Below are positions 1 through 64,000 of a stretch of 64,000 nt of DNA, piece by piece. Within the stretch, counting starts at the first letter, position 1; each line of letters begins with the position of its first letter. The position numbers and the translations under genes were made by a program. The notes under the pieces are model-generated. The model was not told the DNA's origin and searched no databases. It saw nothing but the letters and a program-made list of their open reading frames with translations. This DNA is from Cavenderia fasciculata (Eukaryota > Evosea > Eumycetozoa > Acytosteliales > Cavenderiaceae). Location: contig NW_004457642.1 in assembly GCF_000203815.1 (NCBI RefSeq), positions 744,001 to 808,000 of the forward strand, read 5' to 3'.

Positions 1-3000
1 AGACTTGGAGGAGAAGGAGATGGGCCATACTTTACAAGAGAATACATTTTATCTAAAATTGCATTGGTCGATATTCCATCAGGATCATATATTCGTATTG
101 TCCAAAAAAGTGGTGATAATACAACAACCACAATATCAAGTAAATTTATTATTCCTCCTCCTTTGGCTCCATCCTCCAACACTACTATTAGCATTACGAT
201 GGGTATTTTCCATTACCCCAGATCAAAATCACTTTTAATCAATTCAACCATAGACAAAGAATCGATGAACCTTCCCTATGGTCGTTACCTAGCTTCCTTT
301 TTTACAAATATTGGCTGGAATGGAAATAGATCATTTTCGTTTAACCTCAATGCCGACCAAGCCATCGTACTCGTGCCAAGTGATCCATCCTACCCAACTT
401 TGCTTTACGAGTATGAAGGAAAACCAATTTCCTTAAACTTATCGGAAACTAATTATACATATGAAATATTAGATCCTTGTAAGTATCATTCCCGAGAAAA
501 TATTTTAAATTATCATTTACTAACATGTGTTTTACTTTTTATCTTTTTTTTTTTTTTAGATTTATGGAATATCCCATTAGTTCCAATTGAAGGAATGACT
601 GTTGATATTATCGATAGATATATCAATCAGACAGTAGATTATTATCTAGACAATCAAAAACTGCAATGTACTAGATTGACAGATAACACTTTCGTTCGTT
701 GCGTTATTCCACCAAACTCCAATGAAGAAACACTCAAACCAATTTCTATTAAATGGAACGGTCAAGACCTTTATCCCTACCATTCCATTAGATATGGATT
801 GAACTCGATGATAAAAGGCCAATTATTCATCGATACAAATATGAATATGGAATATAATGAAAACGTAGATATCTTGATAAAAGATGATAACATTCAAGTT
901 CAATTGGTTGACCTTTCCACAGGAACCATTGTCGAAACGGTCGAATCTTCATTTGGACTCTATACATTCTCATCACGATTAAAAGCAGGTGACTATGCTG
1001 TAAACGTTCAAATTGGTGTAGAATCTACTTACTTTGCACCATTGGAAACTAAAAAAGTTCAAGTATCCGAATCAATGTCGGCAACGTATATCAACAACAT
1101 TGCACTTTTCCAAAAGAATGAAAAAGGATGTGTTGGTCATTTGATTACTTCTGACAATGAAAAATTGCAATTACAATATGGTACCTTTGCATTGGAGACC
1201 TTTGGATGGTCATTGTTCAATATCTCTACAAATAATCTACCAAACATGTGTGATTTAATTGTAAATAATGAAACTAAAATAATTTCAATTAAATATAGTA
1301 AGTTAAAAAAACAATAATTATAATTATAAAAATAATCTAATTAATATTCAATTATTTATAGAATCAAATATTTTAATTAATCTTTATTTGGATAAGAATA
1401 TGAATGGAATTTATGATGGAGAACTTGAAAATATAAATGAAATTGTTGTTGGTATTACTGTACAATCAATGTTGGGTAGCAAATTAATTTCTCAGTATGT
1501 TGAATCTTCGACAGGAATCATTGCACTTGATGTTCCTTCAAACTGTCAATTCAAGATAAATGATGAAAGATTTGTTACTCTTACTCAAAACCTTCAGGTC
1601 ATTCAAGATCCTAGTATTTGGTCTAACCAAAACCTATATACAGGAATGATTCCATCAAATGCCACCAAATTGCAATTAAATGGAGATGATAATCAACAAA
1701 GTGTCAAACTCCCACTTGGTCAATACTCATTAACCTTTTTTACAAATATTGGATGGTCATCCAACAAACTCTTGCCCCTTCAATTAGACCCTTCTTTAAA
1801 CCTTTCTCTTACCATCCAATATACAAACCAAGAACAACCAAACATCTATAACTCTACTGCTCAAACTGGGTTAGTCATAGACCTCAACACCACTTTTTCC
1901 TTTTTAGAAATATTTAATCCTAGTATGTTTTATTTCAAAATAATTTAATATATCTATTATTTATTAATCATTCATCCTATTTCTTTTTTAAAAAGATTTA
2001 TTGGTAGATGGTTTACAACCAGTTTTATCAAAGGGTAGAGGTGGTGTGATAACGTTTACAAATCAATACTATGGTACACCTAAATACTTTATAGGACAAT
2101 CAGAGCTGTCTATTAATCAAACAGATCAAGTGATTCATTTAACAATTCCTCCTCTGACTGACCAAGAAGAAGAAGTACTCACCAAGAATTTAACATTGAC
2201 TTGGAATGAGATTGGACTCTATACATCGTATTTGCTACATTATCAGCTTGATCCAACAACCAACGACACAACGACGACGACTACAATCCAAGGAATAATG
2301 TATTACGATTCAAATGGAAATAATATTTATGAAGAAACCGAGCCAACAGTCCAAAACCAAGTCATCACTATTGCCGACGAAAAAGAGGGTTCTATTCAAA
2401 CGATCTCTACTGACAACCAGGGAGCTTTTCTCTTTAATGTATTAGCCGGAACGTACATCCTATCAGTCTCACCACCTACCCTCCAGAGTTCCTCTTTTAT
2501 TGTTCCTCTCAACAATGTGGTTCTTGTCGTGGCCAACCAACAAAAGCTCAAACACAACATTTCAATCATGAGTGTTTCACCATTTGAATGTACAGGATCG
2601 ATTCAAGTTCAAGATGGACCACAAGTAACTGTACAATATGGTAGATTTGGATTTAACTATTTCGGATCAACAAATCAATTTTCATCAATTCAAGTATGTT
2701 ATATTATAATTCAAACAAAAAAAAACCAATTTATTTAATATTTAATTTTTTTTTTTTTTTTTATTAAAGTTACCAATACATTGTATGATTGTTAAAGATG
2801 AATTGAATAATGTTGATGTTATTTATAATATGTTTGAATTCACAAAGAATTCACCGGTTGCCAAATTTGGAGTCAGTCTTCCACTCAAGAGAGAGATCTT
2901 CAATGACCAAGATATTGTTTTATTCTCTATCTACCCATCAACAATACCTTTGGAGTGTACGTCAGACGTTGTATTGAAAGAATTCATTTGTGAAATTCCA

Positions 3001-4881
3001 GCAACCAACAAAAGCCAAGATTTAATTCAACTGTCCCTCAATGGTCACTTCTCACCATTCTTGTATACATTGAATTATATTGAATGTATGTATCATGATA
3101 TAAAGTACTACTTTATTTTTATTTTATTTTTAACCAACCCTTAATGTTCCTCTATAGTAACCTATAATATTCCAAAAGAAAGTGATCTATTCTTGACTGT
3201 TGGAAATAATGTAACATATGATCAACTATCTACTCGTTTGTCGATCAATTATACTGATAGTGATGGAGTAGCACACACAAATGCTCTCACATTTTCAACA
3301 ATCGATGGAATGAACAACTCGTACATTATCTTGACCCGTGATAATGTACCTGTAAACATGGTCGCTTTAAACGGACAAACAACATCGAGCAGCTATTTTG
3401 AATTTGAAGCAAATGGAAACCTATGTGTAAAATCCCAATTAAATGCCACCCTCGGATGCATGGGTACAGAATACTACAACATCCATTACATGCAATTGGT
3501 AAAAGAAGGAATCGTCTTCCAAAACGCCAAAGGAGAGGTTGTATCTAGTTGGTTGATCGAACCACTCACACCACCTGTAAAATCACAGTTTATGACCAAT
3601 CCTGGAAAGTACCTCGAAGCAAAGAACCCACAACTCAACTACCTCTTGGCATATGATACAAATGCAGAAACCAGAGACAGAATGTACTTGACCAACGGAG
3701 TAAACTATTTGACTCTTACCAACTCTGGAAACATTCTGATGACTAGAAATCTATCGGCATCTGCTCTATCAGATTCCTTGTTGCCGCCGTTCCTTATGTC
3801 ACCAGTAACTGCCGTTGTCCCTCAAGGCAATCCAAGGCTTGTGTTACTTGACAACTCTGACCTTTGTGTCTACCACGGTGCAACCGAACCACAAACAATT
3901 GCCTGGTGTCTGGGAACATCTGGACTTGGTGGTCGCGTTCTCATTGTCATGCCAGAACTCCTCACTAACCCATCGCTTCGTGGTATTGCCCTCCTGTCAG
4001 ATACTGGAAAGATTGTATGGAGCAAGTTTGATTATCAGGAGCGTCCTGTCTATCCACACATGTCGAGATTCCAATGCAACCTTCCTCTTGGTACCTATTT
4101 GGAAGTTGGACAATCGCTCCGTGCCGACCAATTCATAACCAACGGTCGTGACTATTTACTACTTTCAATAGATGGTAACTTGAAACTTTACTCGAGCATG
4201 AATCCACTCGACCGACAGTCCAACCCCACCTGGAGCACAAACCTCAATACATCGTCGCTCCAGGGTCCATTTACATTACAAGTCAGGACAAGCGGAATTT
4301 ATTTACACGATGCCTCCACCAACACTGACTATTGGTCTATCACCTCTCACATAACAACAAAATACCTCACCATGCAATTCTCAGATGCCACACAAGTAGG
4401 TTTCTTTTTGGTTAATGACAATGAAATAACAGGCGGAAAGATTCTCAATAGCAGTGCCGCCTCAAGTCAGCCAATCAACATCATGGGTTCCTCTGGATCA
4501 GTTGTTGTCCAATCCAATCAAATGGACCCTCGAGACGTTTCATTAAAGCTCCAATATTCAATGCCCAAATCGAGATGGGAATTTGTATTTTCAGGTGGAT
4601 CTATTGATATGATTGCAGATCAGACACATGAATATGCTTCATCCTCCTCCTCTACAAACTCTCCTGCAGACATATCGGTATCTCTCAAATTTGAAAACTC
4701 CCTTCTCTGTTTTACCTACTGCACCTCTGGAACCAACTGCGATAGCTGGTGCCCTAGTTCAATTCCAAACCAACAATATTTTACAATTGTACAAGGATTC
4801 CCATCACTTATACTCGTCAACACTAACTATGAAATTGTTTACTCTATTAATCCCTCAAACTTGGTTATTCTACTGCTTTAA
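1..4881 (+). CDS. Large secreted SdrD-B/bulb-lectin protein, 5' partial
   Basis: The 3' part of a large extracellular protein gene; its start lies before the window. Exons by frame and GT-AG phase are <1-478, 560-1297, 1362-1922, 1996-2693, 2770-3085 and 3158-4881. Three stretches (about 800-1100, 1385-1560 and 2283-2530) read as SdrD/Cna-B-like modules, each opening with an Asp/Asn-rich segment such as DTNMNMEYNENVD, DKNMNGIYDGE or DSNGNNIYEE, as in colossins. Between them recurs a module with the phrase FFTNIGW. The last exon resembles repeated bulb-type (mannose-binding, comitin-like) lectin domains, with phrases such as YLTLTNSGNILMTR and YLLLSIDGNLKLY. No C-terminal membrane segment is seen, so it is probably secreted or matrix-bound. 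Lectin activity is inferred from pattern only. The modules resemble those of the gene that follows. Confidence 0.7.
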
Positions 4882-4949
4882 ATAAATCTAAAAACATACC
4901 ACCACCATTAACTAAATTAATTGATGACATGAAACTCTCTTTATTTAAT

Positions 4950-5170
4950 AATTGTTTTTAATTTCTTCAAGATGGAGAGTGAATGGAAAACCAAATTGCT
5001 CGAAATCCTCTTCCAACTCTTGTATTAATGATTGATTGTCGAGAGTGCAACCATAGCTGTCAATGAGTAATTTAAAACAATCCAATGCATTTGTATACTT
5101 TGAGATGGATGATTGAATAGCTATATCTAAAAACTCTGACCTTGTCAAATCAGTTTGAAAGACATGCAAC
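4950..5170 (-). pseudogene. 3' fragment of an ankyrin-type family gene
   Basis: On the minus strand this stretch reads almost the same as the last ~70 residues of the ankyrin-type gene ending at 20262. It includes HVFQTDLTRSEFLDIAIQSS and the phrase LIDSYGCTLDNQS. Homology begins abruptly at the codon for His in LHVFQ and stops near the end of the family's coding region, so no full gene surrounds it. It is best read as a partial duplicate. A forward-strand piece at about 4924-4945 also resembles a sequence within that family (gacatgaaactct), which may mean the fragment is composite. Confidence 0.75.
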
Positions 5171-5631
5171 GAAAACAATAAAACCAAACAACAACAACAA
5201 AAATAATGATAAATTGATTTATTGATTAATCATTGTAATGATATTGCTTTGACAAAATATCCTTAGTACTGAGAATTTAAATTTCAAACGTATAAAGCCA
5301 CTAATACTATAACTATTGCTGATTTTGGGTGATGTTAAAATAGATCTAACCTCCTCGGATAGGCGGTATTAAAATTATATTTTTTTTCTAATTTTTTTTT
5401 TTGTTTGTGGGACACCACCATGAAGATAGATTCTTGCTAACCATTTAGTAACTGTTGTTCAATCACAAGTAATCAGGACTAAAAATGGATCATTTAACAA
5501 ATTGCTAACTCATTTTCTTCAACTCGATGTTCAATTTTGTAAGTCATACGAGTAAAATAGTAATACGTATATAGATAATTTATTCTTTAGATACATTCTA
5601 ATCCAACATCATATATCATTTAGTGAAAACT
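5171..5631. other. Intergenic region upstream of the giant TIG/DNase II gene
   Basis: AT-rich DNA without a supported gene. It holds poly-T runs near 5380-5400 and presumably the promoter of the gene starting at 5632. I see no clear TATA box. Confidence 0.5.
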
Positions 5632-8600
5632 ATGGATAAAACAGAGTTAGTTACTTATCTCTTTTTGTTATTCCTATTTTCCTTCTGTATAATAAATGCA
5701 GAAGATGCATCTTTAGATATAGAGATAATAGGTAATCAGCCTCTTTATTTCACAAAAAATGGAGGTCAGATCTTAAAGTTAAAAGCAAACAATCTTAAAG
5801 ATTGCAGTAAAGAAACACCTTATATCAAAATAAAGTTATTGGGTGCACGCAGTTCCCGTTTAGTAACTGCTAAGTTCAAATCCCTTGATGGATTAGAAGG
5901 TTCCTTTCAGATACCAGATATCCAAAGTTTTTCTTACGGTGCATCTGATGAAGGTCGATGGAAAGCAGAATTCAAACTTTTATGTCCTCGTAAACTAAAC
6001 GAAATAGACTATGTATTATCCTATTGGTATACTGGTAATTATTCTTTGGTTATAGTTAATAAAATGTCCACTAATTAATCATTTTTCATAGAACCATATA
6101 TCCAACATATCTTTCCAGGACAAGGATTCTTTTTTGGTGGTTACATGGTTACAATTACTGGAAGATATTTAAAAGTCGGCAATCCCAACATCCAAATCAG
6201 AATAGGTTCTCTTAAATGTGCCCTGAATCCCACCTATACTGACGGTATAATAACTTGTACTATCGAGGACAGAAGTAGGGACAAACTCTTTATCCAAAAC
6301 ATGGATGAATTTTGGAGTTCAGATGCAGATATCAAGGTTTCAGTAGAGATAAAATTTGATGGTATAAATCTCTCAAATCTGCCATTCACCTTTCAAAGTA
6401 TGTTCTAAATTATCGAATAGTGTTCATATTACTAACAACTGTACTCAGTTCCTACTGTTATCGATATGAATCCACAATCTCCACAGCTACTCAACTTTAA
6501 TGGACCAATTTTATTTGGTTTGAATGTTGCTCTAAAGGAATCTGATAATATCATTATTAAGATAGGCCAGAGCAAGTGTGATGTTAAATTCGAATCCACT
6601 CAGACAGCTTCATTTATTGAATGCACAAAATTCGAGCCACCAAGTGACAAAACAAATAGTGAAATTGAAATCACGTGCAACAATGTCCAAGTTAAATTTC
6701 ATCATTCAATTAGCACGAAAAAACAATTTAAATACCTGTGTATGTATATTTTCTAATAACCATGAGCCCTGTTTATTAACCTAGCCATTTGTAGATCCCA
6801 CTATTAATTCATTAGAAAAAAATTATGGGTTTCTCACCGGTGGATACGACATCTCAATTAAAATGTCCAATCTCTACCAAGTTAAGAAGGAAGAAATCCG
6901 AGTCATTTTTAACTACCTCATTGGTGACATAGAAGGTCAATTGGATTGTGATGTCACAAAATTCTTTTTCAAAAATGAAATTATCATTTGCACGACCAAA
7001 CCAAGTCCTAATACTGCCATTTTTAATTACGAAGTGACGGTGGATGTTATTTTTGACACAAGAGTTGCATTTCCTTCTAATAAAATAAGTTTTTCTTATT
7101 TCCGTAAGTTATGAAGAACTAAGAATAACTATCTTTTACTAATGTCAATCCTAAACAGAACATGCAATCAAAAAAGTCTCTCCACATAAAGGCTTTGGTC
7201 AAACAAGCAATCTCTTATACATTAATGCTTATCAGCTTCATCGTTGCAAGAATGAGCTTAGTGTCCAAGTTGGAAATACCAAGTGTGAAATTCAAGCCCA
7301 CCCCAGGATCGAAAAACTTGGTGATATTGATCTTTGGCTTTTAGAATGCCTTCTTCCCAAAATTACTTTGGATGCCGACCTCTACCAGAAACCTCTAAAA
7401 GTTGACATTTTCTGTGGCAGTCAACCCTCCAGAGTATCTGTTGATGGGGTTAATATGGCACTCGAATCCGAATCAATCAACTTCTTGGTCTACAGTAAGT
7501 TAACAAACAACACAAAATATTTCCATTTACTTACTTTTAATTTGAATAGAACCTTCTCTTGATGAAGTAAAGCTGTTGCCTGATTCGAGTGAGACAATTC
7601 ATTTAATTGGGACAAATTTAAAAGATATTAATCTGGTCAAAATAGGAGAAGTATCGTTTCATCCAAAACAAAAAACATATGGTCTTGTTGTCTTTCAAGT
7701 CGATAAAAAAACACAAGAATCAATGGTTGGAAATCTCCCAGTTAAAATTTATGCAACTCAATCTGAGATTCTGGTAGTAACAAAAGAACTATTCATTTCT
7801 TTTGATAATAGTAAGACCTTAACATAAATTATCTTCACTTTCATTATTTGAATATTAATATCATTTATTTACAATTATATATTAGAACCCTCGTACGATA
7901 TAACGTTATATCCTCTAGAAGGTATAATTATTGGTGGATTTGATATAAAAGTAACATTGAATAACAAATTACCACTAAATGATATAAAGGTTTTCATTGG
8001 TGATAAAGAGTGTATCATCAAAGATACAGAAGCAATAGGAGGCGTTTTCGATTGCAATGTCCAATCATCTGGACGTCCAACCACTTCATTGGAACCAGTT
8101 TCATTTAAAATTGGAACAACTTTGTACAAAACAAAATTGATGTTCCAATTCAACCTACCTCAAATTACAAGCTTCCAAATATCAGGAGAAACGTTAACAA
8201 ATCCAACAATTCCAACAAATAGTGACAAGATAGAGATAGATATTCATGGAACTTATCTTGAAAAAGCGACAGAAGTTAAAATAATGGGAGGACCCTCCCC
8301 AATTATTTGCTCTTCCCCACATTTTACAACCAAGGTCATCCACTGTACTCTTCCTCCACTTTCATCCCGATTCCACCTTACACTCTCAGTTTGGTTTTCA
8401 AAATTCCAAACAAATGAAATCGATTTGCCTATAAGTGGACCATACATCACAAGTATCATGCCAAATCATGGTCCAAAAAAAAAAAAAGTTATCGAGGTCA
8501 CCATTACAGGAGGAAAATTTGATCCAAAAACGGTAAAAGTTTTAATTGGAGAAGTCGAGTGCCCTATTATACGTGATCCATTGGATACACCAGGTAAAAT

Positions 8601-11600
8601 CTATTGCAAAAGAGTACCGGTCGAGAAAAGTGGAAAGGTGATTGTTCACTTGCATGATACGTACTCGAAAAGAGAATCAATAGATGGTGTCGAATTTACT
8701 CATGTTGGTAAGACAAAAGGAATATTAAAATTATAATAATTTATTTATAACCCATTTATTATTAGGACTAACCTGTTATGGACAACCAAAGGACTCAAAA
8801 ACTATGGGCCAAAATGATGATGTAGACTGGTGGTTAGTAAAAAAGATGAACAAAAAAGAAATAGGGTATGGATACTCTGACTCTCAACCAGATAGCCCTT
8901 TCAGGCTCATTGAAGACAATAAGTACAATGGTTTCAACGGACCTCTTAGTGAAACGTAAGTTAATCTCACAAGCGAGCTAGTTTGCACTCTATGGTGATA
9001 TTGATATTCTTTGACAATTTAGATTCAGACAATATAAAGATTATGGGTATATGTTTTTTAATGACCAACCATTCAAAAATGAAGAACTAGGCAATAAAAA
9101 AAAACCAGGCAAAAAAAAAGGAGATGATGAGGAGGAGATGGAAACTAAAATAAAAAATTATCATACTCCGTATGGCCACGTAAAAGGAATATTAATGTAT
9201 GAAATATGTAAAAATTCAATAATCTATCAATTATTAATATTAATTATTTAATTTCTAGGTGGGAGCCTGACCCTGAGGACGAAAATCTCATTCTTGGGGG
9301 TATTCATATTTCGCATTCTCAATCATATTTTCCGAATGCAATGTTTAAAAACATTAAACAAGCTGACCAAATGGTTGATTCATACGTTGATCCACCGGAA
9401 TCCATAGATGATCCAATAGATGAAACACTTGGATCATGGTTTGGAAAAGCTCCTTCTGGAATTGGGAATCACTTTTTTTGCTACAAGTTTACAAACATAG
9501 AACCGGTTGCAGATTACTTCCTTAAATCATATGCGTATGTCATGCCATATCCAGGTGGTAATCCAAAAGACTATGCACCCCGTATCAAAAAAGAAATGAA
9601 ATATCAAAATTTAGTAGATTTAGGTACTGTAGTTACATTAAGATCAAAATATCGATATGGAGAAACAAGAATGAAGAAAATCAGAGATGTATGTAAATGT
9701 TTAAATGATGATTTTATTTAACCAAAAATATTAATAGATTTTTTAAAGGATTGTTTAGCAAATGTACATAAATTTAATCTTGAAAATATTTGTTATTGGA
9801 TATACGTTCCTCCTACAGACAAACCAACTGGTTTCAAAGTTCAATATATTATAAAAGTTGATCAAGATATCAAAAAAAATCAAAAACAAAAACAACAATC
9901 AACACAATTGTCAATTCCAACAACCGAATACAAATATCGAATTGTAAAAATTGAGAAAAAGGGAAAAATGATTGCAAACGACGGATTGGATATTTATGAC
10001 ATCGCAGCCAACCACTTCAAATATAGTCTTTTTGCGCATACTTGGACGAACATGCAATCAAAATCATTTGTGCACACAACTGCCATCGCCAATGTAGAAA
10101 TTAGTTGTATGTCAAACAATAACAATTTCATATTACAAAAATTTCATTCTATTAATCGCTTGTTTTTTATAGACGTTAGAGGAGAAGAAAAGGTCCATTC
10201 CTCACTTACTAGATCAAATGATCATAGTAAAATGGCCTACCCATTGTTCCCTCAAGAACATACGAATAACAAAATTGTATGCGTTGGTGATTTAAATCGT
10301 CACGGTGGACAAGGTGCAAGAGGAGGAGGACTTGTGTGCTTTGAAAATATTGATTTGGCTTACCAGCTAAATAGACTAGTAGGTGGGTACTCTTCTGTCC
10401 GATCATATCAAACCATCAAAGATCAAACCCCAGTAGTTACTGAAAACCAAGATTATAGTTTTTTTGTCAATGGCTTTCATGTATTAAACAAGAATCCTCT
10501 TCGTTTAGAAATGGGAGTTTATCAGCAGTTTGTTGGTGGCCAACTACTTATGGACCCAAATGGGTATAGAATTTTTAATCCCGACCCAGAAACAGTGCCA
10601 CTCCCCAGGTACTCCCCAAAGGAAAAGGACCCTCCCAAGATCCCCCCACCTCCCAAGGGCCCCCCACTTCCAATCACTAGGAAGTGTCTAGTGGAAACTC
10701 CAACACATTCTGACACCAAAAATTCGAATTTTTTTCCTTTGTTGGACACTAATGGAAATGTAGTCGATCAAAACAAACCTGTTTATTTTGCCAGCAAATA
10801 TTTTTTAGGCTTACCCCACCATCGCACATTTGTTGCTTATTCAATCCCCATTAAACAAGCCATAATAATTAAATTTGAAGGTGAGGATATAAAAGATGAG
10901 GTACACTTTGAAATAATGGAACACCTGGAGAATTCTCTCATCTTGCCTAGATCACCAAGACAATTTTCCTTTGCTGAGCTAAAGCAAAAGAAATATATCT
11001 ATACGACTTCTATCCGGTAAATATCAACAAATAATTTAAATTTTGTTTTTTTTATTAACCAATTTATTATTTCATTAAATCAAGTACTTCCTTTGACTAT
11101 GTTGGGCAAGAAATTCATACAACTGGAGAACCTCTTTTCCCAAAACATCTGTGGGCGGTTAAATCTCAAGACACAATGTTCCTTTGTCACATTGGGTACG
11201 ATGACAGTTCAATAATTTGTCCATTGACTAATTGTGGCAAGAAGGAACAAGCAATCCGTTCACCAACCCCTTTTAAATCCCTTCCATCAAAATCTCCAAC
11301 ACGGGAATATTCAGACTCTGACCAGTTTGGGGAGCCAGTTACCAAACAATTTTTCATGGAAACCAACAACTCCTTTAAAACTCTTAGACTCGTCAAATAT
11401 TTTAAAGATTTAATCAAAAACCTCGTGGATATTAATCTAATCAAAGATAGATTCATTTTCATTATTCTTGGAACAAAATCAAAATATGACCCGATCGAGA
11501 AGCGTATTATTTTAAGCAATATAAAGACCCAACAGGATCCTCTTCCAATTTATTGCCAGGAGCAACTAAGTTATCTTCTGACACTAAATATCGCTGACAG

Positions 11601-14600
11601 AAAGAAATCAAAGCATCTGTTTGAAAACGATTGGGCAAACTCTGTGGCCATTGCCATCTCCCTCCATATTTCCAAGGTCAGTTATATTTATTCTAAAAAT
11701 AAATCAATTCTAACTTTTTTTTTTTTTCCCACTATAGAAATTTAATAAAGATAATGGTCCTCCTCTGCTCACTCTTCCAACATGCTTCAATCAAATCGAT
11801 ATAGTATCTAAAGAAAAAGAAATTCTTGCAGTGTTAGGTTTAAAGGACCAAAACAAGCAATTTCCCTACGAGAAACTATTTTCTATACTATTATCGACCG
11901 ATTCGGGAGAGATTGGATCTCTGGGACAATTCTACAATGAAAAACTCAAAGAATTTAAATCAGAAGGCAATGACAAGTGGTTGGAAGAAATGGAAGTGCT
12001 ACCCCATAAAACACTAGAGGATAAAACTCCACCTGTTTTAGCAAAATCGCAAAGAATCCCAATATCTACCCAAGATCAAACCAGCCCTATTGACCAACTC
12101 ATAGGACGTGTATCCCAACTTGCATTCGATATGGATCAAGTACTGGAACTCTCAGACACTGACATGGACTCTTTATCAAACTCACTCGATAAATGGATTA
12201 ATATTGGTCCAACCAATCTAGGCATCAAAGTTTTACTTTTGGACCCTCAAAAACAAACCAATAATCAAGCGATTAAATTTATCGACGAGATCCCTGAAAT
12301 CACAGAACCAAGGGTGGAATTATGCTATCAAGAGCTGGACGACTCTGAAGTCAGAATCGAAGTTTGCACACCAAAATCAATCATTCTAATGACAGATATC
12401 TTGGAAAGCTTCAAATTCTCCCCTTCAACTTTATTCAAAAAGATGGGGGACTTGGAATTTCATTTTGTTTCAAAGCCGGCCAATTACGATGGTTATATAC
12501 AAGACAAAGATGTTGATGGTTTGATAATAGCCTCTATCAACTCAAAACTTTGTGATCTTTCAATGACCTCTTTGGATGACTTTGGTGGTGACATGCAAAC
12601 ATTGTGTCCTCAATCAGGCCCAATCATTGTGTCTGTCTCTGCTGAACATGGCCCAACAGGCGGAGGAGTAGAGTTGGAATTGAGAGGAACAAGATTCACT
12701 GAAGATTTGCAGGTTGTGGTAGGATACGAAAAGTGTACAACCACCACCTTCCACTCTCAATCGTCTATCAGTTGTATAGTGCCTCCAAATGTTGGATCAA
12801 AACATTTAATTCAATTCCAAGATGTAGAAATTGTTCAAAAATCACAATTTTACTACTCCTATGACAACCCAGTCATATCCTCGGTGCAAGTGGCTACCAC
12901 CATTTCAGACCGAGTCACTGAAATTATTATCCAAGGCAATAATTTTGGAAGACTTGGAACAAACGATTTGGAGGTATATGTAGATTCTACAGAATGTGCA
13001 ACTATTGAACATTTAGATACCTTGGTAAAATGTCATATACAAAGTGGTTTTGGACAACTCAATTTGGTCAACATTACCATAAACCGTCTTACATCAACCA
13101 CATTCCACCTCAACACCATCTCCAACTCTCAATTCTCCTTCCCAGTGCCACCAACAATAGAAAGCATCTCCCAATCATCAGGTCGATATGGAGACATAAT
13201 AACGATTTATGGCAACTTTTATAATGACGAATCCCAAAACTTCACAGTCTATTTTGGTGACACTCCGGTAATAGGAGAAAGGGATGATGGATCACACATA
13301 CAAGCAAGAGTTCCAAGAGGAAATACCCATTCATCAAAGGACGTTCGTGTCACTTGGGAAGGAATTTATTCAAGTGAAACAGTACCATTTAAATATGATG
13401 AAGCTTATATTTTCTCATTTTCTTTGGAAACATTCAATACTATTGGAGGTATGATTCAAATCTTTGGAAATGGTTGGGGTATGTCAGACAAGGAAGTTGC
13501 AATTGATTTTGTCAAGATGGATGAAACCTTGCTCAAATGCAGACCACTCAGCACATTGATCGAATGTGTTGTTCCTCGTGGTATAGGTACATACAAAGAG
13601 ATCAAGGCACAGATTGGAGGTGAACCTGTATTTTCGTTCTTTTCACCTTTGATTTCCTACAAACATCCAATCATTCTTGGTATGGAGAATCTGCCACCCG
13701 GCGGGAAGATCAAAATCAAAGGAGAAAACTTTGTTCCAAAAGGTGTGCAATATGATCCTCAAACAACCAACATTCGAATATATGACTCCAACAATGACCC
13801 AATCAACTGTACAACATCCTCCTTTGTCGACCAAAACACCATTTTTTGTGAACACAAACTACCTGCATTTTATTCCTTTGTCGAAAGTGGTGTCGTATCA
13901 ATTGGCGGTCAATCATCAGAATTGTATACCCATTCATATGACTGTAATGGAACCATATCGAATGGACAACAGACCTTGGGTATTCGATATGGGTATATCG
14001 ATCTCGACAACTACGACTGGTGTACAACCAGTCAATGCATGTCAAAGTATCGAATTACCCTTCCAGACACGTGTTCGTATTCGGTTGTTGGATCATCCAT
14101 CAAAGTACAATACAAATACTCTATCACCTTGGATACTTTTGTCGACGTTGATCTGGATTTAATCAAAACCCCACTCGACCTAGAGACTGAAGACTTGGTG
14201 GTTACAATAACAAGTCAGGATTTACATTTCCTTGGAAAAACCGTTACAAGGAGAATTAGAAACGAGCCAATCGATTGCCCACCATTCTCCATGGTCCGCA
14301 TCAAAAGCTTGGACCTAGACTTGGTTTCTGTATTTAACGATTTTACCGTTTCTTTTGCCCCCAATCAAACCACAAAGTCAATATCCATTCCATTGTATCA
14401 ACTCAGTGTCTATGGAACAATGAAAGCCACCATTTTCAACAAAACAGGACAGTCTGGAGGCACAATCACCCTCCCTGTTGGTAGATTTAACATGCCGTAC
14501 GGTTCAAACAATACCGCCAGCTCCATACACATAAGTGACCTCAGATTATCTGTCGCTTTGATAGATCAATCAAATAATCCAACTGTTGTAAGTGTCTCTG

Positions 14601-16652
14601 GAGATTTAAAATCAAATCTAGTGCTAAAGATCGTCGATGTCTATCCAAATAATCCATTTCCTTCATTGGTCCCACCATATAATACATCAATCACCATCCA
14701 CAATTTATATGGAGGACCAGTTCCCAAGGTTTTCAATTCAACAACCCAACTTGAATGCAATTACAACAACCAAACCAAACAACTGACGTTCACCACTCCA
14801 AAAATAACCTCCACGCCACCAGAAAGCAAGGGAGCTTTCAGATTTACCTGGGGTGAAAAAAATCTCTATGCAACATATCCCTTCACCTACCAATCCATCA
14901 CCATAAAGGGAAAAGCATTTATCAATGGTGAAATGATAGATAATCTAGAGGATATCGAAATTGGACTCAAAGGTACAACTCTCAAAACAAAAACAAATAG
15001 CAGTGGAAGCTATTTGTTGTCTATCCCATTTGTACCTCAACCACCCTTGTATATTTCAGTGACAGAGTTGCCAGGAAAATCGATTCCAAAGAAAATTGAT
15101 CATTTGATTTCTCTAGTAGAGGGACAACTCGAAGCCACTCTAAATATTGAAATACAAAGACTCAAGTGTACTTTTAATAATATTAATTTTTTGGAATTAT
15201 CCCAAACAACCTTTACAGCAAAAGATACCAGAGGCGTAAGTTAAAACAACAAATATAATTACAAAAAAAAAAAAAATTTAATTATTCATATTAACATTTT
15301 TTGTCCTCTAATAGAATTCTTATTTCTGGAATATTTGTGGACCTTCATCCATTTGCACCAAAAATCTTGGTGGCACTCTAGGCATTGGAGCTTGTCAAAA
15401 TTCCACCCAATTTTATAGAACTGGAGACTTGGTAGATTCAACTTGGGCTCCAAATTGTATGTATATTTTTACTAGTATAGTCCTCTTTAAATTATCACAA
15501 CTAATTGAATTTTCAATCTAATCAAACAAGCCGAAGGACAAGGAGTTCAATTATCTTACAAAACAAAAGTAGGAGGAAAAGAAAACTGTTTGAATGGAGG
15601 TAGAAACTCCACCATCCACATCACCTGTGGAAAATCAAACTCAGCACAAACAGTCAAAGAAAAAGACATGTGCAATTATCATATGTATATGACCTCTCCT
15701 CTTGTGTGTCCAGTTCCTGAATGCCAAATCGATATCCTGTACTCAGGACAAAGGTTAAATCTCTCACCATATCACCAAAAAATATGGAGCAAAAATGTTA
15801 CCCTCTCTGGGACACCTGTAAGTAAAGTATACTGTAGTGGATCAAGTAAACTTTATATTAATTTTTTTTTTTAATACATAATTAATAGTACATGTTCTAT
15901 TGGACCCTGTGTGGGGCTAACAATCAATGCCCTAGCGGCTCAACAGCGTGCCAACTCACGACAACAAATCAATATATAGGTATCGCAAATACCCAAGCAA
16001 CATGGAAATATGTTGGCAACGATTTAGTAGGGCGATATTCTGAACAAAGTACAACAGATCCTTGTAAAACTGGTCCCAGAATAACTAAAATTTATTTAAC
16101 ATGTGGTCCTATTGATTCTATTATCTCAGTTACCGAACCCTCGACATGCCTATATGAAATCAGAATGACATCGATACGTGCTTGCGATCAAACGAGTAAT
16201 TGTCAATTCCGAGGCTATGACTATTCTTCATTGGCATCGTAAGTAATTCAACTTATCACTATTATTTTTATTTAATTATTAACTTTTAATCATTTATGAA
16301 TTCAATTGATAGAACTACACTTTATCCTGATCGAGTGACATGGAAGAATTTCTCGGTAAGTATTTGTGGTGAAGCTCCTTGTAGGGATCAGGCTGCTGTA
16401 TGCGAGTATATTCAATATCAAGATCGAGAGAGATGGGTTTCCGCTGGTTCACTTCGCTATGGCATTTGGTCAACGAATAGTAATGGTGTTAATCAAATAA
16501 CCTATTCATCTGGCTCTAACGAAGGTTGTATCAAACAAAGAAGTACCACCATCCAGATTGAATGTGGCGAAAAAGCTATCATCAAAACGATCACAGAGCG
16601 TTCCAGCTGCCAATATGAAATTGTCGTTACTTCCCCAGTTGGATGTTTCTAG
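5632..16652 (+). CDS. Giant secreted TIG-DNase II-TIG-MRH fusion protein
   Basis: Eighteen exons join with consistent phase: 5632-6034, 6092-6397, 6449-6739, 6795-7103, 7159-7494, 7550-7810, 7886-8707, 8766-8955, 9023-9196, 9259-9689, 9738-10106, 10173-11016, 11085-11676, 11738-15235, 15315-15456, 15531-15817, 15889-16238 and 16313-16652. They total 9,945 nt, or 3,314 residues. The first ATG is followed by a hydrophobic signal peptide ending near INAED. Residues ~130-909 are TIG/IPT-like repeats (IxxIxPxxG, xxIxIG...C). Residues ~910-1365 are a DNase II domain: LTCYG, VDWW, GHVKGIL (H1025, K1027), SHSQSYFP, NDHSK (H1315, K1317) and CVGDLNRHGGQGARGGG. A Pro-rich region and a large unrecognised segment follow. 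Further TIG repeats run from about 12.63 kb and colossin-like modules to 15.2 kb. Three Cys-rich repeats with MRH features close the protein. Acid endonuclease activity in phagosomes or outside the cell is inferred from the family. Confidence 0.8.
8766..10400 (+). other. DNase II-like catalytic domain within the giant gene
   Basis: This domain begins exactly at an exon start, right after the TIG block. Signature pieces occur in family order: N-terminal TCYG and VDWW, first HxK (His at 9177-9179, in GHVKG), SHS before aromatic/Pro, second HxK (His at 10223-10225, in NDHSK), then the Gly-rich GDLNRHGGQGARGGG. In animal DNase II the two HxK motifs form a phospholipase-D-like active site for acid DNA cleavage. 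The domain is ~455 residues against ~340 in animal enzymes. The extra length includes a Lys/Glu-rich insert at about 9090-9160 and loops near 9840-9970. Assignment of the family is strong; activity is inferred. Confidence 0.85.
15315..16652 (+). other. Three tandem MRH-like (M6P-receptor homology) repeats
   Basis: Three Cys-rich repeats end the giant protein. Each has an opening such as FWNICG, FYWTLCG or FSVSICG, a middle CQ (CE in the third), a basic residue before a hydrophobic strand ending in C (GGRNSTIHITC, GPRITKIYLTC, KQRSTTIQIEC), and a close in E...C-x-Y (CNY, CLY, CQY). MRH domains bind phosphomannose or N-glycans with Gln, Arg, Glu and Tyr. Arg, Glu and Tyr candidates occur in all three repeats and Gln in the first two. 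Family assignment is by pattern and moderately sure; ligand binding is inference. Confidence 0.6.
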
Positions 16653-17597
16653 ATAATAATGTACAATACTTTTTTTTTAACAACAAGTGATGACTAGATT
16701 TAGTTTACATCAATAAAATAGGATTTTTCTTTATTTTTGGGAACTTGGTACACGTAATACAACAGATGGTGATTGTTTTGGTGATTTATTATATATAATA
16801 TTTATTATTAGGTGTTCTGAGCTATATAGACGGTCATAGATTCTGTGCTATATCGATATCGATGGTCATAGATTCTATATCGATGGTCACAGATTCTGAG
16901 CTATATAGACGGTCATAGGTTCAGAGCTGTAAACGGTCATAGATTCTGCTGTAGACGTTCATAGGTTCTAAGCTATAGACGGTCATAGGTTCATTGAATT
17001 TTTTATCAATTCTTGTTCGAGTCCAAACATTTGAGCATAACGAACCACAGGGCTATCACCATGTTTGTGGCAAGTAAGATGTTACAATGTTCATATTCAA
17101 ACTAAATAGATTTAGCTATTGCTTTTAATAGATCGTTTTTCTAGAAATAATCTATTAATATAAAATTACTTGTGCAGGTCGTAACAATATAATATACCTG
17201 TTGTTTTTCATTGTTGTAGTACTGATTAAAAAATAGGATACAAATAATAAATAGTTTCAATGTAACGCACTCTAGGAACAAAAAGATAATCTTCTTGTAA
17301 ACACGAGGCTCACTCCTTTGAGATTACCACTTTGATACTGTATATTATGATAATAAATATTAATCAGCTAAACAATTGATGATTATCTTCTTTTTTCTCT
17401 ACTCTGCTAGTATTCTGCTATGCAGTTTGTGAGGATGGCATACCCTCCATTCTTGTAGCATTCGAAAAAAATAGTTTTTTTTAAGGTCCGAGAGGAGTGA
17501 GTATTTTGGGTGTGTACATGTGATTCCTTTTAAAATTAAAATTATTTTAACCTCCTTTTATTTTTGTAACATTATTAGTATTATATTTATATAAAAG
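16653..17597. other. Intergenic region with repeat block
   Basis: This stretch holds a degenerate tandem repeat (16811-16993) and AT-rich filler. The final ~80 bases before the ATG at 17598 are T-rich, as is usual upstream of dictyostelid genes. I see no gene here. Confidence 0.5.
16811..16993. repeat. Degenerate ~24-26 bp tandem repeat
   Basis: About seven imperfect copies share the core gacggtcatagattctg, alternating with agctatata or tatcgat. Unit length varies with small deletions. No transcript or gene overlaps it. Confidence 0.8.
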
Positions 17598-20262
17598 ATG
17601 AATTTAGAGAAGTGGGTGCAAGTACATCCAGACTATCCTCCCTATCTGGGGTATTTAGTAAGTTTTAATTACAATGTTTCGTCAAAGGATCTTCTATTTA
17701 AAATTCTTTTATTTATTTTTAGAGCATTTGTAAAAAGCAAGAGACACCTTTAAAAGTAGCAGAGAATAGTAGAGATGAAAATATCATTAAATCAGTGATA
17801 ACAAACAAACAATTATTCAAAACCATCATTGCCGTTGGTAGAACTATTGTCATCAAATGTTACAACCACCACTACAGCTTTCCTCCTGTAGGATGGATCA
17901 TTAAAAATCTAAATCTATTCGAGTGCCACAACTACATCTCTCTGACTAGTGCTGAGTGGATAGTTAGAAATCAGTACTATGGTCTACTTGAATACAAACT
18001 AAAGAGAAATGACCATTTACACTTTTCACTCGCTTCAATCCAAATGATGTGTAATCATTTGGGTGGTGACATGAAACTCTTTAATCTCATCTATGAGAAA
18101 AAGAGATCAATGTTCTTTTCAGACACTCTTTTAGAGTGTGCTGCAACTTCTGGGAATACTCAAGTATTCAAGATATTGCTTGACCAGACATACCCAAAAA
18201 GATTGAATCTTTTCAATCAACCGAGTATATTCAAGTATTCTAAGTTTGGTGTTACTATTACCAAGAGACACGCTCCCGTTCAAAAGCGTTTGTGTATCTC
18301 ATTAAACAAAGCAATCAATGGATGTCACATTGGTATCTTTGACTTCCTAGTTGTTAACGGTCTTGTCAACGTCGAAACCAACACACCTCCATCCAAGATA
18401 TTGACAAACGACTCACGAAGAATCTCGTCATTCTTGGAGTATTTGTACAACTTTATCGAAACCAAACTGCTCCCCACAACTCCAAACGAAACTATAGTTT
18501 CCATTGCAAAGAAATTTGTGTCGCCTCTTTATTTTCCACTCCTCAAATCAAACAACCTATCATTGATCAAGAAATATTACGGCAATGACAACAATATCTT
18601 TAATAAAGGTGAATTTAGCCGTTGGATTGGTACTCTCTATTATCTGAATCTTGAAGAAGTAGACGGTTCAGGAGTAATAGAGACTATTGAATGGATACTC
18701 TGTCAAGATCCTCTCAACAAGGAGATGATGGATAGTGCTCATGCTCTCAGTAGATCTCTTACAAGTCTAAACAAACAAGAGAAAAGGTATATTATTTTTG
18801 CCTATTACTTTAACCAATTCTCAAAGCATTGGGAGATTGTTAAAAATTATCATTCTCCATTGGTTGACATGTACACCAAATACTATTCCCCTATTGTTCA
18901 AGAGAGCATGTCTCTAGAGGATGACATGGAATTTATCAAGTCCTTGGGAGAAGAGACTTTGATATTTATATCATTTCTGATAAAGTTGGCCCATTTGACG
19001 GTGAAAAGTCTCCATTTTAGAGATCTGTCTTTTCTACGTTGCATCTGGGCTTCTTTACTTGAAGATGAATTTGAACTTTCCAAGTACGTTTCCCGTTATA
19101 TGAAGCCCTCAAAATCGCTAGAAATATTAATGTTTTTCCAACAAAAAAGTCAAGAGTTGGGTCATCCCCTATACCTTGAATTTTTTCGAGCCATCAGAAA
19201 AAAAGACCATGAAATGATAGAGTACCTCTTTCAAATCGATGGACATCAAAAGATAATTCAGGAACTCGATAATAATGGAGAATTGTTCTTGACCTACACC
19301 TCTTATTTCAACCAAAAAGTGGCAAAGATTCTATTGGACAATCCAGCGACCCCAACCATACCAAACGACCAGGGGTGGAGAACAACATTGGCAGTCTTGA
19401 TGCAATTGTTTTCTACAATACCTATATAAACCCTGGTTTGAAAAATGTAAAGCTGGATATGCCCGAGGGAGATGTACTACCCATCTTAGAGTACTTTTTC
19501 AAGCATTCACAATCACCCATCCATGACAATATAGAATTTATCATGACAGTGGCGTGTCGTGATGGATATCAATCTATTTTTCAACACTTGTTTGAAAACT
19601 ATTCAGATCAATCCTCGGACAAGATTCCTCGAGGACCTGATTGTCAATTTCGTTATACCCCATTTTTAGACTTGGCATTCGACAGTGGTCACATGCCTAC
19701 CGTACACTATCTCTTGACAGAAAAGAACCAGTATTTTGGACCACAATCATGGTTCGATGCTGGTGGAATGTGTGACAAATCAATCATTGAATTTGTTCTT
19801 GACCACACACACCCCTCTAAATTACAAAAGGCCTTTTCCTGTATCTTTAAAGTGGGAGTGGAGAATGGAGCTTATGATCTTGTGAAACATCTTTATAATC
19901 AAAAACCAATTGATAAGTCCTTGTTGGAAAGAATTACTCGTATTGATCAAGCAAATCTATTAAAGTATGTCATTGACAATACCAAGTTTTGTGGTGATGG
20001 ACAAGATAATATAGAGACATCTACAAATTCATCATTGCATGTCTTTCAAACCGATTTGACAAGGTCAGAGCTTTTAGATATAGCCATTCAATCATCCATC
20101 TCAAAGTATACAAATGGATTGGATTGTTTTAAATTACTCATTGACAGCTATGGTTGCACTCTGGACAATCAATCAATACAAGAATTGGCAGAGGATTCCA
20201 ATTGGGGATTTCCATTCATTCTCCATCTCGAAGAAATTAAAAATATGAAAAAACTAAACTAG
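17598..20262 (+). pseudogene. Ankyrin-type family protein with one frame break
   Basis: Exon 1 is 17598-17657 (MNLEKWVQVHPDYPPYLGYL) and exon 2 starts at 17723. The protein resembles dictyostelid ankyrin-repeat families, with helix-pair phrases such as LLECAATSGNTQVFKILLDQ, AINGCHIGIFDFLV and AFDSGHMPTVHYLL. The frame open from exon 2 ends at 19429, and the homologous sequence continues in another frame from about 19375 to 20262. The minus-strand paralogue at 20480-22948 reads straight through the same place (LNAIIFYNTYINPGL), so a one-base indel or a sequencing error near 19370-19390 is likely. Intact length would be about 865 residues. Role unknown; ankyrin proteins mostly bind other proteins. 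Confidence 0.7.
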
Positions 20263-20479
20263 ACCAAGAGTTGGGTGGGATCTTTAGATAATGTTTAGTT
20301 TAAATAACATTCTTTAATAAATAATAATTGACGGTTTTTATTTTATTTCACTGTTAAATAATTATAACCCCTGTCTGTTTGTTATGCTTTTAGTTTTTTA
20401 TTAATTGTTGGCACCAAGATATTTTTGTTTTGGAGATGGAGAAGGAATGGATAACTTTGCTCTCTCAACGATGAGGTGG

Positions 20480-22948
20480 CTAAAGTGTTGGAGGAATGGA
20501 AAGATCAAAGTTATCCATTCCTTCTCTAATAGATGTATTGACAAGTTTGCTTAAAACCTCTGGCCTTTTTAATTTTGTTTTAAATAATAATGACGATGAT
20601 GAATTTGAATCTTTCTCTTGTCCAACATTAAAATTGGTATTGTCAATAATAAATTTTAATAAACTTGCTTGATCAGTGTAGGTATAGTCTTCTAAAGCAT
20701 AAGGAATTGATATTTGGTGATTATGAATATGTGCAACACAATGGTACACTCCACCTAGAATTGCTTCTTTGATGATGGAGGATTTTTTCTCTTTTGTATG
20801 GTCAAGTACGAAATCTAAAATGTCATTGTCACAGATGACGCCAGCAATTTTACAGGGTCTTTGTCCAAAATATTGGTTCTTTTCTCTGACGAGATAGTTT
20901 ACTATTGCCATGTGACCACGATAAAATGCCTCATCTAAATATGAACAGGATACACCATCCAATTTTAATGAATAGAAATGATTTTCAAAAAAGTATTGAA
21001 CTATTGACAAGTGACCACCAGCATATCCACAGGCTTTATCGATGACATGTTTCATATTTTCATCCAATGGTGATTGAGAATTGGTGAAAAAGTACTGTAT
21101 GATTGGTAAATCTTCTTCATTTGTATAATCAAATTTCATATCTTTGAGGCCAGGGTTTATATAGGTGTTGTAGAAAATAATTGCATTGAGGCTTGAAAAA
21201 GAATACCTCTCCCTATTTTGCCCTGTTGGAAGAGTTATTTTGATGTTTTCATATAGAAGCTTTGCAACATCCTCGTTAAAGTATTCAGTGTAGGCCAATA
21301 TCAAGACACATGAACCATTCTTGATTAGTTCCTTATTAGCATCTGCAATGATTTCTGTTCTATTGACTTGAATGAGATACTCGATCATTTCGAGGTCTTG
21401 TCTTTTAATTGCCATAGTAAAGTCTTGAAAACTGTGGTGGAATGATCTGTCTCGTTGTTGACAGAACTTCATTATTTTGAGGCTTTTGAATGGTATTCTC
21501 TGACCAAAGTAATGTGTACTGTCGTCTCTAGATATCATGACCCATGCACAACGATAAAGAGCTACATCTTTTTGGAGAAAAAAATCCACTTCATTATGTA
21601 TACTCTTTGCAAAGAAAAGTATAAATGAATTGATTTCCTCTCCCAACGATTGGATAAAACTAGAATCATCCTCTATCCACATTTTCTCTTGAACTGTTTG
21701 TTCATAGTATTTGGTGTACATGTCAAGTAATGGGAATTGATCATTTCTAAGATCACTTTTAAAGGGATGCCACCATCCCCTTGACAATTTGTTAAAGTAA
21801 AAAGCAAAACAAATAAATCTTTTCTCTTTTTTGTTTAAACTTGTAAGGGATGAACTGAGAGCATGAGCATTATCAATAATCTCTTGACTTTGAGGTATCC
21901 TGTTTTCCCATAGAATCCACTCAATTATCTCTAATATGCCATCATCATCCATAATATTATCCTCTAGTGTTAGATATCTCAGTGTATCCATCCAATCCAA
22001 AAAGACTTTTTCATAATACAAGATCATATTGTTGTCTTTGAAATTGTCAGAATATTTCTTGATCAATGATAGGTTGTTTGATTTGAGGAGTGGAAAAAGG
22101 AGAGGCGAAACAAATTTCATTGCAATGCAAACTATAGTTTTGTTTGGAATTATGGGGAGCAGTTTGGTTTCGATAAAGTTGTACAAATACTCCAAGAATG
22201 AAGAGATTCTTTTCGAGTCGTTTATCAATATCTTTGATTGAAGTGAGAAAAGTTTCTCAATCTCGACAATACCTCTACTACCAACTATCAAGTCAAAGAT
22301 ACCAATGTGACATCCATTGATTGCTTTGTTTAATGAATGGCATGGATGGTGCTCTCTCGGGTATCGAGAAAATTGATCTAGACCCTCGATAGAATAAACC
22401 AACAAGCTTGGTTGATGATAGAGATCCAATTGTTTTGGAACAGTCTGGTCAAGCAATATCTTGAATACTTTTGTATTCCCAGAAGTTGCAGCACACTCTA
22501 AAAGAGTGTCTGAAAAGAACAATGATCTCTTTTTCTCATAAATGAGATTAAAGAGTTTCATGTCATTGATATTATTGCATATCTTTCTAATTGAATCGAG
22601 TGAAAAGTGTAAATGGTCATTTCTCTTTAGTTTGCATTCAAGTAGACCATAGTACTGATTTTTAATGATCCATTCAACACTAGTCAAAGAAGTGTAGTTG
22701 TAACATTCAAACACATTCCGAGTCCCTCTACCAGCTTTTATAATATTTTTAAACAATAGTTTGTTTGTTATAACTGCTTTAATTACACTTTCATCTACTA
22801 CACATTCATCTACGTAAACCTTGCTATTATTGCAGTCACTCTAAAAAATAAAGTAGTCTAATAAATAAAAGAATCCTTTTCAAAGCTAGTGTACAATATT
22901 ACATACCGTAAATCCTCTTCTTGCCCAATAAACTCTCATAAATTCCAT
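20480..22948 (-). CDS. Ankyrin-type family protein, intact paralogue
   Basis: A two-exon gene: exon 1 is 22948-22907 (MEFMRVYWARRGFT) and exon 2 is 22840-20480, joined in phase across a 66 bp intron with a GTATGT donor. It encodes 800 residues with ankyrin-like helix pairs (LLECAATSGNTKVFKILLDQ, GHLSIVQYFFENHF, GHMAIVNYLV). It is a close relative of the gene ending at 20262, and the two converge tail to tail with ~217 bp between them. There is no signal peptide or membrane segment, so a cytosolic or nuclear protein is likely. Function not recognised. Confidence 0.8.
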
Positions 22949-23288
22949 GTTTGTGAGTTTAAAGTGTAAATTACAATTATTTGGTACTAGTATTTGTAAA
23001 TAATAAATAAATTTGGAATGATAAATTTTAGCACTAATTTAGTAAATAGGGTTGGTTCTATTTTTAGGCCAGCAGTGGGAGTTTGGGTTAAAAATAATAA
23101 TAATAATAAATTAAATATTCCATCATTTATTTAAATATTCAATATTGACTCTTTGTTTTAATAAATAATTAATAGGGTTGTTTTTTTTTTTTATTGTAAT
23201 GAAAAAAGATATATACACTTTTTATAATGTTTTATCTTTTAAATTTTTCCTCTCTTTTTTTTTTTTCTCTTTTCCTTTCTTTTTTCCT
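22949..23288. other. Short intergenic region
   Basis: AT-rich DNA between the start of the ankyrin-type gene and the 3' end of aip1. It includes AAT repeats near 23090-23110 and poly-T runs at 23180-23275. No gene seen. Confidence 0.5.
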
Positions 23289-25057
23289 TTATTTGGTAAT
23301 GACATCCCAAGTCTTGAGAGCACCATCATTACCGGCAGAGATGAATTGCTTGTCATTGATCCAAGTAACTTCATTGACACCACCTGGATGAGAGTTTCTG
23401 AAAGAGATAGGGGCACCATTCTTGACATCGACACTCCAAATATAAATGTAAGAGTCGAGACCACCAGATACGATAAACTTGCCATCGGCAGACCAAGAGA
23501 GAGAGTTTACACGAGCAGTGTGATTGACCCAGCTCGAGTTTTTGGCAGTCTTGCCGTCCCAAACGATGATTTCACGGTTGGCATCGGCGGTGGCCAACAA
23601 CTTTCCGCATGGAGAATAGACGACTTCGGTGACGATACCACGGTGTTGTTCGAGGGTGTGTGATTTGGCGAGCGAGTCACCAGAGATGGTGTAGACATAG
23701 ACCTTGTTGTCCTTGCCACCGACAGCGACTTCAGAGCCGTTGGTCGAGATGGAAGTTGGCTCGTATGGGACGGCAGTGCCGACAGCCTTGCCATTCTTGA
23801 TGACATAGACACTCTTCATCGAGGCAGCGACAACAACATCGCCGGCAAAGGCGATACCTTGGCCTGGCGAGTCAATGGCGATGGATGGGCCGTATTGACG
23901 AGTGGAGATCTTGGAGACACGAACAGTGTCATCCATGGCACAGGTGGCAATGTCGTCACCACGGATCTTGATTTGAGCAATTTGGTTGGTATGTCCTTGA
24001 CCTTGGAATGGGGTGGCTTGGCCAGTGGTGAGGTCCCATTGGAAGAGAACACCGTCGTTGGACGATGAGAAGAGTGTCTTGGTGGCTGGATCGTATGCAA
24101 TGGCGCCGATCAACTTGTTGTGGCCGCGGATGACACGGGTAGTGGTGCCTTCAGCTTGGTTGAGATAGTTGATCTCACCGGCGAGATTGACCGAGATGAG
24201 GGTGTCGTTGTTGACCCAGAGACAACCGAGTTGTTGGTCGTTGGTGGTGTCGCCAAAGGTAAAGGTGGTGAGACAGGCACCCGAGGTGGTATCCCAGATC
24301 TTGCAGGTCTTGTCGGCCGAAGCAGTGACAATACGGTTGTTGTCTGGTGCCCACGACACGCACATGATCGAACCGTTGTGACCACCTTGCAACTCGACCA
24401 ACTTTTCGCCAGTCTTGCCGTCAAAGACGACACCACGCTTGTCCGACGACACAGTGACACACTTGTTTCCGTCGGGTGAGAAACGCACACAATTGACAAA
24501 ACGTGTGTGATCAGTGGCCAAAGCTTGCTTAAACTTGAATGGTGGGCCTTCAAACCAGTTGGCTGTGAAATCTTCCGAGCCAGTGGCGGCACGGAATGGA
24601 CGCGACGACTTGACATCGACGGTTTGGATGAGCTTGGAGTGACCGGTGATCTCTCCGACCGAGGCACCAGAGTCCCAGAGGATGGCGGCACCATAACGTT
24701 CCTTTCCGTCACCGACGGCAATGATACGTTGGCTGTCTGATGTCCAGGCAATATCGAGGATGGCACCATTCAAAACCTTTAATGTAATCTTGAGTGGATG
24801 CTCCTTGGAAATGGTGTCCCAAATACGGAGGTTACCTTGCACGTCACCAGAGGCAATGTAGTTGCCCGATGGAGCATATTTGGCTACAGTTGTGGCTGCT
24901 GGATGTTCATAGTAGATATCGGCAACAGCAGCATCCTTGATGTTACGGATAATGACTGCACTACCACATGTATATAACAAATTGGTTCCCTTTGGATCAG
25001 TACTTACAAATACTGGTTTACCACGTGTTACCGATGGTGTTGGTGCAATAATATTTT
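23289..25057 (-). CDS. aip1: Actin-interacting protein 1 (WD40), first exon not found
   Basis: About 589 residues of WD-repeat protein match Aip1: the start ENIIAPTPS, the phrase [11 protein letters not shown], then serial repeats such as [27 protein letters not shown] and [13 protein letters not shown], ending [17 protein letters not shown]. Aip1 folds as two seven-bladed propellers and helps cofilin take actin filaments apart in the cell cortex. An acceptor AG at 25059-25058 opens this exon with two bases of a split codon, so a short first coding exon (a handful of residues) lies upstream; I could not place it. Base composition is richer in GC than the surroundings, as expected for a highly expressed gene. 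Confidence 0.9.
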
Positions 25058-25824
25058 CTAAATTAATAATAAATAATAAATAAATGAAATTAATATAATT
25101 ATAAATAGATATAAACCAACAATCAACTATCATATCATATCATATCATCATCATTTTGGTTCATTATGTTATGTTTCATCATCCGATTTGTTGTGTTTGT
25201 TATTTGATATTGTTGTAGTCAGAGCAGAGTCGGTGATCTTCACTATTTTTTTTTTTTTTTTTTCTATCTGTCGATGTATCTTTTTTGTGACAAGTGATAT
25301 ACACCTTATTACTGTGATCACATCTTCTTTATCTTTGTCTTTGTTGCAATCTATGGTATGACGATGATAATGTATCCGAATATGACGATAATGTATTTTT
25401 GATGATGGTAGAGAGAGATTTTCTGACTGTTTGTTGTAATGATGAACCTACTTAATGTAATTGACATTGATGAATTATCTTTCTTCTTCTTTTTTAATTG
25501 ATATATTTATTATTATTATTATTATACAGGTGTTATTATTATTATATAAGTACAAATTGGTTCAAACAAAACTAAACTAAAAAAAAAAGATTTTTTATCA
25601 TTGATTATTTTAACGCAAGAGTGAACTGATGCAAGAAAAATTGTTGGGGATGAAAAAAAAATTAAAAAGGTCAAATATTGGGTTTGGGTGTGGGAATGAT
25701 TCCTCATTATTTATTTGAAATTCGATAGTATTCCTTTCCATTGTAGTCAATCATCCCATCTACACATACCAAGGTAGATTATTACAATTGTCTATTAAAG
25801 GATACCAATATAGTAGATTAGTAT

Positions 25825-25863
<39 letters not shown>

Positions 25864-26269
25864 GGCAACAATAGAGTTTTAACACACAATAATACTCAGG
25901 ATAGATAACATATGAGACTTGCAAGTTATCATTAAGCGTATCCGATCCAAGACATGTTGTGTCAGCTGAAATAGACCGCGTTCGATCATCATCATCATCT
26001 ATCATCTATCATCTTTTGCTCATATATTTTTCAAAGGATTATGTTACAACATTAATAATACTTTGGCATGATCACCTAGTTTAAACTACAAATACATAAA
26101 TAATTTTAATTTATTTTTTATATTATTACTACTATTATTTATAATAATAGTAGTAGTAGTAATTAATAATAATAATATAATAATAATAATTTTAAAGAGT
26201 GATTAATGGATTGGCTGAATAGGTGGCCAATAAACTAATTAGAGTCAATAGCATCGATTGGCGATCCAA
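25058..26269. other. Intergenic/upstream region of aip1
   Basis: This gap holds the aip1 intron and probably its unplaced first exon, an uninterrupted poly-T run at about 25246-25262, a GA dinucleotide repeat, and AT-rich palindromic filler near 26100-26190. I see no other gene. Confidence 0.5.
25826..25860. repeat. (GA)n microsatellite
   Basis: About 17 uninterrupted GA units. Confidence 0.95.
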
Positions 26270-26722
26270 TTAACAGGCATAACCAATGTTTCTGCAAGCT
26301 TGAGAGTAATTCTCGTTCTTGGTTAATTGTCTGATAACTTGGTCTTTGTGGGCATTGAATAATCCACACTAAAGAAAGAAAAAGAAAAAGGAAAAAAAGA
26401 AAATGAAATTAATTTTGGTTTGATGAATCGATTGTTGGAGCGTGTTTTTTGAACTTACTGGACTAGTTGGGAGTGGAATTGGCGAAGATACTGGAAGAGA
26501 GGCGGCAATACCGTTACAGTAATTTTGGAGATAGGAGGTCATGGCATCACGAGTAGAACGGGCACTTGCTGGGACTTGCTTATCGAGAGTATCAAAGGCA
26601 TGCTGACATGCAATGCAATCATCTTTTGCTCTTTCGGCTTCGTTGGCATTTGCATTTACCACATAGAGCATCGAGAAACATAAACAAACCAAAGCAATAA
26701 TTAATAATGTTGAAATTCTCAT
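26270..26722 (-). CDS. Small secreted Cys-rich (saposin-like) protein
   Basis: Exon 1 is 26722-26459 and exon 2 is 26368-26270; the phase-0 intron has a GTAAGT donor. The product is 120 residues. A clear signal peptide (MRISTLLIIALVCLCFSMLY) is followed by a helical region with CIACQHAF, YLQNYC, then CGLFNAHKDQ, CRNIGYAC. Six cysteines after the signal peptide and high helix propensity recall saposin-B or similar small disulphide-bonded domains, but the spacing was not compared with a profile. It is probably secreted or lysosomal. The short second exon is easily missed by gene finders. Confidence 0.75.
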
Positions 26723-27227
26723 TTTTGAATGTTTGTTGATTATAGGAAGGAAATAATAATTTAAATGGTTGGTTGATTGGTTGGTTGATTGATTTAATTG
26801 ATTGTTGAATTGATGAAAATAAAAATGAAATGAAACAGGTTTAAATAGTTTGTTATTTTCAAACTGATGATGATAGATTTATATGATTTATCAATATATT
26901 ATTGGTATTGGTGTCAGGATGGCAAGCAAGAAAGAAGTGGTAGTGTCGCCTGGCGCGGGTGTAGATGGCTGACTTGAATGATAACTATCCCCACCACCAC
27001 CACCACCATTCGTCTGATTATTTATTTTCTCTACTTACCACCTGATGCGTCGTCCATACTCCTTTTTCCTACCGTTTCCATTACAAGTTAGATTGAGATT
27101 GGTTGTTGTCTGGGGTGATTCCAAATAAAGTTTAATCCAATCAACTTTTTTGGTTCTGGTTGTTGTTCGATGATTGTGATGTTGTAATTGTTGAAAATAC
27201 AATTTTAAAAATTATTAGAATATTATT

Positions 27228-27228
27228 C

Positions 27229-27259
<31 letters not shown>
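27228..27259. repeat. (CAA)n microsatellite
   Basis: About ten CAA units in noncoding DNA; this trinucleotide is frequent in dictyostelid genomes. Confidence 0.9.
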
Positions 27260-28465
27260 GTTGTTCTATTCTGGTTGCTGTTTAAAGTGAATGTATGAAT
27301 ATTAATTGTAGATTCTACTATACTCTTACTCAGCCCACTCACAAACTCAACACTTAACAACAACAACCAACATGAATTATTTTTGTTTTTGCACTGGTGC
27401 CAGCAACAGTGGTAGCGTAGTTGTTCCTCTTTTCCACCTCCTTTCCCATGTTTATGGTACCAACCAACCAACACACAACAAGAATTCTGTCTGTTTGTCT
27501 GTATCACATCACTACCACAATTGTCCATCTTTTATCTTTCAATCCATCCTTCCATCCATTATCATCATCGTCACCTCCTCCTCCTCCTCTATCCATTTGA
27601 TAATTGATTCAATCAATTAATCCAATCCAATCTAATACATCATGATGTCCAATTATTAAAATGATATTTCATTTAGATATATATATATGTCAATAAATTG
27701 TAGCCAGTTGTTGGTGGTTATGACTGACACCCACCCAGTTTGTGGAGGATTATAAATATAGCATGAAATAAATTCCAAGCAATTAATCCAAAAAAGGATG
27801 GATGGATGGACGGGCGGGCGGATCCCGAACAAATGGCGGATGGTATAAACAATATACATACAGGTGTGTGAGAGAGAGAGTGTGTGTGTGTTTAAACATA
27901 ATATTATTGAGGTGTTGGGTTGGTAGCAGTTGTAGCAGAGAAATGGTAGTCATACATCATCAGCAACAACAACAGTAAATAGATAAGAGGAGTAATTGTA
28001 AGTGGAATAACACTAAAACCAAAAGTTTATAGTGTCCCAGAGTTTTTACCAACTCTACATCATCTGAAGCGGTTCGCTATCGTTAACGATACAATCTAAA
28101 CAGAGCGCACCAAAATATTTGGTGTAATGTTGTTTGTTGACTCTATTCGTCACGTTTGACCCACAGCACAGCTGCAACAACAACAACAACAAACTATATT
28201 GTATAGTTGGATTGATGCGACATTCTACCACCAAAAAGTATTTTAATTTATAACAAACTAATAAGATAGATTTTGGCTTGATTTAGAAACAGATGTGTCA
28301 CAGTGTAGGATAAGATATTTTGGTGGTGGTGGTGGTGGTAAAGGTGGGGGGGGGGTTAACCGTGTGAGAGAGAGAGAGAAGAGACAAGTATGTGAATAGT
28401 TTAAGGGGGTTTACAACGGTTGGTGATGTGTCATTTGATCGTGTAGACACTGTCAAAAACAAAAA

Positions 28466-28492
28466 GAGAGGAGAGGAGAGGAGAGGAGAGGA
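28466..28492. repeat. (GAGAG)n microsatellite
   Basis: Five or six copies of a GAGAG unit. Confidence 0.85.
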
Positions 28493-29707
28493 GGAACGAG
28501 AAGATGTCATCATCGTTGTATAATTGATCAGTCAAATCAAATCTTTGTTTTCACTCTATTAATTGAATATGTTGATTCATTACGATGACCTCTTATCACA
28601 TTTGTTTCTTTGATAATGCATTCATCATTCTTTTCGTTTCATTCATTCATTCATTAAATATTTCTAGAGATTCAATTCAATAATAATAATAATAATACAA
28701 AGAATATTTAGTATGAATGAAATGAAATGGTTGAATGTATCTAAAGGTGTTTGTTGTTTTTTTGTCTCTGGTTGAATTCCTTCAAACATACATCATTGAT
28801 GTTTGTTGCTTTGGTTCATATCCCTGGTTACTGTTGTTGTTGTTGATCTCTCTCTCTCTTTCTTAGAGTATAGTAATTATATAGCTAGCTATATAGTTGA
28901 AGGTGACCTTATCATGATGATGTGGGTTGTTGAGTTTCATGAGGATTCCGTAGCATCTGATTTTCATAATGAGCAATTTATCAAAAAATTAAAAAAACCA
29001 AACTTTTTGTTGTAGCCAACCACCACCTTCCAAATCGGGAATTAATTCATCATCCCAATGCAATATAAGAACAACCATTTTTAAAATTTTTTCTTTTTTT
29101 TGCAAAAACTATCAAACAAATAAATAAATAAAACACATACATACATACATACACAATATTTACTTATTCTTTTATTGTCAGAGCATGACTATCTAACCCA
29201 CACACTCACACCCCCTCACACACAGCCATTTAAAACAACAGTCAGACTCTCTAAAACAGGTCAATTTCATTCATTCTTTTTTTATTACAGATAAATCACA
29301 CATACACACAACACATTATATTTATAAATACATATATATATAGTTTAAATATATAGTTCTTTAGTTTGTTTGTTTGTGTTAGTAATACTAAATATAATAA
29401 TAATAACAAACACCACAAAAAGGGGCAATTCACCATTGAACATCAAAATCACAGAAAGTCAAAAAAGAATATCTTCCCTTGCACCATTGCATCCAAGCCA
29501 CCTTACAAATCTCTTTTTTCTTCTACAACACAATTGCACAGTAGTTGATCAGCAACTGCCAGAACACCTCAGTTTCATCATTCCCCTACACATATATATA
29601 CAGACAATTCTTGTAAATTTTAATTTACACATTTAATTTATTACTTTTTTTTTTTTTTTTTTTTTTTAAACTTTTAATATCATTCCTACATACACCACAC
29701 AAGATAA

Positions 29708-31580
29708 ATGTTTCATTTGTTGAGGTTGCAACAACAATCAACATGTTACCAACTAAACAATAATAGTAATAATAGTAGTAATAATAGTTCTTCCCCTTTA
29801 TTGAATAGTAGTAGTAGTAGTAGATGTAGTATTAGTAGTAATAACAATGTAAATAATCAAGAAGAAGAAGAAATAATAAATAATAATAATGTACAAGATG
29901 GAAATGGTGAAGAAATGATATTGGAACAATTTTCAAATCAAGTAGGAGGACATTGTGCAATTCTATCAATTCATGGAAAGATTTGCAAACCAATGATACC
30001 GCGTGAACACCAATTCTATCGTAGAATGTCAACCAGTGGTTCAAGACTTCTTTCATTCATACCATCATTTCATGGTATAGCTCATATTTTAAAAACTGAA
30101 CAACCTCCACTTCCTCAACAACAACAACAACAAATAGATCAACAACAATCAAACAACACAACAATTAATAGTATATATGTAAATTCACCTTCGAGCCAAT
30201 TATTTAGAACATTTAGTAAACAAAAGAAAAAAACAACTAAACATCCAATCAATACAACTCAACAATACATTTTATTGGAAGATCTTACCAAAAAATATTC
30301 AAGACCTTCGATTATCGACATCAAGATGGGGACCAGACAAAAGGGTGCTATTTGCCAGTCGACCACCTCTACCACATTGGGTATTCGGATCTGTGGCATC
30401 AGAATCTATTGTTCCGATATTAACGCAAATATTATCTATGATAGATTCTATGGAAGAACGCTCAATCAAGAGACACTGGCATCTACCCTTTCACATTTCT
30501 TTTATGGTTCCAATAATTATAGAGTCGAGGAAACAACCGATATAATTAATTGTATAATTGAAAAATTGGAAAATATTAAAGGTAACCATAAAATAATAGT
30601 AATAATAATAATAATAATAATATTCAAATTACTCTCTCCAAACTTGTTTAAAACTAATTCTTTTTCTTTTTTGATTGGTTTCTTTTTTTTTTTTTTTTCT
30701 TTTTTTAGAAATTATTTTATGTAAAGATTTCCCATTCAAGTTGTATTCTAGTAGTTTACTTTTAATATATGAAGGTTTAAATCAAAATAATAATAACAAC
30801 AAATTGTTTAATAATTCACTTTATAGTGAAGATATTAGTAGTAGTAGTAGCAGTAGTAGTAGTGACAGTATCAGTATTTCAAGTGAGGTAGACTCTTCTT
30901 GTGATATTGATTCCAATGTATCAACATTGTCAGATTTGGAGTCTGATGATGATGATGATGATGAAGCAAGAGTAGAAAGAGGAGAAGGAAGAAGAGATAG
31001 TTCTGCTGGTGATGATGTTGAACTTTCAGCCGCTCATCAAAACAACCAAAAGTTTACTACTACTACCACTAAAACTACTACGACGACTACTACTACTTTA
31101 ACGGCAGAGAATGATGTTAAATTGATTGATTTTGCTCATGCCATTGAAGAGAATGAAGAAAACCAAGATAGTTTGGAAGATGATGGTTACATTTTTGGAA
31201 TAACCAATCTCATTAATATTTTGGTCAATATTATTAAAGATAAAACAATGGAACAACAACAACAACAGTCATCACTTACAAGACACAATGATAATAATCA
31301 TGTTGGTGGATCTTCTACTTCGTCATCTGCCTCTTCATCAATCAATACATCGCCATCTTCATCTACCCATTCTCTTCACAATTACAACATCAACATCAAC
31401 AACAATGGTAATCATAATCAAAAAAGAATGGATAGTCAACAACACAATGGCTTTGACAGTAGTCATGATCATTCATCTTCATCGACCAATACGACACCCT
31501 CAACATCGCCAAATACATCAGGCAACATGTTATCTTTGACAACACCTTCTTCCTCTTCTCATGCAGTAGAGATTCAGTAA
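29708..31580 (+). CDS. i6kA: Inositol hexakisphosphate kinase
   Basis: Two exons, 29708-30581 and 30709-31580, join in phase 1 to give 581 residues. The IP6K family makes diphosphoinositol (PP-InsP5) from InsP6 and ATP. Visible signatures are QVGGHCAILSIHGKICKP with IPREHQFY, the family motif P-x3-D-x-K-x-G (PSIIDIKMG, about residue 200) followed by TRQKG, the IP6K-like STTSTTLGIRICGIRIY, FKLYSSSLLLIYEG after the intron, and DFAH (about residue 431) with DDGYIFGITNLINIL. Between conserved blocks there are long Ser/Asn/Thr/Asp-rich inserts, and the C-terminus is a disordered Ser/Asn/His tail, typical for dictyostelids. The symbol is used by analogy with the D. discoideum gene; orthology was not tested. 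Confidence 0.88.
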
Positions 31581-32007
31581 ATGAATGAATGAATGAATAA
31601 CAACAAAAACAATCAAATTTAAATTGTATAAACAACAAATCAAATACCACCAACAACCCAACAAACAAAAATAAGAATTAAAATTATTAGTTTTAGATAA
31701 TAATTAATAATTTAATTCCCCAAACAACAACAATCAACCAACCCTCCCCCCAAACAAACAATCAAACAAATAATATATGAGAAAAATAAACATAAACTTA
31801 CTTTCAAACAACATATTTTAAATACTATAATTAATTAATTAATTATTATTATAATTGAGTTTGAAATTACATTTGTTTTAAATTTACTAATTTTTTGCAT
31901 TATATGAACATCTCATCTGATTTTATTCAATTTACAACTTTTTACTCATCACTACTACTGCTACTACTACTACTAGTATATACTTAACTAGAGGAAGAAG
32001 AAGGAAG
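31581..32007. other. Intergenic region
   Basis: AT-rich spacer with CAA/AAC-rich 3' UTR sequence of the kinase gene and the short promoter of the next gene, including ACT repeats near 31950-31975. No gene seen. Confidence 0.5.
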
Positions 32008-33882
32008 ATGTTAAGATTTCAAAGAGTATTAAATAATAATAATATTAGTAAAACAGTATTAAATAGTTTTATCAAACCATCTACAACAACTGTCTATTAC
32101 AACAATAACAGAGGGTTCTCTACATCATCATCAAATGAAGATTTAGGACCAAGAGATTCTGATCAATTCGATGTAGTTATTGTAGGTGCAGGTCCATCGG
32201 GTTTATCAGCTGCTATTAGAATTAAACAATTGTGTCAAGAACAAGGTAAAGATTTACGTGTTTGTGTAGTTGAAAAGGGTGCCGAAGTAGGTTCGCATAT
32301 CTTGTCGGGTGCTGTTCTTCAACCAACTGCTCTTGATGAATTAATCCCTGATTGGAAAGAAAAGGGTGTATGTATAGAATAGAAAAGGAGAAAGAGGAAT
32401 GAAAAAGAAAGAGTCAATAAGGTTAATCATTTACTTTTATTTTTTTAGGCACCATTAAATACACCAGTAAAAGAAGATGCATTCTATTTCTTGACAGAAT
32501 CTAATAAGATTAGATTACCAACACCAAGATTATTACATAATGAAGGAAACTATATTGTCAGTATGGGTAATGTAGTTAGATGGTTGGGACAACAAGCCGA
32601 AGAGATGGGTGTAGAGATTTATCCAGGCTTTGCAGCCAGCGAAGTATTGTACAAGGAAGATGGATCGGTCGATGGTATTGCTACGAGCGATGTTGGTATT
32701 GGAAAGGATGGAAAGCCAACATCACACTTTACAAGAGGTATGGAGTTGCGTGCTCCTTTGACTCTGTTTGCCGAAGGTTGTCGTGGATCGTTGACCAAGA
32801 CACTATTTAGCAAGTTTGATTTGCGTGACGATTGCGATGTACAAACCTTTGGTCTTGGTATCAAGGAATTGTGGCAGGTCAAACCAGAGGTGTTCCAAGC
32901 CGGCAAGGTTGTACATACACTCGGTCATCCACTCAGTACCGACACTTATGGTGGCAGCTTTATGTATCACATGGAAGATAACCTCGTATCGATTGGTTTG
33001 GTGGTTGGTCTTGACTATGAAAACCCATATCTCAATCCATACCAAGAGTTTCAACGTATGAAGCAACACCCAGTGTTCCGTAGTGTATTAGAGGGTGGTC
33101 AATGCATCCAATACGGTGCACGTACCATTAATGAGGGTGGTCTCCAATCCATCCCCAAACTCATATTCCCAGGTGGTGCTTTGATTGGTTGTACCGCCGG
33201 TTTTGTCAATGTACCAAAGATCAAGGGTAACCACAATGCCATGAAGACTGGTATGTTGGCTGCTGAAGCTGCCTTTGAAAGTCTCATCAAACAAAAGGAG
33301 GAAGAGGAATCGAACAAGGCAATCGTACTCGAAAACTATCCAGAGAAACTCAAAAAGTCATGGGTTTGGTCTGATCTCAAAGAGGTAAAGAATATTCGTC
33401 CATCGTTCCACTGGGGTTTCCTACCAGGTTTGATTTATAGTGCCCTTGAGATGTACATTTTCCGTGGAAATGCTCCATGGACATTGTCTCATGGCAAACC
33501 AGACCATCAACGTACCAAACCAGCTTCAGAATCGACCAAGATCACATATCCAAAGCCAGACGGTCTAGTTACCTTTGATCTCATGACAAGTGTCTCTCGT
33601 AGTGGAACCAACCACGAAGAGAATCAACCAGCTCATCTCAAGGTACGTGACTACAAGGTTGCTGAACGTGTCAACCGTGACATTTACGATGGCCCAGAAG
33701 GTAGATTCTGTCCAGCCGGTGTTTACGAATGGGTTGAAAAGGATGGTCAAAAAGATAAACAACTCCAAATCAATGCTCAAAATTGTGTCCATTGCAAGAC
33801 CTGCGATATCAAAGATCCAACTCAAAATATCGATTTTACAGTCCCAGAAGGTACTGGTGGTCCACAATATGGTTCAATGTAA
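32008..33882 (+). CDS. etfdh: Electron transfer flavoprotein-ubiquinone oxidoreductase
   Basis: Exons 32008-32367 and 32449-33882 join in phase 0 to give 597 residues, the usual family length. The enzyme passes electrons from ETF (fatty acid and amino acid oxidation) to ubiquinone at the inner mitochondrial membrane. Evidence includes an N-terminal Arg/Ser/Asn-rich presequence suited to mitochondrial import, the FAD-binding [18 protein letters not shown], the phrase [16 protein letters not shown], the C-terminal FCPAGVYEW, and the cysteines of the 4Fe-4S cluster in [17 protein letters not shown]. The start was chosen as the first ATG giving a targeting-like N-terminus. The gene converges on the methyltransferase gene, 104 bp away. 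Confidence 0.95.
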
Positions 33883-33986
33883 AAAAAAAACAAAACAACA
33901 AAGAGAGAGAGAGAAAAAGGAGTCTCTCTCTCACTCTATTTCAACTTTAGACCAACAACATAATAATAATAATAAACTTTTTTAAT

Positions 33987-34778
33987 TTATTCGATATGTT
34001 TTTGGACAGATAAAATTAAGAATTTTGGTCTATGTCTATCTATTTCAAGATGAACAGTATTATTCAGCTCCATTGTTGGAGGTGAAAATTCTTCAATACC
34101 TCTGATATCAAATCCACAATCCATAAAAATGTTTAAGTAGGTACTCATTGTACGATGACGTTTCAAGACACCATTGACAATCCAATCGACAACTCGATCA
34201 CCTTCTACTTGATAATCGTAAAGTGGCCAAATCATTTCTCCTCTTGTCATGTTACAACTGCCAGTACTTGGGGGATCTTGAGTATTTGGAATCCATTCTC
34301 TAACTGTTGGAGCTGTATAGATTGGATGTTCAATGATGGCAAAAAAGTGACCTCCAGGATTCAAAGATTGGTGAATTGATTGAACCAATGATTTAAAATT
34401 CAATACATAATGAAGAGCAAGTGAACTAAATCCCAAATCAAATGATTGATTTGGGAGTTGAATAGTTTCCATATCAGCCAATTCATAGGAAATCACTGGA
34501 TGACTATGAATTCTTTTTGCCAGATCCAACATGTTTTCCGATAAATCAAAAGCTCTAACACTCTTTACATTTTCTTTTGTAGCCATATAATTACTAAACC
34601 ATCCATTACCACATGCCAATTCTAATACACATTGTATTTTTGGTTGAGTCTTGGTTGACTTTATTTTTTCCAAAAATCGAAAAGTTGGAATAGAATCTGG
34701 TGCTCCATTTGGTTTTGAATTCAGTATTGAATATAAACGAAAGAATTCATTATCATCATAAATATTTTGACTATTCAT
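33987..34778 (-). CDS. Class I SAM-dependent methyltransferase
   Basis: An uninterrupted gene of 263 residues. The SAM-binding glycine motif is seen in VLELACGNGWFS, followed by the acidic end of strand 2 in RAFDLSENMLDLAK, and motif IV/post-motif sequence in DLGFSSLALHYVLNFKSLV and LNPGGHFFAIIEHPIY. This is the Methyltransf_11/25-type layout of small-molecule methyltransferases. The substrate is not evident. There is no targeting signal, so it is probably cytosolic. Confidence 0.85.
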   Translation of the reverse strand: MNSQNIYDDNEFFRLYSILNSKPNGAPDSIPTFRFLEKIKSTKTQPKIQCVLELACGNGWFSNYMATKENVKSVRAFDLSENMLDLAKRIHSHPVISYELADMETIQLPNQSFDLGFSSLALHYVLNFKSLVQSIHQSLNPGGHFFAIIEHPIYTAPTVREWIPNTQDPPSTGSCNMTRGEMIWPLYDYQVEGDRVVDWIVNGVLKRHRTMSTYLNIFMDCGFDIRGIEEFSPPTMELNNTVHLEIDRHRPKFLILSVQKHIE

Positions 34779-34972
34779 TTTTGTTAAACAAGAATATAAA
34801 TAATTATAAAAATGAATAGAAAAAAATTACCTTTTAAACCCAATGATAATAGATATTGAAAAAATATCTAGTCTACAAGGTGTGTGTGAATAAATACGTA
34901 TTTATAAATAAATATAAATAACTATTCAAAAAGAGATCTTTTGTATATATATTTTGAATTGTCTATTTTTAT

Positions 34973-37041
34973 TTAATAATCTGCAGGGGTAGTATCATAT
35001 AAAACATCTTCCCATGGATGACGATAAAGTGGTTGTTTCATTCTCTTTTGGTCGAGAGCATGGCCAATTAAACCAATACTTCTACCGACGATAAAGAAAC
35101 CATTCAAATATCCAACATTTACGATTTCTTCAATTTCCTCTTTTTTAAATAATCCACAACTGTGCAATAAATCCAAAAACAATACACCTATACAACCATC
35201 TACATTTAAAATTAGATTATTTGCCTTTTGAAGTGTATATTTTTCAACTTCCAATGCATATTCTAAATAACTTGATGATGAAAAATGTTTCTTTGCATAA
35301 CTATAAAAATAAATTAAATAAATAAATATATATTAATATTTTAGATATCTAAAGTTTCCTTTTTCTTTTTCTTACTCTTTTAATAATAAAACTCTTTTAT
35401 CAATATCATCAGCAGATTTGATTAAATGACCAATACCAGGGATTCTTTTACCTTTTTGTTTCATTCCTTCAACAAATTGTTCAGCCGATAATTTTCTATC
35501 GTGGGCATCTTTGAAACAACGAGCACTGTCATCAATGGCACCACCAAATCGTGGGCCAATGGTAAGGAGACCAGAGACGAGAGAGGAGACGAGATCCTTT
35601 CCAGCACGAGCAGCAACAATGGTATTGTGTGCACCCGAGACACATGGACCGTGATCAGCAACCAACTTTAGACACATTTCAATAAATTTACTGGCGTATT
35701 CTGGAAGACGACGTTTGAACCAGAGGAGACCTATTACATCACCGACGCAATACTGTTCGTCACAAATGGTAGAGATGGGGACACCGGCATAAGTGAGTTC
35801 CTCACCACGATCATCACAAATGGTTGAAATGATTGATGTTGGTTTACGGACCTTACCGGCTTTGACGGCGGTCTTAAAGTCGAGTGGGAGTTCTGGTGGT
35901 GTTGGTTCTTCGACGGGTTTGACGTGACCAGCAGCCACCAACTTGTTGTAGGTTTGTGAGATGGCATTGGAGAAATCTTCAAACGATTGGGGGACGATGG
36001 CACCTGCTTCTTTGAGTGCTTTGTTTTTCATCTCGGCAGACTCTGACTCGCCACCCGATTTTGCTCCGGCATGGCCAAACTGCACCTCGGTGGGGAAGAT
36101 CTTGGCTACTGTACCAGAGACCCAAGCACAGACTGGTTTGGTGATTTCACCGCGTTTGAGGGCATCGACCACTCCATACTCGTCCCATCCTCCAAGCTCT
36201 CCCAAGATGACAATCATCTTTACCTCGGGCAGCTTTTCAAAACGTGTGACATGGTCGGTCAGTGTAGAACCTGGGAACGCATCACCACCAATAGCAATGC
36301 CTTCATAGATACCGTCGGTGGTTCTCGAGAGGACATTGTACATTTCATTGGACAAACCACCACTCTTGCTCACAAACCCAACCGAACCCGAACGATACAA
36401 CTTGCACGCCAAAATATTGTCAATCGTACCTGCCGTGTTTCCAATCTTGAATGCACCAGCCTGGATACCTCCAACAGTGGCCGGACCAATGATCACCTTG
36501 CCATTCTTTTTGGCCATAGAGATTAATGAACGTGCTTCATTCTCTGGCATACCTTCGGCGATAATGACAATGGTACGAAGTGTTGGTTCTTGGATGGCTT
36601 TAACCGACGATCCAAATGCACTACGATGACTAGCAAAATTCAAAAATACATCTGCATTTGGACATGCTTGACAAGCTTCCTTTACACTATTAAATACTGG
36701 AATTACCAATTCTTTAAATCCAAAAAATGCTTTATAAAATCCTCCTATAAAAAATATAAAATAACAAACAAGTTAATATCTTTGTTTTCAACATCTCTCT
36801 CTCTCTCCCTCTCTCTTTTACCATCAGAACCAGGATGAATTAAACCAGCAACAGAAGGAGTATCTCTTTGTGAAACATTATCAAAATCAAGCATTCTCTG
36901 AACAGCAGCCTCTTTGTAATTATAAATCAATGCTTGTGATTGTTTTGAAAATAGTCTGGCTGGAAGTTGATTTCCTTGGCTACTTGGTGTAAAGGTTGAT
37001 GAAACCTCTTGATCAATGACTGCTGATGTCATATTATCCAT
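34973..37041 (-). CDS. ATP-citrate lyase, C-terminal-type (B) subunit
   Basis: Exons 37041-36822, 36744-35376 and 35300-34973 join in phase to give 638 residues. ATP-citrate lyase makes cytosolic acetyl-CoA and oxaloacetate from citrate. This product corresponds to the B subunit of two-subunit enzymes (C-terminal half of animal ACLY). It has [19 protein letters not shown], the CoA-ligase part with [20 protein letters not shown] and [11 protein letters not shown] (catalytic His), and the citrate-synthase-like part with [20 protein letters not shown] and [11 protein letters not shown]. The C-terminus is [16 protein letters not shown] followed by [11 protein letters not shown]. The N-terminal ATP-grasp half is absent, so a separate A subunit must lie elsewhere. 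Confidence 0.93.
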
Positions 37042-38660
37042 TCTCTATATTATTTCTGTTAAATATAATATATTGTATATATATTGTATTTTGTATATTA
37101 CTACTAATTGTTATTGGAAGAAGAAGAAGAAAGAATTAGATTAAAGTTTCAAACAACATTAATTGAATGCTAATATAGGAATTGCAATAGAGAGAGAGAG
37201 AAAGGGAAAGGAGAAAGAGGAGGAGAGTACTATTATTACTATTATTAAGTGTATTGTATGATTTTTAAAATATATATTTATTACGAGTATATTTGAGAGA
37301 ACAGAAATTTAAATTAAACCTTTACCCACCCCCTAGCAGTACATATTCTAATATGGGGTAGGTTCAGACAAACGATAAAAAAATAACAACAAACCAATAA
37401 TAAACATAAAATAGATAGTTTAGGTGCTATTACCATATTTTAAATAATTTAATAAAAGAGAGAAACTGCCAGCCCATAGGAATAAAGCAACTTTGAGATA
37501 TAAAATATTATACTATTTAGTGAGCAAGATAGATAAGATACAATACGATACGACGAAATAACTAAATCCGTCAAACAAACTATTGGTTTCCTTGTAATAC
37601 ATAAATACATAACAAAAAAGATATGACAGATAGAGTTACAAAAAGAGATAATTATTTACCTTTGTTTTTTTTTTAGTGTGCAAAGAAAAGACAATAACAA
37701 CTTTTACTGCTGTTGCTGCTGCTACTACTACTAACTACAACTAATCTATACTCTCCTTTTGCATCATAAAGGGAAATTGCACTTTCGAAAGGCAATAAGG
37801 GAGAGTTTCGACTGATGATGCAAGGATTCTACAACTTTTTAATTAACAACTGTAGCTGCTTCATTTCCCACGGTGATGATTGTTAGTGGAAGGAAGTGTT
37901 GAGGAAGACTAGTCAAGTTTGATAGGGGATGTTGTTGGTGGTGTATTGTCTTTGGAGGTTCCCAATCAACTTTTTAAAAAGTTGTAAAACATGAAGATTC
38001 TTTGATGGGATTTCCCACCAAATTTAATTAAATTGAATAGATATTTGTCTCAAAAAAACATTATGTTATATTAAATTTATTAAAAACAATAATTTTTATC
38101 CATCAACTTGTCAATGAATAAATCATTCGATCATGTAATCGATGTTGATGGATAAAAAAAAAGTTTGTTACAATTTCAATCGATCTGTCTCTACTTGAGA
38201 AATTGTACCATTGTTGTTTGAACAGGCGAATGGTCTATCATCTTTTCAGAGAGTGACTATATCCGAACATTTGTAGTAGGATATCCGAAAATAGATTAGA
38301 TGATCATGATATTTTTGAAAAGATCCTCCTAGATGAAAGATCGCTCCCCAGAAATAATGATTCAATTACCTTTTCGTTGCCTGGTATTATGGTATTCCTC
38401 CTATAAAATCATAGGTCAACAGTTCATTGGGATGGGCCATTCAGGTTACAACTAGCAAGGAGGAGATAGATATTTTCAGTTGTCGGGTGTTTTCCGACTT
38501 TTTGATTTTTTCTCTCCTATTATATTATTATTGCCACATATTTTGAATTTTCGTAGCCGATGGCGGGGGCTCCTGAAACCTGCATAAAAACCCACCCGAC
38601 AACAACTCGTTGTTTCATTATTTTTATTCATCACTACACAACAAACTAAAACTAAATATT
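37042..38660. other. Divergent intergenic region
   Basis: This 1.6 kb promoter-bearing gap lies between the ATP-citrate lyase gene (-) and the NlpC/P60 gene (+). It has GA tracts near 37190-37230, a perfect 15-bp inverted repeat (38093-38158) and an A-rich element gcataaaaacc near 38581 that could act as a TATA box for the gene at 38661. No gene seen. Confidence 0.5.
38093..38158. repeat. Perfect 15-bp inverted repeat
   Basis: The left arm at 38093-38107 (tttttatccatcaac) is the exact reverse complement of 38144-38158, with a 36-base loop between. It could form a hairpin or be a pair of binding sites in the divergent promoter. Confidence 0.85.
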
Positions 38661-39817
38661 ATGTTTAGATTATCTTTATTTATTGCAACCTTTTTATTGG
38701 TTGCTGGTACTAGCCACGCCCTCAATTTAGTAAACATGAGAGACTTGTATCTCCATGCCAACTTGACTATCCCAATGTCTCAATGTCAAGCGGCTGCTGC
38801 TTCTGCTCAACATTATGCTGTAAGAAACAAAATACAAAATAAATATAATAAATTATTTATTAATATTTAATATTGATTATTATTTAATTTTAGACTTGCG
38901 GTTGCCCATATGTATGGGGTGGTACACAATGTGGATGTGGTGGCAGTGGAGGTATGGATTGCTCCGGTATTGTTTATACATCATACAACGAAGCTGGTTG
39001 GTCTGGAATTACTAGAACCACTACCACTCAAGTCAACCAAGGTGTTGCCTGTGGTGGTGGAGGTGGTTCAAGTGCCGTCTCTAGTTCTGGAAGCAGTGCT
39101 ACTTCTGGAGCTGCCACTTCATCTGGTGGTTCATCTGGTGGCTCATCTGGTGGCTCATCTGGTGGCTCATCTGCTTCATCTGCCTCATCTGGTAATTCAG
39201 CCTCATCAGCTACATCCGCCTCATCAGCCTCATCAGCTGCTTCATCAGCTTCATCAGCTTCATCCGCCTCATCCGCTTCATCCGCTTCATCAGCCTCATC
39301 AGCCTCATCAGCCTCATCCGCTTCATCTGCTTCATCTGCTTCGTCAGCCTCATCTGGTAATTCAGCTTCATCAGCATCATCAGGTTCATCTGGTTCATCA
39401 GGTTCATCTGCTTCATCAGGATCAGGTTCAGCAAGCACCTCTGGAACCGGCTCTGGTTCGGGTTCAGGCTCTGGATCATCTGAACTCCAATTGACTGGCA
39501 ATTGTTCACCATCTGACACCTCTGGCTGCGTAAGTTAAACAAACATATATATATCATCGCTATCTATCTTTTATTCAAAAAAAAAAAAAAAAAATGCCCA
39601 TATTTTTTTCCATAGACTAATATGATTTAATTTTTGTCTATAGACTGTTGGTGATTTGTTCTTCTACTGCTTCTCAGATGGGAGCCCTTGCCCTAATCAT
39701 GTAGTCATGTACATTGGCAATAACCAAGTTGCTGAATGTCCAACCACCGGAGAAAACTGTCATGTCATTACTCCATACTCTGATAGTTATTACACTTGTA
39801 GATCAATGTGCGGTTAA
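38661..39817 (+). CDS. Secreted NlpC/P60 peptidase split by a Ser/Ala insert
   Basis: Exons 38661-38819, 38894-39529 and 39644-39817 join in phase 0 to give 322 residues. A signal peptide (MFRLSLFIATFLLVAGTSHA) leads to an NlpC/P60 fold: YVWGGTQC, the nucleophile in GMDCSGIVYTSY (C76), then after the insert DLFFYCFSDG and PNHVVMYIGNNQVAE with the catalytic His (H284). NlpC/P60 enzymes cut cell-wall peptides; a secreted one in an amoeba suggests digestion of bacterial peptidoglycan (inference). Roughly 140 residues of Ser/Ala/Gly repeats lie between the catalytic Cys and His, which is far more than the usual ~55-residue spacing. The repeat DNA (about 39060-39480) also opens spurious frames on both strands. 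Confidence 0.85.
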
Positions 39818-39970
39818 GTCAACCCCTGTCATTATGTGATTCAACTACAACTCCCCCAACCCCCCTCCCAATATATCAATTATAATTTATTAAATATTAC
39901 GTAATAAAAAATATATCTTATAAATTATTTATTTATTTATTCAATATATCATTATCTTGCTATAGAGGCG

Positions 39971-40081
39971 GTATCAAAAGTGTTTACCAACTCTTTCCTT
40001 CATTGTTTTAATTGATAGACTAATATGATTTAACTTTGGTCTATAGACTGTTGGTGATTTGTTCTTCTACTGCTTTCAAGA
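39971..40081 (+). pseudogene. Partial copy of NlpC/P60 intron 2/exon 3 (copy A)
   Basis: Bases 40013-40081 repeat the end of intron 2 and start of exon 3 of the gene just upstream (39612-39671), including actgttggtgatttgttctt. The leader 39971-39996 (tatcaaaagtgtttaccaac) is not in the parent but recurs in copy B at 52816. No larger open frame surrounds it. Confidence 0.8.
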
Positions 40082-40420
40082 TTTTTTTTTTTTTTGATCC
40101 TAAAAGATGTAAATAAACTAAAGTTTTTTAAAAAGTTAAATGATTTTAAAAAAAAAGAAAGAAGGGAATCATTTAAAATTATTTTAAGTATTATACAACA
40201 ATGTCAAATAGAGTTGTATAATACTTTTTTTTTTTTAATAGTTCTAAAATGTTTAAATGATTTTTATTAAAACAAATTAATATTTATTTATTTAAATTAC
40301 CATGTTGTAAATTTGGTCACAAAATACACTTTTGGTTCCGTAAGAATGCAATCGTAGTCAGAATGGTAAGGATGCTGGGCTGTCTTTTGTGTGGATTTAA
40401 TCACATCAAGCAAGTCATTT
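40082..40420. other. AT-rich spacer
   Basis: Poly-A and poly-T rich DNA between copy A and the long hairpin. No gene seen. Confidence 0.5.
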
Positions 40421-40536
40421 CAACTCCCGTTCATATGGAGAGGCCATGTTGAAGAATTTGTCCATCCCTCCCTCAAAGGACAAATTCTTCAACGTGTTTT
40501 TCTTTCACCATGGCCTCTCCATACGAGCGGGAGTTA
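40421..40536. repeat. Long imperfect inverted repeat (hairpin)
   Basis: The left arm 40421-40463 pairs with 40478-40536 almost throughout; the right arm carries an extra ~17 bases and only a few mismatches. The shared core is tggagaggccatg plus ttgaagaatttgtcc. The loop is about 14 bases. The arms are far more GC-rich than the surroundings. Confidence 0.85.
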
Positions 40537-40649
40537 TTGCATGACAGGCATAATCAAAATCTGTGGATACTTTCTTTTAGTATAGATAACCATATAAATT
40601 AGTAAATGAATATATAATTATATTATTATATTATTACTTACTCTTCCTG

Positions 40650-41450
40650 ATCGCAATGACGACATATCGACTTGTTAGCGACAACACCTTTAGTGGTAAT
40701 AGATTGTGGTATGGTGGGCTTTACATATATATTTCACCTGCGATTGTTTCGAGATTTTTGTTGCTGTAACCACAGTACAGTTTTTGGCAGAGAACCTATC
40801 GATCCACACCTGGTCGGAAACATTCACACGACATTCTGCACAAAGGGGTCACTGTACGTTTAGACACTGCAACGATTGCTCTTGTTGATGGCCATTTGCA
40901 CATTTCACCAATATTTTCTATTTGTTATTTATTTGGGAACTTGTTTACAATCACAAAACCTTTTTGAGCTGCCACTGTTTGGAATTCTTTTGCTCTAGAA
41001 CTGTCTGTATGTTTAACTGTACTTGCAAATGGTGTTTGTTTAACTTTGAGACTATGAAAAATAAATATACAATGTTAAAAATTTGCAAATGAGTGAGATA
41101 TAAAAAAAAGTATTATTTTACAACTAGCAACATGTTCTTTCATAGAAAGTTAGAATCCATCTGATATCACTAACTTTCCATGAAGTTTTACATCCTTTGG
41201 GACAAGAGACTTCAGAAGTAATGAAATCGAAACCATAGGATTCAATGAGTTCGTCTCTTGAATGAGTGCGACAGTTTGGAATATGAAGTGGTTTCTTCCA
41301 ATGTATGACCGTTTTGGTGACCAAGCCGGTAACCAATCACTCGAAAACAAAAGAGAAGAAAGAAAGTCTAGGCAATTTGCAGAGACCAAGGCATTCAACA
41401 AAGCGAAAGAAGAAAGAAAGATAAATGAACCAAACACCCGAACCATTATA
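40650..41450 (-). pseudogene. Eroded Cys-rich coding remnants
   Basis: Several minus-strand pieces have codon-like composition and paired cysteines: PNCRTHSRDELIESYGFDF and CPKGCKTSW (41124-41310), CAECRVNVSDQVW (around 40820) and KSICRHCDQEE (around 40660). Stops and frame changes separate them and no convincing start or splice pattern joins them. A plus-strand frame at 41262-41507 rich in Lys/Glu overlaps and may be the real signal instead. It is most likely a decayed zinc-binding gene of unknown family. Confidence 0.3.
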
Positions 41451-41509
41451 TCTGTTTTGTTGGAGGACCTGCACCCGAGTGTCTGTAATCTATTGAAAAA
41501 GAGATAATA

Positions 41510-44500
41510 GAACCCTTTTATAAATGTTAATATTTATATATATTTGAATGTATTAATGATGTTTAAATACATACAATAACATTCTTACTATATTTCGATT
41601 GATTGGATTGCAGTGATTGTCACCAAGTTTACGTACTGAAAATGTTGTTGTTGATTAATAGAATAAACATGAATTGAAGATACATAGATACAATGGAGAA
41701 TCTAAAGAAAGGTGTGAAAATAGAGCGAGGAGATTATCGATATGTAAACATGGCTGGTCTTGTACTAGTCATGGATATCATTACCCATGACATACCACCA
41801 TATATATATATATATATAGAATGGGATGATAAAAATATATAGATAGTACTTATATAAATCATCTACATATTTGAATCAAAAAATAAATGAATATTTATTT
41901 TCTTTGGGGGTTTTGAAAATTTTTGGTTGGGAGTACCGCCTCAGAATCTATTTATTTGTAAAACTTATTTCTCTCTATGGTCTTCTTTATTTTTAATTAT
42001 TCTTTTACCAATCGATAGATCTTTTCATTATCTATCAAATGGTTGACAAAAAAATTTGCGAGAGGTTCACCCTTCTAAAAAGTACTTTCCGTAAAGTCGC
42101 CATTAGCCATGGGCTAAGATGAGGTCTAGAAAGCATTGTTTGGAAAAACAAATGATATAAACAGAAAGAGCACAAAAAGTTGTATCTATTGGTGATATTG
42201 GATCGTCGTTTCAAAGATTATTCAAATAAAAAAAATGCTATTCTTCAAAGCCTATCTCATATAGTAAACATGCAACCATATAAAACTACGTGCTACATGG
42301 ATCGGATCACGATTAATCAAATAAAAAGACAAGCGCCAACGCAAGAGGTGTAGGTGCCTTGAATCTTCAACATTATATGCACTGGTGTCGGCAGTGTTCA
42401 ATGCATGCCACATCCAGCAACGCTAGACAAGATGGTTAGTATATTTGGAATGGATCAATAATCAAATAATTCAGAAGTGGTCAATCTCAAAACAATTGTG
42501 AACGCTCAAGAGTAATGGTAGCTTAATCTCATATATCGATATCATGGTTATTTATTTGGTACATACTAGTATTATTGTAATTGGCTCTTTTAAAACCCAT
42601 CAAGGCTAGTGGTCATGGACAATTTCGCATTCGGTCTATCAAAACCATCCATTCTAAAAGATAATAAATAATAATTAGTAAACAGTATTTATGACAGTAA
42701 TTTTACAAGATACATATCTTTACAGTTTTTAAAAATGGACCAACTCGTCTCTAATCAATTGATTCTATATTTAAAGTACCAATATATACAGACTTGTTAT
42801 AGATTTAAAATAAAAAACCCATCATCAAGAAAGAAAACACATACCATCTTTATGAAAGAAGAAATTGACGACCAATCAACTTTGCCCTCACGCGGTAAAC
42901 AAATGGCCTTGTTTGGAAACTTATGAATATACCTACCGAAACAAACCCGCACACTCCAAGCACGCCAAATGATCGATCAATTCCCCCAACACTCAAACTA
43001 TACTTGTTTGGTTCCCCAACTTTGAGAATCCCATTTAAATATCTACAACATATCATCTAACAACTGTGTGTATGAAAAAATCTTTCTCTTTTCATTGCGG
43101 TTGTGGAAGAGGAGGATGAAAGAGATGTAGGCCTGGAGGAGATGAAGAGGAGGGAGGAAGGGGCCGAGTTATCATACAAATTTAAAACTATAATGGGTTG
43201 ACATAGTTTTAAAATTAGTTGTGAATCATCACAGAGTGATTGTTGGTCTACGTCATGTCCTCTAAAGGCGTCATTCCCATTGTTGATTGACTGATTGATG
43301 ATTGTTTAAAATATCTTGATGAATCTAATCGATCGATGGTTATTGTTGTTGGTGTCATGATGATGATGAATGAAAATTCTCCCTCCAAAATTAATTAATT
43401 CTCTTCATGACATGATAGTGCTGTGCTGTACTGTGTTCTCATATTTACTACTTGTATTGTACTGCGCGAGACCCATCCTAAAGTTAAATTCATTCATTCA
43501 TTCGAGACAGACATCATCCATCAAATGACGATGATGATTGAGATTTAATTTAACTTGTTACCCTATACTACTTGTGTTGATGAACCTCTGCTTGTAGTAC
43601 TTCGTCGCCATTTGTATGTCTTCTCAACAGGAATGACGTTTTATTTCTAATGCGTTGCACTTGTCTTAATGGGAATGTTGGTTTAACACGGTCGCCAATT
43701 AATCGTTGGTAGACTGTTGGAGGTGTTGTTGTTGTTGTTGTTGTTGCTGCTGCTGCTGCTGGTGATGCAGAGATTGTTGTTATTGGTAATAATGGTACTG
43801 ATACTGATGCTGCTGCTGATGCACTGATAGTTTACTCATGATTAATATGCTTAAAATAAAGATAAAAATATATCTATAATATTGATAATTCATTAAATAA
43901 AGATATTATCAATTTAATTAAATAATTAATTGTTTGTTTATTGATTCTACACTTTTTTTTTTAATTTTTTTTTTTAAATTTTTTTTCTCATGAGATAGTG
44001 CGATCTTTATGCGTGCCGTAGGTGACTGACCTGATACATTGCGAGGTTTGAACATTTGTTTCAAAACAACAACAGCAAATAGCCCCTCTCTGTGGTTATT
44101 AATGGATCCTATCAAAAAGAAGAAACCACCTGGAATTGTGCCCTGATTTGGTATCTTACACCCCCTCTCCCTCCTCCTCTTCTCTTCCATTTTAGATCTT
44201 GGTTCATATAATGAGCCTAATCCGCACCCCCCATCCTCCTCCTTATCCGCCTCACTCATATAGTGAATCAACACGCCCATAATCTGACGGTTACATCAAA
44301 GAATGATCGTGCTTTGGTGATCATATCCAACCATGACTACCACCCCCCTATCCTCCTCCTTATCCCCCTCACTCATATGTTAAATCATAAATGATCGTGC
44401 TGCTGTGGCTCACCTAGGCATCATGAATGCCCCCATTAAACGGTGGTGATGACACAGTTCGGGTATTAAGAAACCACCATACGATTATGATATCATTGGG

Positions 44501-44759
44501 ACACAACCCCATCTGTATATGTATCACCCTCACTTTTTGTTGGTAATCAACAAAGACAAGAAAACATTTGTTTAAAATAAAATATTATTCATCAAGCTCC
44601 AATGTTCTCTATTTAAAGTGTTCTTTTTTCTCATCACATCATTATTCATTTTATCTATCTTTTCTTCAATTCATTATCTTTCTGCTATATTGTATTACCT
44701 TTATATATTTTTTATATAGGAAGCTTCTAATTGAGGTTCACTATCGCACAGTGGTCATC
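41510..44759. other. Long noncoding stretch before the Fanzor-type gene
   Basis: AT-rich sequence with short open frames that I do not support, a TA repeat near 41800-41820, CTG/TTG-rich repeats at 43725-43825 and a duplicated C/T-rich block at 44222-44400. A T-rich tract ending ...tatatag at 44719 may be the acceptor of a 5' UTR intron of the gene starting at 44760. Confidence 0.4.
44222..44400. repeat. Duplicated C/T-rich block
   Basis: Two direct copies, about 44222-44310 and 44340-44405, share atcctcctccttatc, cctcactcatat and, a little further on, aatgatcgtgct. Copy length is roughly 70-90 bases. Confidence 0.75.
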
Positions 44760-47700
44760 ATGAATGGCCCACTTCCATCCGCAACAGAGACAAGAACAAC
44801 TCAATACCCTCTCGATCGTCTCATGGGTAAGAAGTGGAATAACGAACAAAACTTGTTTGTGACACATCTCGGCCAATATGCAAGATACTATCACTCTGTT
44901 AAGAGGTTAGTAGGCCAATTTTTTTTAATATTTGTATACGACTTTAATAACAGTAAGATATCATCAACCTTTTTTTTTTTTTGAACATGAATCATTCAGA
45001 TAAGTTCATGAACTAATTGATCGATTTCATGTATTTTACCATTTTTAGTGTTTAGTTTGTCCCGACAAGAACTCGAAAAAGTAATACCAAAGTATTACGA
45101 CATGAGTGTTCTTTCAAAGAACAAAACAAATGAATTATATGAAAAAATGGAAAATCGGTTGACTTTGCCGATTCGATGGGATTCTCTAATTGTGGAGGCC
45201 ATCATCTCAAAGGTGATGGACATAGACACACGCAAAAGCAGTAATAGTCCAAGAGATTATGTATGTATAACAGTCTGTGACAGTTATGATGTGTAATAAT
45301 AAATTAATTTTTATTTTATTCTTTGTTTACTCTTTACAGAATTCTGCACAAGATGTCCAAGCAAAAGAGAAAATCTTCAACAAAATGCTATCGAGAACAT
45401 TTGCCAAACTCAAGGTAGACGAGATGGTTGCAAAATATCAAATCCTCCGATATGCACTCCTTGACCCAGATCTGAATCCAATTGGCTGTTGCCACTCTTA
45501 TAAAACCGCCTTTGCCAACTCCATTTGCAATAGTTACTCGGCCGAGGTGGCCGAGACCTGCAAAAGGATGGTGGAGAGTGCTTTAGACCGTCAAGATGAC
45601 CGAAACATATTCATTCCACCACGAGTCCAAGTTGGTGTCGGATCTTCTGGAGGATATACTTGCCAAAATAGATGATGGTGATATCGGTGAAGGGTACCAA
45701 GCTCTCAAACTAATATTTTCATCTCAACCATTAAAAGGTATGTCATTGATATTAACACCATCACAGGTTTTTTTTAAATATCTTCTTGCGTCGGTTCATG
45801 TAACTCGATCTCTCATTTTGTTTATCTTTTTCTCATACACGTCAAAAGGGGCAGTTTGCGGAGTGTCGATCAGATCTTTTTTTTTTTTTAATATTTTCAT
45901 TTTTTTTTTCATCTCGAACAACTCACAGAAACCAAATTTAGAGAATGTATATTAAACTATTAAATAACATCGCACACTCAACACAACATTATCAATAGAT
46001 AGAATACAGCGAGTATTGTTTATAGTTACACTTTTAGTGTAAGAACCCACACATCACTATCATTACTCCTCTTTTACACCATTTCTTTTTGATTATCTTT
46101 TGTTTTCATTGGTTTACCAATCAATGCACCACCCATCTCTTTCCTTTTAACTACTCATTGTTGGCCAAGTTCATCTTTACATATCATTGACCTCTTGTGT
46201 TCACTCATAAATTATATAATCCTTTTTGATCCAAATCAAGTACCAATCTACCACTCTTTATCGCTCTGCATCCTTTTTGTTGTTCGTTTGATCCACTCTC
46301 CTATCCGACAAACTTTCTTTACCACTTAACTTTCCATCAGATACTGCAATCAATCACTACCATTGCTCCTCTTTTACCCTTTCTTGTTTTGATTATATTT
46401 GTTTTTATTATCGAGATGCACCACCCATCTAACCACTCGCCTCATTGTTGGTCCCAGTCTTTCCATCAGATCGATAATGCAAAACATTACAATCATTGCT
46501 TTTACACCATTTCTTTTTTGTTTTCATTATCCAATCAACGCATCACCTATCTCTTTTGCCTCATTGTGGAGAGAGAGATAGAATTTATAGAGTATAATTG
46601 TAATACAGCGCGTATTAATTATTGCAGAGATTAGAGTGATCTTTGATACCTCCATTGATAGCAAGAAGCTCTCTCTATGCAGTGACAGGCCTGTCAAACC
46701 TTTTTTTTTTTTAATTTTAAACCTCTCTAACATTTATTACATTTATCATTATAGATCATAATTTGGAATGCGAAAAGAAAAGGTCAAAATTAAAAGAGGA
46801 AAGAGAGGCCAAGCAAAATCAAGAGCCAGCCATTCCCAAGGAAAAAAAAAAGAAGAAACAGTTTTTGGGTGACAAAAGGCCTGAAAACTTTGATGAAATC
46901 AATTTTGATGGATCTGTTTATTCAATATCAAATTTGGCCACAGATTTAGAGATTGATAGCAAAAATGTAAAGAAATTAAAGGTTGAAGAACATATATCTG
47001 GTGATTATTTACAATCTGAACTCTCATCAAAGTTGGAAGCGTTGATCCAATCATCAACATCAATAAGTGCCTGGAGTGGGTTAAATACCCTCCAATTGAA
47101 TAGATTGAAAATGCTAAATTTGGAAAATATAATTAATCCGTAACTATTATTATTATTATATCTTTTGTTATTTTTTATTATTTTCATTATAATTAACTAA
47201 TCAAATGCTTTTTTTGTAATCTTATTTTTTTTTCTATAGAGAGGACAATTCAATCGATTTTTCAAAGTTGACAAAAGATCAATATCCATCTTTAATGGAT
47301 TTTTGTGAATCAAATGGATACAAGTTTCCAAAAGGATATGACCCTACAGGATTGAAATCCCTCATGACGTCCGATTTGGAGACGATAAAAACTACTCCTT
47401 TCGCATTGAATAGCTTTGCACCACAAGCAAAGTATGTATAAAACAATTGACCAATATCTTTTTTTTATATTTTTAAAACTAATCCTCTTTTTTATCTATA
47501 GATTCAACAGTACTTTTATCCCATTCTCGATAGAGTTGTTTGTCAGTATAATCGTCAACTCTGGAATAGATATGTCCCTTGGTTTGACCGACAAACACAA
47601 AATATTAAGGTATATTTCAAAAATATTACCTAATTTGGAAAAAGAAATTGGTCATCCATTGGAAAGTGGCTATCCATTGGATAGATTTAAGTTTTTCGAC

Positions 47701-50700
47701 AAGGAAATTGAGATCCTCAAAGCTTCGCACTTGGCTTCTTTTCCTTCATCGTCAGATGTAACAATATCACCATCCTCTTCGTCTGATGTAACAACATCAC
47801 CATCCTCTTTGTCTGATGTAACAATATCACCATCCTCTTCGTCTGATACAACAACATCACCATCCTCTTCGTCTGATACAACTACATCTCCATCCCCATC
47901 ATCAAAAAAAAAAAGAGGTAGACCTCGTAGTGAGATTGTGGATATAAAGTTAGAAAAATTCCCTGATTTTAAAGATTTTAAATTGGAGGATCTTAATCGA
48001 CAATTGGAACTTAGAGATATCGAATCCCCAAACATTGATACACGAGTCCAAGAAGAGGAAAATATTAAAAGATTGAAATTGGTTTTATGGCAAGACATGG
48101 TAAAACGCTTGCAAATAGATTTTAAAGAAGACTTTGACTACAGCAAATCCAGTCAAGTTAGCATTTTAAAATGGTTATCTTTACCTACTAGCACTATTAA
48201 AATCGAATATGATTGGTACTGTTGTTCATTGCCAACACTGAAAGGAACTCTCAAGAAACTATTCAATGACAGCCCAAAGGTGAAGAGAAATGAGCCAAGG
48301 AAATGGATGCCAAAGTCTCTTGCTTCAACAAAAAAATCGTTTCTTTTTCGTTACTATACGATTGGATTTGTTGGAAAATCAGTCCTCTGCGATTATTTGC
48401 AATCACCGTATGTAAAAGACAACCCATTCGATTTCAACGGGTCAACAAAAACAATTCACCCCAACTTTAATGATTACGAAAGAGACAATATTGGTTACAT
48501 TTATAACCAAAAAATGTCGGTCCTAATCAATCAAAGGGCGATGATGGTGACAACCAACGTTCCCAGCCATATCTGGTTCCAAACAAAAAGTAAATGTCAT
48601 TGTTTTAAAGCATTATTATCTTTTACGACCCATTCATTTTACTAATATTTAATTTTAATCTTTATATAGGTGCAAATGAAAAAGTAGTTTCTGATGTGCA
48701 AATATCCATGAATAGCCGTCTCTTGCCATACCATTTGAAAAAGAGACAAAAATTAGAAGAATCTTTTCCAGAGCAAAGTTTGGTCTCTCAAAAAAACGGT
48801 CAAGATGGCACACCCATGGATGATTCCGATGACGACGACGATGATGATGATGAATCATGGAAATGTAAACAAGTAGAAGAAATGGAAAAGAACCATTCAT
48901 ATTCATACAACCATCCCCACTATGCTTGTTTTGTGGCAAAACAAGTTGGGTTGAAACCAAACATTCCCAAAGTCAAGGATAGAGATATTATCTGTGCCAA
49001 TTGTTTGTCATCCCACTCACTTAAAGATTTGCCTATGGTGTGCGAACAATGTGATGCGACCATTCCTATTCTATCGGAACATGAAAAAAGATTGGATTTA
49101 TGTGGTGACCTGATGGATCTGTACTCGGTTGATATTCAACTAAAAAGGAATGCATTTGAAAAAATGCCACCCTTTGATTCAAAGGATGATCTATTCCCTC
49201 CACCAGTACCATTAATTGCCGAAATCAATCATCGACTCGTCAAATTTGACCAACCTGAATCACCCCATGTGGAGATTTTTCTACACGAGGCTCTCAACAC
49301 CACCTCGATAGCACTCAACAGTAACAGGTCAGGAATTGCACCCTCCATGCGGAACCTATTCAATCTTATTAAAACTACATCCGATCCCTCGATGCAATTT
49401 AGAATTCGTGATGCATATCCCTTTGTCCACGACTCGTCTACTGGCGGATTTGAAAATGAAATCAAACATGAAATCATGGTGAAGGAATTAATGAAGCATT
49501 TTTCAATGACAACGTCCAAGCTCATTATTGTTTGTGGACAATTCCCTTGCAAGGCAGCCAAAGAGGCTTTTAATGCCAATCCTTTGGATTACGAAATGGT
49601 TGACTATAGTCAAGAATCTTATCACACCATTTTAGATAAAGCCAAAGGCACAACCGAGGACAAAGAGGTGGATGTAAGTAGGATAAATCCTAAAAGGCTC
49701 ATTGCTATCGCCCCGCATCCATCAGTCATGTTTGCGTTGCACATAACAGCAGCCTATATTTTGATTGCTCATGATATCTACAAAATGGCTCCAAAGGTAT
49801 CTCAATTTGACCCAGTTCAAACATTTAAATCGAATTCCCCCTCGTCTGCCTCGTCCTCCTTCTCCTCCACGTCCTTATCATCCACGTCATCTTCATCATC
49901 TGCCTCGTCATCTTCATCATCCTTGCCCCCGTCCTCCTCGTCCTCCTCCACGTCCTTATCATCCACGTCATCCTCATCATCTGCCTCGTCTTCCTCGTCG
50001 TCCTTATCATCCACCTCATCTTCATCATCCTCCTCTTCGTCCTCCAATCAAAAGACCACCAAACGCCCAAATCTAAGTAACAAAACAAAAGATTTTCCTT
50101 CACTTAAACAATGGACGTTGGAACATCTAGTTGAAGAGGCCACATCCCGCAAAATCGACGTAGAGAATATCAAAGAAGATCGTCTTCAAGTTGAATGTGT
50201 TTTGTTGAAATCGGTCCTTGGGTTTCAAATATGGTCAGAACAAAAAATTGAACAGTTTGATCTAGAGGAATCAAAATCGAAAAAAGATATACTGGCCTAT
50301 GCGAGAGAAAAAAAAATCCCTTTGACAGACTATTGGTTCTTCATGACGTTGGAAACCCTCAAAAAAGCCGTGCAAAGGTGTCTCGCTTCCACCTCGTCCC
50401 CATCTCCGTCCTCCTACTTGCCCACCTCTTCCTCACCCTTGACCGATATCTCACTCCCCTCTTCCCCATCCTTGACCGATGCCCCACCCACTTCATCCTC
50501 ATCCGATACCTCAACTCCACCCTCTTCCACCGATACCTCATCCTTGACCGATACCTCAACCACCCCGTCCTCATCCGATACCCCACCCTCTTCCACCGAT
50601 ACCTCATCCTTGACCTATACCTCACTCCCCTCACACTCATTCTCCTACTCCTCCTACTCTAAACCTTTTGTAAAAAATGAAAAGTGCGTTTACAAAGATG

Positions 50701-52535
50701 AAGAGAAACATATAAGAGCAAAGAGAGATTTTTATCACTCTGGAATGTGTAGAAGGCGCCGAAGCAAATGGAAAGTTATGAGGGAAAACAACCGTGGCAA
50801 TTATCTTTATATCGGAATTGATCCTGGAAGGTCAAAATGCACGATTGTAGACTCTATGAATCGTGCTCGAGTGGTTTCAGTGGCATCTTATTACAACCTC
50901 ATGGGCACTGACCGTCTTCTGGCAAGACAACAAAACTACAAAAAGACCCCGGTCCTGTCCAAATTTGAAAGTGGATTGCCAACCTATAATACCTTTGGTA
51001 AGTGTTATTTTAAATATTCATTGTCTATACCACCTATATATTATAATATTAATATTTATAAACTAACTTTTTTTTTAATTCCTAGATACTTTATTCAATG
51101 TAGAATCTGTATTGAGACGAATAGAGTATGAAAGAATTACCCATAGGGATCAATGTCGTCTTTATTCCCAAGTAGTGACGTCCTATACGTTTCAGACCAT
51201 GGACAAGAACAGGAACATTGACAAGAAGCGCGCCCAATATGCCTATGCAAAGAGCTTTGTACCACCAACAACAATCCCGAAAAATAGAATAGTGATTTGT
51301 ATGTTTTTTTTATTTCTTCAAACCATTTATTATTATTTGTTATTAATCTTCTTTCTTTTTATAGATATTGGAGGGTCTGATTTTTTCCGTGGATCCCGAG
51401 GTGGTGGTAGAACTGGTTGTACATCAAAGACACTACTCAGACTGTTTTTGAATATGGGTTACAAGGCACGTCTTGTCAATGAATTTAATACCTCCAAAGT
51501 ATGTGTGTTTTAATAATTGAATTTTTAGATCAACCCTCGAAATGGCCATTCATTAATATTTTTTTTTCCAAGATTCATAATGCATGTGCCTCCAAAATTC
51601 ATTCTACCAACAACAACAAGTTCCTAGAAAAAGCTAAACACCAAAAGGTTAAAAATGTGTTGCCAGAATCTTTTGAAAAGACCCATGTTGTTGGTGCACC
51701 CATATCCTCCACGTTTTCAGACAATGGTGTTCGTTGGCAAGGAAAGGATTCCAAGTTATGTGATGGTTGCAAATTGACTGATTACAATTGTCAATGCTCC
51801 AAGGCTCAATTGGCGGACAAAGAGAATGATTCAACTCTGAAAGTGTCTCAATTGGCAGATGATATGAATGAAACTCTAAAAGTATTCATATCACTTGAAA
51901 ATACTTCACCCTCTCCAACTATGCTATTGGAATCCCTTTTCTCTTTAAGCAAAAAGACTGTCAAGGAGTTGATAGAGTTTTGCAATCTAAACTCTATCAA
52001 ATACTATCAACAAGAAGAGCCAACCAAAGGGAAAAACAAAAGAGGTTCTCACAAGGATAGTAAGGGTGGTGCTACCAACAGCAAAAAGGACCAACTTATC
52101 AACGCTATCATCAAGTTTAATTTTGAAAAACAAAAAAGGGATGCTAGCAAAAATAAGAAAAAGAGGTCAAAATCGTCATCAACTACTAATGATCGTTGTA
52201 AGGACCAAGATCAAAGCAATAGTCAAAAGGATGGGAACAAGTCTACAAGCAACTCTGTTTCGACCCACGATTATGGTTTTGGTAAGTCTCTTTGTGATAG
52301 TCAGATCAAAGATCTCTGGAAGTCAAAGAACCCAAATGCGACAGAAATGCCATTTAAAACTAAATGGCAATGGCTATATTGTCCAGTTTGTGATCATTTC
52401 TTCAACAGAGACTCGAGCGCTGCAAAGAATATTCTCTTATTGGGAATCTTACACCAAACCGCAGATTACAGGCCATGGATTTATCGTCCTTTACCTGCCG
52501 ATATCGTGCATATTGGGAGGGTAGACACGACCTAG
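44760..52535 (+). CDS. Fanzor-type (eukaryotic TnpB-like) RuvC nuclease, very large
   Basis: Ten exons are proposed: 44760-44905, 45056-45260, 45340-45737, 46755-47139, 47240-47431, 47502-48589, 48670-50997, 51086-51298, 51365-51498 and 51573-52535, about 2,017 residues. Phases agree everywhere except one unexplained +1/-1 change inside exon 3 (near 45.6 kb), so this copy may be inactive or misread there. RuvC-I is YIGIDPGRSKCTIV (Asp at 50820). RuvC-II follows GGSDFFRGSRGGGRT and lies in VNEFNTSK (Glu at 51481). RuvC-III is FFNRDSSAAKNILL (Asp at 52410). Zinc-ribbon Cys pairs are LCDGC and YCPVC. Fanzors are RNA-guided DNA nucleases of eukaryotic transposons and some viruses. The long N-terminal part, with Ser/Thr repeats, an Asp run and another Cys pair set (CANC, CEQC), is not recognised. 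The ATG at 44760 is tentative. Confidence 0.8.
46052..46566. repeat. Diverged tandem repeats inside a 1-kb intron
   Basis: Three copies (about 46052-46165, 46331-46453 and 46459-46566) share cctcttttac, accatttctt, gcaccacccatct and cattgttgg-like pieces. They fill much of intron 45738-46754, which is over ten times the usual intron length here. Confidence 0.7.
47755..47904 (+). repeat. 30-bp coding tandem repeat, five units
   Basis: Five 30-base units encode DVTISPSSSS-type decapeptides in the Fanzor-type protein, just before a basic KKKRGRPRS stretch that could be a nuclear localisation signal or AT-hook. Confidence 0.9.
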
Positions 52536-52815
52536 TTAACCTTAACAGGGCCTTCCTGCATAAATATGAAAGTCCCCCCCCCAGCTGTAAGTTATTAGAT
52601 AGAAAATATAATGTTGATCTCAATTTACTGATTTTCCCCTTTTTTTCTGTACTTTGTCTTTTTTTTTTACTTTGTCTGTTTTTTTTTTCTTTCCTCAATT
52701 CAAAATAAAAGTTCAAATAGTGTGATGTTCTAATATTCTAATATTCTAATATTCTAATATTCTAATATTAGATAGTATAAAAAGTAGTACTTTATTTATT
52801 ACTACTACATGCAAG
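52536..52815. other. 3' flank of the Fanzor-type gene
   Basis: This includes a C-run at 52576-52583, T-rich tracts and an 8-bp ttctaata tandem repeat (52728-52769). No gene. In Fanzor loci the guide RNA usually overlaps the 3' end of the gene and extends into the flank, so this is the place to look for one. Confidence 0.4.
52728..52769. repeat. ttctaata tandem repeat
   Basis: About five copies of an 8-bp unit, just downstream of the Fanzor-type gene. Confidence 0.9.
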
Positions 52816-52916
52816 TATCAAAAGTGTTTCCCAACTTTTTCTGACATAATTTGAATCAATAGACTAATATGATTCCACTGGACTGTGTAGATGTTGGTGA
52901 TTGTTCTTTCCAGGAT
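52816..52916 (+). pseudogene. Partial copy of NlpC/P60 intron 2/exon 3 (copy B)
   Basis: A more diverged version of copy A (39971-40081), in the same order: tatcaaaagtgtttcccaac, then agactaatatgatt, then atgttggtgattgttctt. It lies in the same orientation as copy A and the parent gene and has no coding potential of its own. Confidence 0.7.
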
Positions 52917-53086
52917 CCATTAATATCTTTTTAGAAATTAAATTGATTGATTGATTGATAAAAGTGATGATGATCTATTTTTCAAGACTATAATAATAAA
53001 AGATTAATAATAGTATTATACAATTATTATTATTTATAGAGATGTTATTTTATTGGACTTGTTAATTTACATTTCTTTCTGAAAAT

Positions 53087-53959
53087 TTACATGATCATCT
53101 CCTTGCCCCAACAAGACACAGAGATTGTGAAATCAAGATTTCTAACATAATGAATCCAACCAAGAGGGATGAATAACATTTCACCTTGGTTGAGGTTAGA
53201 GTCATAGACAGTTTCCAATTGTTGGAATGCTGGATGTTGTTGGATTGGTTGACCAATGTTGTCTTGTTCGTCTATGGAGATATCCATGTCTTGGTGAGCA
53301 GTGACAAGTTTCTTGGATTGAGTTGGATCAACCATGACAATCTTTTTGGCACCACGAATAACACATACCAAGTTGTCACCGGTATCACAGTGCATCTTGG
53401 TAACAGAGTCCTTTGATCCAATAAAAGCACCACGAACAATCATATTATGTATATCGGTATTAAAGAATGTTTGACTCTTTACATCATCACTCAATTGTGG
53501 GAATTCATCCAATAATGAAAAATTACGTAGATAAGGTTTCTCTGTTGTTGATGCTAAACAAAAAAAAAAAAAGAATAAATAATAATAATAAATAATAGTT
53601 TGTTAATAATTGTAATAATAAAGTATCTTTTACTCTATCTATCCTATCCATACTATAATATACTATACTATGTACATACTTTTATCACCCCAATTATTAT
53701 TGACAGCATTATCAATGTATTTAGAGAATGGAAGTTTATGAATATCAGACATTGAACCAAAGGTACACATATCGACATCTACAAGCTTATCACCAACCAA
53801 ACCAACCAAGAATTCATTTGTCCATTTATTAATAGCAGTCCAATCCTTTGCAAGGTTGCTAAAGATGACTGGTTTGTTATCCTTTAAGTATTCATAGAAT
53901 CTTTCTTTGGTGATACTTGTACAATCGTCTCTATCAATGTTTGTTATTTGAATTGCCAT
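53087..53959 (-). CDS. JmjC/cupin-8 family Fe(II)/2-oxoglutarate oxygenase
   Basis: Exons 53959-53680 and 53553-53087 join in phase 1 to give 248 residues. JmjC/cupin_8 proteins hydroxylate proteins or demethylate them with Fe(II) and 2-oxoglutarate. The sequence has KPVIFSNLAKDW near the N-terminus, the metal-binding HxD in TKMHCDTGDNLVCVIRG, the phrase KKIVMVDP, and the distal His in MLFIPLGWIHYVRN. Its short length with no extra domains fits the small hydroxylase-like group rather than chromatin demethylases. The substrate is unknown. Confidence 0.88.
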
Positions 53960-54384
53960 TGTTATAGTTATAATTTAATCTTTGTTGATAATTAAAATGA
54001 ATCAATTAAGTTGAAGCATTTTATACACTCTAGAAGTTAAGATCTAGATTCAAAGTTTCATTCAACAAAAAATAATAAATTGAATGATCTGAGAGATCAA
54101 CCCTCACACTCCAAAACTTTTGTTTCTCCCAAAAAAAATCAAAGAATTAAAAGGTCAGCTGCACCTCACTCTACTCTCTCTCTTTATTAATGTTTCAATT
54201 AATTGAAAAGGTAGAATAAATAAATAAATAAATCTATTGACTTTCAAACCAGAAAGGAGTTGGAAGTAGTAGATCTGTTGTCGACGTAGTTTTCGAAAGG
54301 TGAACAAGTAGAAACTAACTAGCAAGTATTCTATAATTACAAAAAAAGAGATATTTATATATTTATTGGCAAGTTGTGTAACCA
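53960..54384. other. Intergenic region
   Basis: Upstream region of the JmjC gene and 3' flank of the GPI-type gene, AT-rich with an AAAT run near 54215-54232. No gene seen. Confidence 0.5.
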
Positions 54385-55167
54385 TTAATGATTAACAATC
54401 ATCAAAGTCGAAAGTAATGATAATATGATCATTACAATCATATTACTATTGTCTGTTGATTTGGAAGAGGCAGCAGCATCACTTTCAATATCGGCGTTGA
54501 CATGTGCTTCAGTGTCTCCAATACCTGGAATATCACCTTCAAATTGACCATGCATACCAAGTGTGGTAGAGATACCAGAGATAAACGTTGGATCGAGTGT
54601 GGATGTTAATACGATGGTTCCTTTTGGTTCATTGCCAGATTCACCATTACCTCCAGCAGCATGATGAGTGACAGTGGCAGTGGTCGATGCTTTTGGTGCT
54701 CCACTCAATACTCCACTACTACCACTACCACTACTAGATGTTAAAGGGTGACCTGAAGAGAAGTAAGATGGGGAAGTGATAGTCTCTTCAAATGAAGTTA
54801 AACCTTCTGGTGGAGGTGGTGGTGGAGTTGCATGTTGATTTGAACTTGAAGAAGAAGAAGAAGACCCACCTGTAATTGCAACAGGGTTCCATGATGGTAT
54901 ATCTGAATCTATATCACCTAAAACATCACCTTGTTCTTGGTCTGCTGCCAATACCTCTTCAATCTCTTCTATCGTTTGATCAATGTGTTGGATTTGTGGT
55001 TGTTGTGGTTGTTGTTGTAGTAATTCAACAGATAATTGATTATTATTATTATTATTATTATTATTAATTTTTAATGCAGTTACATATGGCCTACGATGTC
55101 TATTATCAGTAGTGACTAACAATACTGTTAATATTAAAATGAATAATTGAATTTTATTCATTTCCAA
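54385..55167 (-). CDS. Probable GPI-anchored low-complexity surface protein
   Basis: A single-exon gene of 260 residues (258 if the second Met, two codons in, is used). A hydrophobic N-terminal signal (IQLFILILTVLLVTT) and a hydrophobic C-terminus (MIVMIILSLLSTLMIV) after a small-residue stretch (SDAAASSKS) suggest a GPI anchor. The body is low-complexity: runs of Asn, Gln, Ser and Pro, then GTIVLTSTLDPTFISGISTT and a Gly/Asp-rich segment. No known domain is recognised. It is probably a cell-surface or wall-like protein of developing cells (inference). Confidence 0.75.
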   Translation of the reverse strand: MEMNKIQLFILILTVLLVTTDNRHRRPYVTALKINNNNNNNNNQLSVELLQQQPQQPQIQHIDQTIEEIEEVLAADQEQGDVLGDIDSDIPSWNPVAITGGSSSSSSSSNQHATPPPPPPEGLTSFEETITSPSYFSSGHPLTSSSGSGSSGVLSGAPKASTTATVTHHAAGGNGESGNEPKGTIVLTSTLDPTFISGISTTLGMHGQFEGDIPGIGDTEAHVNADIESDAAASSKSTDNSNMIVMIILSLLSTLMIVNH

Positions 55168-55783
55168 CTATTATTATTTATTATTTATTATTATACTTAT
55201 TATTATTTTAATCCAACAAATTTTGTCCAATAAATTATCTCTACCCAACAACAACTACAACAAAACAAATAATAATAAATAATAAATAATAAATAATATA
55301 ATACTATTTCCGAAAAATAAATCAATTTATATTAATAATATAAATTACCTCCATTGACAAAAATTAATTTAGTTTGTTTTAGTAGTATCATTGTATACTA
55401 AATTGATATTCTATATCACTTTTTTATGACTGACTATAGTATATACAAATCTAGTGGGGTTAAAAAATATATTTACGAGTGGTAAACATCTTTATTTTTC
55501 CAACTTTAAAAACAATTACTCGATTGATACAGATATCTGTCTGTCCATCTTATCTATCTACTAATCTTTGTTACTTTATAGTTCAAAATCAATATATATA
55601 ATTCATTATTATTCGAATGAAATAAATAATTTTAATATTATTATTTGTTTTGAGTTTTGTATTTTTTGAAGTTCGCGTTTTGTTGAAACTATTTTGTTGT
55701 TGAATGAGCACATTGTAGAAGAATCAAAAGATAGATCATTCATTCATTCATTTATTTAGTAGTAGTAGATAGTGGTTAGTAGG
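55168..55783. other. Divergent promoter region
   Basis: AT-rich DNA between the GPI-type gene (-) and the CPSF73 gene (+), with AAT repeats and a short CATT repeat near 55739-55752. No gene seen. Confidence 0.5.
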
Positions 55784-57891
55784 ATGAGTCATAAGAGAAG
55801 TTATAATGTCACATCGGGTGGAGGAATAGTAAATATAGGTGATGCTGAAGAGGATGATATCTTGCAGATCATGCCAATAGGATCGGGTAGTGAAGTAGGT
55901 AGATCATGTGTACTACTCAAATATAAAGGAAAGACTATCATGTTTGATTGTGGTGTACATCCTGCTTACTCTGGTCTATCTAGTTTACCTTTCTTTGATT
56001 CTATTGAACTTTATTGTAATATAGATGATATCGATTTATTGTTGGTTAGTCAGTATGTTGTACTATAATATATAATATATATACAAAGATGTATAATATA
56101 GGTTCTCTAATGTTTGTTTCTTGTTTCTTTGTTTAGTTTTCATTTAGATCATGCAGCAGCAGTACCATACTTTGTTCAAAAGACAGATTTCAAAGGAAAG
56201 GTATATATGACACATCCAACCAAGAAGATTTACAAGGTATTGCTTTCGGATTATGTCAAAGTTAGTAATATATCAGTGGCAGAGGATATGCCATTCGATG
56301 AACAAGATTTAAATGCAAGTCTTCCCAAGATTGAACATATCAACTATCATCAAAAGATTGAACACAATGGTATCAAATTCTGTTGTTACAATGCAGGTCA
56401 TGTGTTGGGTGCAGCCATGTTTATGGTTGAAATTGCCGGTGTACGTATTCTGTATACCGGTGATTTCTCGAGACAAGAAGATCGTCATTTGATGGGTGCA
56501 GAGTCACCTCCTGTCGATGTAGATGTACTCATTATCGAGAGTACCTATGGTGTGCAGGTACATGAGCCTCGTCTCGAAAGAGAACGTCGTTTTACAACCT
56601 CGATTCATGAAATTGTTCGTCGTGGTGGTCGTTGTCTCATTCCTGTATTTGCTTTGGGTCGTGCTCAAGAATTACTTTTAATTCTCGATGAGTATTGGAT
56701 AGCTCATCCTGAACTACATGGTATTCCAATTTATTATGCTAGTGCACTTGCTAAAAAGTGTATGAAGGTTTATCAAACCTATATTCAAATGATGAATGAA
56801 GTATGTCAATCAAACAACAAACAAAAAGATACAATCAAACACAAAGTATCATATTTTTATTAACCTCTTCCTCTTCTATTTCTTTTTCTATTTTATTTTT
56901 TAGAGAATTAGAGCACAATTTGCAGTATCAAATCCATTTATATTTAAACATATTAAAGATATTAATGGTATTGATAATTTTAATGATAATGGACCATGTG
57001 TATTTATGGCAAGTCCTGGTATGTTGCAAAGTGGTTTATCACGTCAATTGTTTGAGAGATGGTGTAGTGATCGTAGAAATGGTGTGGTCATTCCAGGTTA
57101 CTCTGTCGAAGGTACATTGGCCAAACATATCATGTCTGAACCGAGTGAGATTACTCGTTTGGATGGTATCAATGTACCGTTGAATCTGTCGGTCACTTAT
57201 GTATCGTTTTCTGCTCACTCTGATTTCCTTCAGACCAGTGAGTTTATCCAAGACATTCATCCTCCACACATTGTATTGGTGCATGGTGATGCCAATGAAA
57301 TGTCTCGTCTCAAACACTCGCTCGTCTCCAAATTCAAGACCGTCAATGTCATGACACCAAAGAATTCAATGAGTGTTCGTATGGTATTCAAGCCACAAAA
57401 GGTGGCCAAAATCGTTGGTGAAATGGCCAACTCTGCACCTGCCAATGGTACATCTGTCCAAGGTCTTTTGGTCATCAAAGACTTCACTCACACTATCATG
57501 GCACCTGGTGATCTTCAAAATTTCACAAATCTCAAAACAAACATTATCAAACAAAAAATGACTATTCCCTTTGCCCAAAATTATTTATTATTAAAAAGTA
57601 CAATTCAACAATTATATGATGATGTAAAAGAACAAGAATCAATTAATAATAATAATAATAATAATAATCCAATTTTAAAGGTAAAAAAAAAACAAAAACA
57701 AAAAAGAAAACAAGACTAACTATCCTTTTTTAATTTAGATTTATAATTCAATTATAATTACATTATTTGCACCAACTCATGTTATTATTGAATGGGAATC
57801 AAATCCAGTTAATGATATGATTTCAGATTCAGTTATAGCTTTAATTTCACAAATTGAAACCAACCCATTTAGTTTAAGAGTTGGTGAAATG

Positions 57892-57922
<31 letters not shown>

Positions 57923-58468
57923 GCGATACTGAACCAATCAATAATGGAAATGGTCAAACAATTAAAGTAAAAAAGGAAAAATCAGATGATCAAGAAGAAG
58001 AAGAAGAAGATGAAGAACAAGATGTAATGATCATGACAAAATCAAGAAAACAAAGTCAAAAGATTGAAATGATTACAGAAGTTAAGTCTCTATTAGAACA
58101 TCAATTTGGCCCAATGCAACCAGATTCTGATAATCCATTAATACTTTTATTTAATTTGGATGATAAAAATGCTTCAATTCATTTAGAGGATTTGGTATGT
58201 AATCATAATCATTTATATAATAATTAAAGACTGATTCTATTTATTAACCAAATTTGTATTTTGTATATTATAGACTGTTGAATGTGCAGATAGTGAATTA
58301 AAACAATATTTAGAAAATTCAATCAATCGAATTAAACTAGCAGTACATCCAATTGCATTTTCAAACATTTCAACCCCCGATGATGATAATAATAATAATA
58401 AATCTCTCATACCTGTTACCAGTACCGACAATGGTAACAGTAGTACTATTGTAAATGGTAGTAGTTAA
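55784..58468 (+). CDS. cpsf3: Cleavage and polyadenylation specificity factor, 73 kDa subunit
   Basis: Exons 55784-56052, 56137-56800, 56904-57680, 57739-58194 and 58274-58468 total 2,361 nt, or 786 residues. CPSF73 is the metallo-beta-lactamase/beta-CASP endonuclease that cuts pre-mRNA before polyadenylation. Evidence includes [21 protein letters not shown], the metal motif [13 protein letters not shown] formed across the first intron, [41 protein letters not shown] and the beta-CASP phrases [14 protein letters not shown] and VSFSAHSDF. The C-terminal domain is present but carries Asn and Glu/Asp runs (near residues 590-670). The ATG at 55784 gives the expected N-terminus. Confidence 0.96.
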
Positions 58469-58485
58469 AAAACTCCATTCTTCAC

Positions 58486-58560
58486 AAAACAAAACAAAAC
58501 AAAACAAAACAAAACAAAACAAAACAAAACAAAACAAAACAAAACAAAACAAAACAAAAC
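58486..58560. repeat. (AAAAC)n pentanucleotide repeat
   Basis: Fifteen exact units in the 3' flank of cpsf3. Confidence 0.95.
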
Positions 58561-58565
58561 AAAAA

Positions 58566-59161
58566 CACCCAACAAATCTTTATTCCCTTTCCTTGCTTGT
58601 CACGATGTGCACATGTGAGGATACTGTTTTGAAACCTTGAAAGGTTGTAATTCAAGAATAATAATAATATTTTCGAAATGAAATAAAAAATTCCCCCAGA
58701 AGTATCATGCTTGAGCTTGTTCTATTATACTCTTTTCTAAAGATCTCTTCCCAACTCATCTCGTGACATGTATGAAGCAGTGGGAGGGAACAAATATCAA
58801 GATTGCACACGAGTTAAGATAACCTTGTGATAGAAAACGTGTTGACAGTTTACAAGGAGCTTTGGATTTGGTTTGGGCATTGTTTTTTTGCTCCACGTGC
58901 AGCTGTGATCTTCAATTCAAAGATAAGATGAAGATGTACAGGTGTCCTGGACAGGGACCTACAAACAAACACATTTGTGCACTTGGTTCAATTATTACTA
59001 TTTCTATAATAACAGAACACGTGGATTCAAAACAATTGCACAGACAACACTTTCATACCCAACCAAGTCAACTATAAACAGTATAAATACATAGAGACCC
59101 TCAATCAATCATGCCAAATCATTAGTTGTAATTTATTAACCAAACAAAACAAATTCAAATT
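58566..59161. other. Intergenic region with TATA-like element
   Basis: Less AT-rich than most gaps. A short open frame with paired cysteines (CSTCSC, around 58895) is not supported as a gene. A TATA box (tataaatac, 59082-59090) sits ~80 bp before an ATG at 59162, whose short open frame (MAIDKMT...) runs into a GTAAGT or GTAAGA donor. Confidence 0.45.
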
Positions 59162-59262
59162 ATGGCAATCGATAAAATGACAGTAAGAAATGGTAAGTAT
59201 ATCACTTTATACACAGATGTACAAATAAATAAACAAATAAATACATAACTGACATTGTATTA

Positions 59263-59263
59263 T

Positions 59264-59303
<40 letters not shown>

Positions 59304-59304
59304 T
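59263..59304. repeat. (TTTC)n microsatellite
   Basis: About ten units immediately past the 3' end of the minus-strand gene remnant. Confidence 0.9.
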
Positions 59305-59309
59305 GTTTC

Positions 59310-59880
59310 TTTAAAGCTTGTCCATTTCCAGTTGTATTGTACAAAGTAACTGTGGCCGGGGATTGATTGATCTGCTTGATGGTCCACATCTTGTCTGTCC
59401 ATTGGTCCGGAAGATCGTCAGAGGCCAAGTACATTCCATTGGTTCCGAGAATCGAATAGGATAAATATCTTTTCGTTTGGGTACCATCTTTAGATTTGAC
59501 AATGTTGTAAATCCCGACATCGTATCCACCATCAGTGGAGAGAGGTGAGGCTGTCCAAAACTCGGGTACTTCCAATGGGTTGTAAGGAGATTGAGAACCA
59601 GCACCAGCAACCTTGAACAGATTGGTTTCTAAACTTTACAAAGTAAGTGGACTTGTATTGATCGAGATTTGGAATTGAATAGACATAGGTTGGTGGTAAA
59701 TCACCTGTTACAAAGGAATAAAAGTCAGGGACCACTTGTCCGTTATCCTTTTCTAAAAAATAAAGTAATATATGAAATAATAAATAATCAAACTTTTCAA
59801 AGTAATGAATGATATAATTAATATGTATACATACCAATTTTGAGTCTCCACCATGCTGGATGAGCTAAAAAAGATTGATA
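59310..59880 (-). pseudogene. Unrecognised gene, frame-disrupted
   Basis: Minus-strand coding sequence: a short exon (HPAWWRLKI) near 59850, an intron with GTATGT donor, then exon 59757 downwards (KDNGQVVPDFYSFVTGDLPP, YVYSIPNLDQYKSTYFVKF). Near 59620 the frame changes and continues as VAGAGSQSPYNPLEVPEFW, YLSYSILGTNGMYLASDD and QWTDKMWTIKQI, ending around 59310. Upstream pieces such as PMEGAEIDKALFGGTEPL (60075-60150) may belong to it. The repeated aromatic/Gly pattern recalls beta-trefoil or fascin-like folds, but I cannot name the family. Confidence 0.5.
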
Positions 59881-60089
59881 AATTTTAAAAAAAATAAAAA
59901 ATAAAAAGATTAAGTAAAAAGGAATAAAGTTTGTAACAACCTTGTTCCTATTTGCATACGTACGTGGAGAAAGAGAAAATTTGTAGGCTAAATGATAGAT
60001 TAGATAGAAAAAGAAAAAGAAAAAGAAAAAGAATTAGCGATGTTGTTTTATTAAAAACTATTTTTGGACCTGCAATTGCATAGCATAGT

Positions 60090-60744
60090 GGTTCTGTACC
60101 CCCAAACAGTGCTTTATCTATCTCTGCCCCTTCCATGGGAGTTGATGTTAAACCACTCGACAGTTCATATTCACAAAATGTAAGTAAAAAAAAAAAAAAA
60201 AAAAAGGAATAATCAACTTTATTATTTAATACATTCATTTTATACATTTATCGTATTATTTATTTTAGTGGATTGTCGAGACTTTTACTTGTGATATTAC
60301 AAACTATCCAGCTGACAAACCATTCTATTTGACATTTGCAAGACTGTATTGCCAATGTTTTATGATTTCGACAGTCACAAGATTGAATTTGATTACTTTG
60401 ATAAACAAGCCTGGACTTTGGAGACAGTCGTTATCGCCGATACAACCATGTTCCGTTTGAAGGCATATGGTATCGCTGGTGATAAATATCTTGTTTACGA
60501 TGAACCAACAAACAGTGTTACACTCGGTCAAAAGGATGGTGAGAGTGAAATCTTTAGTTTTACTACAATTGACCATTCGGCTGGATTTACCATCGTCAAT
60601 CGTAAAGCCATTCAAGTTCATGGATTGGATGGTGGTCACGGATATGAAGACGTCAGACTCTGCTATAAAGATGGTAATCTTGGATTTTACAAAAAATCAG
60701 CCCTACCTGATGATACACTTGCTTTGTGGGTTACCTTTTTCTAA
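60090..60744 (+). pseudogene. Unrecognised gene, 3' portion, frame change
   Basis: Plus-strand exon ~60090-60179 (GSVPPNSALSISAPSMGVDV) ends at a GTAAGT donor; the next exon starts at 60270 (WIVETFTCDITNYPADKPFY). Around 60335-60350 the frame shifts, and MFYDFDSHKIEFDYF, GDKYLVYDEPTNSVTLGQKD and DVRLCYKDGNLGFYKKS follow to a stop at 60744. A likely first exon at 59162 (MAIDKMT) would have to skip the opposed gene remnant at 59310-59880. It resembles that remnant in style but not clearly in sequence. The function is unknown. Confidence 0.45.
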
Positions 60745-63700
60745 AACAATTATCATCATCCCATCATCTTATAAATATAAGTTGATTCATTTATTATAAA
60801 ATATCATCATCATGTTTTTTATCATATCATATTTTTTATTTATCTATCACAAGAACTATAATAAATAAATAATTAATTTTGTTGAATGTGTCCACAGACA
60901 AGGCATTTGCTTTTATCCTTTTGGTGAGGTGTCCAAACTTTTTTCACTGCAACGACGCGTGATAGAACAGAAACTAAACTAAAAAAAGGGCAATGAAATT
61001 CAAAGAAGATGATCTGAGGGGTTCGATGGGATCAGTGTGTTCATGCACTTCCTCCGTATCTGAGTTTTACAGAGATTCTTGATCCGTTCTTTCTTGTGTC
61101 TTTCTAACAACAAGTCATTCAGGGTTGTTTGAAAAAGAAACAAGGCAAAGCAACTTTGTGATATTGAATGACACCTGCAAGTTTGCAAGATGATCACCCT
61201 TTTGTTGCGCTATTAATCTATATTTTATTTATTTGTACATACTTATCGATATTGATCCGATCATTTATATATAACACCAAAAAGAGATAGAGAGAGAGAT
61301 AGAGAAAAGAGATATAAACTAAACATCATTTATTCTTGGTAAGATATGCCTATATAACTCAAGTTGATCAACAATTTCAAAACAAACAAGCATCGATGAT
61401 AAAGATCAATGATCTTTATCTATGTGACAGAGAGTATACTTCCCTTCACCAACCACAACCAACCCAACTTCTTCTTATCCAATTTACAATACTATTGATT
61501 ATCCATCCTATGCATGTTACATCATCGCCCTAATTAGTGCTGCCCCAATCCAGTATAAAAAAACAAATTCTTAATTTACTTTTGTGGTGTATGTCTAGCT
61601 TATTGGGGCCTATTCCTTCCAACAACAAACAACGATGTTCTTCTTATGTTTCGAAAATGTTGAGCTCTCTTATCAACAATACTAAGGATAATAATAATTC
61701 TTTATTTATTTATTTGTTTATTGTGTGATCTTTTAAAGCTCAGAGCACAAATATTTATCATTCCATTGCTCACACACCTCGACTATCAACAAACCACCAC
61801 ACCAACCTAAAACCTAATAATTCATTCTTTTTTAATATCTATATATCCATCTACACATATCTATCTATCTCTTTGGTGTGTTCATAAAAATAATAATAAT
61901 ATATTTTAAAGTGTTAAACCAAACAAACAAACAAACTGACCAAACTTGGAACAGATTTATCGGCACGTTGTAAATAGCCAATACATAATAATGTAGGTAT
62001 CGTATAACAAAGCACAGACTCCACCAGACTTTTTATATATGTTGTTCATTTTTTGATAATAGTTATTAGTTTGGTGTTCCTTTTTTTTTATTTCATTTCT
62101 TTTTTTTTTGTGTTCCTCGTTGCATGGATCTTTTTTTGATCAATGTATGTATATAATTCAATCGTTTTTTTTGTTGTTTCAAACCTATCCAACAAACACC
62201 TATACATCAACCATCATATTTGTACAACGAAATACCGATTTATTAGTACTACTGTCAACAAATTCAGAAAAAAACAAAAACAAAAAAAAGCCAACAACCA
62301 ATCCAAATTTAGATGTGCCTTTGCTGAATGATTAATTTCGCTGGCCTCGTTGTGTTGTCCTCCTCTTGCGATACCATCTCCACAAAACAAACAGACAGAC
62401 AGTAGCAGTAAAACTATTAGGTTCACATATCACTCACTATAATTATTATTCTTATTCTTATTGCCAAACCACAATTTTTAAAAGTTGGATTAATAGTTGA
62501 TTGTCGGTCAACAACCCTCAACCCTTACCTATCTTATGCCATAATCATATATAGTAAGAAATAATAGCTTTTTGTATCACCATTCTATCCTATCCTTAAC
62601 CTTATCCAATCAACATACCAACCAAACATTCATTTATAAAACATTGTTTATTGTGATAGATCATTCATTATCTTTAACGACTATCAAACACACAAACATT
62701 TATTTATCGTAAGTAGGTGTTGTTATTCGCATACATACAACTCGGCATATATATATACACCCCGTAAATTCATATTCATATTGATTTTCGGGTGAGACAT
62801 ACAAACGTATAAAAATAATGTGAATTCATTATAAAAGGGTATTTATAGAAGGTAGATTTATAGAAACAATCGATTTGTTGTTCCCACACCACCACCACCA
62901 CCACCTATATACTGCTATTACTACAGATAACACAATGTTGTTATAAAATTATTATTCATGAACCAAACCAACCCAACCCAACCCACCAACCACAATAATT
63001 ATCATCATTATCATCAATTATCCATGATCATTATTACTCTACTCTACACAAAACACTTTGTTTCCATGGATTTCCACCACAACACACAACACAACATCAT
63101 ATAACAACAAACGAACGCGAACAAACGAACGAATGAAGCCATTTTTAAAAATATGGATAATAGTGTTTCTCAATCCAACAACAACAACAATAATAACCAC
63201 CTCTAACAATCCATCCTCCTCAAACCAACCAATCATAATATAATAATATACCCTACTCCTACCCACTCCTCCTACACACCCACACCACACAAACACAATC
63301 AAGTGATCATATCGACAACACCTATTGTAGTAGTAGTAGTTGGTGGTTTAGGGTATATAAATGTGTATGGCGAATAATTAAAGATAATTATAATGTGTTT
63401 GGATGATGATGATGGACATGCTGCCAGTGCCTCTTGTGGTCTCACCTCTTTTTCCTTTCTTGTTTTGTTTGCATTCTTCTTCTTCTTCTTGTCCAACCTA
63501 CACATTCATTTATATATATTTGATATTTTTTAAATTACAAAACCTTCCTTACTTTTGTTTTCTTCTACCTCTTTTGAAAGTAAGATCACTTTTATAATGT
63601 TATAACACTTGACAAAATTATTGTATGTTTTTTTTTGTGTTATTCTATCTTTGGAAGCCAAGGTCCTTGGTTGTATCCCATTGTCGGTCTTGCCAAATTC

Positions 63701-64000
63701 GCACTTTCCAACTTTTTCAAAAATTCAATCGGGAAAGGAGAACGATTGCCGTAGTCTGTCCTGTTGCGTGCGGCACTGCACCGTATCATAGACATCCTAC
63801 CTTAAACATCACCAATCATCATCTTATCTTTTTCTTCTCACTTTTTTTTTTAAAAACACAATCAAACAATCGGTTCATATATAATATACATATATATATC
63901 TTCCTCTCAAATGTATGTGTTTCTTATCATCGATGAAGGTTTTTATAAAAACCAATGTTTTGTATATATTATTGTAAAAGATTGGGTACTTTAAGACTAT
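60745..64000. other. 3.2 kb low-complexity region without a convincing gene
   Basis: AT-rich sequence with CAA/ACC-rich tracts, GA runs near 61285-61300 and TA-rich patches. A minus-strand frame at 61015-61140 (RHKKERIKNLCKTQIRR) looks codon-like but has no start or splice context. A less AT-rich patch at 63650-63800 may be the 5' UTR or first exon of a gene beyond the window. Confidence 0.4.

Follow-up and report, generated by a model that had tools for sequence, protein, structure and literature searches.

The question raised by this locus is whether a DNase II, an enzyme that is usually a stand-alone secretory or lysosomal protein of about 340 residues, has here become one part of a giant protein, and what such a protein may do. 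In the window, i.e., the whole 64,000-nt stretch of DNA that was analysed, 18 exons on the forward strand form a single frame of 3310 residues, whose total length is divisible by three and whose sole stop is terminal, and the DNase II domain is embedded within these residues instead of standing alone. The gene belongs to a family with two classes: class A, with the order TIG-DNase II-TIG-tail, to which it is assigned, and class B, with the order DNase II-TIG-tail, represented by its upstream neighbour. The features are the following.

1..4881, + strand: 3' part of the upstream class B partner (model C17:734209-748881, 4524 aa), with an SdrD_B-like module
5632..16652, + strand: whole gene, class A; 18 exons, 3310 aa
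5632..5700, + strand: probable signal peptide, first 23 residues, from translation and hydropathy; first exon not recovered by the gene finder
6092..8707, + strand: N-terminal TIG block, exons 2-7; Pfam TIG 103.9 bits in 3 stretches, 5 TIGs by our own profile
8766..10395, + strand: DNase II domain, exons 8-11 and the first part of exon 12
9177..9185, + strand: first catalytic motif HxK (HVK), counterpart of HTK in PDB 5i3e
9689..9748, + strand: intron 10, ambiguous, supported by a shared phase-0 position
10223..10231, + strand: second catalytic motif HxK (HSK in NDHSK), counterpart of DHAK in 5i3e
10396..12610, + strand: middle region, its C-terminal part similar in other class A genes
12620..13950, + strand: C-terminal TIG block, exon 14; Pfam TIG 93.2 bits in 4 stretches, the best from exon residue 295
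13951..15150, + strand: post-TIG region, with similar regions in the C9, C14 and C5 class A genes
15158..15712, + strand: MRH copy 1, predicted to start in exon 14, spanning introns 15236-15314 and 15457-15530
15713..16191, + strand: MRH copy 2, PRKCSH_1 match
16192..16652, + strand: MRH copy 3 and stop, PRKCSH_1 match, expected Q replaced

The sequence-only reading had placed a DNase II in the middle of the protein, with TIG repeats on either side and MRH-like domains at the end, and the Pfam profile search that it proposed bears this order out, with every match above its cut-off: TIG, a near full-length DNase_II, TIG again, and three stretches of PRKCSH_1, the glucosidase-II-beta-like type of MRH (78.6 bits in all; 30.6, 28.7 and 29.2 bits for each copy alone, against 23). 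The DNase_II match (PF03265) reaches 92.1 bits against a cut-off of 23 and covers profile positions 6-323 of 326. Our own TIG profile, which was built including the TIGs of the window gene itself, finds five TIGs before and four after the DNase II at E<1e-3. Compared with known DNase II proteins (human DNase II, plancitoxin-1, PDB 5i3e/5unb), the domain retains both HxK (PLD-type) motifs and the GDxNR-GGG block, but differs from them in its insertions and in its setting among TIG and MRH domains. The motifs were matched to 5i3e through a stand-alone DNase II of the same genome; in a direct phmmer search of the PDB, 5i3e is reached only at E=0.24, ranked below a Src match at 0.031.

Other parts of the protein are less readily named. 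The middle region has no Pfam match at E up to 1, the post-TIG region gives a sub-threshold carboxypeptidase-regulatory-like match (12.8 vs 32.2 bits), and single-sequence structure predictions were of low confidence (mean pLDDT 31.0 for part of the middle region, 38.2 for the exon-14 TIG region). Strong hydrophobicity is confined to the N-terminus, which scores 1.99 vs at most 1.15 in any 19-residue stretch of the full protein beyond residue 40, and by hydropathy no membrane helix appears in the window protein or in the upstream partner model. The 64,000-nt window holds no tRNA and no Rfam match.

The window gene is no one-off but a member of a family of 17 or more giant paralogs. Of the 33 DNase_II matches in this genome, 25 fall at loci of giant TIG genes, a lower bound, as the search ignores introns and missed the C5 class A gene; the TIG list covers 150 scored candidates out of 449. 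The 17 genes modelled, some of them incomplete, comprise nine of class A and eight of class B. The sister genes were modelled with a simple finder of our own, trained on the window gene, which runs too far at some ends (at C5 it takes in exons that match pseudouridine synthase and Voldacs) and prefixes some starts with noise exons; five of the models (C9 A2, C9 B, C13 A and both C13b genes) are cut by the edge of the sequence fetched. Together the 17 genes make eight A+B pairs plus one extra A, and seven of the eight fetched pairs are head-to-head (divergent), the window pair being tandem; a third C13 pair (431-437 kb) is known from genome-wide matches alone. The crude distance between the first solid coding exons is about 0.7-1.6 kb for six pairs, including C2 and C13b, for which the finder had chained noise exons and the values were corrected by eye to about 1.3 and 0.8 kb, and 0.3 kb for the C14 pair, a figure that grows to as much as about 2.3 kb when the count is limited to exons with recognised domains.

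The two classes largely separate by their catalytic residues. Eight of nine class A genes have both HxK motifs, vs none of the eight class B genes, among which the upstream partner has a DNase II, outside the window, that lacks the two. The C5 class A gene, one of only two of its class with MRH domains, has lost both (QGK, YSK), so class A is not always intact; stand-alone DNase II genes keep both in all four cases tested. The class B alignment retains conserved blocks around the lost catalytic residues. SdrD_B matches above cut-off occur in three class B genes (C17, C9 and C14, the last with 7 stretches). At the end of the upstream gene, a B-lectin-like match was rejected, as it remains below threshold (17.3 bits vs 32.4) and phmmer matches that end in no other giant model. 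One scan each of the bacterial/archaeal and viral collections, with the aligned TIG+DNase II exons as query, returned 43 and 76 pattern-matching stretches, respectively, none of them confirmed as a relative.

With the family at hand, the gene model can be judged. The claim that all 18 exons agree in phase and total an exact multiple of three holds: the 17 introns are all GT-AG and measure 51-79 nt in the final model, and some exon joins and intron positions are common to sister genes. Intron 10 admits two in-frame solutions, 9689-9748 or 9693-9737; the former is preferred because, in a by-eye comparison, its phase-0 join before a Cys recurs in six sister models (C9 twice, C14, C13, C13b and C5; it is absent from C2 and C7), and the latter was set aside.

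It had also been argued that the fusion is no artefact of merging neighbours, and here the two joins fare differently. A single exon encodes both TIG and DNase II, without interruption, in 6 of 7 sister class A genes (C2, C5, C7, C9 twice and C13, not C14; C13b is omitted from the count), as it does in 1 of 7 class B genes (C14), and the window gene has an intron at this place. These single-exon fusions reject the artefact for this part, so the TIG-DNase II join appears genuine and merged neighbours unlikely. The MRH join is less secure. When trained on seven sister genes, with the window gene excluded, a gene finder ends the gene at 15521 and assigns the final MRH exons to a model of their own (249 aa); the same finder fails to recover the start of the window gene and displaces some exon edges. 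This early end is in keeping with the MRH end (or the TIG block) being a separate adjoining gene fused by a faulty model, and so is the Pfam match of MRH copy 1, which gains nothing from exon 14 (29.6 bits with its residues, 30.6 without them). Nevertheless, the last 36 residues of exon 14, compared with four other MRH starts, obtain a score that none of 2000 shuffles and none of 954 other stretches of the protein reaches, with the copy-2 start contributing little (14 of 119 points), so that the first MRH domain is predicted to begin inside exon 14; in addition, the C5 sister gene also has MRH domains after its TIG block. These two observations answer the finder's end at 15521 and nearly reject the artefact for the MRH part, and together with the single-exon fusions make a separate gene very improbable.

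An earlier idea, that the nuclease docks onto glycans, fits the MRH copies: all three have R, E at +19 and Y at +25, and copies 1 and 2 also have Q; we take these four to be the MRH sugar-contact residues, and binding itself is a prediction. The lectin domains of glucosidase II beta and OS-9 share this profile and, if this set is right, these residues; they are ER quality-control proteins, unlike the presumed secreted nuclease of the window, which ends in three copies, the third without Q. The companion idea that the protein sorts itself to lysosomes has no more than guesswork behind it; the MRH type is glucosidase-II-beta-like and is known in only 2 of 9 class A genes.

What the pairs are for may be approached through their history. 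Class B genes form one clade (ultrafast bootstrap 100), and class A is separate from B and from the stand-alone genes at 88. The trees of A and B mirror each other, with a distance correlation of r=0.81 over 8 loci, reached by 10 of 40320 permutations that shuffle locus labels only, and of r=0.62 without C13b (15 of 5040); joint duplication alone, without physical contact, can suffice for this. Between the C9 duplicates, divergence is highest in the DNase II (72% identity, dS 0.40, vs 85-97% and dS 0.12-0.24 for six other parts), which is odd for a plain housekeeping enzyme. The C13 A duplicates have no such excess, their DNase II being 67% identical, like the N-terminal TIGs. dN/dS is below 1 in the three comparisons of recent duplicates (C9 A1/A2 0.41, C13 A/A 0.66, C13 B/B 0.37), and a value of 0.43 for the dead DNase II part of C13 B/B indicates that this domain is under constraint in the one pair tested.

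Such pairs recall TgrB1/TgrC1 of Dictyostelium discoideum, TIG/IPT proteins of allorecognition, which also have TIG repeats, adjacent and mostly divergent genes and many duplicates; Tgr proteins are not known to carry a nuclease domain. A tgr-like role would account for A and B genes lying side by side, for their mirrored trees and for the strong DNase II divergence at C9, and candidate functional tgrBC loci are described as paired diverging genes with one shared promoter in a duplication-rich region (PMC12324515). On the other hand, Tgr proteins are transmembrane (PMC12324515), and by hydropathy neither product here has a membrane helix; the tandem arrangement makes a simple shared promoter impossible at the window locus; the fast divergence is absent at C13; and dN/dS, within a single genome, is below 1 in the three comparisons. 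We regard this role as unlikely, and we give no better chance to a feeding enzyme, i.e., a phagosomal or lysosomal DNase digesting bacterial or prey DNA, whose TIG, MRH and tails are mere modules for stability, sorting or prey binding, the only setting in which self-sorting through MRH is retained. Human DNase2 enzymes are lysosomal and acid-active (PMC9208542), and the GO term 'Deoxyribonuclease II activity' is listed as common to, and enriched in, the lineage-specific expansions of five dictyostelids (PMC8535579). The intact stand-alone enzymes of this genome point the same way, but they would be enough for digestion, and the pairing with a catalytically dead relative is left unexplained.

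A still less probable role is the handling of extracellular DNA, with A cutting or shaping DNA nets or biofilm DNA and dead B as a DNA-binding scaffold. The conserved blocks of B and the constraint on its dead domain agree with it, and the DNA nets cast by sentinel cells of D. discoideum are digested by added DNase I (PMC4773522); yet the net work comes from another species, nothing ties these genes to nets, and DNA binding by B is putative.

The reading we prefer, to which we give about an even chance, is an acid nuclease that is secreted and docked on a surface or on glycans, together with a co-inherited partner that is catalytically dead. The architecture, the intact motifs of A, their loss in B, the pairing and the joint duplication are established at the level of sequence; secretion, docking, activity, target and the role of B are what we infer. 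The window gene would be the equipped half: its giant product, presumably secreted, has an intact DNase II flanked by a TIG rod on each side, and three MRH domains of the mannose-type glycan-binding kind at its end. The rods and the MRH domains would most likely dock it on the cell surface, matrix or prey, and there, or in the phagosome, DNA would be cut in the metal-independent, acid manner of DNase II. The adjoining B relative, which keeps the fold and has lost the catalytic residues, would most likely work with A, either by binding it or by binding DNA without cutting. An improbable extension is a multi-locus lock-and-key system, in which every locus holds its own co-inherited armed A and disarmed B on TIG rods, and B recognises, caps or presents its cognate A, so that the DNA of cells or prey without the matching B is cut; if true, it would be a nuclease-armed counterpart of tgr-type recognition.

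In the literature covered, from which subscription papers, supplements and protein databases were outside the scope, no protein joining a TIG domain and a deoxyribonuclease was described, in agreement with the earlier impression of novelty. Colossins, the giant Cna_B proteins of Dictyostelium, of which ColA is a slug protein made of Cna_B repeats (PMC3188802), share the size and recall the SdrD_B matches of class B, but DNase and nuclease are absent from the main text of that source. The DNase II-like family of Trichinella spiralis is a similarly large expansion mostly lacking the catalytic motif, with 125 predicted genes and one alone predicted to have it; the portion of PMC4148230 concerned makes no mention of TIG/MRH fusions or fixed gene pairs.

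In the family described here, a recycling enzyme has become part of an adhesion protein more than 3000 residues long, has multiplied and has been retained in pairs, one copy equipped and the other disarmed. If the proteins are active and secreted, they would link the cutting of DNA to recognition of cell surfaces or glycans in social amoebae, with a bearing on feeding, DNA nets and self-recognition, and the retained dead partner would offer a clear experimental handle.

Read directly with GT-AG splicing, the gene at 5632 to 16652 on the forward strand of the window (C17:744001-808000, in a genome of 31.0 Mb and 21 contigs) is a single open frame of 3310 codons in 18 exons. A giant fusion had been observed here in the sequence-only reading, and this is confirmed by Pfam, in which the DNase_II match held and the TIG and MRH-type (glycan-binding) matches are also present, in the following order.

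Pfam domains of the window protein (gene at 5632-16652, + strand)
First TIG, 103.9 bits
DNase_II, 92.1 bits, profile positions 6-323 of 326
Second TIG, 93.2 bits
PRKCSH_1 (MRH-type), 78.6 bits

All three MRH copies exceed the Pfam cut-off when scored singly, and each contains R, followed by E at +19 and Y at +25, with Q in copies 1 and 2; we take these to be sugar-contact residues. By hydropathy, the only strongly hydrophobic stretch is the start (1.99, with values of at most 1.15 beyond residue 40), which fits a predicted secreted protein.

The neighbourhood of the gene holds the following.

16856-16993, just 3' of the gene: short tandem repeats with units of 21 and 24 bases, GGTCATAGGTTCAGAGCTATA..
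17723-20262 and 20480-22840, both strands: neighbouring ORFs whose ankyrin-repeat matches range from weak to clear
23289-25139, - strand: WD40 beta-propeller ORF with a GC-rich 3' part (53% at 23.5-24 kb, unusual against the window's first 24 kb)
35375-36772: a single ORF that matches both CoA-ligase and citrate synthase, probably ATP-citrate lyase
39119-39419 and 49836-50640: long tandem repeats with 9- to 81-base units, the second inside the open frame 48609-51131

Genome-wide, 33 DNase_II matches were found, of which 25 have TIG matches nearby by position, including three from a third pair on contig C13 outside the fetched stretches; the remaining eight are stand-alone or weak. Seventeen giant genes were modelled, i.e., eight A/B pairs and one extra A gene, five of the models running off the fetched sequence. 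Class A carries TIGs on both sides of DNase II, and in class B DNase II comes first, followed by the TIGs. The window gene belongs to class A and its upstream neighbour, whose end occupies positions 1-4881, to class B. Orientation is head-to-head in seven of the eight fetched pairs, the window pair being tandem, and the distances between partners are crude: ∼1.3 kb for C2 and ∼0.8 kb for C13b once noise exons are removed, and anywhere from 0.3 to about 2.3 kb for C14. MRH tails occur in the window gene and in C5. SdrD_B is above the cut-off in three class B genes (C17, C9, and C14) and below it in both C13 genes, and the end of the upstream class B gene has a sub-threshold B-lectin-like match. 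The tails of the remaining genes could not be assigned to a domain type. The C14 B tail (L024:499-6741) is one 2081-codon frame with SdrD_B-like repeats in seven stretches and carboxypeptidase-regulatory-like domains.

From the models, we strongly infer that TIG-DNase II-TIG-MRH is one gene. The last TIG ahead of DNase II and the DNase II start share one uninterrupted exon in six of seven sister class A genes compared (C2, C5, C7, C9 twice, and C13), C14 being the exception, and in the C14 class B gene one 1315-codon exon holds the DNase II end and four TIGs. On comparison by eye, some introns within the DNase II domain coincide in position and phase among several sister models, a pattern that favours one of the two solutions for intron 10. 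The MRH end, or the TIG block, might instead be a separate neighbour joined by a wrong model, as a gene finder for which seven sister genes served as training set cuts the MRH end off at 15521 (it also misses the start of the window gene) and the Pfam MRH match did not extend into exon 14. This is very improbable, however, given the single-exon joins in the sisters, the MRH domains that also follow the TIG block in C5, and the last 36 residues of exon 14, which, against four other MRH starts, score above all 2000 shuffles and all 954 other protein stretches; the first MRH domain begins within this exon.

In an alignment of 21 DNase II domains (nine class A, eight class B, and four stand-alone), both HxK catalytic motifs are present in 8/9 class A, 4/4 stand-alone, and 0/8 class B domains. 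The class A exception, C5, has lost both; of the second motif, C2 B retains the His and lacks the Lys. The motifs correspond to HTK and DHAK of PDB 5i3e when compared by way of the genome's stand-alone DNase II (87.5 bits). Passages of PMC4148230 and PMC9208542 describe the two motifs as making up one active site in a pseudodimer, so that loss of both should abolish cutting, and class B DNase II is predicted to be catalytically dead. Both motifs occur in three tandem mid-size DNase II genes at C12:1289-1297 kb (L027, L028; 717-788 codons in the models), in which our own TIG profile gave no match.

In the DNase II tree, class B genes form one clade (support 100) and class A stands apart from the rest (88). 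C14 and C13 group together whichever class is considered (support 97 in A and 100 in B); C17 and C9 group in B (100) and, with weak support (66), in A. Distances within A and B are correlated (r=0.81, reached in 10 of 40320 permutations; r=0.62 without C13b, reached in 15 of 5040), which joint duplication of the pairs explains on its own, physical contact between A and B not being required. In recent duplicates, dN/dS is 0.41 for the C9 copies A1/A2 (3282 codons), 0.66 for C13 A/A (2583 codons), and 0.37 for C13 B/B (677 codons; 0.43 in its dead DNase II part), values that argue for selection maintaining the long frames, dead domain included, though loosely. DNase II is the most diverged block of the C9 duplicates (72% identity, dS 0.40), with more dips elsewhere, which could mean diversification or segment exchange. 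The C13 A duplicates show no such excess: DNase II and the N-terminal TIGs are each 67% identical and the tail 66%. Between the C13 B copies, the dead DNase II part is more conserved (92%) than the region that follows it (83%).

The family as a whole resembles Tgr, the TIG allorecognition proteins, whose candidate functional tgrBC loci are described as divergent gene pairs with a common promoter in a duplication-rich region (PMC12324515); the window protein differs in having no membrane helix by hydropathy and in its tandem pair, and for these reasons its assignment to Tgr was set aside. Expanded TIG-domain families are reported in dictyostelids, one group having 9, 43, 35, and 50 members in four species (PMC4334915; see also PMC4931340). 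Since 'deoxyribonuclease II activity' is among the shared enriched terms of lineage-specific expansions in PMC8535579, the DNase II expansion as such is not without trace in print; the available portion of that paper makes no mention of fusion or gene pairs. A direct literature search found no paper joining 'TIG domain' and 'deoxyribonuclease', and no relative of the TIG+DNase II exons turned up in the bacterial, archaeal, or viral collections searched. The giant family is built from known kinds, DNase II and TIG adhesins.

The protein would probably be a secreted rod with a head that cuts DNA and an end that binds glycans. Candidate targets are prey DNA, extracellular DNA, and the DNA of other cells. 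Of the earlier interpretation, one gene with DNase II in mid-protein, TIGs on both sides, and an MRH end stands, and glycan docking fits; self-sorting to lysosomes is conjectural. A further ORF with an MRH-type match lies on contig C3 (L031:3523-3963; PRKCSH_1 30.3 bits, CIMR 23.5 bits), where the genome DNase_II search, introns ignored, gave no match. The paired, seemingly dead copy points to a protein that binds A, or DNA, and does not cut. In other enzyme families dead paralogs have been reported to regulate the active partner. The single fusion protein turns out to be one member of a family of giants, most of them in pairs of an equipped and a seemingly disarmed nuclease, and the seemingly dead paired copy is the strangest feature of this family.
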